Positions 1-64,000 of a stretch of 64,000 bases of DNA are shown here, piece after piece. Made by a program: the position numbers and the translations under genes. Below the pieces are notes generated by a model. That model made no database searches, was not told the origin of the DNA, and saw only the letters and a program-made list of their open reading frames with translations. The stretch comes from Salipiger sp. CCB-MM3 (GTDB lineage Bacteria > Pseudomonadota > Alphaproteobacteria > Rhodobacterales > Rhodobacteraceae): positions 1,566,001-1,630,000 of the forward strand of contig NZ_CP014595.1 of the NCBI RefSeq assembly GCF_001687105.1, in the 5' to 3' direction. Numbering within the stretch: the first letter of the stretch is position 1; each line of letters begins with the position of its first letter.

Positions 1-893
1 GTGCTTGCCTCGCCCTGCATCCACAGCGCCACGGCCCAGCCGACCACACCGACGATCAGCAGCCCGTTGAGGATCATCAGACCAAGATCCATCACGGTAT
101 AGAGCCGCATCTCGGCCTGAAACGTCTGCCGCGCCTCCTCGATCGCCTCCCTGGCGTAGTCCAGCTCCTGCCGGTCGTGGGCGAACATCTTCACTGCGTG
201 GATGTTGGTATAGGCATCGACCACGCGCCCGGTGACGAAGCTGCGCGCATCCGAGGCGGCCTTGGACGCGGGGCCGACGCGGGTGATCGTCCAGCGCATC
301 AGCACGCCATAGAGCCCCAGCCAGATCAGCATCGGGATCACCAGCCGCCAATCGGCATCGCCCAGCAGGATCACCGCGCCGATGACATAAGAGACCGAGA
401 AGGTGATGGCGTCGAAGACCTGAAACACCGCCTCGCCCGCTGCGGGCGGGGTCTGCATGATGCGGTTGGCGATGCGCCCGGCGAAATCATTCTCGAACCA
501 GCCGATCGACTGGCGCAGCACCTGCTTATGCGCGCGCCAGCGCACCAGAGTGCCAAAGTTCGGCATGATCGCATTGTTCAGCAGCAGCACGTCCAGCGCC
601 TGAATGAGCGGGCGCAGGAACATGATGAACAGCGCCAGCGCGATCAGCTGCCCGCCATGGGCGTCCCAGACCTCGGCAGGCTCGCCGCCAAGGATATCGA
701 CGACCCAGCCCATGGCCCAGATCAGCCCGATCTCGACCGCCGCCACCACGACCGAGAGCAGCGCCGTCCAGACGAAGACACGGCGGAAGGGCCGCGCATA
801 CTCCAGCATGAAGGGCAGCAGCTTGGTCGGGGGCCGGTCCGTCTGCGGGTGGTCCACATAGGGATCGACCATGCTCTCGAAACGGCGAAACAT
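1..893 (-). CDS. ABC exporter, membrane-domain half (partial)
   Basis: N-terminal part of a fused permease/ATPase ABC exporter; the reading frame runs off the left edge, so the nucleotide-binding domain is not in view. The ATG at 893 is followed by a short cytoplasmic leader, then hydrophobic helices starting around residues 37-58 and 76-95, and a further helix pair close to the window edge. The segment FENDFAGRIANRIMQTP is the cytoplasmic coupling region typical of type I ABC exporters. The substrate cannot be inferred. It is the last gene of a minus-strand run and starts 41 bases after the LysE-type gene ends. Confidence 0.85.
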   Translation of the reverse strand, partial: MFRRFESMVDPYVDHPQTDRPPTKLLPFMLEYARPFRRVFVWTALLSVVVAAVEIGLIWAMGWVVDILGGEPAEVWDAHGGQLIALALFIMFLRPLIQALDVLLLNNAIMPNFGTLVRWRAHKQVLRQSIGWFENDFAGRIANRIMQTPPAAGEAVFQVFDAITFSVSYVIGAVILLGDADWRLVIPMLIWLGLYGVLMRWTITRVGPASKAASDARSFVTGRVVDAYTNIHAVKMFAHDRQELDYAREAIEEARQTFQAEMRLYTVMDLGLMILNGLLIVGVVGWAVALWMQGEAS

Positions 894-934
894 GGGTCAG
901 GTCCTGTACTTTGACCAAAGGTCTAGGTCAGGCC

Positions 935-1516
935 TTACAGGAACACCATGACGGAAAAACTTGCCAGTGCGAGCGCCATCGCCCTTGTGAACCAGCGCCA
1001 AGCCGCCGGGGTGGCCAGAAGATAGGTCAGCAGCGCGCCCGCCGAGGTCCAGAAGAGACAGCAAAAGAGGTTCAGACCCGAAAACGCCGAGCCCAGCCGC
1101 AACGCCTCGCCCACCGGTCCCAGCGCCGATGGGTAGGCCGAGGCCGCCGCCAGCGCCACCGCCCAGACCTTGGGGTTCACCCACTGAAAGAGCGCGCCTT
1201 CGATCAGCGTCATCGGCCGCGCCGCCTCGGCCTTCTTGCGGCGCTCGGCGGTCCAGAGGCCCCACGCCATGTAGAGCATCCATGCGCTGGCCGCGATGCG
1301 CAGGGCGAACTCCAGCCGCGGCATCTGTTGCAGCAGCGCGGCGATGCCGAGCCCGGTGAGACCGGCGGTGATGCCGACCCCCAGAACCACGCCAAAGAGA
1401 TGCGGCAAGGTGCGTTTCACGCCAAAGCGCGCGCCCGAAGCGGTCAGCAGGATGACATTCGGCCCGGGCGAGAACAGCCCGAAGAAGACAAAGGCATAAA
1501 GCGGGTCGAGGGTCAT
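935..1516 (-). CDS. LysE/RhtB-family amino-acid exporter
   Basis: Predicted inner-membrane exporter of 193 residues, the usual length for the LysE/RhtB/Rht superfamily. The N-terminal signature FGLFSPGPNVILLTASGAR is the conserved PGPN region of this family, and about six hydrophobic helices follow. Family members export amino acids or related compounds; the substrate here is unknown. The start lies 9 bases after the cca stop codon, so the two genes are probably co-transcribed. Confidence 0.88.
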   Translation of the reverse strand: MTLDPLYAFVFFGLFSPGPNVILLTASGARFGVKRTLPHLFGVVLGVGITAGLTGLGIAALLQQMPRLEFALRIAASAWMLYMAWGLWTAERRKKAEAARPMTLIEGALFQWVNPKVWAVALAAASAYPSALGPVGEALRLGSAFSGLNLFCCLFWTSAGALLTYLLATPAAWRWFTRAMALALASFSVMVFL

Positions 1517-1525
1517 GCAGTGCGC

Positions 1526-2689
1526 TTACTCGTCAGACAGAAGTTCCGCCTTGGTAAGCGTGAAACCCGACGCGATCCAGCGTTTCTCGGCGGCACGCAG
1601 CGCCTCACCCAGTTCCGGGCCCTTGAGCGCGGGCATCAGATCGCGTGCGGTGAGCGGAAATGTCGCCGCCGCGCCGACGCCCAGCGCGCTGAGATCCGGC
1701 TCTGACACGGGCATCTCGAAACTTGCCGCGCGCAACAGCAGCACATCCTGCCCGGTCTCTGCCCCATGTCTGTAGGCAAGCTCTGCCGGGCCCTGCATCT
1801 CGCCGATCAGGCTTTGTAGAGTGTGAAGCTGCTTTTGCTGCGCTTTGGACAGGCGCAGATCAGGCTCTGCGGCACCAAGACAGGCCAGCCGCCGCAGCGC
1901 GTCAGGCGCGACGAGCAGCCTTTGTTCCTCGGCCACCAGCGGGCCGAGAGCCTTCGCGCTCGCGCCCGGCAGGACATGGGCCAGAACGCCCACCTGCGCC
2001 ATCACCGACACTGCCGCCACCGGATCGGGCGCGGACAGAAGGCGCAGCATTTCCTGACCAACGCGCTCGCGCGAGAGCGTATCGAGACCATCGAGATTGC
2101 CCGCGATCCCGGCCAGCGCCTCGGGGTCGAACCCCTGTTCAGGATCGCCATACCAAGCGGAAAAGCGGAAGTAGCGCAGCGTGCGCAGATAGTCTTCGCG
2201 GATGCGGTCCGAGGCCTCGCCGATAAACCTCACACGCCGGGCGCGCAGGTCGGAAAGCCCTTGCAGAGGGTCGATCAGCCGCCCCCGCGCATCGGCGTAG
2301 AGCGCATTCATGGTGAAGTCGCGCCGCGCCGCGTCTTCCGCGATATCGTCCGAAAACCGCACCACGGCGCGGCGGCCGTCGGTTTCCGTATCGGCGCGGA
2401 AGGTGGTGATCTCATGGCCGATGCCATCTGCCACGACGGTGACCGTGCCATGCTCGATGCCCGTGGGCACCGGCTTCAGCCCTGCACCCTCGGCCAACTC
2501 CACCACGCGTTCGGGCCGCGCGTCGCTGGCGATGTCCACATCGCTCACAGGCACGCCCATCAGCGCGTTGCGCACGCAGCCGCCCACCACATAGGCCTGA
2601 TGGCCGCCCGCCTCGAGCATCCGCAGCACCGCCTGCGTCGAGGCGCAGGTCAGCCATTCGCCGGACACTGTGGTGTCGGCGGGCGTCAT
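1526..2689 (-). CDS. cca: CCA tRNA nucleotidyltransferase
   Basis: Adds or repairs the 3' CCA end of tRNAs (alphaproteobacterial class II nucleotidyltransferase/poly(A) polymerase family, 387 residues). Near the N-terminus are the nucleotidyltransferase motifs VVGGCVRNALMG and DVDIASDARPE (the DxD metal ligands), then RRDFTMNALYAD and the RIREDYLRTLRYFRF segment of the RNA-binding part. An upstream in-frame extension exists, but the ATG at 2689 overlaps the preceding Nudix stop codon as ATGA, which decides the start and implies translational coupling. The small hslO-Nudix-cca operon joins a redox chaperone with metabolite and tRNA repair. Confidence 0.93.
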   Translation of the reverse strand: MTPADTTVSGEWLTCASTQAVLRMLEAGGHQAYVVGGCVRNALMGVPVSDVDIASDARPERVVELAEGAGLKPVPTGIEHGTVTVVADGIGHEITTFRADTETDGRRAVVRFSDDIAEDAARRDFTMNALYADARGRLIDPLQGLSDLRARRVRFIGEASDRIREDYLRTLRYFRFSAWYGDPEQGFDPEALAGIAGNLDGLDTLSRERVGQEMLRLLSAPDPVAAVSVMAQVGVLAHVLPGASAKALGPLVAEEQRLLVAPDALRRLACLGAAEPDLRLSKAQQKQLHTLQSLIGEMQGPAELAYRHGAETGQDVLLLRAASFEMPVSEPDLSALGVGAAATFPLTARDLMPALKGPELGEALRAAEKRWIASGFTLTKAELLSDE

Positions 2690-3288
2690 GCCATGCGCTC
2701 CGCCAGCCCGCGCAGCATCCGCGCCGTGGCGCCCCAGATGTAATAGGGACCGTAAGGCACCGTCCAATAATGCCGGGTGGTGCCGCGCCAGCGCCGCCCC
2801 TGAATGGCGTAATTGTCCAGCTTGGCGATATGCTCGAACGGCACGCGGAACACTTCGGCAACCTCGCCGGGCTCCGGCACAGGGTCGAAATCGCGCATGA
2901 TGAGACCCAAAACAGGCGTCACCTCAAAGCCGGTCACGGTTTCATGCGCGGGCAGGCTACCCAGCACATCCACCCGCCCTTCGGCCAGCCCGACCTCCTC
3001 GCGCGCCTCGCGCAGGGCGGCGGCCACGGCGTCTTCGTCACCGGGATCGACCTTGCCACCAGGAAAGGCAATCTGGCCGGGGTGGTGCTTGAGCCGCGAG
3101 CTGCGCTTGGTCAGCACCAGTTCCAGCCCCTGCTCGCAGGCGACAAATCCCGCGAGGACACCGGCGGGACGCAGCTTGCGCCCCTCCGGCAAAACCGTGC
3201 CCGGGTTCAGATCGAAATCGGAGGACACGCCGGAGGTTTCCTCCAGCGCCCGTTTCAGCAGATCGATCTGATCCCGGACGCGGCTCAC
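2686..3288 (-). CDS. Nudix CoA pyrophosphatase (NudL-like)
   Basis: Nudix hydrolase of 200 residues. The Nudix box spans about residues 77-99 (GGKVDPGDEDAVAAALREAR then EEVG). It is preceded by the LTKRSSRLKHHPG element that marks the CoA/acyl-CoA pyrophosphatase subgroup, so the likely reaction is cleavage of CoA to phosphopantetheine and 3',5'-ADP. The start is a GTG at 3288 that overlaps the hslO stop as GTGA; the 3' end overlaps cca by four bases. It therefore sits in a tightly coupled three-gene operon. Confidence 0.88.
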   Translation of the reverse strand: MSRVRDQIDLLKRALEETSGVSSDFDLNPGTVLPEGRKLRPAGVLAGFVACEQGLELVLTKRSSRLKHHPGQIAFPGGKVDPGDEDAVAAALREAREEVGLAEGRVDVLGSLPAHETVTGFEVTPVLGLIMRDFDPVPEPGEVAEVFRVPFEHIAKLDNYAIQGRRWRGTTRHYWTVPYGPYYIWGATARMLRGLAERMA

Positions 3289-4280
3289 TTCTTGGCCTCG
3301 AAGCCGACCGTTTCCGGGTCAAGCTCGTAATGCGCGCCGCAGAACTGGCAATCGGCGGTGACGATCCCGTCGTCGGTGGTCATCTTCTCGATGTCCCGCG
3401 CCGAGTAGATCGACAGCGACTGGCGCACGCGATCTTCCGAGCAGGTGCAGCCGAAGCGCACGGTCTGTGCGTCGAACACCCGCGGGCCTTCCTCGTGATA
3501 GAGACGCACCAGCAGGTCGGTCGGCGGCAGGTCGGGGCCGATCAGTTCCAGCTCGTCCACCGTGTCGAGGTGGAAGTTCACGCGGCGCCAGTTTTCACCG
3601 TCGTCATCGTCACCAAGCAGGTCCTCGGGGCGCAGCACGCCTTTGTCACCGCTGCCACCCTCACCATCGACGAGCGGCTTGGCGAAGGGCGAGGCCTTGG
3701 GCATGTGCTGCAGCATCACGCCGCCAGCACGCCAGTTCGACGTGCCATCGGCCTGCGGCACATTGCCGAAGTTCAGCTCAAAGCGGGTCGGGATCTGCTC
3801 GGACTGGGCGAAATAGCTCTCGGCACAGCGCGCCAGAGCACCGCCCGCCAGCGGGGTGATGCCCTGATACGGCGTGGTGCCCTTGCCCTGATCGATGAGC
3901 ACGGCGAAATAGCCGTCCTCGAGCTGCTCGAAGGCGGGGGCACTGGTGACCTGCTCGCGGTCGAAGCTGGCGTAGGCGCGCAGCCGGGCCGGTTCGCCCT
4001 CTTTCTCGGGAGCGTAGTAATCCGTGGCGATCATCCGCACCGCGCCGCGGGTCTGCACCTGCAGCGACAGCTTCCAGCGCAGCTTCATCGTCTGGCCGAT
4101 CAGCGCGGTCAGCAGAGTCATCTCGGCGATGAGCCCTTCGACGGCCTCGGGATAGTCATGTTGGCTCAGGATTCCGCTCAGCACCCCGTCAAGCCGCGCC
4201 ACGCGGCCCCGGATGTCGGCGTGATCCAATTGGAATGGCAGGACGGTATCGTCCCAGGCAAGTTTGCTGCCGATGGTCAT
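3285..4280 (-). CDS. hslO: Hsp33 redox-regulated chaperonin
   Basis: Cytoplasmic holdase chaperone activated by oxidation (331 residues). The C-terminal redox switch is visible as a CTC pair (FGCTCSEDRVRQSL) followed some 30 residues later by CQFC. These are the four zinc-binding cysteines in the CXC...CXXC layout of Hsp33. The conserved GGALARCAESYFAQSEQIPT region is also present. The ATG at 4280 is first of the hslO-Nudix-cca operon and diverges from the Nudix gene at 4357, so both promoters should lie in the 76-base gap. Confidence 0.95.
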   Translation of the reverse strand: MTIGSKLAWDDTVLPFQLDHADIRGRVARLDGVLSGILSQHDYPEAVEGLIAEMTLLTALIGQTMKLRWKLSLQVQTRGAVRMIATDYYAPEKEGEPARLRAYASFDREQVTSAPAFEQLEDGYFAVLIDQGKGTTPYQGITPLAGGALARCAESYFAQSEQIPTRFELNFGNVPQADGTSNWRAGGVMLQHMPKASPFAKPLVDGEGGSGDKGVLRPEDLLGDDDDGENWRRVNFHLDTVDELELIGPDLPPTDLLVRLYHEEGPRVFDAQTVRFGCTCSEDRVRQSLSIYSARDIEKMTTDDGIVTADCQFCGAHYELDPETVGFEAKK

Positions 4281-4356
4281 GGGGTTTCCTTATCTGCCGG
4301 ATCTTGGCATATCGGCCCCATATAAGCAGCAAAAACACGGGAACCAAGGGGGACCG

Positions 4357-4794
4357 ATGACTGCACGATACGGCGAGCCGCCCGAATCCGGTCGGCATTA
4401 CACGCTGCGCCCCGGCGCTTATGCGATCCTGCCGCGCAACGGGGCGGTTCTGGTCACCCATCAGGCAGAGCCATGGCCCGAGTACCAGCTTCCGGGCGGC
4501 GGCATCGACGCCGGTGAGTCGCCCATCGCCGCGCTGCACCGCGAGGTTTTCGAGGAAACCGGCTGGCGCATCGCCCGTCCGCGCCGCCTCGGGGCGTTCC
4601 GCCGTTTCACCTTCATGCCCGAATACGATCTCTGGGCCGAGAAGCTGTGCATCATCTATGCAGCGCATCCCGTCCGCCCGCTCGGCCCGCCCAGCGAGCC
4701 GGGGCATGAGGCGGTCTGGATGAACCCAGAGCTTGCCGCCGAGATCCTCGGCAATCCCGGCGACCGCGATTTCCTGCGCCGCGTTCTGGTCTGA
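4357..4794 (+). CDS. Nudix hydrolase
   Basis: Nudix-family pyrophosphohydrolase of 145 residues. The box GGGIDAGESPIAALHREVFE with the following ETGW covers about residues 47-70. The substrate cannot be told; the short MutT-like build allows nucleotides, ADP-ribose or other X-linked diphosphates. The ATG at 4357 is preceded by the purine-rich run AAGGGGGA at good spacing, and longer in-frame starts upstream have no such site. It diverges from hslO and converges on the PP2C regulator gene. Confidence 0.85.
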   Translation: MTARYGEPPESGRHYTLRPGAYAILPRNGAVLVTHQAEPWPEYQLPGGGIDAGESPIAALHREVFEETGWRIARPRRLGAFRRFTFMPEYDLWAEKLCIIYAAHPVRPLGPPSEPGHEAVWMNPELAAEILGNPGDRDFLRRVLV

Positions 4795-4820
4795 AATCCA
4801 AGGGTTCGGCCCGGACTAGT

Positions 4821-4856
4821 GCCTGTATCAGAGCCTGTGTCAGAGCCTGTTTCAGG
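4821..4856. repeat. three tandem 12-base repeats
   Basis: Three back-to-back copies of GCCTGTNTCAGR (4821-4832, 4833-4844, 4845-4856) lie between two convergent genes and cover the stop codon of the PP2C regulator. Read on the minus strand, each copy supplies another in-frame TGA just after the natural stop. Confidence 0.8.
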
Positions 4857-6093
4857 GCATTTCGAACTCCAGCAGCGCGGCCGAGACATCGTCGTCGAGC
4901 CGCGCGCCCGCGACAATGCGCTGGGTCAGCCGCCAGAAGAGATCGTCGAGAAACTCGGTGCCGCGACCGCCCCCCGAGCGCACCAACGCAAGCAGCCCCT
5001 CCTGATCGAGCATCCCGCCACCCGGCAGCAGCGCCTCGGTGAACCCGTCGGAATAGAGCAGCAGGCGATCGCCGGGCGATAGTTGCAGCTGCAACCGCTC
5101 GTAGCTCGCGCCGGGGATCAACCCCACCGGCAGACCGCCATGACCGACGAACTCGGCGCTGCCATCGGCGCGCAGCAGCAGCGGAGGCGGATGCCCCGCC
5201 TGCACCAGATCGACCCTGCCCTTGTCGAGATCGGCCACCGCATAGGCCATGGTGAGATACTCGGCGATCCCGGGATCTGCCGCCAGACGCTCATTCATGC
5301 GCCGCGCCACCTCCTCCGGGGCGCGAAAGAGCGTGCCATGCACGATGCGTTCCAGCGCGATGTTCTGCTCGGGAAAGTCGCCGCCCAGCAGTCCGGCAAT
5401 CCGCGCGGTCATCAGCGCCGAAGTAATGCCATGACCCGACACGTCGATGCTGTAGAGCCCGACGCTGCGCTCGCAATGAGAGAAACTGCCGACCAGATCG
5501 CCGCCCACATGCCCGCAGGGTTTCAGCAGCAGGCTGACTTGCGAGGCCCCGATGCGCCTTGCACGCCGGGGCACCAGCGCCTCTTGGATCAACCTTGCCT
5601 GCTGCAGATCGCGATCCACCGCGTCATAGGCGGCCTGCAGATGGCCCAAGGTCGCCGACAGCTGCCGCTGCATCTTCAGGATCCGCGCGCCAGCGTTGAT
5701 CCGGGCGCGCAATTCCGCGGCATTCACCGGCTTGGTCAGGAAATCATCCGCCCCGGCGTCCAAGCCGCGCGCGATCTCGGCCTTGTCGCTTTTTGAGGTG
5801 AGCAGGATGAAATAGCCGTAGCGATCGCCGCATTGCGTTCGGAAGTGGCGACAGAGGTCCAGCCCGTCCATCCCCGGCATCATCCAATCCGACAGCACCG
5901 CATCGGGGCGGCTTTCGGCGCAGATGCGCAGCGCCTCGGCCCCATCCTGCGCCTGCCAGACCTCAAGCCCCCAGCGTTCGAGCATAGAGGACAGGATCTT
6001 CAGCTGCAGCGGACTGTCATCCACCACAAGAACCCGACGGATCGGAGCCTCACCACTTCGATCCTCGAGGTTTTCCGCCAGATAGGGAGACAC
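4852..6093 (-). CDS. response regulator with PP2C/SpoIIE phosphatase output domain
   Basis: Two-domain signalling protein (413 residues). An N-terminal receiver has the acidic pair D25-D26, the phosphoacceptor D69 (SDWMMPGMDG), the switch Thr (LLTSKSDK) and Lys (LTKPV). A linker helix follows, then a PP2C-type Ser/Thr phosphatase domain with GGDLVGSF, DVSGHG near residue 217 and YSDGFTEALL. This is the architecture of RsbU/HsbR-like regulators that dephosphorylate an anti-sigma-factor antagonist. The GTG at 6093 has AAAGGA at good spacing; a TTG 11 codons upstream has none. It diverges from an Hpt gene that may supply its phosphoryl group. No partner-switch gene is adjacent. Confidence 0.9.
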   Translation of the reverse strand: MSPYLAENLEDRSGEAPIRRVLVVDDSPLQLKILSSMLERWGLEVWQAQDGAEALRICAESRPDAVLSDWMMPGMDGLDLCRHFRTQCGDRYGYFILLTSKSDKAEIARGLDAGADDFLTKPVNAAELRARINAGARILKMQRQLSATLGHLQAAYDAVDRDLQQARLIQEALVPRRARRIGASQVSLLLKPCGHVGGDLVGSFSHCERSVGLYSIDVSGHGITSALMTARIAGLLGGDFPEQNIALERIVHGTLFRAPEEVARRMNERLAADPGIAEYLTMAYAVADLDKGRVDLVQAGHPPPLLLRADGSAEFVGHGGLPVGLIPGASYERLQLQLSPGDRLLLYSDGFTEALLPGGGMLDQEGLLALVRSGGGRGTEFLDDLFWRLTQRIVAGARLDDDVSAALLEFEMP

Positions 6094-6228
6094 CGTATTT
6101 CCTTTGTAGACCCGCCTGCGCGGCAAACCCTAAAGCCCCGGTGTTAACGCCCTGTTTCACCTGACCCGCCGAGATCGAAACACTTCGTTCAGTTTTTGCT
6201 GCGAGCCTTTGCGGACGGAGGTGCATGG

Positions 6229-6612
6229 ATGACCGACAGACCCGAGGGCGCCGCGCGACAGGCGGCTGCGCCCACCTTGATCGACTGGACCCGCGCTGCC
6301 GAGTTGCGCAGAGAGGTGGGGGGCGATGATTTTGATGAGATCGTCGCGCTTTTCCTGCGCGAGGTGCAGCGCGTTCTGGATGCTCTGCCTGCCCAAGCCT
6401 CGGAAGTGCCCGACCTTGCGGACAGGCTGCATTTTCTCAAAGGCAGCAGCCTGAACCTTGGGTTCGCGCGGATGTCGGCCCTGTGCGAAAGCGGCGAGCA
6501 GGCCGCCACCACCGGCAAAGGCGATACTGTCGACCTATCGGCGCTGCGCGACTGCTTTGCCCGCTCACGGGCGGAATTTCTGGATCAGCTTGCCGTGCGG
6601 CTGGTCGCGTGA
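6229..6612 (+). CDS. Hpt-domain phosphotransfer protein
   Basis: Stand-alone histidine phosphotransfer protein, 127 residues. The motif LADRLHFLKGSSLNLGF places the phosphorylated histidine at about residue 68, inside the expected four-helix bundle. Hpt proteins relay phosphate between hybrid kinases and response regulators. Divergence from a receiver-PP2C protein suggests an HptB/HsbR-like pair (inference by analogy with Pseudomonas). The ATG at 6229 follows the Shine-Dalgarno sequence GGAGG; the longer frame would need a TTG start. Confidence 0.86.
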   Translation: MTDRPEGAARQAAAPTLIDWTRAAELRREVGGDDFDEIVALFLREVQRVLDALPAQASEVPDLADRLHFLKGSSLNLGFARMSALCESGEQAATTGKGDTVDLSALRDCFARSRAEFLDQLAVRLVA

Positions 6613-6664
6613 AACGAACGGCCAGCCCAAGACGCCCAGCGCGCCCACATCATGTGACGACGAG

Positions 6665-7891
6665 TCAGATGACAAATTGCGCCAGAACCTCATCGTCGGT
6701 GATGTCGCGATAGGCATAGCCATGCGCGTCCAGCTTGCCGAAAAGCGCGTCGAAATTCTTCGGATCGGCGGTCTCGATCCCGATCAGCACCGAACCGAAG
6801 TTGCGCGCCGATTTCTTCAGGTATTCGAACCGGGCGATATCATCCTCGGGACCAAGGAAGTTCAGGAAATCCTTCAGCGCGCCGGGACGCTGCGGCAGGC
6901 GCAGGATGAAGTATTTCTTCACACCCGAGTAGCGCAGCGCCCGTTCCTTGACCTCCGGCAGACGCTCGAAGTCGAAATTGCCGCCCGAGGTGATGCAGAC
7001 CACGGTCTTGCCGCGGATCGCCTGCCCCAGATCCTTCAGCGCATCGACCGAAAGCGCCCCCGCAGGCTCGAGCACCACACCCTCGACGTTCAGCATCTCG
7101 AGCATGGAGGTGCAGAGCCGGTCTTCGTTGATGGTCAGCGTGTTGGCAACGCCGACCCCCTTCAGCACCTCGAAGGTCTTGCTGCCGATCTGCGCCACCG
7201 CCGCGCCGTCGGCGAAATTGTCGACCGCCGCCAGAGGCACCGGCTTGCCCGCCTCGAGCGCTGCGCGCAGGCAGGCCCCGCCCTGCGGCTCGACAAAGGT
7301 ATAGTGCGTGTCGGTGCCGAAATAGCTCAGCAGGCCGGAGCCAAGCCCGCCACCGCCGACCGGGATCACCAGATGATCGGGCACGCGGCCCAACTGCCGT
7401 TCGATCTCAACCGCCACGGTGGCCTGCCCCTCGATCACGTCCTGATCGTCGAAGGGCGACAGGAAATGCCCGCCGATCTCGGCACAATAGCCCTGCGCCG
7501 CCTTCAGGCATTCGTCGAAATAGTCCCCGATGAGGCGGATCTCGACATTCTCGCCACCGAACATCCGGGTCTTCTGGATCTTTTGCTGCGGCGTGGTCAC
7601 CGGCATGAAGATCACGCCGCGCTTGTCGAACTGGCGGCACATATAGGCGACGCCCTGCGCGTGGTTGCCCGCGCTTGCGGCCACAAAGGTCTCGACATCG
7701 GGGCGCTTGCGCATGGCGTTGAACGCGCCGCGCAGCTTGTAGCTGCGCACCGGGCTCAGATCCTCGCGCTTCAGCCAGATGTCGGCGCCGTGAAGCTGCG
7801 ACAGGTGATCGTTGCGCAGAAGCGGCGTCTCGGGAAAGACCGAGCGCATTTCTTCTGTGGCGGCGCGGGCGTGATCGAGAAACTCATCCAT
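6665..7891 (-). CDS. ilvA: threonine ammonia-lyase (threonine deaminase)
   Basis: PLP enzyme converting L-threonine to 2-oxobutanoate and ammonia, the first step toward isoleucine (408 residues). The PLP lysine lies in [12 protein letters not shown] and the cofactor phosphate loop is [11 protein letters not shown]. The C-terminal stretch from about residue 325 ([18 protein letters not shown]) is a single ACT-like regulatory domain, as in the short biosynthetic IlvA form. The ATG at 7891 is chosen because it starts directly at the catalytic domain; an upstream extension adds 12 non-conserved residues. It converges with the Hpt gene. Confidence 0.93.
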
Positions 7892-7952
7892 GCCCACCGA
7901 CTTGGCGCATCGAAGGCGTTTGCGCAAGCCTCCTCAGACGCTGCAGTTTCGG

Positions 7953-8690
7953 TCAGTCGATCGGCCGCCCCTCGATGAAATGGCCGTAAAGCGAGGTGAG
8001 GATCGAGATGCCGATCATCGTGGCGAACCAGTTGATCACCAGCCCGTAGACCAGATTGATGATCGAGCCCGCCGTATCGTCGATCAGCGCCGGCAGCTCG
8101 ACCAGCAGCGAGCCGCCGATCACCACAAGCGCCAGCGTGATCACCGCGCCATCGTCGTCCTTGGTGGCCTTCCACGCATCCTTGAGGCTCAGCCGCTCGC
8201 CCACCGCAGCGGCAGGCAGGATCAGCCCGAGGCGGAAGAACAGATAGCCGCCCAAGCCCACCAGACCGAAGACGAGGATCGGCGCCAGCCCCGGCAGTCC
8301 CGCGCTGATCAGCGCCACCGGGATCGCCGCGACCATGAGCCCGAGAAAGATCACCAGCCCGATCATGATCGACCGCCCGAAGTAGCCGAGAATCTCGCCG
8401 CCATGCCAACGCGGCAGCCAGCCGCGCGGCGTCTCTCCGGTCAGCACGAAGCGGTGCCATGCCACGGCGATCCAGAGGCTCGCCAGCACCGCCAGCACCA
8501 CCAGCACCAGCGCCGGAACGCCGATCACATTCACCGGCCCGCCGGAAGCATCTGCCTGCATGGGATGCAGATAGGTGGCGATCTGACTGGCCACCTGCAC
8601 CAGATAGAGCACCAGCGAGACGCGCAGCGCGGTGCCCAGATTGTCGATCACCATGCGCAGGGAATGCAGGAAAATCCGCCAGCCCTTCAT
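7953..8690 (-). CDS. conserved six-helix membrane protein, function unknown
   Basis: A 245-residue inner-membrane protein with about six hydrophobic helices (near residues 17-40, 54-77, 105-130, 132-160, 183-203 and 211-235). A loop with conserved-looking tryptophans ([19 protein letters not shown]) sits between helices 2 and 3. No enzyme motif is recognised. The frame stays open far upstream into antisense argG, but the ATG at 8690 has AAGGTGGGG just before it and begins the hydrophobic protein. It lies between ilvA and the divergent argG. Confidence 0.75.
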
Positions 8691-8822
8691 CAAAAACCCC
8701 ACCTTTTCGAAATTCACCCGGCGATCGCTAGCATATGGACCCCGCAGGTCAACGGGCGATCCTTGCCCCCGATGATAAAAGGCAGTAATGCGCGAAGCCA
8801 GTTCATACGTGAGGGAATGTCC

Positions 8823-10043
8823 ATGTCCGCGCCCAAGAAAGTCGTCCTGGCCTATTCCGGGGGCCTCGACACCTCGATCATCCTGAAATGGCTGCAAGCC
8901 GAATACGGCTGCGAGGTTGTCACCTTCACCGCCGATCTCGGTCAGGGGGAAGAGCTGGAACCCGCCCGCGCCAAGGCAGAGATGCTGGGCGTGAGTGAAA
9001 TTTACATCGAAGACCTGCGCGAAGAGTTCGTGCGTGATTTCGTCTTCCCGATGTTCCGCGCCAACGCGCTTTACGAGGGGCTCTACCTGCTGGGCACCTC
9101 GATCGCCCGCCCGCTGATCTCCAAGCGCCTTGTCGAGATCGCCGCCGCGACCGGTGCCGATGCCGTCGCCCATGGCGCCACCGGCAAGGGCAACGATCAG
9201 GTCCGCTTCGAGCTGGCCTGCTACGCGCTGAACCCCGACATCAAGGTGATCGCGCCGTGGCGCCTGTGGGATCTCACCTCGCGCACGAAGCTCATCGACT
9301 TCGCCGAGAAGAACCAGATCCCGATCGCCAAGGACAAGCGCGGCGAAGCGCCCTTCTCGGTCGATGCGAACCTTCTGCACACCTCCTCCGAGGGCAAGGT
9401 GCTGGAGAACCCCGCCGAGCAGGCCCCCGACTACGTGCTGCAGCGCACCGTGCCGGTCGAGCAGGCGCCGAACGAGCCCGAGTATATCGAAGTGACCTTC
9501 GAAAAGGGTGACGCCGTGGCGATCAACGGCGAGGCGATGTCGCCCGCGACGATCCTCACCAAGCTCAACGAGCTGGGCGGCAAGCACGGCATCGGCGTTC
9601 TGGACCTCGTGGAAAACCGTTTCGTCGGCATGAAGTCGCGCGGCATCTACGAGACCCCGGGCGGCACCGTGCTGCTCGAAGCGCACCGCGGCATCGAGCA
9701 GATCACGCTGGATTCCGGCGCCGGTCACCTCAAGGATTCGATCATGCCGCGCTACGCCGAGCTGATCTACAACGGCTTCTGGTTCTCGCCCGAGCGCGAG
9801 ATGCTGCAGGCGCTGATCGACAAGAGCCAAGAGCACGTCAGCGGCACCGTCCGCCTGAAGCTCTACAAGGGCTCGGCGCGCACCGTGGCGCGCTGGTCGG
9901 ATCACTCGCTGTACTCCGAGGCGCATGTGACTTTTGAGGATGACGCCGGTGCCTACGACCAGCAGGACGCGGCGGGCTTCATCCAGCTCAACGCCCTGCG
10001 CCTGAAGCTGCTGGCCGCGCGGAACCGCCGCCTGAAAGGCTGA
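8823..10043 (+). CDS. argG: argininosuccinate synthase
   Basis: ATP-dependent ligation of citrulline and aspartate in arginine biosynthesis (406 residues, usual length). The N-terminus carries the ATP-pyrophosphatase loop [10 protein letters not shown], followed by [13 protein letters not shown] and further strongly conserved ArgG blocks to the end. Two nearby ATGs (8817 and 8823) are in frame; the second is better placed relative to GAGGGA at 8811-8816. A strong terminator lies 27 bases after the stop, so it is probably monocistronic. Confidence 0.96.
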
Positions 10044-10069
10044 GCCCTTTCCCAGCGCTGACCCGAATG

Positions 10070-10106
10070 ATCCCCGCCGGACATGCCTCCGGCGGGGATA
10101 TTTTTT
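10070..10106 (+). terminator. rho-independent terminator of argG
   Basis: A perfect 12-base stem (10070-10081 with 10088-10099) closes a six-base loop and is followed by a run of six T residues. The stem sequence resembles the maeB terminator at 14611-14638. Confidence 0.92.
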
Positions 10107-10200
10107 CCAAGAGGAAGATCACAAGCTCCGCTGCTTCCTCTTGGTCGAAATATCCCGGGGGAGACGCGCGCAGCGCGGCGGGGGCGGAGCCCCTTTCTTC
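10107..10200. repeat. dispersed palindromic intergenic repeat, copy 1
   Basis: An 11-base inverted repeat (10107-10117 with 10134-10144, CCAAGAGGAAG) is followed by AAATATCCCGGGGGAG, a GC-rich palindrome (GCGCGCAGCGCG) and a GGGGCGGAGCCCC palindrome. The second half matches 13636-13687 on the opposite strand. No coding potential is seen. Confidence 0.7.
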
Positions 10201-10272
10201 CATAGGTACGCCCCCGCCTCCCGCTCCGCCGCACACTGCGGTAGGCTCGCCCGCGCAGGCGGAGGGCACGAC

Positions 10273-10689
10273 ATGGCAGAACTTCAGGAATTCATCGACG
10301 CACAGGCGCAGGTCTGGCCGCAGGTGACGCGCGAGCTGCGGCAGGGGCAGAAGGTCACCCATTGGATCTGGTGGGTGTTTCCGCAATTGGCCGAGCTCGG
10401 CCGCTCTCCCCGCGCGCGCCATTTCGGTCTGCGCGACGCCGCCGAGGCACAGGCCTATCTCGCGCATCCGCTGCTCGGGGCGCGGCTCGAGGAATGCGCG
10501 GGGCTGCTTCTGCTTCATGAAGGCAAGACACCCGAAGCGATCCTCGGGCCGGTCGATGCTTTGAAGGTGCGCTCCTGCATGACGCTGTTTGAGGCGCTGC
10601 CATCCGCGCCCGGCGTCTTCGCCGAGGTGCTCGACACGCTCTATGAGGGCAGCCGCTGCCCGGTGACAAGCGCCGCACTGGCAGGCTGA
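10273..10689 (+). CDS. DUF1810 family protein
   Basis: A 138-residue protein of the DUF1810 family, recognised from the block THWIWWVFPQLAELGRSP followed by RHFGLRDAAEAQAYLAHPLL and the KVRSCMTLFEAL element. The biochemical role of the family is not established; some members are linked to macrodomain-type ADP-ribose chemistry, which cannot be judged here. The ATG at 10273 has GGAGGG at ideal spacing. It stands alone between a repeat and a long gene-free stretch. Confidence 0.85.
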   Translation: MAELQEFIDAQAQVWPQVTRELRQGQKVTHWIWWVFPQLAELGRSPRARHFGLRDAAEAQAYLAHPLLGARLEECAGLLLLHEGKTPEAILGPVDALKVRSCMTLFEALPSAPGVFAEVLDTLYEGSRCPVTSAALAG

Positions 10690-10725
10690 AGCGGCAGACA
10701 CATCATTCTGAAGAACAAATAAAAA

Positions 10726-10780
10726 GTCCTGAAGGACAAATAAAAATGGCCGCTTCCGGTCACGACACCGGAAGCGGCCA
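10726..10780 (-). terminator. two tandem minus-strand terminators
   Basis: Read on the minus strand, a perfect 14-base stem (10767-10780 with 10747-10760, loop of six) is followed by TTTTTATTTGTCC. Directly after comes a smaller stem (GTCCT/AGGAC, 10726-10737) with its own TTTTTATTTGTTC tail. Both point away from the sulfotransferase gene and would stop transcripts crossing 10781-11190. Confidence 0.75.
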
Positions 10781-11190
10781 AGGACGTGCAAAGGTGGGGA
10801 TACGCAAGCACGCCCTTGCAAGGGGACGCCGGACAAGCCGCGATTGTGCGACCAAAGCCCGCGTCCGATCCCGAATTTCAAACCGTTTTTATTTACCGTC
10901 TTGTTCCGTGGCCCACTGCGTCAACTTGCACCACACATCTTAATAAAACCTAAGACGCGGCAGACCTCGGGCGGCTCAACTCGTACCGTTACCCTTACGC
11001 CGTCCAGCAACCCACAGGAGCAAAGCGGGCTATTTCGCACGGCGCTTTCCTATACACGCAGGGCTCACACGGTGAGTTTCAGCGGCTCGAAGTTTTTTCT
11101 ACATTTTTTGTGAATCTTTTTCGGGCGCGTGTTTGCCAGCCCCCGCAAGGCTTGGCGGGGGCGCTACGGAACACCCCCGCCGCGCTACGC
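10781..11190 (-). other. gene-free stretch, possible untranslated RNA
   Basis: The 501 bases between the DUF1810 and sulfotransferase genes contain no open frame that looks coding. The stretch is richer in A and T than its neighbours around 10880-10960 and 11090-11125. A hairpin with 8-base arms (11139-11146 with 11155-11162) lies just past the sulfotransferase stop but lacks a T-run. The tandem terminators at 10726-10780 suggest a minus-strand transcript covers the region, either a long 3' UTR or a separate small RNA. No known RNA family was recognised. Confidence 0.35.
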
Positions 11191-11904
11191 TCAGAGCGCC
11201 TCGGCGCGGAGCCGTTCGTAGAGCGGCAGCGCCTCATCGGCGACCTGCGCCGCCTCTCCGGAGAGCTCGGGCAGCGGCCCTTCGGCACCAGCAAAACCGG
11301 TCGAGCGATGCACCGAGCCATACCAATGCGGTGCCCAGACGCCGTCCTGCGCATGGCCGCCGGCGGGCCACGACAGCATCGCCGGATCGAAGCTGAGGCC
11401 GATGGCGGCGCACAGGCGGCGCAGCATGACCTCGGGATCGCGCCGGATGTCGGCGCTGTCGATCACCACAGGGCTTTGCCCGGCGGCGCGCATCTCGTCA
11501 TAAAGCTCGGCCTGCTGGCGAAACCCCATGTCCTCGGCGGTGGCCGCCTCCCAGCCCTTGGTGAAACTGGCCACCACGCGCGCCGGGTGGCGGATCAGGA
11601 AGACGTTGACGCAGTTCGCCATGAAGCCACGCGGAATGCCGTCGATCATGTGCTGTACCATGTGCTTGTGGTACACATGCGGCTTGCCGCCGGGGATCGG
11701 CCCGAGCAGGCTCTGTGCCACCTCTTCGGCGCTCTCGGGGCGGCTTTGCTTGATCGCCTCGCCCATCGGATGATCGAGGCCCGTGAGCCGCAGGTAGGGG
11801 CCGTAAAAGGGCTCGTCCACCACGTGAAAATCGGCGCGATTGCCGAAGGAATACATCAGCGCCGTCGACAGATTGCGCGGCCCGGACCACATGGCCAGTC
11901 TCAT
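11191..11904 (-). CDS. sulfotransferase-like P-loop protein
   Basis: A 237-residue sulfotransferase-superfamily protein. The N-terminal MWSGPRNLSTALMYSF occupies the position of the PAPS 5'-phosphosulfate-binding loop, and VFLIRHPARVVASF is the 3'-phosphate-binding segment typical of sulfotransferases. The acceptor is unknown. The ATG at 11904 has GAGG eight bases upstream. It follows the class IV aminotransferase gene by 10 bases, so the two form an operon and may act on the same small molecule (inference). Confidence 0.8.
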   Translation of the reverse strand: MRLAMWSGPRNLSTALMYSFGNRADFHVVDEPFYGPYLRLTGLDHPMGEAIKQSRPESAEEVAQSLLGPIPGGKPHVYHKHMVQHMIDGIPRGFMANCVNVFLIRHPARVVASFTKGWEAATAEDMGFRQQAELYDEMRAAGQSPVVIDSADIRRDPEVMLRRLCAAIGLSFDPAMLSWPAGGHAQDGVWAPHWYGSVHRSTGFAGAEGPLPELSGEAAQVADEALPLYERLRAEAL

Positions 11905-11914
11905 TGGCAAAGCC

Positions 11915-12811
11915 TCACGGTTTCACAAGTTCCATATAAAGATCGCGGATGCGCTGTGTCACCGGGCCCATCTCGCCGCTGCCGATCCGCCGCCCGTCGA
12001 TCTCGGACACCGGGGTCTGCGCGCCGAAGGTGCCGGTTAGGAAGGCCTCGTCGGCACCATATGTATCGACCAGCGAGTAGTTGCGCTCGTGGACGGGAAT
12101 GCCATTGGCGCGGCAGAGGTCGATCACCTTCTGCCGGGTGATGCCGTTCATGCAATAATCGCCGGTGGAGGTCCAAACCTCGCCCTTGCGGACGATGAAG
12201 AAGTTGCAGGCGTTGGTGGTGTTCACGAAGCCATGCACGTCGAGCATCAGCGCCTCATCCGCGCCAGCCTTCTCGGCGGCGACACAGGCGAGGATGCAGT
12301 TGAGCTTGGAATGCGAGTTGAGCTTGGGATCCTGCGTCATCGGCAGACCGCGCTGGTGCGGCACGGTGGCAAGACGGATCGGGCGCGGGATCGAGGGCTT
12401 TGAATGCTCCATCAGGATCACCACGGTCGGCCCCTGCCGCGACAGCGCCGGATGCTGGAACGGGCGGGTCTTGAGGCCGCGGGTGATCATCAGGCGGCAA
12501 TGCGCGTCGGTGCTCATACCGTTGGCCGCCTGCGTCTCATGAAGCGCGGCGATCAGCGCGTCGCGGTTCATGCCGATGTCGAGGTCGATGGCCAGCGCCG
12601 CCTCGAACAGCCGGTCGAGATGCTCGTCCAGAAAGCACCAGCGCCCGTCATAGAGCCGCAGCCCCTCCCATATGCCATCGCCCAGCATGAACCCCGAATC
12701 ATAGACCGAGACCAGCGCCTCGGCTTTGGGTTTCAGCGTGCCATTGACCCAGATCTGGATCGTCTCGTTGCGGAGGTCCTCCTCCGCCTGATGCGTGGTG
12801 ATCTTGTCCAT
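11915..12811 (-). CDS. PLP class IV aminotransferase (BCAT/D-amino-acid type)
   Basis: A 298-residue fold-type IV aminotransferase. Recognisable blocks are VSVYDSGFMLGDGIWEGLR near the N-terminus, the QDPKLNSHSKLN region where the catalytic lysine lies, GADEALMLDVHGFVNTTNAC (cofactor phosphate binding) and NGITRQKVIDLC. Substrate choice among branched-chain amino acids, D-amino acids or aminodeoxychorismate cannot be made from these motifs. Pairing with a sulfotransferase-like gene argues against plain IlvE duty. ATG at 12811. Confidence 0.85.
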   Translation of the reverse strand: MDKITTHQAEEDLRNETIQIWVNGTLKPKAEALVSVYDSGFMLGDGIWEGLRLYDGRWCFLDEHLDRLFEAALAIDLDIGMNRDALIAALHETQAANGMSTDAHCRLMITRGLKTRPFQHPALSRQGPTVVILMEHSKPSIPRPIRLATVPHQRGLPMTQDPKLNSHSKLNCILACVAAEKAGADEALMLDVHGFVNTTNACNFFIVRKGEVWTSTGDYCMNGITRQKVIDLCRANGIPVHERNYSLVDTYGADEAFLTGTFGAQTPVSEIDGRRIGSGEMGPVTQRIRDLYMELVKP

Positions 12812-12989
12812 GCAGGCACGCTAGGGCCGCCGCTGGCGAAGGGAAAGCCCCATGATGACCCCCCGTGATAAAGCCGCGAGATCAGGCCGTGCCGCGGAAC
12901 AGTGGCTGTCACCAAGCGGTGAGCCGCGCGGATTTTGATTGATCGAACCGGCCCGCGCCCGCAGCCTGAGGCAAAGCGGAGGAGAGATC

Positions 12990-13637
12990 ATGAAACGGCT
13001 GCTGATGAAATGCCTGCTGGGCCTTGCGCTGGCGGCGCCCGCATTTGCCCTGCCCGCGGCAGTTCGGGCCGGAGAGATCGTGGTCGCCGGCGGCTGTTTC
13101 TGGTGCGTCGAAGCCGATTTCGAGAAGGTGAAAGGCGTGCGCGAGGCGGTCTCGGGATATACCGGCGGGAGGACCGCCAACCCCAGCTACAAACAGGTCA
13201 GCGCGGGCGGCACCGGGCATTATGAGGCGGTGCGCATCATCTTCGATGACGCCCGCGTCTCGGCAGAGGAGCTTTACGCGCTGTTCTTCCGCTCGATCGA
13301 CCCGACCGACGCGGGCGGGCAATTCTGCGACAGGGGTGAGAGCTATCGCACTGCAATCTTCGTCACTGGCGGGGCGCAGCGCGCCGCAGCGGAAACCGCG
13401 AAAGCTCAGGCGCAGGCCGCCTTGGGGAAAAAGATCGTCACCCCGATCCTGCCCGCGGGGCGCTTCTGGCCAGCCGAGGGCTATCATCAGGATTACTACA
13501 AGGGCGACAGTCTCGTGCTGACCCGCTTCGGCCCGCTCCGGCAGGCCTCTGCCTATAAGCGCTATCGCGAGGCCTGCGGGCGGGATGCCCGGGTGCGGCA
13601 GCTTTGGGGCAGCGCCGCGCCCTTTGCCGGGGGCTGA
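12990..13637 (+). CDS. msrA: exported peptide-methionine (S)-S-oxide reductase
   Basis: Repairs oxidised methionine (S-epimer) in proteins. The catalytic motif GGCFWCVE gives the active cysteine at about residue 36, and GYHQDYY closes the active site. Residues 1-27 ([20 protein letters not shown] onward) look like a Sec signal peptide, so the enzyme probably works in the periplasm. The ATG at 12990 follows the strong ribosome site GGAGGAGAG. The gene stands alone and converges on the kinase gene across a dispersed repeat. Confidence 0.92.
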
Positions 13638-13690
13638 GGGGCTCTGCCCCGTCCGCTGACGCGGACTCCCCGGGATATTTGCGTCTAGAC
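13636..13690. repeat. dispersed palindromic intergenic repeat, copy 2
   Basis: Read on the minus strand it gives AAATATCCCGGGGAG, a GTCCGCG/CGCGGAC-type palindrome and GGGGCAGAGCCCC, matching the unit at 10150-10196 in order and spacing. It sits between convergent genes and overlaps the msrA stop region. Confidence 0.65.
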
Positions 13691-13704
13691 GAAGCCGAAA
13701 TCGC

Positions 13705-14577
13705 TTAGAAGCGGTGCTCGGTGACGTCCTTGAGGTCGGGGATGACGTCGGCGGTGCCCTCGCGCATGACCATCAGCGCGGCGGCGCGCTGCGCCAGCTC
13801 GATCGCCGTCGCCATCGGCAGCGCCCGGTCGAGCCCGGCCAGCAGGTAGCCGGTGAAGGTGTCTCCCGCGCCGGTGGTGTCCACCGGGGTGACCGGCAGC
13901 GCGGCGAAATTGCGGCTCTCGCCGCTGTCGGTGTTGATCCAGCGGCAGCCCTTGGCGCCCAGCGTCACCACCACGTCGCGCACCGGAATACTCTCGATGC
14001 CCTGCCCCGTCGCCTCTTCGAGCTGCGCCGCCTCGACCTCGTTGAGCACCAGCAGATCGAGCAGCGGCAGCACGGCGGTCACCGCCTCGGCATCGAAGGG
14101 TGCCGCCGCATAGGCCACACGAAGTCCCCGCCGCGAGGCAATCTCGGCGGCCTCGCGCTGCAGGTTGGTCTCGTTCTGGAACACGAAGATGTCCTCGGGT
14201 CCGGCCTCTTCGAGACCGGCCTCGACCCGCTCCACCGACAGCGCGCGGTTGGCACCGGGGTGGATCAGGATCGAATTCTCCGCCTCGGCATCGAGCATGA
14301 TGATGGCATGGCCGGTGGCCTCCTCGATCACCGCGATCTGCCGCGTGTCGACGCCATATTCGGTCAGCCGCTCGATCGCCCAGCGCCCATCGGGGCCGAC
14401 CGCCCCAAGATGCACCACCCGCGCCCCGGCCCGCGCCGCAGCCACCGACATATTGGCGCCCTTGCCGCCCAGCCCGCGCGTCAGCCGGCTGGTCGCCAGC
14501 GTCTCGCCCGGCGCCAGCAGATGCGGCAGCCGATAGGTCATGTCGGCATTGATCGACCCGAGGTTGAAGATCGCCAT
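13705..14577 (-). CDS. rbsK: ribokinase-family (PfkB) sugar kinase
   Basis: A 290-residue PfkB kinase most like ribokinase. It has the N-terminal substrate motif GSINADMTYRLP, GGKGANMSVAAARAGA (PfkB signature 1) and the C-terminal anion-hole/catalytic motif DTTGAGDTFTGYL with the base Asp. Ribokinase phosphorylates D-ribose at O5. No ribose transporter gene is adjacent, so the sugar is assigned by similarity only. The ATG at 14577 begins at the conserved first strand. It lies downstream of maeB, from which a terminator separates it. Confidence 0.85.
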   Translation of the reverse strand: MAIFNLGSINADMTYRLPHLLAPGETLATSRLTRGLGGKGANMSVAAARAGARVVHLGAVGPDGRWAIERLTEYGVDTRQIAVIEEATGHAIIMLDAEAENSILIHPGANRALSVERVEAGLEEAGPEDIFVFQNETNLQREAAEIASRRGLRVAYAAAPFDAEAVTAVLPLLDLLVLNEVEAAQLEEATGQGIESIPVRDVVVTLGAKGCRWINTDSGESRNFAALPVTPVDTTGAGDTFTGYLLAGLDRALPMATAIELAQRAAALMVMREGTADVIPDLKDVTEHRF

Positions 14578-14606
14578 GCTGCGCCCTGCCCTTTCATCTT
14601 TCTCAG

Positions 14607-14638
14607 AAATACTCCCGCCGGAGGCATCCGGCAGGAGT
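14607..14638 (-). terminator. terminator of maeB
   Basis: On the minus strand a 12-base stem (14627-14638 with 14611-14622, one G-T pair) with a four-base loop is followed by ATTTCTG. It lies 12 bases after the maeB stop and shares the GCCGGA...TCCGGCGGG core with the argG terminator. Confidence 0.75.
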
Positions 14639-14650
14639 CATCAATGTGGA

Positions 14651-16906
14651 TCAGCCGACCTTGCAGGCCGCCAGAACCGCCATGTTGAGGATGTCATTGG
14701 CGGTCATCGTCGTCGAGCAAATCTGGATCGAACTGTCGATGCCTGCGAGGATCGGGCCGATCACCGTCGCCCCCGCCATCTCCTGCATCAGTTTGACCGA
14801 GATCGAGGCCGAGTGCCGCGCCGGCACCACGAGGATGTTCGCCGGGCCGCTCAGGCGCTGGAACGGGTAGTTCTCTTGCGCGCGGGTGTTGAGCGCCACA
14901 TCCACGGTCATCTCGCCTTCGTATTCGAAGTCGACGCCGCGCTGGTCGAGAACCATCGGCGCGCGATGCATCTTCGAGGCGCGTTCCGACACCGGATAGC
15001 CAAAGGTCGAGAAGGACACGAAGGCCACCCGCGGCTCGAGCCCGAGGTGCCGCGCGACACCCGCGGCGCGCTCTGCGATATTCGCCAGATCTTCGGCTTC
15101 GGGCCATTCATGCACCAGCGTGTCGCTGATCAGCACGATGCGGCCCTTGTGCAGCAGCGCGGTGACGCCCGCCACGCCGCTTTCGGCATCGGCGTCGAAC
15201 ACCTGATTGATCGCTTCCATCACATGCGCCGACTTGCGCGTCGCGCCGGTGATCAGACCGTCGCCATGGCCATGCGCCAGCAGCAGCGAGGCGAACACAT
15301 GGCGATCGCGCGCCGCCAGACGGTGCACATCCTGCCGGTCGTAGCCCTTGCGCTGCAGGCGCTGGTAGAGAAACTCCTTGTAGGTCTCGAGGTGCTCGGT
15401 GTTGGCGGCGTTGACCACCTTGATCTCGCGCACCGCATCGGCAAGGCCGCTGGCCTCGAGCTTCTCTTTCACATCCGCCTCGCGGCCCACGACGATCGCC
15501 TTGCCGAAGCCGTTGCGCTGATACATGACCGCGGCGCGCAACACGCGCGGGTCGTCGCCCTCGGCAAAGATCATCCGCGCCTGCGCGGCCCGTGCCCGGC
15601 TGTTGATGCTGCGCAACACCGAGGCGGTGGGATCCATACGGCCCATGAGGCCCGCCTGATAGGCATCCATGTCGATGATCGGACGGCGCGCCGCGCCGGT
15701 GTCCATGCCCGCTTTGGCGACGGCGGGCGGAATGCGGTGGATGAGGCGCGGATCAAACGGCGTGGGGATGATGTAATCACGCCCGAAGGTCAGCGATTTG
15801 CCATAGGCCAGCGCCACCTCGTCCGGCACATCCTCGCGCGCCAGTTCGGCCAGCGCCTCGGCGCAGGCGATCTTCATCTCGTCGTTGATCGAGCGCGCGT
15901 GAATGTCGAGCGCGCCGCGGAAGAGATAGGGAAAGCCCAGAACGTTGTTCACCTGGTTCGGGTAGTCCGAGCGGCCGGTGGCGACGATGGCATCGACGCG
16001 CACCTCGTGCGCCTCTTCGGGGGTGATCTCGGGATCGGGGTTGGCCATGGCGAAAATCACCGGGTTGTCGGCCATGCTTTTCACCATGTCCTGCGTCACC
16101 GCGCCCTTGGCAGACACACCAAGGAAGACATCGGCGCCAACCATCGCCTCTTCGAGCGTGCGCAGCGAGGTGTTGGCCGCATGGGCCGACTTCCACTGGT
16201 TCATGCCCTCGGTGCGGCCCTGATAGATCACGCCCTTGGTGTCGCACATGATGCAATTGTCATGCTGCGCGCCCATGGACTTCAGCAGCTCGAGACAGGC
16301 GATGCCCGCCGCGCCCGCGCCGTTGAGCACGATCTTCACCTCTTCGATCTTCTTGCCCGAGAGATGCAGCGCGTTGATCAGGCCCGCGGCGCAGATCACC
16401 GCCGTGCCGTGCTGGTCGTCGTGGAAGACCGGGATGTCCATCTCTTCCTTCAGGCGCTGCTCGATAATGAAGCATTCGGGCGCCTTGATGTCCTCGAGGT
16501 TGATACCGCCGAAGGTCGGCCCCATCAGTTTGCAGGCCTTGATGAATTCCTCGGGGTCCTCGGTGTCCAGTTCGATGTCGACCGAGTTCACATCGGCAAA
16601 GCGCTTGAAGAGCACCGATTTGCCTTCCATCACCGGCTTGCCGCCGAGCGCGCCAAGATTGCCGAGACCCAGCACCGCGGTACCGTTCGAGATCACCGCA
16701 ACGAGGTTGCCCTTGTTGGTGTAATCATAGGCCAGCTCGGGGTTTTCGGCGATTTCCTCGCAGGGCACGGCGACGCCGGGCGAATAGGCAAGGCTCAGGT
16801 CGCGCTGCGTGGTCATCGGCACTGTGGCCTGCACTTCCCACTTGCCGGGCGTCGGCTCGAGATGGAAGGCCAGCGCCTCTTCACGGGTGAACTTGGATTT
16901 CGACAT
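14651..16906 (-). CDS. maeB: NADP-dependent malic enzyme with phosphotransacetylase-like domain
   Basis: Oxidative decarboxylation of malate to pyruvate. The protein of 751 residues is the long MaeB form: a malic-enzyme half (PGVAVPCEEI, FHDDQHGTA, NAD(P)-binding NGAGAAGIACLE) followed from about residue 430 by a phosphate-acetyltransferase-like domain. That domain is usually regulatory rather than catalytic in this family. The ATG at 16906 matches the family N-terminus. It diverges from mutS and is closed by its own terminator. Confidence 0.95.
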   Translation of the reverse strand: MSKSKFTREEALAFHLEPTPGKWEVQATVPMTTQRDLSLAYSPGVAVPCEEIAENPELAYDYTNKGNLVAVISNGTAVLGLGNLGALGGKPVMEGKSVLFKRFADVNSVDIELDTEDPEEFIKACKLMGPTFGGINLEDIKAPECFIIEQRLKEEMDIPVFHDDQHGTAVICAAGLINALHLSGKKIEEVKIVLNGAGAAGIACLELLKSMGAQHDNCIMCDTKGVIYQGRTEGMNQWKSAHAANTSLRTLEEAMVGADVFLGVSAKGAVTQDMVKSMADNPVIFAMANPDPEITPEEAHEVRVDAIVATGRSDYPNQVNNVLGFPYLFRGALDIHARSINDEMKIACAEALAELAREDVPDEVALAYGKSLTFGRDYIIPTPFDPRLIHRIPPAVAKAGMDTGAARRPIIDMDAYQAGLMGRMDPTASVLRSINSRARAAQARMIFAEGDDPRVLRAAVMYQRNGFGKAIVVGREADVKEKLEASGLADAVREIKVVNAANTEHLETYKEFLYQRLQRKGYDRQDVHRLAARDRHVFASLLLAHGHGDGLITGATRKSAHVMEAINQVFDADAESGVAGVTALLHKGRIVLISDTLVHEWPEAEDLANIAERAAGVARHLGLEPRVAFVSFSTFGYPVSERASKMHRAPMVLDQRGVDFEYEGEMTVDVALNTRAQENYPFQRLSGPANILVVPARHSASISVKLMQEMAGATVIGPILAGIDSSIQICSTTMTANDILNMAVLAACKVG

Positions 16907-17039
16907 GAGCGTGCTTCCCTCGACTATGAGCGGCGTTCCTCTTAGCGCAGGGGAAGGCTCTGCTCAACTGATTGCATTTCGCCTTTCGCCGCCCCTCGGG
17001 GCTTTGCTAAACCAGCACAAAGCAGCACTGGGGGACTAC

Positions 17040-19679
17040 ATGACGGCAGTCACGCCGATGATGGCGCAATATCTTGAGATCAAAGCGCAGTATCCGGACG
17101 CGCTCTTGTTCTACAGGATGGGCGACTTCTACGAGATGTTCTTCGACGACGCGGTGGCGGCGGCGGAAGCTCTCGACATCGCGCTGACCAAGCGCGGCAA
17201 GCATGCGGGCGATGACATCCCCATGTGCGGCGTTCCGGTGCATGCCGCCGAGGGCTACCTGCTGACGCTGATCCGCAAGGGCTTTCGCGTCGCTGTCGGC
17301 GAGCAATTGGAAAGCCCCGCCGAGGCCAAGAAGCGTGGCCATAAATCGGTGGTGAAACGCGACGTGGTACGGCTGGTGACCCCCGGCACGCTCACCGAAG
17401 AGTCGCTGCTGGAAGCGCGCCGCCACAACTATCTGGCCGCTTTGGGCCGTGTTCGGGACGATTGGGCGCTGGCGTGGTGCGATATTTCCACCGGCGCGTT
17501 TCACGTGATGCCCCTCGCCCGCGCCCGCATCGGTGCCGAACTGGCGCGGCTGGCCCCTTCGGAAGTGCTGGTCTCGGAAAGCACCGACGAAGATCTACGC
17601 CCGGTGCTGAGCGATCTCGGTATTTTTCCCACGCCGCTTGGGGCTGCGTCCTTTGACAGTGCCGGGGCCGAGGATCGCTTGAAGAGGCTCTTTTCCGTAC
17701 AGACCCTCTCGGGCTTCGGCGCGTTCGAGCGGCCCGAGCTTTCGGCCATGGGCGCGCTGGTCGACTATCTCGACATCACGCAGAAGGGCCGCCTGCCGCT
17801 GCTGCGCCCGCCGCAGCGCGATGCCGTGTCGAACCTGCTGCAGATCGACGCCGCCACCCGGCGCAATCTTGAACTGACCCACTCGATGAACGGCGGACGC
17901 GCCGGGTCGCTGCTCTCGGTGATCGACCGGACGGTGACGCCCGGCGGCGCGCGTCTTTTGGAGAGGCGAGTTTCCTCTCCTTCGCGCAATCTTGACGTGA
18001 TCGAGGGGCGGCTTCAGGCTCTGGACTGGGCGATGGGCGCGCCCGAGGCTCGGCAGCTGCGCGACGGTCTGCGCAAGGTGCCCGACCTCGACCGCGCGCT
18101 CTCGCGTCTCGGGCTCGACCGGGGCGGTCCGCGCGATCTGGCCGCCGTGCGCAACGCGCTGGCGCAGGCCGAAGAGATCGCCGAGACCCTAAACAGTGCC
18201 GAATTGCCCCCCTTGCTGGCCGATGCACGTGAAACACTCACCGGCCATGACGAGCTGATCGCGCTGCTCGAGGCGGCGCTGGTTGCCGAGCCGCCGCTGA
18301 TGGTGCGTGACGGTGGCTTTGTCGCACCCGGCTACGACGCGCAGCTCGACGAGGCGCGCACCCTGCGGGACGAAGGCCGCGGCGTGATCGCCTCTATGCA
18401 GGCGAAATACGCCGAAATGGCCGGGGTGAACTCGCTGAAGATCAAGCACAACAACGTGCTCGGCTACTTCATCGAGACCACAGCGACCCACGCCGAAAAG
18501 ATGATGTCGGCGCCGCTGAACGAGACCTTCATCCACCGCCAGACCACTGCCAATCAGGTGCGTTTCACTACCGTCGAGCTGACCGAGCTGGAGACCCGCA
18601 TCCTCAACGCCGGCAACGAGGCGCTGGAGATTGAAAAGCGGCTCTATGAAAGCCTGAAAGGTGCCATTCTGGCCCGCGCGCCGCAGGTATCGGAGACCGG
18701 GCTGGCGCTGTCCGAGTTCGATGTTGCGCTTGGGCTTTCCGATCTGGCCAAGGCGCAGAACTGGTGCCGCCCGCAGGTCGACGACAGCCGCGCCTTCGAG
18801 ATTGTCGCGGGCCGTCACCCGGTGGTCGAACGCGCGCTGCAGCAGCAAGGCGGCGCGCCTTTCATCGCCAATGATTGCGCCTTGAACGCCAATGGCGAGG
18901 GCGCATCGGTGACCCTGCTGACCGGCCCGAACATGGCCGGTAAATCGACCTATCTGCGGCAGAACGCTTTGATCGCCCTGCTGGCGCAGATGGGGTCCTA
19001 TGTGCCTGCGGACCGCGCGCATCTGGGTGTGGTCAGCCAGATTTTCAGCCGCGTTGGCGCCTCGGACGATCTGGCGCGCGGGCGCTCGACCTTCATGGTC
19101 GAGATGGTCGAGACCGCTGCGATCCTCAATCAGGCCGACGACCGCGCGCTGGTGATCCTCGACGAGATCGGCCGCGGCACCGCCACCTATGACGGCCTGT
19201 CCATCGCATGGGCGACGCTGGAGCATCTGCACGGCGTGAACCGCGTGCGCGGGCTTTTCGCCACGCATTACCACGAGCTGACGCAGCTTGCCGCGAAACT
19301 CGAAGGCGTCGGCAATGCCACTGTCGCGGTGAAGGAATGGGACGGCGAGGTGATCTTCCTGCACGAGGTGCGCGAAGGGGCAGCCGACCGCTCTTACGGC
19401 GTGCAGGTGGCGCAGTTGGCCGGCCTGCCGCCCGCGGTGATCGCCCGCGCCCGCGACGTGCTGAGCGCGCTGGAGGAAGGCGAACGGGGCCGGACCTCGC
19501 CCAAGGCGCTGATCGACGATCTGCCGCTGTTCTCGGCGGCGGCGAAACCAGAGCCTGTTGCGGCACCGAAAGGCCCCTCGGAGGTGGAAGAGAAGCTGGC
19601 GACGCTGCTGCCCGACGAGATGACCCCGCGCGATGCGTTGCAGGCGCTTTACGATCTGAAGTCTCTGTTGAAGGGGTAA
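17040..19679 (+). CDS. mutS: DNA mismatch repair protein MutS
   Basis: Mismatch recognition ATPase, 879 residues. The N-terminal mismatch-binding domain has FYRMGDFYEMFFDDA (the Phe-X-Glu wedge region). The C-terminal ATPase has Walker A GPNMAGKSTYLRQ, the DEIGRGTATYDGLSIAWA signature and ATHYHELTQL. The ATG at 17040 (MTAVTPMMAQYLEIK) matches the family start; an in-frame extension upstream is not conserved. mutL is not in the window. Two degenerate parS-like sites follow the stop codon. Confidence 0.97.
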   Translation: MTAVTPMMAQYLEIKAQYPDALLFYRMGDFYEMFFDDAVAAAEALDIALTKRGKHAGDDIPMCGVPVHAAEGYLLTLIRKGFRVAVGEQLESPAEAKKRGHKSVVKRDVVRLVTPGTLTEESLLEARRHNYLAALGRVRDDWALAWCDISTGAFHVMPLARARIGAELARLAPSEVLVSESTDEDLRPVLSDLGIFPTPLGAASFDSAGAEDRLKRLFSVQTLSGFGAFERPELSAMGALVDYLDITQKGRLPLLRPPQRDAVSNLLQIDAATRRNLELTHSMNGGRAGSLLSVIDRTVTPGGARLLERRVSSPSRNLDVIEGRLQALDWAMGAPEARQLRDGLRKVPDLDRALSRLGLDRGGPRDLAAVRNALAQAEEIAETLNSAELPPLLADARETLTGHDELIALLEAALVAEPPLMVRDGGFVAPGYDAQLDEARTLRDEGRGVIASMQAKYAEMAGVNSLKIKHNNVLGYFIETTATHAEKMMSAPLNETFIHRQTTANQVRFTTVELTELETRILNAGNEALEIEKRLYESLKGAILARAPQVSETGLALSEFDVALGLSDLAKAQNWCRPQVDDSRAFEIVAGRHPVVERALQQQGGAPFIANDCALNANGEGASVTLLTGPNMAGKSTYLRQNALIALLAQMGSYVPADRAHLGVVSQIFSRVGASDDLARGRSTFMVEMVETAAILNQADDRALVILDEIGRGTATYDGLSIAWATLEHLHGVNRVRGLFATHYHELTQLAAKLEGVGNATVAVKEWDGEVIFLHEVREGAADRSYGVQVAQLAGLPPAVIARARDVLSALEEGERGRTSPKALIDDLPLFSAAAKPEPVAAPKGPSEVEEKLATLLPDEMTPRDALQALYDLKSLLKG
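18221..18236. promoter_or_regulatory. degenerate parS-like site inside mutS
   Basis: CGATGCACGTGAAACA matches TGTTTCACGTGAAACA at 13 of 16 positions with a perfect right half. It may be chance, since it lies in coding sequence. Confidence 0.25.
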
Positions 19680-19682
19680 GCC

Positions 19683-19726
19683 GGACTCACGTGAAACATG
19701 CACTGCTGGTGGGTTCACGTGAAACG
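19683..19726. promoter_or_regulatory. pair of degenerate parS-like sites after mutS
   Basis: Two 13-of-16 matches to the parS palindrome, GGACTCACGTGAAACA at 19683-19698 and GGGTTCACGTGAAACG at 19711-19726, lie 28 bases apart in non-coding DNA about 7 kb from the perfect sites. Confidence 0.4.
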
Positions 19727-19730
19727 AAAG

Positions 19731-19869
19731 CCGGGTGGGCGACTGCCCGTGGGCTGGCGCTGCTACGATCGCGGTCTTCGCTTTATTCCCGCCAACTCCG
19801 GGCGACCTTCGTGCGTTTCACAAAGGCGACAAAGCGCCAGCCCGCCGGGACGGGCAGTCGCTCGCCCGG
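19731..19869. repeat. large imperfect inverted repeat
   Basis: Arms at 19731-19761 and 19833-19869 are near-complementary (CCGGGTGGGCGACTGCCCG against CCGGGCGAGCGACTGCCCG, then GGGCTGGCGCT in both), with a six-base bulge and a 71-base loop. It fills the mutS-grpE gap and looks like a miniature palindromic element. No open frame lies inside. Confidence 0.7.
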
Positions 19870-19917
19870 CGGCCTTCGGCCTTTGCTCCGGGCGGATCAG
19901 CGCAACGCCCCCAAAGA

Positions 19918-19947
19918 AAAACCCCCGGCCTCTCGACCGGGGGTTTT
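19918..19947 (-). terminator. bidirectional terminator between mutS and grpE
   Basis: An 11-base stem AAAACCCCCGG (19918-19928) pairs with 19937-19947. The minus-strand tail is TTTTTCTTT, which fits the end of hrcA-grpE 21 bases earlier. The plus-strand T-run is shorter. Confidence 0.85.
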
Positions 19948-19968
19948 CCGTTTCTCACTGTAACGAAA

Positions 19969-20523
19969 TCAGCCCTGCATCGAGCTGACGCCGACCTGCG
20001 CCGGACGCAGCAGGCGGTCGTAGAGCATGAAGCCCTCTGCCGAGACCTGAATGATCTCGCCCGCTTTGGTGCCGGGCACCGGCGCTTCGAACATCGCCTC
20101 GTGGTGCTTGGGGTCGAACTTGTCGCCCACTTCCGGGGTGATCGCCGTCATGCCGTGCTTGCTGAACACGTTCAGCAGCTCGCGCAGGGTCAGCTCCACA
20201 CCTTCGATCAGCGCCTCTGCCGCCTCGGCCTCGCGCGCGGCGTTCAGCGCGCGGTTGAGGTTGTCGTAGACCGGCAGCAGGTCACGGGCCAGCTTCGAGC
20301 CGCCGTATTGCTGCGCCTCGCGGCGATCCTTGTCGGCGCGCTTGCGCGCGTTCTCGGCATCCGCCAGCGCCCGCATGAAGCGGTCTTTGTATTCGTCACG
20401 CTCAGCGCGCAGTTCGTCCAGCGCGATCGCCTCGTCGTCCATCTCTTCCATCTCGCTCGCGAGGGCTTCGGCCTCTGCCGCCTCGATATCGTCGAGAAAT
20501 TCGTCTTTATTCGCGTCTGCCAT
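19969..20523 (-). CDS. grpE: nucleotide exchange factor GrpE
   Basis: Co-chaperone that releases ADP from DnaK (184 residues). An acidic, Glu-rich N-terminus leads into the long coiled coil (ELRAERDEYKDRFMRALADA) and then the beta-wing domain with FDPKHHEAMFEAP and the terminal LYDRLLRPAQVGV, the family signature. It starts 9 bases after hrcA and shares its promoter; a terminator follows. Confidence 0.96.
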   Translation of the reverse strand: MADANKDEFLDDIEAAEAEALASEMEEMDDEAIALDELRAERDEYKDRFMRALADAENARKRADKDRREAQQYGGSKLARDLLPVYDNLNRALNAAREAEAAEALIEGVELTLRELLNVFSKHGMTAITPEVGDKFDPKHHEAMFEAPVPGTKAGEIIQVSAEGFMLYDRLLRPAQVGVSSMQG

Positions 20524-20532
20524 GTCTAACCT

Positions 20533-21597
20533 CTAGCTCCGCTCAGCAATCAGCCTGCCGACCAGCTGTGCCGTGTAGTCCACGATGGGTACGATCCGCC
20601 CGTAGTTGAGCCGCGTGGGTCCGATGACCCCAACCGCACCGATTATCTTTCGATCCGCGTTCATATATGGAGACACCACCAGAGAGGAACCCGAAAGTGA
20701 GAAAAGTTTGTTCTCCGAGCCGATAAAAATGCGGACCCCGTCGCCTGCTTCGGCAAGCTGAAGGAACTCGGCGATATCCCGCTTGCGCTCGAGGTCGTCA
20801 AACAGCGAGCGGATGCGGTCGAGCTCTTCGACCTCGCTGTCCTGACCCAGAAGATTCGCCGTGCCGCGCACGATCAGACGGGCAGAATTGTCGGCGTCCT
20901 TTTCCCACGCCGCCATGCCGGTTTCGATCAGAGCCGCGGCCAGCGCGTCGATCTCTTGCCGCCGCGCGCTGATCTGCCGACCGATCTCGCCGCGCAGTTC
21001 AGACAGCGTCTTGCCCTCGATCAGCGCGTTGAGGAAGTTCGCCGCCTCGCGCATCGAACTTGGGGTCTGCCCCGGTGGCGGGGTGAAGAGGCGGTTCTCG
21101 ACGTGACCATCGGCAAACACCAGCACCACAAGCGCGCGGTCATGGCCCAGCGAGACGAACTCGATATGCTTGACCGGTGCCTCATGTTTCGGCGTCAGCA
21201 CCAGCGACGCACCATGGGTCACCCCCGAAAGCGCCGCGCCGACCCGGTCGAGCAGGCCGCCCACATCGTCGCTGCGGTTCGAAGTGGTCGCGTCCAGCGC
21301 CTCGCGGTCGGACATATCCAGATCGCGCACTTCCAGCAGCCCGTCGACGAACATCCGCAGACCCACCTGCGTCGGCACGCGCCCGGCGGAAACATGCGGG
21401 CTGTCGAGCAGACCGAGATATTCGAGGTCTTGCATCACGTTGCGGATCGTCGCCGCCGAGACCTTCTCGGACAGGCTGCGCGTCAGGGTGCGCGAACCGA
21501 CCGGCTCGCCCGTCTCGAGATAGCTCTCAACCACGCGGCGAAACACCTCGCGCGAGCGATCGTTCATTTCATCAAGAAGACGGTTACCCTCTTTCAT
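20533..21597 (-). CDS. hrcA: heat-inducible transcription repressor HrcA
   Basis: Winged-helix repressor of heat-shock genes that normally binds CIRCE elements (354 residues). The N-terminal HTH segment RSREVFRRVVESYLETGEPV and SAATIRNVMQDLEYLGLL are typical. The remainder is the GAF-like HrcA core, ending RLNYGRIVPIVDYTAQLVG. The ATG at 21597 follows GGAG; a second ATG 11 codons in is possible. It heads the hrcA-grpE operon and diverges from rph. No CIRCE palindrome was seen upstream, so the operon may not be autorepressed through one. Confidence 0.95.
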   Translation of the reverse strand: MKEGNRLLDEMNDRSREVFRRVVESYLETGEPVGSRTLTRSLSEKVSAATIRNVMQDLEYLGLLDSPHVSAGRVPTQVGLRMFVDGLLEVRDLDMSDREALDATTSNRSDDVGGLLDRVGAALSGVTHGASLVLTPKHEAPVKHIEFVSLGHDRALVVLVFADGHVENRLFTPPPGQTPSSMREAANFLNALIEGKTLSELRGEIGRQISARRQEIDALAAALIETGMAAWEKDADNSARLIVRGTANLLGQDSEVEELDRIRSLFDDLERKRDIAEFLQLAEAGDGVRIFIGSENKLFSLSGSSLVVSPYMNADRKIIGAVGVIGPTRLNYGRIVPIVDYTAQLVGRLIAERS

Positions 21598-21621
21598 CCT
21601 AAACTCCGGCTGTTCAGGGTC

Positions 21622-21649
21622 ATTAAAGGTGCCTCTCGCGCCCCGTCAA
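21622..21649 (-). promoter_or_regulatory. sigma-70-type promoter of hrcA-grpE
   Basis: On the minus strand, TTGACG (21644-21649) and TTTAAT (21622-21627) are separated by 16 bases and end 24 bases before the hrcA ATG. Both hexamers match the consensus at five of six positions. Confidence 0.6.
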
Positions 21650-21711
21650 TCGGGGTTGCGGCAAAGCATCTGCACCAGTATCCCGAGCGCGACTAGGATA
21701 AGAGGCACCGA

Positions 21712-22422
21712 ATGAGACCTTCAGGACGAGATCTAAGTGATATGCGCGCCGTTTCAATCGAGACAGGTGTCACGAAACATGCCGAAGGGTCTTGCCTGAT
21801 CAAAATGGGCGATACCCACCTCATCTGCACCGCCACGCTCGAAGAGCGCGTGCCGCCCTTCGTCAAAGGCTCGGGCCTTGGCTGGGTGACGGCGGAATAC
21901 GGCATGCTGCCGCGCTCCACCGGCTCGCGCATGCGCCGCGAGGCGTCGAGCGGCAAACAGGGTGGCCGCACCGTCGAGATCCAGCGCCTAATCGGCCGGT
22001 CGCTGCGCGCCGGTGTCGACCGGGTTGCGCTTGGCGAGCGTCAGATCACCATCGACTGCGACGTGATCCAGGCCGATGGCGGCACCCGCTGCGCCGCGAT
22101 CACCGGTGGTTGGGTCGCGCTGCGCCTTGCGGTGAACAAGCTGATGAAGGCCGGTATGATCAAAAGCGATCCGCTGACCCCCGTGGCTGCCGTGAGCTGC
22201 GGCATCTACGCCGGTCAGCCGGTGCTCGATCTTGACTATGCCGAGGATTCCGAGGCCGGTGTCGACGGCAACTTCATCCTGCGCGGCGATGGCCAGCTGA
22301 TCGAAGTTCAGATGTCCGCGGAGGGCGCCACCTTCAGCCGCGATCAGATGAACAAGCTGATGGACCTCGCCGAAGCGGGCGTTTCGAAGTTGGTCGAGGC
22401 GCAACTGGCGGCCACCGCATGA
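21712..22422 (+). CDS. rph: ribonuclease PH
   Basis: Phosphorolytic 3' exonuclease that trims tRNA precursors (236 residues, typical length). Starts MRPSGR and shows [12 protein letters not shown], the phosphate-binding region [10 protein letters not shown], and [18 protein letters not shown] with the catalytic acidic residues. First gene of a plus-strand operon; its last four bases overlap rdgB. Confidence 0.97.
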
Positions 22423-23042
22423 CCCGCAAGTTCACCGACAAGAAGCTGCTCGTCGCCACCCATAATGCCGGCAAGCTCGAAGAGATCACCGATCTGCTGA
22501 AGCCCTTCGGCATCGAGGTCGTGGGTGCCAAGGAGCTTGACCTTCCCGAACCCGAGGAAACCGGCACCACCTTCGTCGAGAATGCCCGCATCAAGGCGCA
22601 TGCGGCGGCAAAGGCCACCGGCCTGCCCGCCCTCGCCGATGACAGCGGCATTTCTGTCGATGCTCTGGACGGTGCTCCCGGTGTCTATACCGCCGATTGG
22701 GCCGAAACCGGCAAGGGCCGCGATTTTATCATGGCCATGGGCAAGACCCATGACGCGCTGCGCCAGACCGGTGCCGAGCAGCCCTGGACCGCGCGTTTCA
22801 ACTGCACGCTGGTTCTGGCTTGGCCCGATGGCACCGACGCGGTGTTCCCCGGCGTGATGGAAGGCCGCGTGGTCTGGCCGATGCGCGGCGACAATGGTCA
22901 CGGCTACGACCCGATCTTTCAGCCCGAGGGCTATGAGATCACCTTCGCCGAGATGGGCAGCGACGAGAAAAACCGCATCAGCCACCGCGCCGATGCCTTT
23001 GCCAAATTCGTGAAGGGCTGCTTTGCCCAAGACGATGCCTAA
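22419..23042 (+). CDS. rdgB: XTP/dITP diphosphatase (RdgB/HAM1)
   Basis: House-cleaning pyrophosphatase that removes dITP, dXTP and ITP from nucleotide pools (207 residues). Visible are the substrate-binding [11 protein letters not shown] near the N-terminus, [20 protein letters not shown], the [10 protein letters not shown] metal-binding motif and the C-terminal [18 protein letters not shown]. It starts at the ATGA overlap with rph and overlaps hemW by eight bases. Confidence 0.96.
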
Positions 23043-24204
23043 GCCCGGGCCTGAAACCTGGCGTGAAGGAGGCTTCGGCCTCTACGTGCATTGGCCTTTC
23101 TGCGAGGCCAAATGCCCCTATTGCGACTTCAACAGCCACGTCGTCCGGTCAATCGACCAGACCCGCTGGGCCGAAGCGCTGAGCTCCGAGGTCCGCCGCT
23201 ATGGCGAGATGACCTCGGGGCGTCATCTCAACTCAATCTATTTCGGCGGCGGCACCCCTTCGCTGATGGAGCCTGCCACCGTTCAGGCGGTGCTCGATGC
23301 CGCGCGCGAGCATTGGACATGGGCCAATGACATCGAGATCACGCTCGAGGCCAATCCCCGCTCTGTCGAAGTGTCGAAGTTCGAGGGCTTCCGCGAGGCG
23401 GGCGTAAACAGGGTCTCGATGGGCATTCAGAGCCTGCGTCCCAATGATCTGCGCCGCCTCGGACGGCTGCATGACGTGGATGAGGCGATTGCCGCGCTCG
23501 GCACCGCGAAGTCCGTCTTTGACCGGGTGAACTTTGACCTGATCTATGCCCGCGAAAACCAGAGCATTGCCGACTGGGAAGTGGAACTGCGCGAGGCGCT
23601 CGATCTCGCCGGCGATCACCTGTCGCTCTACCAGCTGACCATCGAGGAAGGCACGATGTTCTGGGAGCGCGCGCAGCGTGGCCAAATGAAGCATCTGCCA
23701 GGCGAAGACCTCGCCGCCGACATGTTCCTTGCCACACAAGAGATCACCGCCAAGGCGGGCTTTGCGCCCTATGAAGTGTCGAACCACGCGCTGCCCGGCG
23801 CGCAGTCGCGGCACAATCTGGTCTACTGGCGCGGCGGCGATTACGTCGGCGTGGGCCCCGGCGCGCATGGGCGCGTCACCGTGAACGGCGTTCGCCACGC
23901 GACCGAAGCATGGAAGATGCCCGGCGCCTGGATCGAAAAGGCCGAAGCCCGTCGCGCCGACAGCGTCTTCGATCCGCTCGATACGTCAGACATTATGACC
24001 GAGTTCGTGATGATGGGCCTGCGCCTCGCCGAAGGCATTTCGCTGTCGCGGCTTGGCCAGATCTCCCCGACGCCCCTGCCCGCTCAGAAGATCGCCGACC
24101 TTCAGGACATGGGCCTTCTGTGGCGCGAGGGAGATCTCCTTGGCGCCACCACCGAGGGGCGGCTTGTCCTCAACGGCGTGATTGCCGAGCTTCTCACCTC
24201 ATGA
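23035..24204 (+). CDS. hemW: radical SAM heme chaperone HemW
   Basis: HemN-like radical SAM protein (389 residues). The [13 protein letters not shown] motif supplies the three [4Fe-4S] cysteines, with YFGGGTPSL for SAM binding and a C-terminal HemW domain. These proteins were long labelled oxygen-independent coproporphyrinogen oxidase but act as heme chaperones. The ATG at 23035 overlaps the rdgB stop; the longer frame would need TTG. The stop codon is embedded in a near-perfect parS site. Confidence 0.93.
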
Positions 24205-24217
24205 TCCACGTGGAACA
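24202..24217. promoter_or_regulatory. parS: near-consensus parS site at the hemW stop
   Basis: TGATCCACGTGGAACA differs at one position from the palindrome TGTTCCACGTGGAACA and contains the hemW TGA. It is 240 bases beyond the 3' end of parB. Confidence 0.65.
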
Positions 24218-24456
24218 TACCCACAGGATCCTGTGCAGATCCGGCCGAGATCCTGTGGACAGATCTGATCGCGCGAGACAGGTGAAACACAAAAGGCCGA
24301 GCCACTATGGCTCGGCCTTCGTGTTTTCAGGGTGTTTTCCGGGTGGATCTGCCAGATCTAGAGGGATCTGAGCATCAAACCGCTACCCCTTGTTTCCTCA
24401 GTGAATATGCCTGCGGCGGTCGCGAGATCTCTCCACAGGATCCTGTGGAGATCTCT
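24205..24456. repeat. GATC-rich non-coding segment with repeated GATCCTGTGGA motifs
   Basis: About a dozen GATC tetramers lie in 250 bases. The unit GATCCTGTGSANAGATC recurs at 24227-24241, 24249-24265 and, shortened, 24439-24455. The last lies in an 18-base perfect palindrome (TCCACAGGATCCTGTGGA) just past the parB stop. The same unit is found in the rho-maf gap at 31521-31537. It resembles a DnaA-box-like TGTGGA core flanked by GATC. Confidence 0.7.
24293..24326 (+). terminator. terminator of rph-rdgB-hemW
   Basis: An 11-base perfect stem AAGGCCGAGCC (24293-24303) pairs with 24309-24319 over a five-base loop, followed by CGTGTTTTC. The stem can extend outward through ACAC/GTGT. Confidence 0.8.
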
Positions 24457-25362
24457 TCAGCGTGCCGCGCTGAGGATGGCGCAGAGCTTGTCGAGTTCCT
24501 CGAAGGTCCGGTAGCTGATCGTCAGCTTGCCATTCTCCTGTCCCGGCTGGTTCTGGATCGCGACTTTCATCCCAACAGCCGCCGAGAGATCTCCCTCAAG
24601 CGCGCGGGTGTCAGCGTCCTTTTCAGACCCTGCAAGGCTGGTTCGAGACGGGCTCTGCTCTTTCTGCGGCTGCGGCTTCGCAAGTTGCTCGGCCTGACGC
24701 ACCGACAGCTTGCGGCGCACGATCTCCTTGGCGACCTCTTCGGGGTTCTCGGCCGTGACCAGCGTACGCGCATGGCCTGCGGTCAGTTGCCCCTCGACCA
24801 CCATAGTCTGAACCGACTCCGGCAGGTTCAGCAGGCGCAGCAGGTTCGCGATATGGCTCCGGCTTTTGCCAAGCGCTTCGGCGATCTTTTCCTGCGTGTG
24901 TCCGAAACGGTTCATCAGCTGCTTGTAGCCCGCCGCCTCTTCGATCGAGTTCAGGTCCGCCCGCTGGATGTTCTCGATGATCGCGACTTCGAGCACTTCG
25001 ATGTCGTCGAACTCGCGCACCAGCGCAGGGACTTCGTGAAGCTGCGCCATCTGCGCGGCGCGCCAACGACGCTCGCCCGCGACGATCTCAAACTCGCCTT
25101 CCGACCCCGGACGCGGACGGACGATAATCGGCTGGATGATCCCCTTCACGCGGATCGATTCCGCCAGCTCGTTAAGCTGGTCCGGCGTGAATGTCCGGCG
25201 CGGCTGATCTTTGTTGGGGAAGAGTTTCTCGATCGGGATCATGCGATCAGGTGTCCTTGGTGTCGTATCCGCCTCGGCCTCGGCAGGCCGGACGTCGACG
25301 TCGGACATAAGCGCCGAAAGCCCACGTCCGAGCCCTCGCCGCATTTCGCGTTTCTCTGCCAT
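24457..25362 (-). CDS. parB: chromosome-partitioning protein ParB
   Basis: CTP-dependent DNA clamp that loads at parS and spreads (301 residues). The CTP-binding/ParB motif GERRWRAA lies at about residues 96-103, the helix-turn-helix is TQEKIAEALGKSRSHIANLL, and the C-terminal dimerisation domain ends FEELDKLCAILSAAR. The ATG at 25362 is preceded by AGAGGG; the frame extends upstream without support. It follows parA by 28 bases in the parAB operon. Confidence 0.97.
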   Translation of the reverse strand: MAEKREMRRGLGRGLSALMSDVDVRPAEAEADTTPRTPDRMIPIEKLFPNKDQPRRTFTPDQLNELAESIRVKGIIQPIIVRPRPGSEGEFEIVAGERRWRAAQMAQLHEVPALVREFDDIEVLEVAIIENIQRADLNSIEEAAGYKQLMNRFGHTQEKIAEALGKSRSHIANLLRLLNLPESVQTMVVEGQLTAGHARTLVTAENPEEVAKEIVRRKLSVRQAEQLAKPQPQKEQSPSRTSLAGSEKDADTRALEGDLSAAVGMKVAIQNQPGQENGKLTISYRTFEELDKLCAILSAAR

Positions 25363-25390
25363 TTCTGCCCTCTCGTGACGTATTTTTTGG

Positions 25391-26200
25391 TTATGCCGCC
25401 ATCTGCGCATTGTTGCGCAGCAGTTCCTCTGCGAGGGCGCGATAGGCCAGCGCACCCTTCGAATTCGTGTCGTAAGTCAGGACTGGGCACGCATAAGACG
25501 GCGCCTCGCTCACCCGCACGTTCCGCGGGATCACGGTGTTGAACACCAGATCACCGAGGTTGGCGCGCGCATCCTCTTCCACCATGCGCGACAGGTTGTT
25601 CCGCGCGTCGAACATCGTCAGCACAATCCCCTCGATCCGAAGGTCGGGATTGGCGCTCTGGCGCACTTCACGGATCGTCAGCATAAGCTGCGACAAACCT
25701 TCGAGCGCGAAGAACTCGCTTTGCAGCGGCACCAGAATGGAATGCGCCGCGACCATCGCGTTCACCGTCAGAAGGTTCAGCGAGGGCGGGCAGTCGATCA
25801 GGACGAAATCAAAGCCAAACTGGGCCATATCCGCCTGCCGCAGCGCATCATGCAGAAGGAAGCTGCGCTTTTCGTTGGCGACGAGTTCGATGTCTGCCGA
25901 GGCCAGATCAACCGTTGCCGGGATCAGCTGCAGGTTCGGCGTTTCCGTCGAAAGGATCATATCCGACAGCGGCGCGTCTTCGAGAAGCAGCTCGTACGCG
26001 GTGTATTCGCGCGCCTCAGGCTCGATTCCGAGCCCGGTGGACGAGTTCCCCTGCGGGTCGAGGTCGACCACGAGAACCTTCAAACCGCGCTCTGCCAGCG
26101 CCGCGCCGAGGTTGATCGTCGTCGTGGTCTTGCCCACCCCACCCTTCTGATTGGCAATGGCTACGATCTTGGCCGCGCCGGGCCGGAAGGTATCAGACAT
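25391..26200 (-). CDS. parA: chromosome-partitioning ATPase ParA
   Basis: Deviant-Walker ATPase that moves ParB-parS complexes (269 residues). The P-loop KGGVGKTTTTIN starts near residue 19, with VVDLDPQGNSSTGLG (Walker A'/switch) and FVLIDCPPSLNLLT (Walker B). The ATG at 26200 sits inside the 3' end of rsmG, overlapping by eight bases, with GGAG at good spacing. Operon order is mnmG-rsmG-parA-parB. Confidence 0.97.
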   Translation of the reverse strand: MSDTFRPGAAKIVAIANQKGGVGKTTTTINLGAALAERGLKVLVVDLDPQGNSSTGLGIEPEAREYTAYELLLEDAPLSDMILSTETPNLQLIPATVDLASADIELVANEKRSFLLHDALRQADMAQFGFDFVLIDCPPSLNLLTVNAMVAAHSILVPLQSEFFALEGLSQLMLTIREVRQSANPDLRIEGIVLTMFDARNNLSRMVEEDARANLGDLVFNTVIPRNVRVSEAPSYACPVLTYDTNSKGALAYRALAEELLRNNAQMAA

Positions 26201-26813
26201 GAGTCGGCACTCCGATTTGCAAGACAACCGCATTGGGATCAGTAAGGCTTGTATGCCGTGTCAGTTTAAACTGCCACATCTTGCGTGCTTCGGCGATTTC
26301 TTTTTCCGCCTGCGCGCCCTTTGGGAAGAGCGCCATGCCGGTCTCGCTCAAGTGATGATCAGCGAAACCAAGAAGTTTATCCAAAGACGCCAGTGCCCGC
26401 GCGCTGAGCACATCGGCCTTCAGCGACGGGATCTCTTCGATACGGCGCGCTTCGACATTCGCCGTCGCACCCGTTTCCCGCAGAACCGTCCGCAGGAACG
26501 CGCATTTCCTCTGGTCGCTTTCCACCAGCGTGACCTTCATATCCGGTGCGAACTCGTCGCGCAGGATCGCCACGACCAGCCCGGGGAACCCTCCGCCACT
26601 GCCGAGATCCGCCCAATGCGCGGGTTTTTCCTGCGGAATCTGCCAGATCTGAGCGGAATCCACGATATGCCGCGTCCAAGCCTCGTCGAGCGTGCTTGGC
26701 GAAACGAGGTTGATCCGTGGATTCCATTTCTTCAGAAGGTCGGTGTAGTGCTCGAGGCGGTCCCATGTTTCACGTGAAACACTGAGACCGCCGCCAAGGT
26801 CCGGAAAGCTCAT
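26193..26813 (-). CDS. rsmG: 16S rRNA (guanine-N7)-methyltransferase RsmG (GidB)
   Basis: SAM-dependent methylation of G527 of 16S rRNA (206 residues). The SAM-binding motif [15 protein letters not shown] and the preceding [13 protein letters not shown] are typical. The ATG at 26813 overlaps the mnmG stop (ATGA). Codons 12-16 (VSRET) are written by a perfect parS palindrome, so this stretch carries both protein and centromere information. Confidence 0.96.
26766..26781. promoter_or_regulatory. parS: parS site 1 (perfect palindrome)
   Basis: TGTTTCACGTGAAACA, identical to the consensus ParB-binding site, lies within the first codons of rsmG about 1.4 kb upstream of parB. Confidence 0.92.
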
Positions 26814-28678
26814 GCGCTGCGCGCCTTTTCGACGCGGCGAAGACGGATCAGCAGAAGCGACAGCGCTGCCGGCGTCATTCCATCCACTTTCGCCGCTTGA
26901 GCAAGCGTGGAAGGGCGAGCATGCGCCAGCTTTTGCTTCAGCTCGTTGGAAAGCCCTTCGATGCTCGCGAAATCGAAGTCTGCCGGGACCTGATAGGTCT
27001 CGTCCCGCTTCAGCGCTTCAACGTCGCGCTTCTGCCGATCAATGTAATTGGCGTAAAGCGCGTCCTTTTCCAGCTGGCTGCCGATCTCTTCGTCGATTTC
27101 CGTGAGATCCGGCACATGGGACCGGAGGAACTCCATCGCAATATCAGGGAAGGACAGCAGTTGGAACAGGCTGCGGCGTGCGCCATCAGCGTTCATCTTC
27201 AGGCCAAGCTCGGTCAATTCCCGCGGCGTCATGGTCAGATCAGAGAGAATCCCCCTGCCCTGCTCGAGCTTTTCGGACTTCTCAAGGAATGCCGCTTTGC
27301 GCGCTTCGGACACGCAGCCGATCTCGAGAGCCTGCGGAGTCAAGCGCTGGTCCGCATTGTCGGCCCGCAGCGAAAGGCGGAATTCGGCGCGCGAGGTGAA
27401 CATCCGGTAGGGCTCGGTCACGCCGCGCGACGTCAGATCGTCGATCATCACGCCAATATAGCTGTCGGTCCGGCTGAAAGTGATCTCCTCGCGCCCCAAG
27501 CTTTGGGCGGCGGCGTTGAGGCCTGCCACAAGACCTTGTGCCGCGGCTTCCTCATATCCCGTTGTGCCGTTGATCTGGCCAGCGAGATAAAGGCCCGAGA
27601 CAGCCTTCACCGAAAGCCGCAGGTCCAGCGCGCGCGGATCGACGTAGTCGTATTCGATCGCGTATCCGGGCTGCAGAATGCGCGCGTTCTCCAGACCGAC
27701 GATCGAGCGAACATAGGCGTCCTGCACATCCTCGGGCAGCGAGGTCGAAATGCCGTTCGGATACACCGTGTGATCGTCGAGACCCTCGGGCTCGAGGAAG
27801 ATCTGATGCGACTCTTTATCGGCAAAGCGGACGATCTTATCTTCGATCGAGGGGCAGTACCGGGGGCCAATGCCCTCGATATGGCCGCCATACATGGCGG
27901 ATCTGCTCAGATTGTCGCGGATCAGCTCGTGCGTGCGTGCATTGGTGTGGGTGATCCCGCAAGAGATCTGCCGCGCGTAGGGCGCCTTCGACATGAAGGA
28001 GAAGAGCACCGGGTCATCGTCACCGGGCTGGCTTTCCAGAATGTCCCAATTGATCGTGCGCCCATCCAGGCGCGGCGGCGTGCCGGTTTTGAGCCGTCCG
28101 AGCGGCAAAGCCAACTCATCCAGACGTTCGGCAAGCTTCACCGCCGGCTTATCGCCCATCCGGCCACCGGGCCGCTTTTGATCGCCAATATGGATGACGC
28201 CACGCAGGAATGTCCCGGTGGTCAGCACGACAGCGCCGGCTTTCAGCTCGGATCCGTCGGAAAGAACCACGCCCTGCACGAGATCTCCCGACTTCAGAAG
28301 GTCGGTCACCTCGCCTTCCACGATCGAGAGGTTCGGTGCGGCTTCCATCTCGCGCAGCATGGCTTCGCGGTAAAGTTTGCGGTCGGCCTGCGCGCGCGGA
28401 CCTTGGACCGCGGGGCCTTTGCGGCGGTTCAAAAGGCGGAATTGGATCCCGGCCTGATCCGCGACACGACCCATCACGCCGTCCATGGCGTCAATTTCGC
28501 GCACTAGGTGGCCTTTGCCGAGGCCACCAATCGCCGGATTGCACGACATCACGCCAATTCCGCCCCGAGTCAGCGTGACCAGAGCGGTGCGCGCACCAAA
28601 ACGGGCCGCTGCAGCAGCGGCTTCGGTGCCGGCGTGACCACCGCCGACGACAACGACGTCAAAGTCGAGTTGTTTCAC
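26810..28678 (-). CDS. mnmG: tRNA uridine-5-carboxymethylaminomethyl enzyme MnmG (GidA)
   Basis: FAD protein that, with MnmE, makes cmnm5U34 in tRNA wobble positions (622 residues from the chosen start). The FAD motif [14 protein letters not shown] opens the protein, and [20 protein letters not shown] and the C-terminal MnmE-interaction domain are present. The start is probably the GTG at 28678, eight bases after GGAG and inside a parS palindrome. A GTG three codons earlier (28687) shares a base with the GGAG and is too close to use it. It is coupled to mnmE upstream and rsmG downstream. Confidence 0.94.
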
Positions 28679-28686
28679 GTGAAACA
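28671..28686. promoter_or_regulatory. parS: parS site 2 (perfect palindrome)
   Basis: A second exact TGTTTCACGTGAAACA, spanning the mnmG start codon and 1.9 kb from parS site 1. Confidence 0.92.
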
Positions 28687-28690
28687 CTCC

Positions 28691-29974
28691 TTACTTACCC
28701 AGGCAGAAGCTCGAGAAGATCTTGTCCAGCAGATTTTCAACGTCGACGCGGCCGATCAGGGCTTCAAGGCGTCGAATCGAGACCCGGACTTCCTCTGCAG
28801 CGATATCATACCGCTCGGGTCCGAAATCAAGCAATTCCAGCGCGGTTTCAAGGGCTGCGCTGCCTTCGGCAAAGGCCAGCCGGTGACGTTCGCGTGTGGC
28901 AAGACCGCTGGATTGAACGCGCTCGGACAATGTATGGCCAATTTGCGCGACAAGCGCATCAATGCCCTGCCCCGTGCTCGCGGAAATCGCCTCGGCATCG
29001 CCGGAGAGATCTCCCTTGGACCGTCGGATGATGTCGCCGCCGCGCGGTGAGACATCCAAGGTTTCATCCGCTTCGAGCAGGAAAACCCTCAGATCTGCCA
29101 GTTCAGCGCGGTCGCGTGCGCGTTGGATGCCAATCTTTTCGACCGGATCCGCCGCTTCGCGCAAACCCGCGGTGTCGAGCAGCGTCACCGGGAGTCCGGC
29201 GATTTCCATGCGCACCTCGATCACATCACGGGTCGTCCCGGCGTGTTCCGAGGTGATGGCAGCGTCGCGACCGGCGAGCACGTTGAGCAGGCTGGATTTA
29301 CCCACATTCGGACGCCCAACAATGGCGACCTCAAAGCCGCTGCGAATGCGTTCCGCCGCATCGACGCCAGCCAGTTCGCGGTCGACCTCGGATTTCACTT
29401 TCAGAAGCGCGGCGCGAACGTCGTCCGAGACGTCGACAGGCACTTCCTCGTCGGCGAAATCAATGGTGACCTCAAGCAGAGAGGCCGCGAAGATCAAATC
29501 CTCGCGCCAGGCTTCGACCTTTTGCCCAAGTGCGCCCGCAAAGACGGTCATCGCCTGATTGCGCTGGCTTTCGGTCTCGGCTTCGATCAGATCCGCCAGC
29601 GCTTCGACTTGTGTTAGGTCGAGGCGGTCATGCTCCAGCGCGCGCCGGGTGAATTCACCGGGCTCGGCCTGACGGATCCCGTCCATCGCGCCAAGCTCGC
29701 GCAGAACGGCACGCAGGATCGCGATGCTGCCGTGCAGATGAAATTCGACAGTGCGTTCGCCAGTAAAGCTTTTGCCCTCTTCGAAGACCAGAACCAGCGC
29801 TTCGTCGAGGATTTGCCCTGCCCCATCGGTCAGGCGGCGCAGCGCGGTGCGGCGCGGCGCGGGAATGTCGCCGCAAAGACGAGAACAGGCGTCCCATGCG
29901 GAGGGTCCGGAAACCCTCACCACGGAAACGCCTGCTTTGCCGACCGCGCTGGCAAGTGCGAAGATCGTATCCAT
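28691..29974 (-). CDS. mnmE: tRNA modification GTPase MnmE (TrmE)
   Basis: Partner of MnmG in tRNA wobble-uridine modification (427 residues). An N-terminal folate-binding domain is followed by the G domain: G1 GRPNVGKSSLLN, then the EHAGTTRDVIEVR and DTAGLREAAD motifs. The C-terminus ends FCLGK, the Cys motif of the family. The ATG at 29974 has AAAGGAGG upstream. Its TAA stop forms part of the mnmG ribosome-binding region. Confidence 0.96.
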   Translation of the reverse strand: MDTIFALASAVGKAGVSVVRVSGPSAWDACSRLCGDIPAPRRTALRRLTDGAGQILDEALVLVFEEGKSFTGERTVEFHLHGSIAILRAVLRELGAMDGIRQAEPGEFTRRALEHDRLDLTQVEALADLIEAETESQRNQAMTVFAGALGQKVEAWREDLIFAASLLEVTIDFADEEVPVDVSDDVRAALLKVKSEVDRELAGVDAAERIRSGFEVAIVGRPNVGKSSLLNVLAGRDAAITSEHAGTTRDVIEVRMEIAGLPVTLLDTAGLREAADPVEKIGIQRARDRAELADLRVFLLEADETLDVSPRGGDIIRRSKGDLSGDAEAISASTGQGIDALVAQIGHTLSERVQSSGLATRERHRLAFAEGSAALETALELLDFGPERYDIAAEEVRVSIRRLEALIGRVDVENLLDKIFSSFCLGK

Positions 29975-29998
29975 CCCCGCCTCCTTTGCGGTTTATGT

Positions 29999-31282
29999 TT
30001 AACTGTTCATGGAGTCGAAGAATTCGCCGTTCGTCTTCGTCTGCTTGAGCTTGGAGAGCAAGAACTCGATCGCGTCCGTCGTGCCCATCGGGTTGAGGAT
30101 ACGGCGCAGCACGAAGGTCTTTTGCAGGTCGACCTTGTCGGTGAGCAGGTCCTCTTTCCGGGTGCCCGACTTGAGAATGTCGATCGCCGGGAAGACGCGC
30201 TTGTCGGCAACCTTGCGGTCGAGAACGATCTCGGAGTTGCCGGTGCCTTTGAATTCTTCGAAGATCACCTCGTCCATACGCGAGCCGGTGTCGATCAGCG
30301 CGGTGGCGATGATGGTGAGCGAGCCACCCTCTTCGATGTTCCGCGCGGCACCGAAGAAGCGCTTCGGACGCTGCAGCGCGTTGGCATCGACACCACCGGT
30401 CAGGACCTTACCCGACGACGGCACGACGGTGTTGAACGCCCTACCAAGTCTTGTGATCGAGTCAAGAAGGATCACAACATCTCGTTTGTGCTCCACAAGG
30501 CGCTTGGCCTTTTCGATGACCATTTCCGAGACGGCAACGTGGCGCGTGGCAGGCTCGTCGAAGGTCGAGGAGACAACCTCACCCTTCACCGAACGCTGCA
30601 TGTCGGTCACTTCTTCCGGACGTTCGTCGATCAGCAGGACGATCAGATAGCACTCGGGGTGGTTCTTCTCGATCGAGGTGGCGATGTTCTGCAGCAGAAC
30701 CGTCTTACCGGTCCGCGGCGGTGCCACGATGAGCGAACGCTGGCCCTTACCGATCGGCGCGACCAGATCGATGATGCGGGCCGATTTGTCCTTGATCGTC
30801 GGGTCTTCGATTTCCATCTTCAGACGCTCGTCAGGATAGAGCGGTGTCAGGTTGTCGAAGGCGATCTTGTGACGGGCGCGTTCCGGGTCTTCGAAGTTGA
30901 TCGCAGAGACGTCGACCAGCGCGAAGTAGCGCTCTTCATTGTCGGGTGCTCGGATCTCGCCTTCGATGGTGTCGCCGGTGCGCAGCGAATACTTCCGGAT
31001 CATCTCGGGCGAGACATAGATGTCATCGGGACCCGGCAGATAGTTTGCCTCGGGCGAGCGAAGGAAGCCAAAGCCGTCCTGCAGCACCTCAAGAACGCCG
31101 TCGCCGAAGATGGTCCAACCCTCATCCGCACGCTCGCGGAGAATTTGGAACATCATCTCGCCTTTACGCATGGTCGAGGCGTTCTCGATGTCGAGCTCTT
31201 CGGCCATGGCGAGGAGATCTTTCGGGCTTTGCGCCTTCAGATCGGACAGGTTCAGCCGTTCAGTGCTTTCGGCACTTGTCAT
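29999..31282 (-). CDS. rho: transcription termination factor Rho
   Basis: Hexameric RNA-dependent ATPase that ends transcription (427 residues). Primary RNA-binding domain includes [20 protein letters not shown]; Walker A is [16 protein letters not shown]; Walker B is [16 protein letters not shown]; the Q/R loops lie in the [13 protein letters not shown] region. It is first of the minus-strand series rho-mnmE-mnmG-rsmG-parA-parB leading away from the predicted origin. Confidence 0.97.
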
Positions 31283-31809
31283 GCAGTCCTCCGGGCCGCG
31301 GTCGGCCGTTCTTTGTCATGTCTTTCGGGAAGATCCCACCCGGACGGGTGTTGAGAGAATGCCTATCCCCTCCCCCCGTCGAAGTCAATTCCCGGCGGCG
31401 GGTCTGGGCGGGGCCCGGTCTCTCTCAATTTAAAGAAAGAAAAAAGAGAGATGATTTTGTTTTTAGGGGAGCCCCAGACCGGTGGATCAAATGGTTCAGG
31501 GGCTTTCGTCCACGTGGAGAGATCCTGTGGATAGATCTGCGGAGATCCCTTGGCGCAGTTTTGGAGGAATCGGCCTTTGGATCAACGCAGCAAGGGATCT
31601 CTCGGGGTTTTGCTTCATTGTGGAAAGATCTTAAACAGGTGGTCGTCCACGAGCTTCTCCACAGCGAGGAGTTTTCCAAACCCACAGACTCAGGAATCAC
31701 CGTGGAACATCGTGAAACCGGAGAGATCTCCCCAGCCTTGAAACTGCGGACGATTTTCCCCAGAAGCTTCCTCTGACAAAGACCCAAGGCTGCGAACAGG
31801 TTTATCCAC
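31283..31809. other. oriC: predicted chromosome origin oriC (rho-maf gap)
   Basis: The 527-base gap begins with about 140 GC-rich bases that hold the rho upstream region. An A/T-rich run at 31426-31465 (CAATTTAAAGAAAGAAAAAA and on) could be the unwinding element. To its right lie a perfect DnaA box TTATCCACA (31802-31810, touching the maf start) and single-mismatch boxes TGTGGATAG (31526-31534) and TTCTCCACA (31655-31663). CTTTCCACA on the minus strand near 31620 is weaker. Several GANTC sites and about eight GATC sites are also present. The flanking order rho...maf is the known alphaproteobacterial origin neighbourhood. Confidence 0.75.
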
Positions 31810-32409
31810 ATGAGTCTTCCGCTCATCCTCGCCTCCGGCTCGCAAATCCGCGCCGAACTGCTCCGTGCGGCGGGCGTTTCCTTTGGAATCGAGGTCGCGC
31901 GCGTCGATGAAGAGTCGATTCGCGACTCACTTCTCGCGGAAGGCGCTCCGCCGCGCGATGTGGCCGACGCTCTGGCCGAGTATAAGGCGCGCAAAGCCTC
32001 CGACAAAAATCCCGGCGCGCTGGTGCTGGGCTGCGATCAGGTGCTGAGCTGCAACGGCACGCTCTATTCCAAGCCGCGCAGCCCCGAAGAAGCCCGCGCG
32101 CAGCTGATGGAGTTGCGGGGCCAGCGGCTCAGCCTGCTGTCGGCTGCGGTGATCTATGAAAACGCCGAGCCGGTCTGGCGCCATGTGGGTGTGGCGCGGC
32201 TGCGGATGCGCGAGTTTTCCGAAGCGTATCTCGACGACTATATAGAGCGAAACTGGGAAAGCCTGCGTAGCTCCGTCGGCGGCTTCAAGCTGGAGGAAGA
32301 GGGCGTGCGCCTGTTTGCCAGCATCGAGGGCAGTCATTTCACCATTCTCGGCCTGCCTCTGCTCGAGCTTCTGGCCTTTTTGCAGGTACGGGGGATCATT
32401 GCCGGATGA
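31810..32409 (+). CDS. maf: Maf-family nucleotide pyrophosphatase
   Basis: Nucleoside-triphosphate pyrophosphatase of the Maf/YceF family (199 residues), removing modified or surplus nucleotides. The N-terminal [20 protein letters not shown] carries the SxxR signature, and [11 protein letters not shown] and [15 protein letters not shown] hold other family residues. The ATG begins within the last base of a DnaA box at the origin edge. It starts the maf-aroE-coaE-dnaQ operon. Confidence 0.93.
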
Positions 32410-33236
32410 CCGACCACAAGATTCCGCTCGCGGGCGTCATCGGCTCGCCCATCGCGCATTCCCGCTCGCCGCTGCTGCACGGCCACTGGCTGAAGCGCTA
32501 CGGGCTGCCGGGGCATTACATCCCGATGGATGTGCCCGCCGCCAAACTGGCCGAGACGCTTCGGCTGCTGCCGCAGATCGGGTTCGTTGGGGTGAACATC
32601 ACCATTCCGCATAAAGAGCGGGTGATGGAGATCGCCGATGTGGTTTCGGACCGGGCGACGCTGATCGGTGCGGCCAACACGCTGACCTTCCGCGACGACG
32701 GCAGCATCTATGCGGACAACACCGACGGCTACGGCTTTATCGAGAACCTGCGTCAGAGCGCGCCCGACTGGCAGGCGGCCAGCGGCCCGGCCGTGGTGCT
32801 GGGTGCAGGCGGCGCTTCGCGGGCGGTGATCGCCTCGCTGCTCGATGCGGGGGTGCCCAAGCTCTATCTCAGCAACCGGACCCGGACGCGGGCCGAAGCT
32901 CTGCGCGAGGATTTTGGCCAGCGCGTGCATGTGGTGGACTGGGTCCGTGCGGGCAATGTGCTCGAAGACGCGGCGACGGTGGTCAACACAAGCTCGCTTG
33001 GCATGGTCGGCAAGCCGGAACTGCGGGTGCCGCTGGATGGTCTGCGTCCCGGAACGCTGGTCACCGACATTGTCTATACCCCGCTCGAGACCCGGCTTTT
33101 GCGCATCGGGCGCGAGCTCGGCTGCACTTGCGTCGACGGTCTGGGCATGTTGCTGCATCAGGCGGTGCCCGGTTTTGAGCGCTGGTTCGGCAAGCGCCCG
33201 GTGGTCGACGCCGACGCCCGCGCCGCGGTGCTGTGA
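32406..33236 (+). CDS. aroE: shikimate dehydrogenase
   Basis: NADPH-dependent reduction of 3-dehydroshikimate in aromatic amino-acid biosynthesis (276 residues). The substrate site includes [15 protein letters not shown] and the catalytic-lysine region [12 protein letters not shown]. The NADP loop is [12 protein letters not shown], followed by [10 protein letters not shown]. It starts by four-base overlap with maf and overlaps coaE at the stop. Confidence 0.96.
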
Positions 33237-33826
33237 TGCGTTTTCGCCTCGGCCTCACCGGCTCCATCGGCATGGGAAAATCGCAGACCGCGGCCTTCTT
33301 CGCCGAGGCGGGTTGCGCGGTCTGGGATGCGGATGCGGCGGTGCATCGGCTCTATGGCGTGGGCGGTGCGGCGGTGGCGCCGATCCAAGAGATCTTTCCG
33401 CAGGCAATCAAGGACGGCATGGTTTCACGTGAATCCCTGCGCGAAGTGATTGCTGGGGACCCGGCGGCGCTCAAGCGGATCGAAGAGATCGTGCATCCGC
33501 TCGTCCGGCACGACCGTGCGGAGTTTGCCGAAGGGAACGCGGGAAAAATCGGTGTCTTCGACATTCCCCTGCTGTATGAGACCGGTTCCGAGGCCGAGTT
33601 TGACGCGGTGGCCTGCGTGACCATCCCGGCAGATGTACAACGCGCGCGGGTTCTGACCCGTGGCACCATGAGCGCCGAGGACCTGGATCGCATTCTTGCG
33701 CGGCAAATGCCAAACGACGAAAAATGCGCCCGCGCGGATTTTGTGATCACAACTGACACGCTGGACCACGCGCGCGCGCAGGTTCAGGATGTGCTGAGAG
33801 AAATCGAAAGGCGGATCGATGCGTGA
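33236..33826 (+). CDS. coaE: dephospho-CoA kinase
   Basis: Final step of CoA synthesis (196 residues). The P-loop [17 protein letters not shown] is at the N-terminus, followed by the [10 protein letters not shown] substrate motif and [11 protein letters not shown]. The ATG at 33236 overlaps the aroE TGA by one base; a GTG one codon earlier is an alternative. It overlaps dnaQ by eight bases. A degenerate parS-like site lies inside the gene. Confidence 0.95.
33421..33436. promoter_or_regulatory. degenerate parS-like site inside coaE
   Basis: GGTTTCACGTGAATCC matches the parS palindrome at 13 of 16 positions, with the central TTTCACGTGAA intact. It lies on the far side of oriC from parAB. Confidence 0.35.
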
Positions 33827-34511
33827 GATCGTTCTCGACACTGAAACCACTGGCTTCGAGCCGGAACAGGGCGACCGTATCGTCGAGATCGGCGCGGTCG
33901 AGCTTTATAATCACGTGCCGACGGGCAAGGTCTATCACCAGTACATAAACCCCGAACGCTCGATGCCGCAGGAGGCGTTCGAGGTGCACGGGCTGGGCGA
34001 TGATTTCCTGCGAGACAAGCCTGTGTTTGCCAAAATCGTCGATGAGTTCATTGCCTTCGTCGGCACCGATGCCAAGCTGGTCATTCACAACGCCACGTTC
34101 GATGTGAAATTTCTCAATGCCGAGTTGAAATGGGCGAACCGACCGCAGCTTCCGAAAGATTGCGCCATCGACACGCTGATGATCGCGCGCAAGAAATTTC
34201 CCGGCTCTCCGGCGTCGCTGGATGCGCTCTGCCGCCGTTTCGGCATCGACAACTCTAGCCGGACGCTGCACGGCGCGCTGCTCGACAGTGAGATTCTGGC
34301 GGAAGTCTATCTGGAACTGATCGGTGGCAAGCAGCCGGATCTGGTGCTCGCGCCGGTGTCTTCGGGCCGCAATGCATCCGGCGGGGACGAAGAATGGCGT
34401 CCGCAGCGCCGGGCGCAGCCCCTGCCCTCGCGCCTGACCGAAGAAGAAAAGGCGGCTCACGCCGCCTTTGTCGAGAAACTCGGAGAAAACGCGCTGTGGT
34501 CGCGGGGCTGA
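33819..34511 (+). CDS. dnaQ: DNA polymerase III epsilon subunit (proofreading exonuclease)
   Basis: 3'-5' exonuclease of the replicative polymerase (230 residues). ExoI motif [20 protein letters not shown] carries the catalytic Asp/Glu, ExoII is [14 protein letters not shown], and ExoIII is [18 protein letters not shown]. The C-terminal tail is Arg/Pro-rich, as in alphaproteobacterial homologues. It is the last gene of the maf operon; the stop codon falls in a GCGGGGC/GCCCCGC hairpin that could aid termination. Confidence 0.95.
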
Positions 34512-34527
34512 CGCCCCGCATCCAAGC

Positions 34528-35049
34528 TTAGGCGTCGAGCTTGCGCTCTTCGCCAGCCGCCGCAGCAGCCTGCTGACGGCGCGCGATCTCGTTGCGGTAA
34601 AGCGCGACGAAATCGATGGTCTCGAGGTTAAGCGGCGGGAAGCCACCGTCACGGGTTACGTCCGACACGATGCGGCGCACGAACGGGAAGAGCATCCGCG
34701 GGCACTCGATCAGCAGGAACGGGTGCAGTTGCTCTTGCGGCACGCCTTCGATGTTGAAGACACCGGCGTAATCCAGTTCGAGAAGGAACAGCATGTCGCC
34801 GTTCGACTTCGACTTGGACTCGACCTTCAGCTTCAGCACCACTTCGTACTGGTTCTCGGCCGAGCGCTTCTTAGCGTCGAGGTTGACCTGAACCTGAACG
34901 TCAGGCTGCACGTCGCCGCTGACACCTTTCTGCGCGAGGATGTTCTCGAAGCTCATGTCGCGCACGAACTGCGCGAGCACGTTCATCTTCACCGGTGCCG
35001 GGGTCTGTTCTGCGGCGGCAGCGCCGTTCTCGGTTGCTTCTTCAGCCAT
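34528..35049 (-). CDS. secB: protein-export chaperone SecB
   Basis: Tetrameric chaperone that keeps preproteins unfolded for SecA (173 residues). Core blocks include FVRDMSFENILAQKG, LDYAGVFNIEGVPQEQLHPF and LLIECPRMLFPFVRRIVSDV, the last being the strongest SecB signature. The ATG at 35049 is preceded by CAGGAG. It converges on dnaQ, completing the known oriC-flanking gene set. Confidence 0.96.
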   Translation of the reverse strand: MAEEATENGAAAAEQTPAPVKMNVLAQFVRDMSFENILAQKGVSGDVQPDVQVQVNLDAKKRSAENQYEVVLKLKVESKSKSNGDMLFLLELDYAGVFNIEGVPQEQLHPFLLIECPRMLFPFVRRIVSDVTRDGGFPPLNLETIDFVALYRNEIARRQQAAAAAGEERKLDA

Positions 35050-35102
35050 GGAAAGCTCCTGTTGGAATTTTGTATACCGAATAGCAGCCCGGGATAGGCG
35101 GC

Positions 35103-35633
35103 TCAATGCTTAGTCCAGCCTGACCCCGGGTGATTGGCACGTTTCGACGGGGGGACCTCGGTATAGTCGCCCTCGATCACATCATCTTCGCGCGGGCCGG
35201 GACGATAGCGTTCCGCTTGCGGCCCCTGATGCGCGCCGGGACCGGCCTGCGTGCGCGGCCCCTGCCCACCCATTTCAAAGCGCTGTACCTTGATCCGGGT
35301 CGAGATGAACCGCATCACCGCGTCGCGCACCGCCGGGATCAGCAGCGCGAACCCGCAGGCATCGGTAAAGAAACCGGGGGTCAGCAGCAGCGCGCCGGAA
35401 AACAGGATCATCGCGCCATGCGCCAGCGGCCGCGTCGGATCCTGCAGCTGCGAGAACGAGTTTTGCAGGTCAGACAACGCCCGCAGCCCTTCGCGCCGCA
35501 CAAGCGCGGTGCCCAAGATGGCGGTCAGCAGCACGATCATCAGCGTTGGCCAGAGCCCGATAAGCCCCCCGACCTGAATGAACAGTGCAATCTCGATCAG
35601 CGGCACTGCGACGAATGCCAGAAAAAGCCACAT
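35103..35633 (-). CDS. fxsA: FxsA-family membrane protein
   Basis: Inner-membrane protein of 176 residues. The N-terminal PLIEIALFIQVGGLIGLWPT is the FxsA signature, followed by two further hydrophobic segments (TLMIVLLTAILGTALV, then LLTPGFFTDACGFALLIP). The C-terminal 60 residues are soluble, rich in Gln, Pro and charged residues. FxsA relieves phage-T7 exclusion in E. coli; its normal role is unclear. The ATG at 35633 has GGAG upstream, and a long upstream extension of the frame is antisense to the neighbouring gene. Confidence 0.88.
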   Translation of the reverse strand: MWLFLAFVAVPLIEIALFIQVGGLIGLWPTLMIVLLTAILGTALVRREGLRALSDLQNSFSQLQDPTRPLAHGAMILFSGALLLTPGFFTDACGFALLIPAVRDAVMRFISTRIKVQRFEMGGQGPRTQAGPGAHQGPQAERYRPGPREDDVIEGDYTEVPPSKRANHPGSGWTKH

Positions 35634-35738
35634 GGCCTCACTCCTTTTTCGCTGAGCGTGCACCGGTAGACTTGGCGCCGCCCAGTGCCTACATAGGAAG
35701 GCACCGATGAATTTTCCATGTTTGCCCATGAGGTGCCG

Positions 35739-36398
35739 ATGAATATGCCGATCGTCCAGCTGCTGGTTCTTGCCGCGATCGCGATCTTTTTGATCCTGCG
35801 CCTGCGCAGCGTGCTGGGCACACGCGACGGTTTCGAGAAGCCTCCTGTGCAGGCACCGGCCTCGCGCGATACCGCCCGCCGTGACTTCGAGGTGATCGAA
35901 GGCGGACCCGACCACGACATCATCGACCATGTGCCCGAGGGCAGCCCCTCGGCAGAGGCGCTGGCCAAGATGAAGGCGGCTGAGCCGAGCTTCAACGTCG
36001 GCGAATTTCTTGGCGGTGCCCGTGGCGCCTATGAGATGATCCTCATGGGGTTCGAGCGCGGCGAGGTCGAGGAACTGAAGCCTTTCCTTGCGCCCGAAGT
36101 CTATGACAGCTTTGCCGAGGTGGTCGAAAGCCGCCGTCAGCAGGGTCTGACCATTGAGGCCGAGTTTGTCGGCGTGCGCGAGATGACCCTCGCCGAAGCG
36201 ACTTTTGACGAGGTCACGAAACTGGCCGAGATCACCGTGCGCTACACCGGCGAGCTGACCTCTGTGGTGAAAGATGCGACCGGAGCAGTCATCGAAGGCA
36301 GCCCAACTTCGGTGAAACGTCAGAAGGACGTCTGGACCTATGCCCGTAACATGGGTAGCGACGATCCGAACTGGCAGCTGGTCGCGACCGACGAATGA
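35739..36398 (+). CDS. Tim44/TimA-domain membrane-anchored protein
   Basis: A 219-residue protein with one N-terminal membrane anchor (PIVQLLVLAAIAIFLILRL) and a C-terminal Tim44-like domain (GEFLGGARGAYEMILMGFER, then the ITVRYTGELTSVV region). Tim44 is the mitochondrial import motor anchor; bacterial TimA relatives are envelope proteins of uncertain role. The ATG at 35739 follows GAGG. It lies beside secB and fxsA and is coupled by four bases to mltA. Confidence 0.87.
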   Translation: MNMPIVQLLVLAAIAIFLILRLRSVLGTRDGFEKPPVQAPASRDTARRDFEVIEGGPDHDIIDHVPEGSPSAEALAKMKAAEPSFNVGEFLGGARGAYEMILMGFERGEVEELKPFLAPEVYDSFAEVVESRRQQGLTIEAEFVGVREMTLAEATFDEVTKLAEITVRYTGELTSVVKDATGAVIEGSPTSVKRQKDVWTYARNMGSDDPNWQLVATDE

Positions 36399-37465
36399 GG
36401 CGCGCGATCCGGGCGGCCGTGCTGACAGGAGCAATGCTGACAGGTGCCATGGCCGCTGCGGAGAGCGAAACCAGCTACGAGATCCTGAGCTTCGGCGATC
36501 TCGACGGATGGGCGACGGATGATCATTCCGCCGCCCTTTCGGTTTTTCTGAACACATGTGGCGACATGAACGATCCCGACTGGGGATCGCTCTGCGCTCT
36601 GGCCCGAGACACCGATGACGCGCGCGGCTTCTTTGAGTTGCTGTTCCGTCCGGTGCTGATCTCGGGCGCGCCCGAGGATGCCGAGGAAGAAGGCCATGAC
36701 GGGCTGTTCACCGGCTATTTCGAGCCCGAGCTGAACGGTGCGCTGCAGCCGGACGAGCGCTATGCCTATCCGATCTACAGCCTGCCCCCAGAGATTGGCG
36801 AGACCGAGGGGCCGTGGCTGTCGCGCCGCGACATTCTCAGCGGCGACGTGATGAAGGATCGCGGGCTCGAGATCGCTTGGGTCGATGATCCGGTCGAGCT
36901 TTTCTTTCTGCAGGTTCAGGGCTCGGGGCGCATTCGTCTGCCCAATGGCCATCATCTGCGCGTCGGTTATGGCGGTGCCAATGGCCACCCCTACCGCTCC
37001 ATCGGCAAAGAGCTGGTCACCCGCGGCACCTTCGATCTGCATCAGGTGTCGGCGCAGGTGATCAAGACTTGGGTGCGTGAGAACCCCGAGGCCGGGCTGG
37101 AGCTGCTCTATCACAATCCCTCTTACGTCTTTTTCCGGGAAGTCAGCGAAGTTCCGGCCGAGCTTGGCCCGCTTGGCGCGATGAACCGCTCGATCACGCC
37201 GCTGCGCTCGATCGCGGTCGATCCTGCCTATGTGCCGCTGGGCGCACCGGTGTGGATCGAGAAAGAAGGCGCCGAGCCCATGCACCGGCTGATGATCGCG
37301 CAGGACACCGGCTCGGCGATCAAGGGACCGCAGCGCGCTGATATCTTCATGGGTACCGGCGATGAGGCCGGGCGCCGTGCTGGCACGATGAAGGATCCGG
37401 GGCGGCTGGTGGTGCTGCTGCCGATCCAGCGCGCCTATGCGCTCTTGCCGGAGTCGGTGCTTTGA
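36395..37465 (+). CDS. mltA: membrane-bound lytic murein transglycosylase A
   Basis: Peptidoglycan-cleaving lytic transglycosylase (356 residues). A signal peptide covers about residues 1-21 (MRRAIRAAVLTGAMLTGAMA). The MltA domain includes GLFTGYFEPELNGAL and FFLQVQGSGRIRLPNG. The C-terminal 3D domain carries AQDTGSAIKGPQRADIFMG with the catalytic aspartates. No lipobox Cys is seen, so it is exported but perhaps not a lipoprotein. It overlaps both neighbours by four bases. Confidence 0.95.
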   Translation: MRRAIRAAVLTGAMLTGAMAAAESETSYEILSFGDLDGWATDDHSAALSVFLNTCGDMNDPDWGSLCALARDTDDARGFFELLFRPVLISGAPEDAEEEGHDGLFTGYFEPELNGALQPDERYAYPIYSLPPEIGETEGPWLSRRDILSGDVMKDRGLEIAWVDDPVELFFLQVQGSGRIRLPNGHHLRVGYGGANGHPYRSIGKELVTRGTFDLHQVSAQVIKTWVRENPEAGLELLYHNPSYVFFREVSEVPAELGPLGAMNRSITPLRSIAVDPAYVPLGAPVWIEKEGAEPMHRLMIAQDTGSAIKGPQRADIFMGTGDEAGRRAGTMKDPGRLVVLLPIQRAYALLPESVL

Positions 37466-38070
37466 GCCGCCGAAAGCTGCGTCCCGACGAGGTGGAACTG
37501 TGGGAGATGGTGGCCCGCAGCGCCGAGAAGCTGCCCGGTCGCAAAGTGACGCCCGAGACCCCTGCCCCGAAGTCCGCGAAACCCAAGACCTCCAAGCTGC
37601 GCAAACCGCTGCCGCCGCCGCGCGATCCGATGGGCGATTTCGCCCTTGGGGCCCGCGCGCCGAGCCCGGCGGAACGGCATGATTTCTACGCCTCCACTTC
37701 GGACCGGCTGGCCAAGGACCCGGTGCGCATGGACGCCAAGGCCTTTGGCCGCCTGAAGCGCGGCAAGCTGCAACCCGAGGCGCGGCTCGACCTGCATGGC
37801 ATGACGCTGGATCAAGCGCATGGCGAATTGGCGCGGTTCATCCTTGGCGCGCAGCTGCGCGGCTTTCGTCTGGTGCTGGTGATAACCGGCAAGGGCATGC
37901 GCGAGGACCCGCATGATCCGATGCCGCGCCGCCGCGGTGTGCTCAAGACGCAGGTGCCGCAATGGCTGCGGATGCCGCCCGTGGGCCAATGCGTGCTGCA
38001 AATCTCCGAGGCCCATATCAAGCACGGCGGTGGCGGGGCCTATTACGTCTATCTCAAGCGGCGGCGGTAA
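37462..38070 (+). CDS. Smr-domain protein
   Basis: A 202-residue protein with a basic, Pro-rich N-terminal half and a C-terminal Smr domain. The motif LDLHGMTLDQAHGELARFI and LVITGKGMREDP are the nuclease-type signatures found in MutS2 tails and stand-alone Smr proteins. Probable nucleic-acid binding or nicking role. The start appears to be TTG overlapping the mltA stop as TTGA; no ATG precedes the conserved N-terminus. Third gene of the Tim44-mltA-Smr operon. Confidence 0.9.
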   Translation: MSRRKLRPDEVELWEMVARSAEKLPGRKVTPETPAPKSAKPKTSKLRKPLPPPRDPMGDFALGARAPSPAERHDFYASTSDRLAKDPVRMDAKAFGRLKRGKLQPEARLDLHGMTLDQAHGELARFILGAQLRGFRLVLVITGKGMREDPHDPMPRRRGVLKTQVPQWLRMPPVGQCVLQISEAHIKHGGGGAYYVYLKRRR

Positions 38071-38087
38071 CGCGGGCCGCCCGTCCC

Positions 38088-38603
38088 TCAGCCGAGGATC
38101 ATCTCAGCGTGGTCGGCAAGATAGATGCGCAGCCACGGGGTAAACGCCTCTGGCTCTGCGGCGATGCGGGCGCGCAACGCATCGAGCGACAGCCACTCGG
38201 TCTGCATCACTTCCTCGGGGTTCGGCGCGGGCTCGACCCCTGCCCCAACCTCGGCGACATAGATCTCGACCACCTCATGCTCGGTCATGCCGCCCCCCAC
38301 TTCGGCGCGGTATTCGACCTGCCCGCGGTGTTGCGGCTCCAGCGCCTTCAGCCCAAGCTCTTCATCGAGCCGCCGAATGGCGCAGTCGCGTGGCTCTTCG
38401 CCCCAATGCGGATGGGTGCAGCAGGTGTTCGCCCAAAGGCCCGGCGTGTGGTACTTCCCAAGGGCGCGGCGCTGCAGCAGCGTCTGCCCATCGCGCATGA
38501 CAAAGACCGACACAGCCTTGTGCCGCAGCCCCTTGAGATGCACGTCGAGCTTGTCCGCCGGAGCCAGTTGGCCGTCGATCCAAGCGGGAATGTCCTGCGC
38601 CAT
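38088..38603 (-). CDS. idi: isopentenyl-diphosphate delta-isomerase (type 1)
   Basis: Interconverts IPP and DMAPP for isoprenoid synthesis (171 residues). Type 1 IDI motifs are visible: the catalytic cysteine segment LWANTCCTHPHWGEE, the Nudix-like AIRRLDEELGL, and EYRAEVGGGMTEHEVVEIY with the active-site Glu residues. The ATG at 38603 follows AAAGGAGG. It converges on the Smr gene and stands alone. Confidence 0.95.
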   Translation of the reverse strand: MAQDIPAWIDGQLAPADKLDVHLKGLRHKAVSVFVMRDGQTLLQRRALGKYHTPGLWANTCCTHPHWGEEPRDCAIRRLDEELGLKALEPQHRGQVEYRAEVGGGMTEHEVVEIYVAEVGAGVEPAPNPEEVMQTEWLSLDALRARIAAEPEAFTPWLRIYLADHAEMILG

Positions 38604-38753
38604 GCCGCGCCTCCTTTCGAGGCGTCTGTTTCCTCTGCCGCGGCCGCAAGGTCAAGAAGCACGATTTCCTCTCGCGCTGGCATTAGGTCGCAGCGCATGG
38701 TGCAACAATGTGGTCTAGGAAGGTCTCACGGAGACGCGCAACGGGAGATGGTC

Positions 38754-39170
38754 ATGAAAACCAAGATGATTTTGAGCTTTGCCCTGCTCGCTATGGCGGG
38801 CACCGCACAGGCCGAAGGCGATGTCGAGGAAGGCAAGAAAACCTTCGAACGCCGCTGCCGGGCCTGTCACATGATCCAGGATGACGCCGGTGAGGCGATC
38901 CAGCGCGGCGGGCGCACCGGTCCGAACCTTTTTGGAGTGGTTGGCCGCACCGCTGGCACCGAGGACGGCTTTCGCTATCGCGACTCCATCGTCGAAGCTG
39001 GCGAAAAGGGTCTGGTCTGGGACGAAGCGTCGCTCGAGGCCTACGTGCAGGACCCCAGCGGGTTTCTGCAAGAGTTCCTCGACGATAAAAGCGCGCGCTC
39101 CGGCATGACCTTCAAACTGCGCGAAGGCATGGAAGACGTTTACGCCTACCTCGCGACTTTCTCAAACTAA
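38754..39170 (+). CDS. periplasmic class I cytochrome c
   Basis: Soluble c-type cytochrome, 138 residues, with a signal peptide (about residues 1-20, ending GTAQA). The haem-binding motif CRACH is near residue 35, and the distal axial methionine is probably in SGMTFKL near residue 119. The GRTGPNLFGVVGR segment is typical of the c2/c550 group, electron carriers of the respiratory chain. The ATG at 38754 follows GGGAG; another ATG lies two codons upstream. A bidirectional terminator follows. Confidence 0.9.
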   Translation: MKTKMILSFALLAMAGTAQAEGDVEEGKKTFERRCRACHMIQDDAGEAIQRGGRTGPNLFGVVGRTAGTEDGFRYRDSIVEAGEKGLVWDEASLEAYVQDPSGFLQEFLDDKSARSGMTFKLREGMEDVYAYLATFSN

Positions 39171-39215
39171 GCGGCACCGAGGCGGCATTGCGCCCGCGAA
39201 CACACCGCAAATCAA

Positions 39216-39250
39216 AAGGGGCGCTCCGGTTGGAGCGCCCCTTCTTCTGT
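39216..39250. terminator. bidirectional terminator
   Basis: A perfect 12-base stem AAGGGGCGCTCC (39216-39227) pairs with 39232-39243 over a GGTT loop. It serves the cytochrome gene on plus and, with a TTTTGATTT tail, the polysaccharide-export gene on minus. Confidence 0.88.
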
Positions 39251-39271
39251 TCAGACCTTTAGATCACACGA

Positions 39272-40399
39272 TCAGAAGGCATTTGCCGCGGCAACACTGC
39301 GCTGCGTGGTGGTCACGCCGCTGTTGACGATGCTGAGCAGCGTCTGCAGCCCTGCGAGCGGGCTTTCGGTCGCCAGAACCACGTCATCGGGGTAAATCTG
39401 GAATTTGCGCGCGGCGAACAATCCGTCGGCGCTGGTCAGATCGAAGGTGAACACCACCTGCTGCATATTCGGCGCGCTGCCGTCCGAGCGCAGTTGCCGC
39501 GGGGAATATTCGCGCAGCACCATGACGCCCTTGGGGTCGGCGCGCACATCATAGAGGCCGCCCATCAGCGACAGCGCCTCGAGCGCGTTCACCTCTTCCT
39601 TCGGGAAATTCACCACGGTCTGCCGCGACGAGGCGCCCATGCCGGTGAAGGTGCGGTCATCTTCTTCGACCACCACCGTATCGCCGGGCAGCAGCAGCGT
39701 GTTGTAAGAGCCGCTTCCCAGCAAGGTGTTGGCGGAAATCTCATAGGTGGCGCCCTGCCGCATCAGGCGCACCAGCGGGTTCTTCATCGAACTGCTGATC
39801 CCGCCTGCATCTGCGATGAGGCCGAGGATCTTATAGTTGCGCGAGGGCATCGCGTAGCTGCCGGGCGAGGAAACCCCACCCACCATCTCGACCGAATTGC
39901 TACGGCCCTGCGTCAGGCTGAGCTGCACCTGCGCGGTCGGCACGATCGCTTCGAGCTTGCTCTGGATGCGCTGCCGGGCCGAGTTCGGGGTCAGGCCGCG
40001 GATGAACACCTCATCCACATACGGCAGGAAAATCGCGCCGTTCGCGCCAACCTCGACATTGGGCATCTCGGTCGATTTCTCGGACGGGTTGGTCAGCAGT
40101 GAATTTTCCTGACTGTCCCAAATGCGGATGTTCACAAGGTCGCCGGTCTGGATGACGCTTTGGTTGGCGCCGGTCGAGGTGCCAAGCCAGTTGCGATCCA
40201 TCTCGGGGCCGGTGCGCGGCCACGATGCAATCAGCGGCATATTGGCCCGCGTCACATCAATCACCTGAAAGCTGGGATATTCGGCGTCGGCCTCTGACAG
40301 AACCTCGGATTGCACGGCGGCGCCGCGAGGCAGCGAACAGCCTCCGAGAATGGCAACGCCAGCAACTAGGGCAATCAGGTTACGCGAGAGTTTCGACAC
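39272..40399 (-). CDS. Wza-like outer-membrane polysaccharide export lipoprotein
   Basis: Polysaccharide export protein (375 residues). The lipoprotein signal ends in ILGGC, giving acylation at about residue 22. The Poly_export domain (TGDLVNIRIWDSQENSL, FLPYVDEVFIRGLTPNSARQ) is followed by SLBB-type repeats (VEMVGGVSSPGSYAMPSR and LLLPGDTVVVEED). The start is a GTG at 40399 with GGAG at the right distance; no ATG fits. It diverges from a sugar transferase gene and likely forms the outer-membrane pore for the exopolysaccharide. Confidence 0.9.
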   Translation of the reverse strand: MSKLSRNLIALVAGVAILGGCSLPRGAAVQSEVLSEADAEYPSFQVIDVTRANMPLIASWPRTGPEMDRNWLGTSTGANQSVIQTGDLVNIRIWDSQENSLLTNPSEKSTEMPNVEVGANGAIFLPYVDEVFIRGLTPNSARQRIQSKLEAIVPTAQVQLSLTQGRSNSVEMVGGVSSPGSYAMPSRNYKILGLIADAGGISSSMKNPLVRLMRQGATYEISANTLLGSGSYNTLLLPGDTVVVEEDDRTFTGMGASSRQTVVNFPKEEVNALEALSLMGGLYDVRADPKGVMVLREYSPRQLRSDGSAPNMQQVVFTFDLTSADGLFAARKFQIYPDDVVLATESPLAGLQTLLSIVNSGVTTTQRSVAAANAF

Positions 40400-40553
40400 A
40401 ATGAGCTCCGGGCACTTCCGAGGGTTTCTAAACTTCCTGCCAAGGTGATAGACAGTTTCGACGCTTGGGAAAAGTCGCTTGCTGGGCAGCGCTCCCGAGG
40501 CTTGGCATTTCTTTGCGCGGCGTTGCGCAGTTGCTTGCGGAGAACGGACGGAA

Positions 40554-41165
40554 ATGACGCTTTCGAAGCGGCTGCTCGACATAATTCTGGCGGCCTTCCT
40601 GCTGGTCTTGCTGTGTATTCCGATCCTGCTGATCTGCCTTGCGATATTGCTGCGCGATGGCCGCCCGGTGCTCTATCTGTCGGAGCGGATGAAAACGCCC
40701 GACGAAGGGTTTCGCCTCTGGAAGTTCCGCACCATGCGTCCCGACAGGGCTGACCGTGGCGTCTCTGGCGGTGATAAATCCGCCCGCATCACGCATACGG
40801 GAAAATTTCTCAGACGCTACCGGCTCGATGAACTGCCGCAGCTTTGGAACATTCTGCGCGGTGACATCAGCTTTGTCGGCCCACGCCCGCCGCTGCGCCG
40901 CTACACCGAGATGTTCCCCGAACTCTACGGCAAAGTGCTGCGCGCGCGGCCCGGCGTGACGGGGCTGGCCACCCTCGCCTTTCACCGGACCGAAGAGCGG
41001 CTGCTGGCGCCCTGCCGCGATGCGGATGAGACCGAGGCCGTCTATTGCCGCCGCTGCGTGCCGCGCAAGGCCCAGCTCGACCTGATCTACGCCCGCCGCC
41101 GCAGCCTGTGCTATGATCTCAAGCTCATGGCAGCGACGGTGATCAGGCGCATCTCGCTGCATTAG
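40554..41165 (+). CDS. undecaprenyl-phosphate sugar transferase (WcaJ/PssY type)
   Basis: Monotopic or one-helix membrane phosphoglycosyltransferase that loads the first sugar phosphate onto the lipid carrier (203 residues). The N-terminal hydrophobic helix covers about residues 9-32. The core motifs FRLWKFRTMRPD, YRLDELPQLWNILRGD and SFVGPRPPLRRY are the bacterial sugar transferase signature including the DE catalytic dyad. The first ATG of the conserved protein is at 40554. It converges on yjbF and is probably the initiating enzyme for the polymer exported here. Confidence 0.92.
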   Translation: MTLSKRLLDIILAAFLLVLLCIPILLICLAILLRDGRPVLYLSERMKTPDEGFRLWKFRTMRPDRADRGVSGGDKSARITHTGKFLRRYRLDELPQLWNILRGDISFVGPRPPLRRYTEMFPELYGKVLRARPGVTGLATLAFHRTEERLLAPCRDADETEAVYCRRCVPRKAQLDLIYARRRSLCYDLKLMAATVIRRISLH

Positions 41166-41168
41166 ACG

Positions 41169-41846
41169 TCACTTCTGCAGCTGCGTCATCGTTACATAGC
41201 CGGTGGTTTCGCCCAGCCATTGCCGCGAGCCTAGGATCTCTCCGGACCCGTCCACCATGTAATAATCGACGAAGGGCTTGCCGTCCTCGCTGGTGCAGGC
41301 GGCGAGCATTTCCGTGACGCCGGCGCGGATGCGTCCCTGCGCAAGATCGACGCGTTCGTCGGGCTCGACGTTGCAGCGATAGCTGATCTCGCGGGTCACA
41401 TCCTCGGCGGTGAGAAACCGCTGCACATAGGCGACATTGCCAATGCCGCGGCCCCGCACGAGCCGCAGCAGCGCATCTTCCTCGACCGACATCAGATCGC
41501 CGCCAAGCCCGCGGGTGCCGGTGATCATGCCGTGACGCAGGACGATGGCCTGTCGCTCGGCGGTCCCGTAAGTGCGATGCTCGCCATTGCGCTCGATCTG
41601 CGCGGCGATGGCTTCGGAATTGCGCGCGTTGATGCGCAGCAGGATCACCGGCAGGTCGGTCGCGGCAAGGGTCTGCGCGATCACCTCGTCGGTGAGCCCT
41701 TGGGGGCTTGCCGCGTCGGATTTCTGGAAGAAGCCGGTGTAGGCGGCTTCGAAGATCGGATCGCGCGTCTGGTCGTTGCCGCAGGCGGCCAAAGCGGCCA
41801 GCAGCCCGGCAAGAACACCGGCGCGGCGCAGGGTCTTGAAGCTCAT
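41169..41846 (-). CDS. yjbF: YjbF/GfcB-family lipoprotein
   Basis: Outer-membrane-associated lipoprotein of the YjbF (GfcB) family, 225 residues, with a lipobox LAALAAC at about residues 16-22. The body, including SYRCNVEPDERVDL and the C-terminal GSRQWLGETTGYVTMTQ, resembles YjbF of E. coli, part of the yjbEFGH exopolysaccharide operon. Its ATG overlaps the yjbH stop (ATGA). Confidence 0.83.
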   Translation of the reverse strand: MSFKTLRRAGVLAGLLAALAACGNDQTRDPIFEAAYTGFFQKSDAASPQGLTDEVIAQTLAATDLPVILLRINARNSEAIAAQIERNGEHRTYGTAERQAIVLRHGMITGTRGLGGDLMSVEEDALLRLVRGRGIGNVAYVQRFLTAEDVTREISYRCNVEPDERVDLAQGRIRAGVTEMLAACTSEDGKPFVDYYMVDGSGEILGSRQWLGETTGYVTMTQLQK

Positions 41847-43972
41847 CGCCAGAATCTCCCCCAGGATGCGGCCACATCGGGCTCGTGGTTTTCGCGAATG
41901 CGCTCGTAGAGCCGATCATCGATATTGAGCTTCGCACCGCCGTCACGCTGCACCGACCGCAGGGTGATCGTGCTGTCAGCGCGCGACGGCTCGCCGGTGC
42001 CGATGGCGACCGGGATGGTGATGAACAGACCCTTGTCGAACGACCCCTCGCCAAAGTCCTCGGACGACACATCGGTCTTCGTCGCGAAGGCGCCGATGCG
42101 CCAGCCGTTGACGAATTCGCGGGTGACCGTCAGCGTCGCACCGGAGTCGCCCGCGATGTAGCGCCCGACATCAAGCTGCGCGTTGTAGCCCTGACCGAAG
42201 TCGTAATAGGCCGAGACATGGCCGTTCACATGCGGGAAGCTGCGGGTGATGCCGCTGACCGGATCGGTGGTCTCATTGCCCTGCACGCCAAACAGCATGT
42301 CAAAGTCGCGCCGCTCCACATAGTTCACTTCGGCCCCAAGCGCGAAGCGGCTGTCGGCGGGTTTCCACAGCACCTCGGTCGAGGCACCGGCATACATCGG
42401 CTCGAGATAGCCAAGCGTCAGGCGGCCATAAAGCTCGGGCGCCAGCTTGCCGTAAAAACCAAGCGTCAGGCGCGGGATCGACGGATCGCTCTCACGGGCG
42501 AACTCGCCGTAATCGGTGCGCACGCGCGGCAGCTTGGATTCGTCCTCGCGGCTGATGTCGTCGAGGTTGCCAAAGATCTTCTTGTTGACTGAGCCGCTGA
42601 GCACGATGTTCGGCGTGATCTCATAGGTGCCGCGCAGGGACGCGCCAAGGTCGAGCCGCAGCGGGCCTTCGGGGTCGAAGGTGCTGTAGGCGTAATAGGG
42701 CGCCAGCGACCAGCGGAAGCGCGGATAGGAGTCGAGCGTCATCGGCGGCGTATTGGCAGAGGTGGCCTCGCCAAAGCGGGTGCGCGCCAGCATGTCGGTG
42801 GCGGCCTCATTCTCCAGCGCCTCGATATCCGAGCGACGCATTGTCACCGTCGAGGTCGGCATGCCGTTCTGCGAAGGGATGATGACGAATTCTTCGACCG
42901 AGGCGGGCAGCACGCGGCTCATGCTGCGCGCGGCGCGGCCAATCGCCTGCGCCGGAGCGCCGTATTTGTCGTTGCGCAGCCGCAGCGTCGCGCGGCGCGG
43001 CTCCAGCCGGAAGCCTTGCAGTTCGAGGTTGTCCCGCTCGAGGCTCTTCGCCAGTCGGGCTTCGGTCGAGGCTTCGGCAGTGGCAAGATCGCTGGCCCAG
43101 CCCAGATCGTTCACATCCGCGGGCTGGCGCGGCTTCACCGGGCTCGGCGCGCTTTCGATGCCGCCGGGCACCCCCAGCGTCTTGGGGTTCATCGGCAGCG
43201 TCACCTGCGCCCCCAGCGTGGTGCCATGGGCCAGATAGAGCGACAGCTGCGTGCCGCCGTCGAAGTGATAGTCGAGCCCGAGGTTGATCGGGCTGTTCTG
43301 TTCGAAATCCGCCCGCTCGCTTTCGGTGTCATAAGCGTCCGAGGAATATTCGATCTTGTAGGTAAGGCGCTTGTTCGGCGACCAGCTGATGCCGCCGAAG
43401 GGCGCGATATCGCCGCGGAACCAGCGGTCTGTGGTGGGCTGGCCGCCGGTGCCCAGCACCTCTTGCGAGCGTTCCCCAAAGCCACCAAAGCCGCCATTGC
43501 TCGCCAGACGGCCCCAGCCGAGGCCACCGGTGACTTGCAGACCGGGGTAAAGCGTCTTGGTCGCGACGATATATTCGCCGCTGTAGATGCCGGTGCCGAT
43601 GAAGTCCTGCAGGCCGACAACCACCGAGGGGCGCCAGTTGCTCTCGGTGAGGATCTGGAAGCGCAGGTCGAAGCTGCGGTCATAGTAGACGCCATCGACC
43701 GAGGCCGGATGGTCGAAATCGCCAATGCCAGTGTAGCGGAAGGTGCCGATCATCCGCGGCATGATCTGGAAGCTGAGCGAGCCACGGTTGGCGGTGCCAA
43801 TACGCCCATAGGTCAGGGCCAGCGTCGCGTCGGGCGCCATGTTCGCGTCCGGCATGTCGATGAGGCCCGGCAGGCCGTAAAGGTTGAAGCTCGGAACACT
43901 GTCCGCCCAGGCGATGCTCGAAAGCGCCGTCGCCCCGGCCAGAAGTGCCGCGATACCCGCCCGTCTTGCCAT
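41843..43972 (-). CDS. yjbH: YjbH/GfcD-family outer-membrane beta-barrel protein
   Basis: A large (709 residues) exported protein with a signal peptide of about 23 residues, then a YjbH domain beginning PSFNLYGLPGLIDMPDAN. Many alternating hydrophobic beta strands and a barrel-like aromatic C-terminal half follow. YjbH/GfcD proteins form outer-membrane barrels for exopolysaccharide or group 4 capsule export. It is transcribed ahead of yjbF with a four-base overlap. YjbE and YjbG equivalents are not present. Confidence 0.9.
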   Translation of the reverse strand: MARRAGIAALLAGATALSSIAWADSVPSFNLYGLPGLIDMPDANMAPDATLALTYGRIGTANRGSLSFQIMPRMIGTFRYTGIGDFDHPASVDGVYYDRSFDLRFQILTESNWRPSVVVGLQDFIGTGIYSGEYIVATKTLYPGLQVTGGLGWGRLASNGGFGGFGERSQEVLGTGGQPTTDRWFRGDIAPFGGISWSPNKRLTYKIEYSSDAYDTESERADFEQNSPINLGLDYHFDGGTQLSLYLAHGTTLGAQVTLPMNPKTLGVPGGIESAPSPVKPRQPADVNDLGWASDLATAEASTEARLAKSLERDNLELQGFRLEPRRATLRLRNDKYGAPAQAIGRAARSMSRVLPASVEEFVIIPSQNGMPTSTVTMRRSDIEALENEAATDMLARTRFGEATSANTPPMTLDSYPRFRWSLAPYYAYSTFDPEGPLRLDLGASLRGTYEITPNIVLSGSVNKKIFGNLDDISREDESKLPRVRTDYGEFARESDPSIPRLTLGFYGKLAPELYGRLTLGYLEPMYAGASTEVLWKPADSRFALGAEVNYVERRDFDMLFGVQGNETTDPVSGITRSFPHVNGHVSAYYDFGQGYNAQLDVGRYIAGDSGATLTVTREFVNGWRIGAFATKTDVSSEDFGEGSFDKGLFITIPVAIGTGEPSRADSTITLRSVQRDGGAKLNIDDRLYERIRENHEPDVAASWGRFWR

Positions 43973-44159
43973 CCTGCCCTCACCTGCCCTTGAACTTGCC
44001 CTGACGTCTTTTGCCCAGAGCTAGAGCTTTCTCTGCGCTCTGTCCATTCATCCCGGCGGCGCAAAGCAGCAACTGTGGGATCCTCGGCACGTCGGGTTCA
44101 GCGGTCTGCGGGCTCTCTACGCGGCCTCTGGCCGCGGAAATTGTCCTCATTTGGAAGTT

Positions 44160-44175
44160 TTAAGGCAGGGGTAAC
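44160..44175. promoter_or_regulatory. CtrA-like box upstream of motB
   Basis: TTAA-N7-GTAAC, one mismatch from TTAA-N7-TTAAC, 45 bases before the motB ATG. Confidence 0.45.
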
Positions 44176-44220
44176 CGCGCGCGCCTATTGCTGGTGTGGG
44201 GTGTTTGGAAGGTGGTGGAT

Positions 44221-45057
44221 ATGGCCGTCGACAGTAATGTCGCGCCAGTCATCATCAAGCGGAAGAAAAAGGGTGGCGGCCATGGGCATCATGGCGGCGC
44301 CTGGAAGGTCGCCTATGCGGATTTCGTGACGGCGATGATGGCTTTCTTCATGCTGATGTGGCTGCTCAACGCGACGACCGAGAAACAGCGCAAGGGGCTG
44401 GCGGATTACTTCAACCCAACGATCGCGGTGGCGCGGATATCGGGCGGCGGAGACGGGCTCATGGGAGGCGAGAGCACCTTTTCCGAGAACGTGCTGCCGC
44501 GCATGGGCACCGGCTCGACCTCGCTTCAGGCGACAGAGATGCATGCGGCGCGGGGCAGCGTGAGTTCCGGTACCGCCGAGCCCGATGCCGCCGAAGAGGC
44601 CGCGCTCGAGGAACTGCGGGACCGGCTCACCGGGCGTCATGGCGAAAGCATGGTCGATGACGGGCTGATGCGGCATGTGGTGACGCGGGTCACCGATGAG
44701 GGGCTGGTGGTCGAACTGTTCGAAACCGCCGATGCGCCGCTGTTCGAGCCTGACGGCAGCCCGACATATCTGCTGCAGCGGCTGTCGCAGATCATCGCCG
44801 GGGCGGCGGAAATGGTGCGCAACCCGCTGGCCATCGAAGGCCATGTGCCCGCCGCACCGATCGTTCTGGCACGGGATTCCTCGTGGGAAAGATCGGCGGA
44901 CCGGGCCGGGCAGATGCGTGCGTTGCTGGGTCAGGCGGGGGTTCCGAAAGGGCGCATCGCGCGGGTTACCTCGCATGCGGACCGCGAGCCTGCGCGCGCC
45001 AACCCGATGGACCCGCGCAACGGCCGTATCGAGGTGATCTTCCTGCGACAGCGTTGA
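44221..45057 (+). CDS. motB: flagellar motor stator protein MotB
   Basis: Stator subunit that couples ion flow to flagellar rotation and anchors to peptidoglycan (278 residues). A basic, His/Gly-rich N-terminus precedes the single membrane helix ADFVTAMMAFFMLMWLL, whose Asp at about residue 34 is the ion-binding site. The C-terminal OmpA-like half is divergent but includes LAIEGHVPAAP and NPMDPRNGRIEVIF. The ATG at 44221 follows GGAAGGTGG. motA is not adjacent. Confidence 0.9.
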   Translation: MAVDSNVAPVIIKRKKKGGGHGHHGGAWKVAYADFVTAMMAFFMLMWLLNATTEKQRKGLADYFNPTIAVARISGGGDGLMGGESTFSENVLPRMGTGSTSLQATEMHAARGSVSSGTAEPDAAEEAALEELRDRLTGRHGESMVDDGLMRHVVTRVTDEGLVVELFETADAPLFEPDGSPTYLLQRLSQIIAGAAEMVRNPLAIEGHVPAAPIVLARDSSWERSADRAGQMRALLGQAGVPKGRIARVTSHADREPARANPMDPRNGRIEVIFLRQR

Positions 45058-45125
45058 AGGGCCGGCTTCGGCTCTCAAGGTGGTTCACACGGAGCGCGCT
45101 GGCGAAGTCGTAGGGATTTTACCTG

Positions 45126-45142
45126 TTAGCGCGGCGTTAAAC
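45126..45142. promoter_or_regulatory. CtrA-like box upstream of flgE
   Basis: TTAG-N7-TTAAAC in the motB-flgE gap, 55 bases before the flgE ATG. The pattern matches the one upstream of the flagellin fragment. Confidence 0.5.
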
Positions 45143-45197
45143 CCGCGCCCCTAGTCTCGGAGGGGACGGGAACAGGTGACAGCAGAAAGGCGCGTCT

Positions 45198-46730
45198 ATG
45201 ACCATCTCTTCGTCTCTCAACGCAGGTGTTTCGGGGCTTACGGCGAATGCCAGTCGGCTGGCGGCGATCTCGGACAATATCGCCAATTCCTCGACCTACG
45301 GCTACCGGCGGGCCGAAACCGAGTTCAACTCGCTCGTGATGACCGATGGCGGTCGCTCCTATACCGCGGGCGGGGTGATGTCTTCGAACATTCGGCTTGT
45401 GGATCAAAAAGGATCGCTCGTCACCACCAGCAATGCCACCGATCTTGCGGTGCGGGGCAGGGGGATGCTGCCGGTGGTTTCCGGCCCGCAGTATGAGGCG
45501 AGCCCCGGAGAGCCGGAGCTTTTGCTCACCTCGACGGGCTCCTTTCGCATAAACGAGGATGGCTATCTAGCGAATGAGGCCGGGTATTTCCTGCTGGGCT
45601 GGCCTGCGGACATCGATGGCACCATCCCGAACTTCCCGCGCGATACGGTGGATGGGCTGGAGCCGGTGCAATTCAGCCTGAACCTGCAGGGCGATCCGAC
45701 CACCGCTGTTGAGATGAGCCTTAACCTGCCAGCCACCGCGACGATGGATGATTCCGACGGGGCCTCGGAAACCCTGTCGGTCGAGTATTTCGACAATCTC
45801 GGCGTGTCGCAGAATATCTCGATGACCTTTACGCCGACGGTTCCGGCGACCGGCATGTCCAACGAATGGACCATCGTGATGACCGACAGCGCCTCCGCCG
45901 GGGCGGTGATCGGCGAATATGTTGTGACCTTCGACGCCACGCGGGGCAGCGGCGGCACGATCAACGCGGTCACCACGGTGACCGGCGGGGCCTATAGTGG
46001 CGCGACAGGTCTGTTGACGGTCGATGTGGACGGCGGGCCGATCGTGTTCGACATCGGCGCCATCGGCGACAGCAACGGGCTCTCGCAGCTCTCCAACAGC
46101 TTCGCCCCCATTGCCATCACCAAGGACGGCTCGCCGGTGGGCAATATGGTCTCGGTCGAGGTCGACGAGAATGGCTATGTGAACGCGCTCTACGACAGCG
46201 GGGTCAGCAAGACGCTCTACCAGATCCCGCTCGCCGATCTGCCCAACCCCAATGGCATGATCCCGATGGACAACCAGACTTTCAAACCCTCACCGGAAAG
46301 CGGCTCCTATTTCCTTTGGGACGCGGGGGATGGACCGACGGGCGACATCAAATCCTTCGCCCGCGAGGAATCGACCACCGATGTGGCGCAGGAACTGACC
46401 GACATGATCCAGACCCAGCGGGCCTATTCCTCGAACGCCAAGGTGATTCAGACGGTCGCGTTATCCTTGGCGTTGGCGACGCTTTTGCCTGTGGAGATCT
46501 CTCCTTGGGTCGTGGCCAGGTTCATATTTATAGACTTGAGGGTCTGCAGCGCGACCATCGCGCCATTGTTCGTCAGTATGCTAGACATAGGTTTTCGTCC
46601 TTGGATTCGACGCTTTGCGCCATTTTGCCATCGGCCGCCGCAGCCCTGCCGCCGCGGCCCCTTCGGACGTCGTTCTGACGAAGCAGCCGGAGAGCCTGTC
46701 CCCCTGCGCCATCCACATGGGATGCTGTGA
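45198..46730 (+). CDS. flgE: flagellar hook protein FlgE with replaced C-terminal end
   Basis: Residues 1 to about 420 are a normal hook protein: N-terminal [20 protein letters not shown], the flagellar rod/hook signature [15 protein letters not shown], and the C-terminal helix [19 protein letters not shown]. After the valine codon at 46455 the expected dozen or so final residues are missing. About 90 unrelated residues follow, encoded antisense to a flagellin 5' end and its leader, to a stop at 46728-46730. The missing D0 helix end should disturb hook packing, so the gene is probably non-functional. The ATG at 45198 follows AAAGG. Confidence 0.88.
46448..46588 (-). pseudogene. fliC: flagellin, 5' fragment only
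   Basis: On the minus strand, an ATG at 46588 with AAGGA upstream opens [19 protein letters not shown], continuing with [20 protein letters not shown], the unmistakable flagellin N-terminal D0 segment. After 46 residues the frame hits TGA at 46448-46450, where the sequence becomes antisense flgE. The remaining 220 or more residues of a flagellin are absent. The fragment overlaps the foreign tail of flgE on the opposite strand. Confidence 0.9.
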
Positions 46731-46803
46731 CACGTTAGGCCTGCGTTCCTTAAGGCATCGCTAAACGCCGTGAGGATTTCGCCCCGGGTTCACGTCTGTT
46801 CAC
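46589..46803 (-). other. flagellin leader and promoter region
   Basis: The 215 bases between the flagellin fragment and flgN hold no gene. A CtrA-like box lies at 46751-46765, and GC-rich inverted segments follow toward the flagellin start. It is part of the frame that extends flgE on the plus strand. Confidence 0.5.
46751..46765. promoter_or_regulatory. CtrA-like box upstream of the flagellin fragment
   Basis: On the minus strand TTAG-N7-TTAA, the same form as upstream of flgE, 163 bases before the flagellin ATG. Confidence 0.45.
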
Positions 46804-47184
46804 CTAGAGTTTTCTGTGAATTCTCTTTTGTGCGGTGGAACCGATCCGCGTTTTCTGCCCGGACGGACCGTAGATTTCCATATCGCTGAGCAGCGCCTCT
46901 GGCTGAGCGATGCGCGCCTTCACCTCTTGAAGCCCGCGAAGCGCCGCCTCGAGCAGCCGATGATTGCGTTTCAGCGCGGGCGCCAAAGTCGGGGTATCAA
47001 GCAGCGCCATGGAGTTGCTGGACAGATGCGAAAGCAAGGCCTCTTTCTGGCGCGCTATCTGATCGAGAGCCTCCAGGCGTCCACTCAGGATGGCATCGCG
47101 CTCACCTTGCAGCAAAGCGAGCAATGTTTCAGAAGTTGCTGCTGCGCGCCTAAGTTGCGTCAGCCGCGGAGATGGTCCCGTCAT
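46804..47184 (-). CDS. flgN: FlgN-like flagellar export chaperone
   Basis: A 126-residue, mostly helical protein (LRRAAATSETLLALLQGERD, then RQKEALLSHLSSNSMALL), fitting the FlgN fold: a coiled-coil chaperone for hook-filament junction proteins FlgK and FlgL. The assignment rests on size, helical pattern, flagellar context and the conserved ERDAILSGRLEAL-type segment. Its ATG overlaps the stop of the rod-binding gene (ATGA). FlgK and FlgL are not in the window. Confidence 0.75.
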   Translation of the reverse strand: MTGPSPRLTQLRRAAATSETLLALLQGERDAILSGRLEALDQIARQKEALLSHLSSNSMALLDTPTLAPALKRNHRLLEAALRGLQEVKARIAQPEALLSDMEIYGPSGQKTRIGSTAQKRIHRKL

Positions 47185-47399
47185 TCGCTGAGCATCTCTT
47201 GCGGCAAAATCTGCAGATTGTCCGCGATCTTTGTCGCGAACTCTTCGCGAAGATACGATGAAAATTGGCCTTCTCCGGCGCCACCTCCAAAGTTTCCGCG
47301 AGCGGAGAACGCCCCGGAAAATTGAAGCATCTGTGACACATAGAGGCGGTTAAGAAGTGCATTAGCGCCGCCCGCGCCAGCGACGGGAACTTCGGGCAT
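47181..47399 (-). CDS. rod-binding protein (CheL/FlgJ N-terminal type)
   Basis: A 72-residue protein matching the FlgJ N-terminal rod-binding domain, which exists as a stand-alone gene (often called cheL) in alphaproteobacteria. The region QMLQFSGAFSARGNFGGGAG followed by FSSYLREEFATKIADN is characteristic. It caps the rod during flagellar assembly. It is short compared with typical homologues; an upstream in-frame extension in another frame is not convincing. It diverges from fliK. Confidence 0.75.
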   Translation of the reverse strand: MPEVPVAGAGGANALLNRLYVSQMLQFSGAFSARGNFGGGAGEGQFSSYLREEFATKIADNLQILPQEMLSE

Positions 47400-47453
47400 A
47401 GTGGCATCCTCCGATCAAATGTCGTCTCGTAGGGGATATATAAAATGACTTCG

Positions 47454-47469
47454 GTAAAGTAATTGTTAG
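47454..47469. promoter_or_regulatory. CtrA-like box between the rod-binding gene and fliK
   Basis: On the minus strand CTAA-N7-TTTAC, two mismatches from TTAA-N7-TTAAC, in the divergent gap. Confidence 0.3.
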
Positions 47470-47513
47470 TTCGTGGCGTATATTTCTCCTTCAAGTTCTA
47501 GAGGGATATGAAG

Positions 47514-50435
47514 ATGAAATCATCACCTGACCTTAGAAGTGTGCAAGTTGCTAAGAGGCCTCTTGAATTGAGTTTATCGCTGTCTAGAACCGAGGTTGGC
47601 TTGCTTCACACGTCAAGTGGTCTTCGGCAATTTAATGGTTTAGATGATATATTTTCGGGACTTGTTCATAATTATGGAGTTGAGGTGGTTGACGAGCGCA
47701 AAGAGGAATCGATCAACGCCGCAGCTGAGGGGCGCCCTAAAAATTGGTTGAAATATTTTGGACACGAACCTACATTGATTTATGATAGGGGGTATTTAAT
47801 TAAAACTGCTTCGAGGAATTTAGTGGTTGGGTGCGGTATAAATGTTGAAATGCATTCAGATAAATTGTTCCATAACAGGGATGTTTTGGAAGATTTTGAA
47901 AGTCAAGGCTTAGAGTTTCGTGGTTCTGGGGTTAAGAAAGGCTTAAATTTCTTTGGTCTCTCGGATTTTGAAGGTCAGCAGGATCTAGACTTTGATTATT
48001 GGTCGTATCCGCAAATATTGCCTATAGAAGTTACTTACTTTATATTTGATAACCACATCATCTTAGGTGCGTATGAAGCTGAAGAGTGGATTTATTTCGT
48101 AACTGAAGGTGGGGAATTTTCGAATGGAGGTGAGAGTGATTGTGCTGCCGAGGCCCCTTTAAATATTAAATATATAATAGGTGAGGGTTTAGTTCAGGCG
48201 GGCGAAGACTCAAAAATTGCAAGACTCCATTCCGCTAAGCCTAGCGAGGGATATTCTAAATATCACAATTTTTCTTTCAAACTATCGAGAAAATATAATC
48301 CTAAACATGAAAGTAATACAGATAATTCAGGAAATCTGTTTATATGCCAAGCTAAGGAGGTGTACGACTGCAGTGATAAAGCAATTCTACAGGGTCCTGA
48401 CGTTTTAGATAAGACTGGTCGGATCTTGAAACCTGGGAAGAGTCTCGCGAGCGGAGAAGTCTTTGGGTTAGAGGTAAAGCGTATAGTACCATTCATACCA
48501 AAGACGAGACCGGTTATCTTCAACTTAGACATGTCCAGTCAAATGACGCCTTTTGTCCAGGAAGCGATTGAACTTCGATCAATATTATTGAATGAGGCCG
48601 ATAAGGAGTATGAGCAGGAGATGAAATTTCCTCATTCTATAGCTCATGAGGAAAGTGCTGGTAAGGAAAATGCTCGTGCCCAGTCAATCGATCAGATAAG
48701 TCGGGCGGATTTGAACTCGTCGGATACGGAAAGGTCTATCGAGGGGAGGAAATTAAAGAGTTCGCTGCGAGGGGATCGCATTGCACCGGTGCCAGCTAGC
48801 CATTCCGAAAAGAGCGTAACTTTCTCAAGTCCGATAGAATCTCTCTCCTTATTTCCAGAACTTGATAGTGGATACGCCAAACAGATCCAAGAGGGAATAC
48901 ATTCGGTTGCGTGGCAAAAATTGCCAAGGGACGCCATCCGAAAAGATAATTTTTATGGTCTTATGTTCGCGACACCGCGAATTGAATGCGAGGAGGACGG
49001 GCTGGAGTCAACGAACGTCAGCCATAAACACGTTATTGGGCGGAGACAGGGAGGCTCAGCCGATGTCATGAGCGCCAAAGATATCTTGGCCGCTCGGAAC
49101 ACCTCTGATCTGATCTCGGCACTCAAAGGCGATAGTCTTAAGCATATTGAAGCCTCCGATTATCCGAAATCCGACGCTTCGAATGCAATTTTCTCAAGAA
49201 TAGTTCTGGTTCGGCAGGACCCAGCCAGCCTAGAAGGAGGTCTGCTTGGGCCTGTAGAGAGACCCGCCGAGCAGCTTGATACCTTGCAATCGCAGCGATC
49301 GGCGCCGGAGGCAGCGGAGAAGAAGCGAAGATTATCTGCAGATGTGGTCGGGAAAATCAGGACCGGGCAAGAAGCTCTTTTTGAAGAGCTCGTTTCAATG
49401 GATGCGAAGTCCAATGGTGTCCGTTTCGCGGAAGTGTCAATTCCGCCAGATCGTCCTTCGCGGACAGAGCCAGTGCTCTGGCGCGCAGGGCGAGATGGGG
49501 TTCTCGAGGATGCCACTGACATCCCTGCAGGAACGAAAGGACAAAAGAAAAGTGATGTTTGTGAGAGTGCGGTAACGTTTACCCCTCCGGCGCCCCAATT
49601 GAAAACCGAACGTTGGCAGAGGCCCGAACTGGGTCCCCGGCCCAGCCAAGAGGTTAGAGCGGGGCTGAAGGCACTTGTTCGGCGGCGCCAAATCGAAAAT
49701 GTGAGAATGGATAAAGCCATACCGGGAGAGCCGCAGAGTGCGCGCGCAGAGACAGCTCCATTCAAGGCAAATTTTGTGCCGCGGCGACCCCAGCCAGCGG
49801 CGGCTTCAGCCTCGAATAGGGTACCTTTTGAGGTGGGGGGACAGCGCATAGCAGAAACAAGCGCTCCGGCTCGACAGCCGCGGGGCGTAGCGGCGAACTC
49901 ATTTGACGAGCGCCCAAGCCCAGAACTCGGGCAACCCTTAGGTGCCGAAGAAATGGCTGACCCGTCAGTGGTGTTGTCAACTGCCTCTGCGCAAACCGAG
50001 ACACGAAGCATCGCGGCGGCCAAAGAGGGGCATCCTGCGCCGAAAACCCAACCGCAGATTCGCCAGCTTGCCGAGGCGATCATTGGCGCGGAAGAGGGTA
50101 GCGTGGAATTGCAACTCGAGCCGGAAGAGCTTGGCAGGGTCAGTTTCAACGTGAAGCATTCCGACCAAGGAGTCACCTTGCATATCACCGCTGATCGGCC
50201 CGAGACGCTGGAGCTTCTGCGGCGCCACGCGGAGCAACTGGCGCGGTATCTTCAGGAGCATGGCTATCAGAACAGCAGCTTTTCTTTCGCGGGGGGGCGT
50301 TCGGGTCGGCAGTCAGCGCCCCAAAAGTTACGCGATGCAGGGCCGCGCCTTGCGTCGGTAGAGACGAATCCGTCGGTCACCTTGGCCGCGGAATCGAAAC
50401 GGCACGCATCGGATGGGTTGGATCTCAGGCTTTGA
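47514..50435 (+). CDS. fliK: flagellar hook-length control protein FliK, AT-rich N-terminal half
   Basis: A 973-residue protein whose C-terminus is the FliK Flg_hook domain (QIRQLAEAIIGAEEGSVELQ, then LEPEELGRVSFNV and a following ITADRPETLELLRRHAEQL). This part interacts with FlhB to end hook growth. The first 480 or so residues are unlike other FliK proteins, with an aromatic-rich stretch (IEVTYFIFDNHIILGAYEAE) and no recognised domain. Bases 47500-48960 are only about 30-40% GC by hand counts of sample lines and use rare AT-ending codons; the rest rises to the local norm. The ATG at 47514 is eight bases after GAGGG; an ATG two codons earlier is too close. Confidence 0.85.
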   Translation: MKSSPDLRSVQVAKRPLELSLSLSRTEVGLLHTSSGLRQFNGLDDIFSGLVHNYGVEVVDERKEESINAAAEGRPKNWLKYFGHEPTLIYDRGYLIKTASRNLVVGCGINVEMHSDKLFHNRDVLEDFESQGLEFRGSGVKKGLNFFGLSDFEGQQDLDFDYWSYPQILPIEVTYFIFDNHIILGAYEAEEWIYFVTEGGEFSNGGESDCAAEAPLNIKYIIGEGLVQAGEDSKIARLHSAKPSEGYSKYHNFSFKLSRKYNPKHESNTDNSGNLFICQAKEVYDCSDKAILQGPDVLDKTGRILKPGKSLASGEVFGLEVKRIVPFIPKTRPVIFNLDMSSQMTPFVQEAIELRSILLNEADKEYEQEMKFPHSIAHEESAGKENARAQSIDQISRADLNSSDTERSIEGRKLKSSLRGDRIAPVPASHSEKSVTFSSPIESLSLFPELDSGYAKQIQEGIHSVAWQKLPRDAIRKDNFYGLMFATPRIECEEDGLESTNVSHKHVIGRRQGGSADVMSAKDILAARNTSDLISALKGDSLKHIEASDYPKSDASNAIFSRIVLVRQDPASLEGGLLGPVERPAEQLDTLQSQRSAPEAAEKKRRLSADVVGKIRTGQEALFEELVSMDAKSNGVRFAEVSIPPDRPSRTEPVLWRAGRDGVLEDATDIPAGTKGQKKSDVCESAVTFTPPAPQLKTERWQRPELGPRPSQEVRAGLKALVRRRQIENVRMDKAIPGEPQSARAETAPFKANFVPRRPQPAAASASNRVPFEVGGQRIAETSAPARQPRGVAANSFDERPSPELGQPLGAEEMADPSVVLSTASAQTETRSIAAAKEGHPAPKTQPQIRQLAEAIIGAEEGSVELQLEPEELGRVSFNVKHSDQGVTLHITADRPETLELLRRHAEQLARYLQEHGYQNSSFSFAGGRSGRQSAPQKLRDAGPRLASVETNPSVTLAAESKRHASDGLDLRL

Positions 50436-50463
50436 GCCATTGGGGAGCGGGAAAGGAGTAGAG

Positions 50464-51132
50464 ATGGAGATCACAGCAGCGGACCTCTCACAGGTCAGCG
50501 GTGGCGCGGCGGGCGTTGAGGCGACCGAAGCGGCGACACTCAGCGGCGATTTTGAGACCTTCCTCAAGATGCTGACAACTCAAGCGCAAAATCAGGATCC
50601 ATTCAATCCGGTAGACGCCACCGAATATGCCTCGCAACTGGCCAGCTTTTCTACTGTGGAACAACAGGTTCTGACAAACGAACTTCTGTCCAACCTCACG
50701 CAGATCGCGACCGGCAGCGGTCTCGAGCGTCTGGCTGGCTGGATTGGGATGGAGGCGCAGACGGTCGGCGCGGCCTATTTCGACGGAGCATCTGTCGAAT
50801 TGTTCACAAACGTGCCGGAAGATGCGCAAAGCGGCGTACTGGTCATCCGAGGTGCCGATGGCACGCTCCATAACCGAATCGCTCTGGAGGCGGGAACCGA
50901 GACGTATCTCTGGGATGGCAGTGATCTTGCCGGCGCCAGGGTTTCAGAGGGTGTCTATGAGGTCGAACTGGAGGTGTATCGCGATGATATCCTTGATGAA
51001 ACGCGTGAGGTTGGCGCGTATCTGCGGGTCAATGAGGTGGCCCGGCTGGATGATGTGAACATTCTGACGCTGCGCGGCGGTGTGATGCGTGAGGTCGCGG
51101 AGGTGACAGCCTTGCGGCGCGCAGAGGCGTGA
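50464..51132 (+). CDS. flgD: flagellar hook-cap assembly protein FlgD
   Basis: Hook scaffold protein, 222 residues. The N-terminal FLKMLTTQAQNQDPFNPVDA and EYASQLASFSTVEQQVLTNE are the FlgD signature. A FlgD-Ig/tudor-like C-terminal part follows (LWDGSDLAGARVSEGVYEVE). The ATG at 50464 follows AAAGGAG. It lies 28 bases after fliK and is probably in the same operon. Confidence 0.93.
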   Translation: MEITAADLSQVSGGAAGVEATEAATLSGDFETFLKMLTTQAQNQDPFNPVDATEYASQLASFSTVEQQVLTNELLSNLTQIATGSGLERLAGWIGMEAQTVGAAYFDGASVELFTNVPEDAQSGVLVIRGADGTLHNRIALEAGTETYLWDGSDLAGARVSEGVYEVELEVYRDDILDETREVGAYLRVNEVARLDDVNILTLRGGVMREVAEVTALRRAEA

Positions 51133-51266
51133 GCCTACGCGGCAACGGCCTTTCGGGCGGCTACGGTCTGCGTCCGTCAGCAGTCCAATCGGTAGAAGTC
51201 CAAGCGTTAGAGCATGTGCGCCGCGCGGCGTCACCGGCTACTGCGGATAAGTGGCCGGAGACACGA

Positions 51267-52799
51267 TCAGAGAATGGACATCAGGATCAACGTGCCGCCG
51301 GCGCCGGTCAGGAGTCCGGCGATCCCCCAGCCGAGGCGCCGGGTCCATTTCGACTCAAGCTCGTCGGCAAGCCCTTGCGTCTGGCGGACCAGCGCATCTT
51401 CGACCAAACCGGGCAGACGGGGGCCGAAACGGGCCATGACGCGCGCGGTCTTGGCAAAATCGCGCAGTGCTGCGCGCGGGCCGATCGAGGTCTTGATGTA
51501 TTGCTCGACCACCGGGCGGGCGACGCTCCAGATGTTCATATGCGGGTTCAGCGAGCGGGCCACGCCCTCGACCACCACCATGGTGCGCTGCAGCAGGATC
51601 AGCTCGGTGCGGGTTTCCATGCCGAAACGCTCGGTGACCTCAAAGAGGTAGTTGAGCAGCCGGCCCATGGAAATGCGCGTCGAATCCATGCCGAAGATCG
51701 GCTCGCCCACCGCGCGCAGGGCGCGCGCAAACTCATCGACGTCGCGGTCGGCGGGCACATAGCCCGCCTCGAAGTGCACCTCGGCCACGCGCCGGTAATC
51801 GCGGCGAATGAACCCATAGAGAATCTCGGCGTAAACCCGGCGGGTGTATTCGTCGATATGCCCCATGATGCCGAAGTCATAGCCGATGATGTCGCCATTG
51901 GGCGCCACCTTCAGGTTGCCCTGATGCATATCGGCGTGGAAAAATCCGTCGCGCAGCGCGTGGTTGAGGAAGAGCTGCAGCACCCGTTCGCTCAGCGCGA
52001 CGCGGTCATGCCCGGCGGCGTCGATCGCGGCATTGTCGCCAAGCGGCACGCCCTCGGCCCAGCTCATGGTCATCACGCGGCGGCCCGACAAGCCCCAGAT
52101 CACTTCGGGCAGCTGAAAGCCCTCGTCATCCACAGTGTTTGCGGCGAATTCGCTGGCAGAGGCGCTTTCGAGCCGCAGGTCCAGCTCGCCGTTCACCACG
52201 CCCTCGAAATGGGCGATCACATCGCGCGGACGCAGACGGCGCGACGCGGGAGAAAGGAAGTTGATGGCATCGGCGGCCAGCCAGAAGGCGTCGATATCCT
52301 TGCGGAAGGCGCGTTCGATTCCCGGACGCAGCACTTTGACCGCAACGGTTTCGCCGGTCTCGGTGAGGCGCGCCTTATGCACCTGCGCGATGGAGGCGGC
52401 GGCTACGGGCGGGCTGAACTCCGAGAAAACCTCGGAGACCGAGACGCCAAGCTCGGCTTCAATCTGGGTTTTCGCGGCCTCGGTGGGGAAGGGCGGCAGC
52501 TTGTCCTGCAGCACCCGAAGCTGGTTGGCCAGATCCTCGCCCACCACGTCGGGGCGGGTCGAGAGCACCTGACCGAATTTGATATAGGCGGGTCCCAATG
52601 CCGAAAGCGCACGGGTCACCGGCGGCATCGCGGGATCGCCCTCGTAGCCGAGCCATTTGAACGGCTTGGCGATGATTCTCGACGCGGCGCGCAGCATCGG
52701 CGGCGCGTCCAGCGCGTCGAGTACCACGCTCATCGCGCCGGTCCGCTCGAAGGTGGCGCCGGTGCGCACCAGCCGCCAGATGTTGTGGGGACCCTTCAT
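51267..52799 (-). CDS. ubiB: ubiquinone biosynthesis kinase-like protein UbiB
   Basis: Atypical protein-kinase-like ATPase needed for ubiquinone synthesis (510 residues). The KxGQ motif lies in [15 protein letters not shown], the A-rich loop in [15 protein letters not shown], and the catalytic-loop/DFG-like residues in [11 protein letters not shown] and IGYDFGIMG. Two C-terminal hydrophobic segments ([20 protein letters not shown]) anchor it. It starts one base after ubiE ends. Confidence 0.95.
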
Positions 52800-52800
52800 A

Positions 52801-53553
52801 TCAGATCTTCCAGCCCGAATGCAGGCAGGCGATGCCCATGCTCAGGTTGCGGTATTTAGCGTTCTCGAAGCCCGCCGCGCGCAGCATCCCGAGGAAGGTT
52901 TCTTGATCGGGGAACTTGCGGATCGATTCCACGAGGTACTGATAGCTGTCGCGGTCGTTGGCGATGGCCTGCCCCATGCGTGGAATGATGTTGAACGAAT
53001 AGAGGTCATAGACCTTCTGCATCAGATCATTGGGGATCTGGCTGAATTCCAGCACCATCAGGCGGCCACCGGGTTTCAGCACGCGGTAGGCTTCGTTCAG
53101 CGCCTCCTGCGGGCGGGTGACGTTCCGGATGCCGAAGGAAATCGTATAGACGTCAAAGCTGTTGTCGGGGAAGGGCAGCGCCATGGCGTCGCCGACCACC
53201 CAATCGAGCTCATCGGCCATGGAGGCCGCCTCGGCGCGCTTGCGGCCCTCAACGAGCATCGGCTCGGTCAGGTCGCAGACCGTGGCGTGGCCGTGGCCCG
53301 CGCGCTTGAGGAAGCGAAACGAGATGTCGCCTGTGCCGCCCGCCACATCGAGCAGTTTTTGCCCGGGGCGCGGCGCCAGCCAGTCCATCATCGCGTCCTT
53401 CCAGATGCGGTGAATGCCGAAAGACATGGCGTCGTTCATCACGTCGTATTTCGACGCGACCGACCCGAAGACCCCGCGCACGCGGCCAGCCTTCTCTTCC
53501 TCGGGGATGTCGGTGAACCCAAAATGGGTGGTTTTTCCGGTCTCTTTGGTCAT
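52801..53553 (-). CDS. ubiE: demethylmenaquinol/2-polyprenyl-benzoquinol methyltransferase UbiE
   Basis: C-methyltransferase of ubiquinone (and menaquinone) biosynthesis, 250 residues. SAM-binding motif [16 protein letters not shown], with [19 protein letters not shown] near the N-terminus and [15 protein letters not shown], are the UbiE/COQ5 signatures. The ATG at 53553 starts the conserved protein; the long upstream frame is antisense to mutM. It is first of the ubiE-ubiB operon and diverges from mutM. Confidence 0.96.
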
Positions 53554-53634
53554 GGGCCTTGCCGTCCTGTGTCCGAGACTCCTTATAGAGCCCGCGCGCC
53601 GCGCTGCAATGCGGCCCAGTCGAAAGGATCCGTG

Positions 53635-54486
53635 ATGCCCGAACTTCCCGAGGTGGAAACCGTCCGTGCCGGACTTGCTCCGGTGATGGAAGGAGAGCTT
53701 ATCGCCGAGGCGAAAGTGAACCGCCCCGATCTGCGCTGGCCCTTCCCCGAGCGCATGGCCGAACGGCTGACCGGGGCACGGGTGCTGCGGCTGCGGCGGC
53801 GGTCGAAATACATTCTGGGCGATCTCGACACGGGTGAAACGCTGCTGATCCATCTTGGCATGTCGGGGCGGATGCTGATCTCTGGCGATCCGCTGGGCAG
53901 ATTCGTGCATGAGCACCCGGCGCCAGAAAAGCATGATCATGTTGTCTTTGAGATGGCGAGCGGCGCGCGCATCACCTTCAACGACCCGCGACGTTTCGGC
54001 GCAATGGATTTGATGGAAACCGCGACCGCCGAGGCGCATCCGCTGCTCGCGGCGATCGGGCCGGAGCCGCTGGGCAATGAATTCAGCGAATCCCACCTTG
54101 TGGCGGCCTTGAAGGGCCGCAGCATGCCAATCAAGACGGCGCTGCTGGATCAAAAGATCGTCGCGGGTTTGGGCAACATTTATGTTTGCGAAGCCTTGTT
54201 CCGCGCCGGCATCCATCCTTCACGCCGCGTCAATAAAATCTCGGAAAAACGCATCTCTGCGCTGGTGCCGATCATCCGGCAGGTGCTGAGCGAGGCCATC
54301 GCGGCGGGCGGCTCTTCGCTGAAAGATTATCGCCAAGCCGATGGCGAGCTTGGATATTTTCAGCACAGCTTCGATGTGTACGGACGCGAGGGTCAGCCCT
54401 GCCGCGCAGCCGGTTGCGCAAACACCGTTCACAGGATCGTGCAGTCTGGCCGCTCTTCCTTCTACTGTCCGAGCTGCCAAAGATAG
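53635..54486 (+). CDS. mutM: formamidopyrimidine-DNA glycosylase
   Basis: Removes 8-oxoguanine and FaPy lesions (283 residues). The catalytic N-terminal [11 protein letters not shown] is intact (Pro-2 nucleophile, Glu-3). [21 protein letters not shown] holds the conserved Lys, and the helix-two-turn-helix is [20 protein letters not shown]. The C-terminal zinc finger reads CRAAGC...FYCPSC. The ATG at 53635 follows AAAGGA. Confidence 0.97.
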
Positions 54487-54550
54487 CTTGATTGCAGGGG
54501 TCAAGTTGGTAAGGCTGCGCGACAATGCCAACGGACGGGAGCCCGAAGTC

Positions 54551-55327
54551 ATGGCCTATGAGACGATTATCGTCGAAGTAGACGACGACGTTGCCACTAT
54601 TACCCTGAACCGCCCGGACGCCCTCAATGCGCTCAACAGCCAGCTTCTTGGCGAGCTTGCGCAGGCGCTGACCGAGGCGGATGCCAATGACAAGGTGCGC
54701 TGCATCATCCTGACCGGCTCGGCCAAGGCGTTCGCCGCCGGGGCCGACATCAAGGAAATGTCGGAAAAAACCTTCGTCGAGATGTATCTCGGCGATTTCT
54801 TCGAACCGGCCACCGAAGCGGTCTCGAAGGTTCGCAAGCCGGTGATCGCCGCGGTCAGCGGCTACGCGCTTGGCGGGGGATGCGAACTGGCGATGATGTG
54901 CGACTTCATCATCGCGTCGGAAACCGCGAAGTTCGGCCAGCCCGAGATCAACCTCGGCGTCATCGCCGGGATCGGCGGCACGCAGCGCCTGCCGCGCTAC
55001 GTCGGCAAGGCCAAGGCGATGGACATGCATCTGACGGGCCGCTTCATGGATGCGGAAGAGGCCGAACGCTCGGGGCTGGTGAGCCGCGTCGTGCCGGTCA
55101 AGCAGCTGATGGAAGAGACGCAAAGCGCCGCAGCCAAGATCGCCGAGAAGTCGATGCTGGCCTCGATTGCCGCGAAACAGGCGGTCAACCGCGCCTTCGA
55201 GACGACATTGGACGAGGGGCTGCTGTTCGAGCGCCGCCTGTTCCACTCGCTCTTTGCCACCGAAGACCAGAAGGAAGGCATGTCGGCCTTCCTCGAAAAG
55301 CGGACCCCGCAGTTCCGCGACCGCTAA
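54551..55327 (+). CDS. enoyl-CoA hydratase
   Basis: Crotonase-fold enzyme (258 residues) that hydrates trans-2-enoyl-CoA in fatty-acid or amino-acid degradation. The oxyanion-hole segments [11 protein letters not shown] and [19 protein letters not shown] and the catalytic glutamates (CELAMM region and [15 protein letters not shown]) match the short-chain EchA/FadB type. The ATG at 54551 follows GGGAG. It lies 64 bases after mutM. Confidence 0.93.
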
Positions 55328-55337
55328 GCTTTGCGTG

Positions 55338-55359
55338 GCCCGTCCCTGCGGGGACGGGC
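55338..55359 (+). terminator. hairpin after the enoyl-CoA hydratase gene
   Basis: A 9-base stem GCCCGTCCC (55338-55346) pairs with 55351-55359 over TGCG. There is no real T-run, so intrinsic termination is only possible. Confidence 0.4.
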
Positions 55360-55382
55360 TGCACCTTTGGCGTCAGAGGGGA

Positions 55383-55565
55383 TCAGGCCTGAAGCGGGCC
55401 GCGTCCCTGCCGGATCGCCGCCTGAATGGCGCGCCAGGTCTCGGCCTCCGCCGTATCCCCTTTCTCTTCGTTTTCGCGCACCTTCGCGGCAGCCTCGGCT
55501 TCGGCCCTGCCGCCGTGGGCCCGGTACAGCGCCTGCGCCGCCTGAGTGATCTGAATGGTGTTCAT
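55383..55565 (-). CDS. small conserved hypothetical protein
   Basis: A 60-residue, hydrophilic, Ala/Glu-rich, probably helical protein (QITQAAQALYRAHGGRAEAE; AETWRAIQAAIRQGRGPLQA). It has an excellent ribosome site (AAAGGAGGAG) before the ATG at 55565 and its own intergenic space, so it is very likely expressed. Similar small proteins beside rpsT are familiar in Rhodobacterales (recollection). Function unknown. Confidence 0.7.
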   Translation of the reverse strand: MNTIQITQAAQALYRAHGGRAEAEAAAKVRENEEKGDTAEAETWRAIQAAIRQGRGPLQA

Positions 55566-55840
55566 GGCTGACTCCTCCTTTCAGTCAGAACCCTCCGCGG
55601 TTCCCCGCGGGAGCCCGATCCTAGCCGATTCCATGCCCATTCCCCAAGTTTTCCGGCAATGCCCTTTGCAACCGGCGGAAAATGGGGTATGCGCCGCGGC
55701 TACATGCGCGTGATGCCCGCTAAGGCAAGAATCGGTCCGGCACGACAGATCCGGGTCTGGTGGATATTGCGCGTCCGAAATTCAGACCAGGCCGTCGGCC
55801 ACAACCAGGCCCATCGGCCACAGAAAAGGACCGTTTCATC

Positions 55841-56104
55841 ATGGCAAACACGCCCCAGTCCAAAAAGCGCGCACGTCAGAACGAAAAGCGTTACGCCGTC
55901 AACAAGGCACGCCGTTCGCGCATCCGCACCTACCTGCGCAAAGTCGAAGAAGCGATCGCTTCGGGCGACAAGGACGCAGCCTTCGCCGCACTGACCGCCG
56001 CACAGCCCGAGCTGATGCGCGGCGTCACCAAAGGCGTCTTCCACAAGAACACCGCTGCACGCAAAATGTCGCGTCTTTCGTCGCGCGTGAAAGCGCTCGG
56101 CTAA
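55841..56104 (+). CDS. rpsT: 30S ribosomal protein S20
   Basis: Small-subunit protein, 87 residues, binding 16S rRNA. It is highly basic, starting [17 protein letters not shown], with the helical core [16 protein letters not shown] and the C-terminal [20 protein letters not shown]. The ATG at 55841 follows AAAAGGA. A terminator follows within 50 bases, so it is monocistronic. In proteobacteria rpsT often sits close to dnaA, as here. Confidence 0.97.
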
Positions 56105-56152
56105 GGGCATTTCTGCCCGACTGAAATGACACACCTCAAAAGTGTGTGACCG

Positions 56153-56183
56153 AAAAGGCATCGCCATTGGTGGTGCCTTTTTT
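56153..56183 (+). terminator. terminator of rpsT
   Basis: AAAAGGCA (56153-56160) pairs with TGCCTTTT (56174-56181), with further G-T-containing pairs inside, followed by a run of Ts. Confidence 0.88.
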
Positions 56184-56643
56184 CGTGACTCACACAAGAT
56201 TTTGGAGCCCTAGATTCTTTTTTCGGAATCCAGTGAGTCAAGTTTGAAGTTCGGTTGCCGCTCTTCGCGGAAGAGGGGTAATTTCATCAGGCGAGTCACA
56301 TCGCTGGGGGGACAGGCAATCGGGGACACTACCACGGGAATCGTGGAACGTTTCCGTCGCTTCGGCAGTCTGCTGCACAGACGCCGAAACCGGGGTGAAT
56401 TCATCCTGCCAGTCCAATTGTAATATGGGTGATTGAGGCACCGTCATGGGGTCGCTTCGGGGTACTGGGAATCCCGGGGAGTCTTCCTGCGTTCCTAAAT
56501 CACTGGGACAGAGATATCTCATCCCGGTCCATGCCACCTTTGGCATGGGGCCAGTTCTTGCATCCCTGCGGTTGGCTCGGTCGGGCATATGTGTGTGTCG
56601 CCCGAGGGACAGAAGAACCGGTGAAGAGACGGAGCGGGGATAC
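56184..56643 (+). promoter_or_regulatory. dnaA upstream region with dense GANTC sites
   Basis: No gene is seen between the rpsT terminator and dnaA. Eight GANTC (CcrM-type) sites start at 56187, 56213, 56226, 56235, 56293, 56338, 56469 and 56479. Two small hairpins (CCATGCC/GGCATGG at about 56529-56548 and TCGGGC/GCCCGA near 56580) lie in the probable leader. A frame upstream of dnaA stays open from 56446 but its start lacks a ribosome site. Confidence 0.6.
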
Positions 56644-58086
56644 ATGACGCAGGAACAATGGGGCGCGCTGCAAGACAGGCTGAGCAGCACGATCGGGGAA
56701 AACAACTATCGAACCTGGATCAAACCCCTTGAGTACAAGGGACTGGAGGCCGATGGGGTGGCGGTCTTCCTGGCGCCGACCAATTTTATCGGCACCTATG
56801 TTTCGCAAAATTTCGGAGACCTGCTGCTGTCGCAAATCTCGACATTGGATTCGCAGGTCCGCCGCCTGCAATTCCGGGTAAGCAATGCGCCGCGTCCGGC
56901 CATGGGCCGACCGAGCCCGCGCCCGGCAGCGGCGAACAAGCCCGAACCGGCGCTGCAAAGCGTGCAGGCCGAAGCTCAGGCGAGCGGCTATGCAGGGACG
57001 CAGGCGGGCACCGCAGGTGCCGCGGCGCAGGGCGGCAGTGATCTGCTGCCGAGCGCGCCGCTGGATGCGCGGTTCACCTTCGACAATTTCATCGTCGGCA
57101 AACCGAACGAACTGGCCCATGCCGCGGCGCGCCGCGTCGCCGAGGCCGAGACCGTGACCTTCAACCCGCTGTTCCTCTATGGCGGCGTGGGTCTTGGTAA
57201 AACGCACCTGATGCACGCGATCACCTGGGAGTTGCGCAACCGCCGCCCGGATCTGAACGTGCTCTATCTGTCGGCAGAGCAGTTCATGTACCGTTTTGTA
57301 CAGGCCCTGCGCGAGCGCCGCATGATGGACTTCAAAGAGCTGTTCCGCTCGGTCGACGTGCTGATGGTCGACGACGTGCAGTTCATCGCCGGCAAGGATT
57401 CGACGCAGGAAGAGTTCTTCCACACGTTCAACGCGCTGGTGGACCAGAACAAGCAGATCGTCATCTCTGCAGACCGCGCGCCGGATGAGATCAAGGATCT
57501 CGAGAACCGCATCCGCTCGCGCCTGCAGTCCGGCCTCGTGGTCGACCTGCACCCGACGGATTACGAACTGCGCCTCGGCATCCTGCAGTCGAAGGTCGAC
57601 ACCTACCGCAAGCAATATCCCTCGCTGCAGCTTGACGATGGTATCCTCGAGTTCCTCGCGCATCGCATCTCGACCAACGTGCGCGTGCTCGAAGGCGCGC
57701 TGACCCGGCTCTTCGCCTTCGCCTCTCTGGTTGGCCAGCCGATCACCATGGAGCTGACGCAGGATTGCCTTGCCGATGTGCTGCGCGCCTCGGACCGCAA
57801 GATCTCGATCGAAGAGATCCAGCGCAAGGTGGCGGATCACTACAACATCCGCCTCAGCGATCTGATCGGCCCCAAGCGCGTGCGCAACTTCGCCCGCCCG
57901 CGTCAGGTGGCGATGTATCTGTGCAAGCAACTGACCGCGCGCTCGCTGCCCGAGATCGGCCGCCGCTTCGGCGGGCGCGACCACACCACGGTCATGCACG
58001 GTGTGAAGCGGATCGAGGAGCTGCGCATGCAGGACAGCCAGATCGCCGATGACATCGAGCTCTTGCGCCGCGCGCTAGAGGCCTGA
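56644..58086 (+). CDS. dnaA: chromosomal replication initiator DnaA
   Basis: AAA+ initiator that binds DnaA boxes and melts oriC (480 residues). Domain I is about residues 1-80. A Pro/Ala/Gln-rich linker (domain II, about 82-138) follows, then domain III with the P-loop GGVGLGKTHLMHAI near residue 180 and Walker B VLMVDDVQFIAGK. Domain IV carries the DnaA signature GGRDHTTVMHGVKRIEE. The ATG at 56644 (MTQEQWG) starts the conserved domain I. Its expected target oriC is about 25 kb away. Confidence 0.97.
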   Translation: MTQEQWGALQDRLSSTIGENNYRTWIKPLEYKGLEADGVAVFLAPTNFIGTYVSQNFGDLLLSQISTLDSQVRRLQFRVSNAPRPAMGRPSPRPAAANKPEPALQSVQAEAQASGYAGTQAGTAGAAAQGGSDLLPSAPLDARFTFDNFIVGKPNELAHAAARRVAEAETVTFNPLFLYGGVGLGKTHLMHAITWELRNRRPDLNVLYLSAEQFMYRFVQALRERRMMDFKELFRSVDVLMVDDVQFIAGKDSTQEEFFHTFNALVDQNKQIVISADRAPDEIKDLENRIRSRLQSGLVVDLHPTDYELRLGILQSKVDTYRKQYPSLQLDDGILEFLAHRISTNVRVLEGALTRLFAFASLVGQPITMELTQDCLADVLRASDRKISIEEIQRKVADHYNIRLSDLIGPKRVRNFARPRQVAMYLCKQLTARSLPEIGRRFGGRDHTTVMHGVKRIEELRMQDSQIADDIELLRRALEA

Positions 58087-58136
58087 CACCTCAGCCTGAG
58101 GCGCCAGGCCTGAGACCGCACGACCACAAATGGGAA

Positions 58137-58159
58137 CGGGGCTGCCTTCGGGCGGCCCC
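58137..58159 (+). terminator. UUCG-capped hairpin between dnaA and dnaN
   Basis: A 9-base stem (58138-58146 with 58151-58159) closed by TTCG, without a T-run. It may act as an attenuator or mRNA processing boundary rather than a full terminator. Confidence 0.4.
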
Positions 58160-58265
58160 GCGGCCTTGACGCTGCAGGCAATCTATCTGATCAATCACCA
58201 AAACAGGTTGGAGTAGCTCTGGTTTTGCGCCAAGCTGCCCCTCCGGCCAACCGAGGAACAGGGCG

Positions 58266-59384
58266 ATGAAAGTCAGCATAGAACGGGCGACGCTGCTCAA
58301 GGCAGTCAGCCAGGCACAATCGGTGGTCGAACGCCGGAACACCATTCCGATCCTTGCGAACGTGCTGATCGAGGCCGAAGGGAACACGGCCAGCTTCCGC
58401 GCGACCGATCTCGATATCGAAGTGCTCGACCGCGCCCCCGCGGTTGTCGAGCAGGCGGGCGCCACCACCGTCTCGGCAGTGACCCTGCACGAAATCGTGC
58501 GCAAGCTGCCCGACGGCGCGCTGGTGCAACTGGCCGCCGACAATGCCGCAGGCCGGCTGACGGTGACCGCGGGCCGTTCGAACTTCAGCCTCGCGACGCT
58601 GCCGAAAGAAGACTTCCCGGTCATGGCGTCGTCGGAATATTCGTCGAACTTCAGCGCCAAGGCCGAAGTGCTGCGCCGGCTGTTCGACAAGTCGAAGTTT
58701 GCCATCTCGACCGAAGAGACGCGCTATTACCTCAATGGCGTCTATATGCATGTCACCGACAGCGAAGACGGCCGCGTGCTGCGCTGTGTGGCCACCGACG
58801 GTCACCGCCTTGCGCGTATCGACGCGCCGCTGCCGTCGGGCGCCGAAGAGATGCCCGGCGTGATCGTGCCGCGCAAGACCGTGGGCGAGCTGCGCAAGCT
58901 GCTCGACGAAGACGATATGGACATCGCGGTCTCGGTCTCGGAAACCAAGGTGCGCTTCGCCACGCCCGACATCACGCTGACCTCCAAGGTCATCGACGGC
59001 ACCTTCCCGGATTATTCGCGCGTCATCCCGATGAACAACACCCGCCGCCTCGAGGTCGACGCGGGCGAGTTCGCCAAGGCAGTGGACCGTGTGGCAACCG
59101 TCTCGTCGGAACGCTCGCGCGCGGTGAAGCTGCAGCTGGATGAAGACCGCCTCGTGCTTTCGGTCAACGCCCCCGACAGCGGTGCCGCCGAAGAAGAGCT
59201 GGCCGTGGCCTATGGCGACGAGCCGCTGGAGATCGGCTTCAACGCGAAATACCTGCTGGAGATCGCCAGCCAGGTCGACCGTGAGAACGCCGTTTTCATG
59301 TTCAATTCCTCCGGCGATCCGACCTTGATGCGCGAAGGCACCGACACGTCGGCGGTCTATGTCGTCATGCCGATGCGGGTCTGA
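58266..59384 (+). CDS. dnaN: DNA polymerase III sliding clamp (beta subunit)
   Basis: Ring-shaped processivity clamp, 372 residues with three repeated clamp domains. N-terminal MKVSIERATLLKAVSQAQS and VERRNTIPILANVLIEA, the central VATDGHRLARIDAPLP and the C-terminal VVMPMRV (clamp end P-M-R) are all diagnostic. It lies 179 bases after dnaA. An intergenic palindrome separates it from recF. Confidence 0.97.
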   Translation: MKVSIERATLLKAVSQAQSVVERRNTIPILANVLIEAEGNTASFRATDLDIEVLDRAPAVVEQAGATTVSAVTLHEIVRKLPDGALVQLAADNAAGRLTVTAGRSNFSLATLPKEDFPVMASSEYSSNFSAKAEVLRRLFDKSKFAISTEETRYYLNGVYMHVTDSEDGRVLRCVATDGHRLARIDAPLPSGAEEMPGVIVPRKTVGELRKLLDEDDMDIAVSVSETKVRFATPDITLTSKVIDGTFPDYSRVIPMNNTRRLEVDAGEFAKAVDRVATVSSERSRAVKLQLDEDRLVLSVNAPDSGAAEEELAVAYGDEPLEIGFNAKYLLEIASQVDRENAVFMFNSSGDPTLMREGTDTSAVYVVMPMRV

Positions 59385-59415
59385 CCCGCGCCGCGCGCCG
59401 CCTTCGGTCGCGCCA

Positions 59416-59481
59416 TGCGTATTTGAAGAACAATGAAGGGCAGGGGCGCGGCTTCTGCCCTTCATTGTTCCAAAAATACGC
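59416..59481. repeat. long intergenic palindrome between dnaN and recF
   Basis: A perfect 16-base inverted repeat GAACAATGAAGGGCAG (59428-59443 with 59455-59470) extends outward through GCGTATTT/AAATACGC. There is no T-run. It is built like the other dispersed palindromes in the window. Confidence 0.7.
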
Positions 59482-59519
59482 TCGGCAGCGCCTGCCTTCC
59501 TGCGAAAGCTGTCGATCCA

Positions 59520-63123
<3,604 letters not shown>

Positions 63124-63175
63124 TCCGGCGGGTCCTGGCGGCCGGCATGAGACAGAGGCGTGAGTAAAAAGAAAA

Positions 63176-63206
63176 CGGCGCGTGGGGGTCTCCACGCGCC
63201 GCTTTT
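63176..63206. terminator. bidirectional terminator between gyrB and the GFA gene
   Basis: CGGCGCGTGG (63176-63185) pairs with 63192-63201. The plus tail is CTTTT and the minus tail is TTTTCTTTTT, so it closes both convergent genes. Confidence 0.88.
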
Positions 63207-63228
63207 CATATTCGGCTCAGAACAGGGC

Positions 63229-63681
63229 TCAGCCGTGCGCCTTGGCGTAGCCTTCCAGAAGCATCGGGAAATCCGCCTCGGGAGGGAATCCCTTGTAGTG
63301 ATGCGCGGCCGCTGTGGTCGCCCAGTCGAGGCGGTCCACGGTCATCGTCTCGATATAAGGCGTGCACCAGTCCGGCACGTCGAACATCGACGGGCGTACA
63401 TTCACGAAATTCTCGACCCCGACGATCCGGGTGAACACCCAGCCCTGACAGTCGCTGCACATATAGTGATCGAGGTCAGGCCCTTTGATCCCGCCCTTCA
63501 CTGGCGTGCCGGAGACCACGCGAAATCCGTCACCGGGCACCATCATCGTCAGGGAAAAGGCGCTGGCGCTCATCTTCTGGCAGCCGCGGCAATGGCAGGC
63601 GGCGGTCATCATGGGCGGTTTGCTCACTTCGACCTGCAGTGCGCCGCAGCGGCAGCTGCCGGTTTGGGGAAGGTCGGTCAT
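63229..63681 (-). CDS. GFA-family zinc-binding protein
   Basis: A 150-residue protein of the glutathione-dependent formaldehyde-activating (GFA)/CENP-V fold. Zinc-binding cysteines appear in GSCRCGALQVEV, ACHCRGCQKMSASAFS and MCSDCQGW. Few family members have a proven reaction; some act as glutathione-dependent carbon-sulfur lyases. The ATG at 63681 follows GAGG, whereas the longer upstream frame crosses the next gene's terminator. It converges on gyrB. Confidence 0.88.
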   Translation of the reverse strand: MTDLPQTGSCRCGALQVEVSKPPMMTAACHCRGCQKMSASAFSLTMMVPGDGFRVVSGTPVKGGIKGPDLDHYMCSDCQGWVFTRIVGVENFVNVRPSMFDVPDWCTPYIETMTVDRLDWATTAAAHHYKGFPPEADFPMLLEGYAKAHG

Positions 63682-63732
63682 CTGGGTTTCCTCTTCTCCG
63701 AATGTGGGGGTGAGCCTCGGGCGGCCAAAGAA

Positions 63733-63756
63733 AAAGCCGGCCCCGGGGCCGGCTTT
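63733..63756 (-). terminator. terminator of the NDUFA9-like gene
   Basis: A 24-base perfect palindrome (AAAGCCGGCCCC and its complement) ending five bases before the stop codon of the right-edge gene, with TTTTTCTTT following on the minus strand. Confidence 0.85.
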
Positions 63757-63760
63757 GCGC

Positions 63761-64000
63761 TCACTCGGTCCGCAGGCTGGCGGCCGATTCCTTGATGGCG
63801 TCATATTGCCCGCCGGGACGGAAGCGCCACAGGTAGTCGGGCAGCACCGCTTCGGGCGCAACCGGGATGATCCCCAGATCCTTGAGCCCCTTGGCCCCGT
63901 CCGACACCACATTGTCCTTGCGCAGCATGATCACCTGATCGCGGGTGATCGGCGCGGTGAACAGACCGCCGGTGACGCGCTGGACGAACTCCGACACGCG
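63761..64000 (-). CDS. complex I NDUFA9-like NAD(P)-binding protein, C-terminal part
   Basis: Only the last 80 or so residues are in the window; the gene begins beyond the right edge. The segment APITRDQVIMLRKDNVVSDG and the ending PDYLWRFRPGGQYDAIKESA resemble the C-terminus of NDUFA9-type atypical short-chain dehydrogenase proteins common in alphaproteobacteria. Function cannot be judged from this part alone. Confidence 0.7.
   Translation of the reverse strand, partial: RVSEFVQRVTGGLFTAPITRDQVIMLRKDNVVSDGAKGLKDLGIIPVAPEAVLPDYLWRFRPGGQYDAIKESAASLRTE

What the first reader, a model, noticed from the sequence alone, without database searches (positions are those of the whole stretch)
46430..46600. 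flgE joined head-on to a reversed flagellin 5' end
flgE is normal to about codon 420, then reads antisense through the first 46 codons of a flagellin gene. Both genes lose their 3' ends at the same place. The junction holds CAGACGGTCG (46449-46458), which fits the expected codons of both genes, and AACGCCAAGG occurs inverted on both sides (46434 and 46469 regions). A deletion between convergent genes at a short homology would create exactly this and would remove everything between them; an inversion or assembly chimera would too.
Basis: partly seen in the sequence, partly recalled or inferred. Interest (0 to 1): 0.75.

Follow-up and report, generated by a model that had tools for sequence, protein, structure and literature searches.

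The report
Repeated identical deletion of flagellum genes
A block of swimming genes has been cut out of this bacterium's chromosome, leaving two gene stumps joined head to head, and the same cut, to within a base or two, is found in dozens of related species that seem to have lost the block separately, which chance deletion does not readily explain.

Summary
flgE, lacking its last 12 codons, runs into the reversed start (43-46 codons) of a flagellin gene. Relatives with an intact chromosomal fla1 cluster have the two genes convergent and 20.6-21.7 kb apart, so this is a deletion of the flagellar core, not an inversion or chimera.

It is not private. The same join is in 4 of 20 genomes of the genus, 13 of 394 sampled across the family, and 51 named records bearing 25 genus names. 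Fused species sit among intact sisters. If loss is irreversible, the flgE tree needs 24 separate deletions (17 with weak branches collapsed).

In 22 of 22 fused genomes found without selecting for it, the join keeps flgE's T at position 8; nearest intact relatives narrow the crossover to one or two bases. The shared repeat scores only 6-8, and 268-2738 nearby repeat pairs score as well but were not seen used in three genera surveyed. Leftover genes are mostly open and flgE shows no relaxed selection, so the events look young.

Best reading: a recurrent, site-preferring deletion of fla1; what sets the site is unknown. This genome keeps a second (fla2-like) flagellar cluster on another contig.

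The parts
44188..45057 (+). motB (fla1 remnant, left of the deletion)
   Evidence: Pfam MotB_plug 6.7e-21
45198..46458 (+). flgE without its last 12 codons; the frame stays open to 46730 (510 codons) by reading antisense through the flagellin piece
   Evidence: Pfam Flg_bb_rod, FlgE_D2, Flg_bbr_C; comparison with intact flgE of relatives
46449..46458 (.). junction block CAGACGGTCG; crossover most likely after base 46457 or 46458
46448..46588 (-). flagellin 5' end, 46 open codons plus stop
   Evidence: Pfam Flagellin_N 6.8e-6; one search finds it as a 43-position match
46434..46443 (+). left arm AACGCCAAGG of the inverted repeat (judged not needed)
   Evidence: right arm absent in G387, G421, G426
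46465..46474 (+). right arm CCTTGGCGTT of the inverted repeat (judged not needed)
46804..47184 (-). FlgN-like gene (remnant)
   Evidence: Pfam FlgN 9.9e-6, below the curated cut-off
47508..50435 (+). fliK (remnant)
   Evidence: Pfam Flg_hook 1.6e-17
50413..51132 (+). flgD (remnant, right end of fla1)
   Evidence: Pfam FlgD 3.5e-18 and FlgD_ig

Best explanation
The locus is the scar of a deletion of about 21 kb that removed the core of the chromosomal fla1 flagellar cluster, from codon 421 of flgE to about codon 44-46 of the convergent flagellin gene. The same deletion, with the same crossover to within one or two bases, has arisen many times separately in the family and looks young where it was examined. 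How it works (inferred): DNA ends or strands at a preferred spot near the 3' end of flgE are joined to a preferred spot in flagellin; a short imperfect repeat (CCAGAC-N-G-Y-N-G) aligns them and the join falls at its right edge with one to three matching bases. Cells that lose fla1 are sometimes favoured or tolerated, so the product gets sampled, while old scars decay and are no longer recognised. Shown: the deletion, its recurrence, the fixed join, absence of the core. Inferred: independence of the events (assumes fla1 is not regained) and youth. Not shown: why this site.
For: Intact arrangement in relatives. Core absent from all 4 fused genomes of the genus, and no fla1-type FlgI in 55 fused entries (53 distinct genomes), with the intact control positive. 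Same join in 13 of 394 family genomes, 5 of 8 Limimaricola, 3 of 13 in the genus of G387, 51 named records. Polyphyly: 4 changes on the gyrB and flgE trees of the genus; 24 losses on the 91-row flgE tree, 23-25 in 5-95% of 200 bootstrap trees, 17 with weak branches collapsed. T at position 8 in 22 of 22 fused genomes not selected for it. No excess of nonsynonymous change on fused tips. Published: fla1 is inherited vertically and lost sporadically (PMC11974857, sections 6 and 12).
Against: The homology at the site is no better than 268-2738 other pairs nearby, so repeat-guided joining does not by itself explain why this site is used. If strands annealed across the repeat and mismatches were repaired at random, C at position 8 should appear; it did not. 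Intact sampling outside three genera is about one genome per genus, so independence is counted on a thin tree. Regain of intact fla1 cannot be formally excluded. Detection favours young, well-preserved junctions. The rate of the deletion is unmeasured.
Confidence: 0.78

Rival explanations
1. Enzyme-directed or programmed excision: a recombinase, nickase or topoisomerase of the order recognises both sites and cuts out fla1 at appreciable frequency, a one-way motility switch-off.
For: Fixed crossover with only 1-3 matching bases in many lineages; better repeats nearby not seen used in three genera; events look young and scattered.
Against: No recombinase gene was recognised by eye among the ORFs of the deleted stretch of G018 (not scanned with profiles). 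No excised fla1 segment kept in fused genomes. The two sites show no more base conservation than codons explain, as far as read. The matching dinucleotide differs between cases (CG in G007/G012, GA in G416/G417), unlike a strict two-base core.
Confidence: 0.2
2. One ancient fusion allele, kept or spread by homologous recombination between species; intact sisters regained fla1.
For: Identical join everywhere would follow at once.
Against: Bases beside the join follow each host's own flgE and flagellin (G416/G417, G007/G012, G387 genus), so donor tracts would be only a few bases. The flagellin piece of fused genomes is not closest to that of other fused ones in 3 of 4 cases; G000 is equally close to fused G007 and intact G018. 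fla1 is reported to be vertically inherited (PMC11974857). An ancient scar should have decayed.
Confidence: 0.05
3. The fused remnant has a function and is kept by selection, which fixes its form.
For: flgE open in 43 of 45 assessable named loci, flagellin piece open in 51 of 51, low nonsynonymous change.
Against: motB, fliK and flgD are just as well kept though motA and export genes are gone, so youth explains it better. First breaks are visible: flgD frameshift in G007, motB frameshift in L183, flgE interrupted in L174, L183 and G287. 34 of 53 distinct fused genomes have no FlgI at all.
Confidence: 0.04
4. Assembly chimera or a single accident of this genome.
For: None beyond the junction itself.
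Against: Same join in independent assemblies, including single-contig G159, G287 and G387; missing parts not found elsewhere in the genome.
Confidence: 0.01

Closest known systems
Sporadic independent losses of the fla1 cluster in Rhodobacterales (Tomasch et al., PMC11974857)
   Same: Same cluster, chromosomal, near oriC, vertically inherited, lost now and then in several clades.
   Different: The parts read report absence of the cluster; a shared scar or common breakpoint was not mentioned, and 'remnant', 'pseudogene' and 'truncat' do not occur in its main text.
Deletion hot spots between short direct repeats (lacI of E. coli and similar; from recall, no call)
   Same: Two short direct repeats, one copy left, everything between lost.
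   Different: Here the repeat is imperfect, far from the best available, about 21 kb apart, and the same join recurs across a family instead of within one strain.
Programmed excision of chromosomal elements (skin element, heterocyst nif elements; from recall, no call)
   Same: Fixed crossover, large segment removed from a gene.
   Different: No recombinase recognised, no identical core at the ends, both genes stay broken, no sign of regulation.
Plasmid-borne fla2 clusters (Alloyangia, Salipiger, Marinovum)
   Same: G000 carries a similar cluster on contig C4.
   Different: It is the surviving system, not the finding; 34 of 53 distinct fused genomes have no FlgI of any type.

Membership tests
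fla1 flagellar gene cluster of Rhodobacterales | motB-flgE at one end, fliK-flgD at the other, chromosomal, near the origin | tested here: met
   for the genes; GC skew changes sign inside the window; definition from PMC11974857
fla1 flagellar gene cluster of Rhodobacterales | flgK, flgL, flgI, motA and the rest of the core present | tested here: not met
   core of intact G018 not matched at fla1 identity in G000; FlgI only on C4 at 53% identity. It is a remnant of fla1, not a cluster
deletion between short direct repeats | direct repeat at both parental ends, one copy in the product | tested here: met
   CCAGAC-N-G-Y-N-G at both sites, one in the product
deletion between short direct repeats | the repeat used is among the best available | tested here: not met
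   268-2738 segment pairs score at least as well within 2.6 by 2.6 kb in seven intact genomes
deletion between short direct repeats | crossover within the longest identical stretch | tested here: not met
   position 8 is flgE's T in 22 of 22 fused genomes not selected for it; the longest shared stretch lies to its left
programmed site-specific excision | fixed crossover | tested here: met
   one point after position 9 or 10 fits the cases with a close intact relative
programmed site-specific excision | recombinase encoded by or near the element | tested here: inconclusive
   none recognised by eye in the ORF list of G018; no profile scan made
programmed site-specific excision | high frequency in living cells, reciprocal circle | not testable with these tools
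   one assembly per species, no reads; reciprocal join not seen in G000, the only fused genome among the 31 searched for it

The most novel reading that the evidence does not exclude
Rhodobacterales carry an undescribed sequence-directed DNA breakage-and-joining activity that repeatedly excises the fla1 flagellar core at one fixed pair of bases in flgE and flagellin: a one-way motility switch-off conserved across the family.
Probability: 0.2. Interest if true: 0.92.

Novelty: new variant of a known kind. Interest (0 to 1): 0.75.

Why it matters
Flagella are lost often in evolution, and each loss is usually expected to have its own breakpoints. Here a family of ecologically important bacteria has lost its ancestral flagellum many times by what is, to within a base or two, one deletion that homology does not account for. 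That makes a concrete test possible: measure the deletion in a motile laboratory strain and ask what picks the site. It also gives a PCR-sized marker (the flgE-flagellin join) for recent fla1 loss in isolates and metagenomes, and a warning that intact motB, flgE and flgD annotations do not prove a flagellum.

Tried and rejected
Considered and rejected. Assembly chimera and inversion. A single accident of this genome. Hairpin-assisted slippage through the inverted AACGCCAAGG. Homology alone. Classical lagging-strand slippage: GC skew puts the origin to the left of the locus, so a slipped lagging strand would carry flagellin's C at position 8; the fused genomes have T (inference, from one genome's skew). 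A transferred fusion allele. Selection on the fused genes.

Led nowhere or was mended. The loose pattern (3 mismatches) gave mostly noise and a capped list. Viral contigs: 0 hits. Plasmids: 16 records match parts, none covers 80% of the query. Reciprocal join: only inexact matches, in 11 of 31 genomes. Rfam: nothing in 44000-52000. The site score is wrong because my flagellin offset was one base out; one search replaces it (distances are off by one base). dN/dS across genera is uninformative because dS saturates. In one search one fused locus (L095, G408) was labelled intact by my regex; corrected. My note calls motB of L180 broken; one search shows the stop lies before the likely start, so I withdraw that. 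Two of the 53 hits (L159, L170, Verrucomicrobia) are not flgE and were dropped from counts. Paper searches listed no paper that I recognised as describing this scar; only PMC11974857 was opened (outline with abstract, sections 6 and 7, part 1 of 2 of section 12, one term search), the rest were seen as listings.

Full report
OBSERVATION. flgE begins at 45198 and is normal for 420 codons (Pfam Flg_bbr_C matched to position 36 of 46). Then the + strand is the reverse of a flagellin 5' end: 46588 to 46451 on the - strand encodes 46 residues matching Flagellin_N, followed by a stop. Compared with intact relatives flgE lacks its last 12 codons, and flagellin keeps 43-46 codons of, for example, 436 in G018.

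WHAT IT IS. The window is G000:C1:1566001-1630000 in a genome of 5.5 Mb in 7 contigs. A DNA search of the 20 genomes held for the genus with window 45198-46900 found both genes in all 20. In 4 (G000, G007, G013, G019) they form one continuous match. In the other 16 they are apart: 12 have both on one contig in the convergent arrangement, G014 has both on one contig with one piece turned round, and in G003, G009 and G017 they lie on different draft contigs. In seven intact genomes the two sites are 20.6-21.7 kb apart. The flgK-flgL-flgI-motA stretch of G018 matches over its length in the same 16 genomes (in two pieces in G014); in the fused four only shorter, weaker matches remain, those of G000, G007 and G013 mostly to the fla2-like cluster. 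So the locus is a deletion of the fla1 core. motB, a FlgN-like gene, fliK and flgD stay behind. G000 keeps a second system on the 274-kb contig C4: 20 of its ORFs were scanned and show MotA, MotB, FliK, FlgD, FlgH, a FlgG-type rod protein, FlgE-type, FlgK, two flagellins, FlgI, FliG, FliP, FliF and FliM matches; it resembles plasmid clusters of Alloyangia, Salipiger and Marinovum. Export genes beyond FliP were not checked, and whether the strain swims is unknown.

IT RECURS. A family sample of 394 genomes (393 genera) searched with the junction showed spanning matches in other genera. A pattern that allows T or C at position 8 and one mismatch hit 12 of 394, G000 among them. With G408, found, that makes 13 of 394. 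The 12 other than G000 were checked for flgE and flagellin frames. G159, G287 and G387 are single-contig assemblies. The titles of the 51 bear 25 genus names; 8 bear none. By title 15 are MAGs, 4 are 'uncultured ... isolate', 32 the rest (classified by hand). Taking identical sequences as one, the named records and the G genomes make 58 distinct fused genomes. Limimaricola: 5 fused, 1 intact, 2 without a fla1 flgE match, of 8. The genus of G387, which holds two records titled Roseicyclus: 3 fused, 5 apart (two of them on separate draft contigs), 5 without, of 13; two of those five are under 80% complete.

INDEPENDENCE. In the window's genus the four fused genomes need four changes on a gyrB tree and on a flgE tree; well-supported branches alone force three and four. 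Fused G007 is sister to intact G012 in both (83/95 in gyrB, 100/100 in flgE). Fused G416 is about 3% from intact G417 in flgE. If a lost core is never regained, the 91-row flgE tree (48 fused, 43 intact) needs 24 losses, 23-25 in 5-95% of 200 bootstrap trees. Collapsing branches under 95 and counting each polytomy once leaves 17. That fla1 is inherited vertically and lost sporadically is published (PMC11974857). Against this: outside three genera the intact sampling is about one genome per genus, and regain cannot be formally excluded.

THE JOIN IS FIXED. Number CAGAC as positions 1-5. flgE has T at position 8 in 20 of 20 genomes of the genus, and flagellin has C in 17 of 17 intact genes read. 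Fused genomes found without selecting for T all have T: 13 of 13 in the family sample, 4 of 4 in the genus, 5 of 5 Limimaricola, 3 of 3 in the G387 genus; these sets overlap, 22 distinct genomes. The 51 were selected for T and do not count here. If intact sisters stand for the parents, G007/G012 put the crossover after position 8, 9 or 10 and G416/G417 after 9, 10 or 11, so one point after 9 or 10 fits both. The bases beside it follow each host's own genes, so a shared donor tract would have to be only a few bases long.

HOMOLOGY DOES NOT EXPLAIN THE SITE. With +1 per match and -2 per mismatch the parental sites score 6-8 in seven intact genomes, and 268-2738 segment pairs within 2.6 by 2.6 kb score at least as well, up to 13-14. 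In the three genera surveyed (41 genomes) 12 are fused at this join, 22 have both genes apart, 7 have no fla1 flgE match, and no other flgE-flagellin breakpoint was listed; how the 7 lost fla1 is unknown.

AGE. Polarised codon changes (synonymous/nonsynonymous) on fused and intact tips: G007 27/1 against G012 34/1; G013 30/5 against G012 49/4; G000 45/6 against G018 47/6, but 37/10 against G011 44/7; G019 49/8 against G004 49/10; G416 10/3 against G417 14/3. With about three nonsynonymous sites per synonymous one, a neutral stretch longer than a few percent of these tips should have shown (my arithmetic). The flagellin piece is open in 51 of 51 named loci. flgE is open in 43 of 45 named loci long enough to tell, interrupted in L174 and L183, and interrupted in G287 too. 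motB, fliK and flgD are mostly open, with frameshifts in flgD of G007 and motB of L183. FlgI was sought in 56 genomes (57 asked, one not held): the intact control G417 has a fla1-type one (74%). Of 55 fused entries, 53 distinct since two are seen twice, none has; 19 have a 43-54% identical one and the rest (34 distinct) none. So the deletions look recent and the leftovers unselected.

MECHANISM. The evidence fits a deletion that prefers one pair of bases. I commit, in outline, to repeat-guided joining at preferred break points with loss of fla1 sometimes favoured, and give 0.2 to a dedicated enzyme. The invariant T argues against annealing with random repair. Since the GC skew of C1 changes sign inside the window left of this locus (20 sampled stretches and 8 window blocks), replication probably runs from flgE to flagellin, and T then also argues against slippage of the lagging strand. 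What selects the site is open.

NOVELTY. Independent losses of fla1 are known. A scar common to them was not mentioned in the parts of PMC11974857 that I read, and seven searches of an open-licence library listed none that I recognised. I rate it a new variant of a known kind: a recurrent deletion, but fixed to the base across a family and not accounted for by homology.

Noticed in passing
window 24000-40000: GC skew of contig C1 changes from negative to positive here, so the replication origin probably lies in this stretch, left of the junction.
   Followed up: partly
G000:C4:22000-61800 (L009, L010): Second, fla2-like flagellar cluster on a 274-kb contig, similar to plasmid clusters of Alloyangia, Salipiger and Marinovum.
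   Followed up: partly
window 45198-46730: The flgE frame stays open for 90 codons past the junction, antisense through the flagellin start and beyond; in other fused loci the open stretch counted from the KVI site is 21 to 135 codons.
   Followed up: no
L048 (G007), flgD at about 14591-15257: flgD matches in two reading frames, a frameshift in the leftover of the deletion.
   Followed up: partly
G014:C6: The fla1 cluster is intact but rearranged: flgE and flagellin lie on opposite strands relative to the usual order and motA is turned away from flgI.
   Followed up: no
G005:C3:253090-255603 and G019:C33:247517-250030: The gyrB match of both genomes is reported with one TAG inside.
   Followed up: no
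L159, L170: The 26-base junction pattern also occurs by chance at one similar coding site in two Verrucomicrobia MAG records.
   Followed up: no
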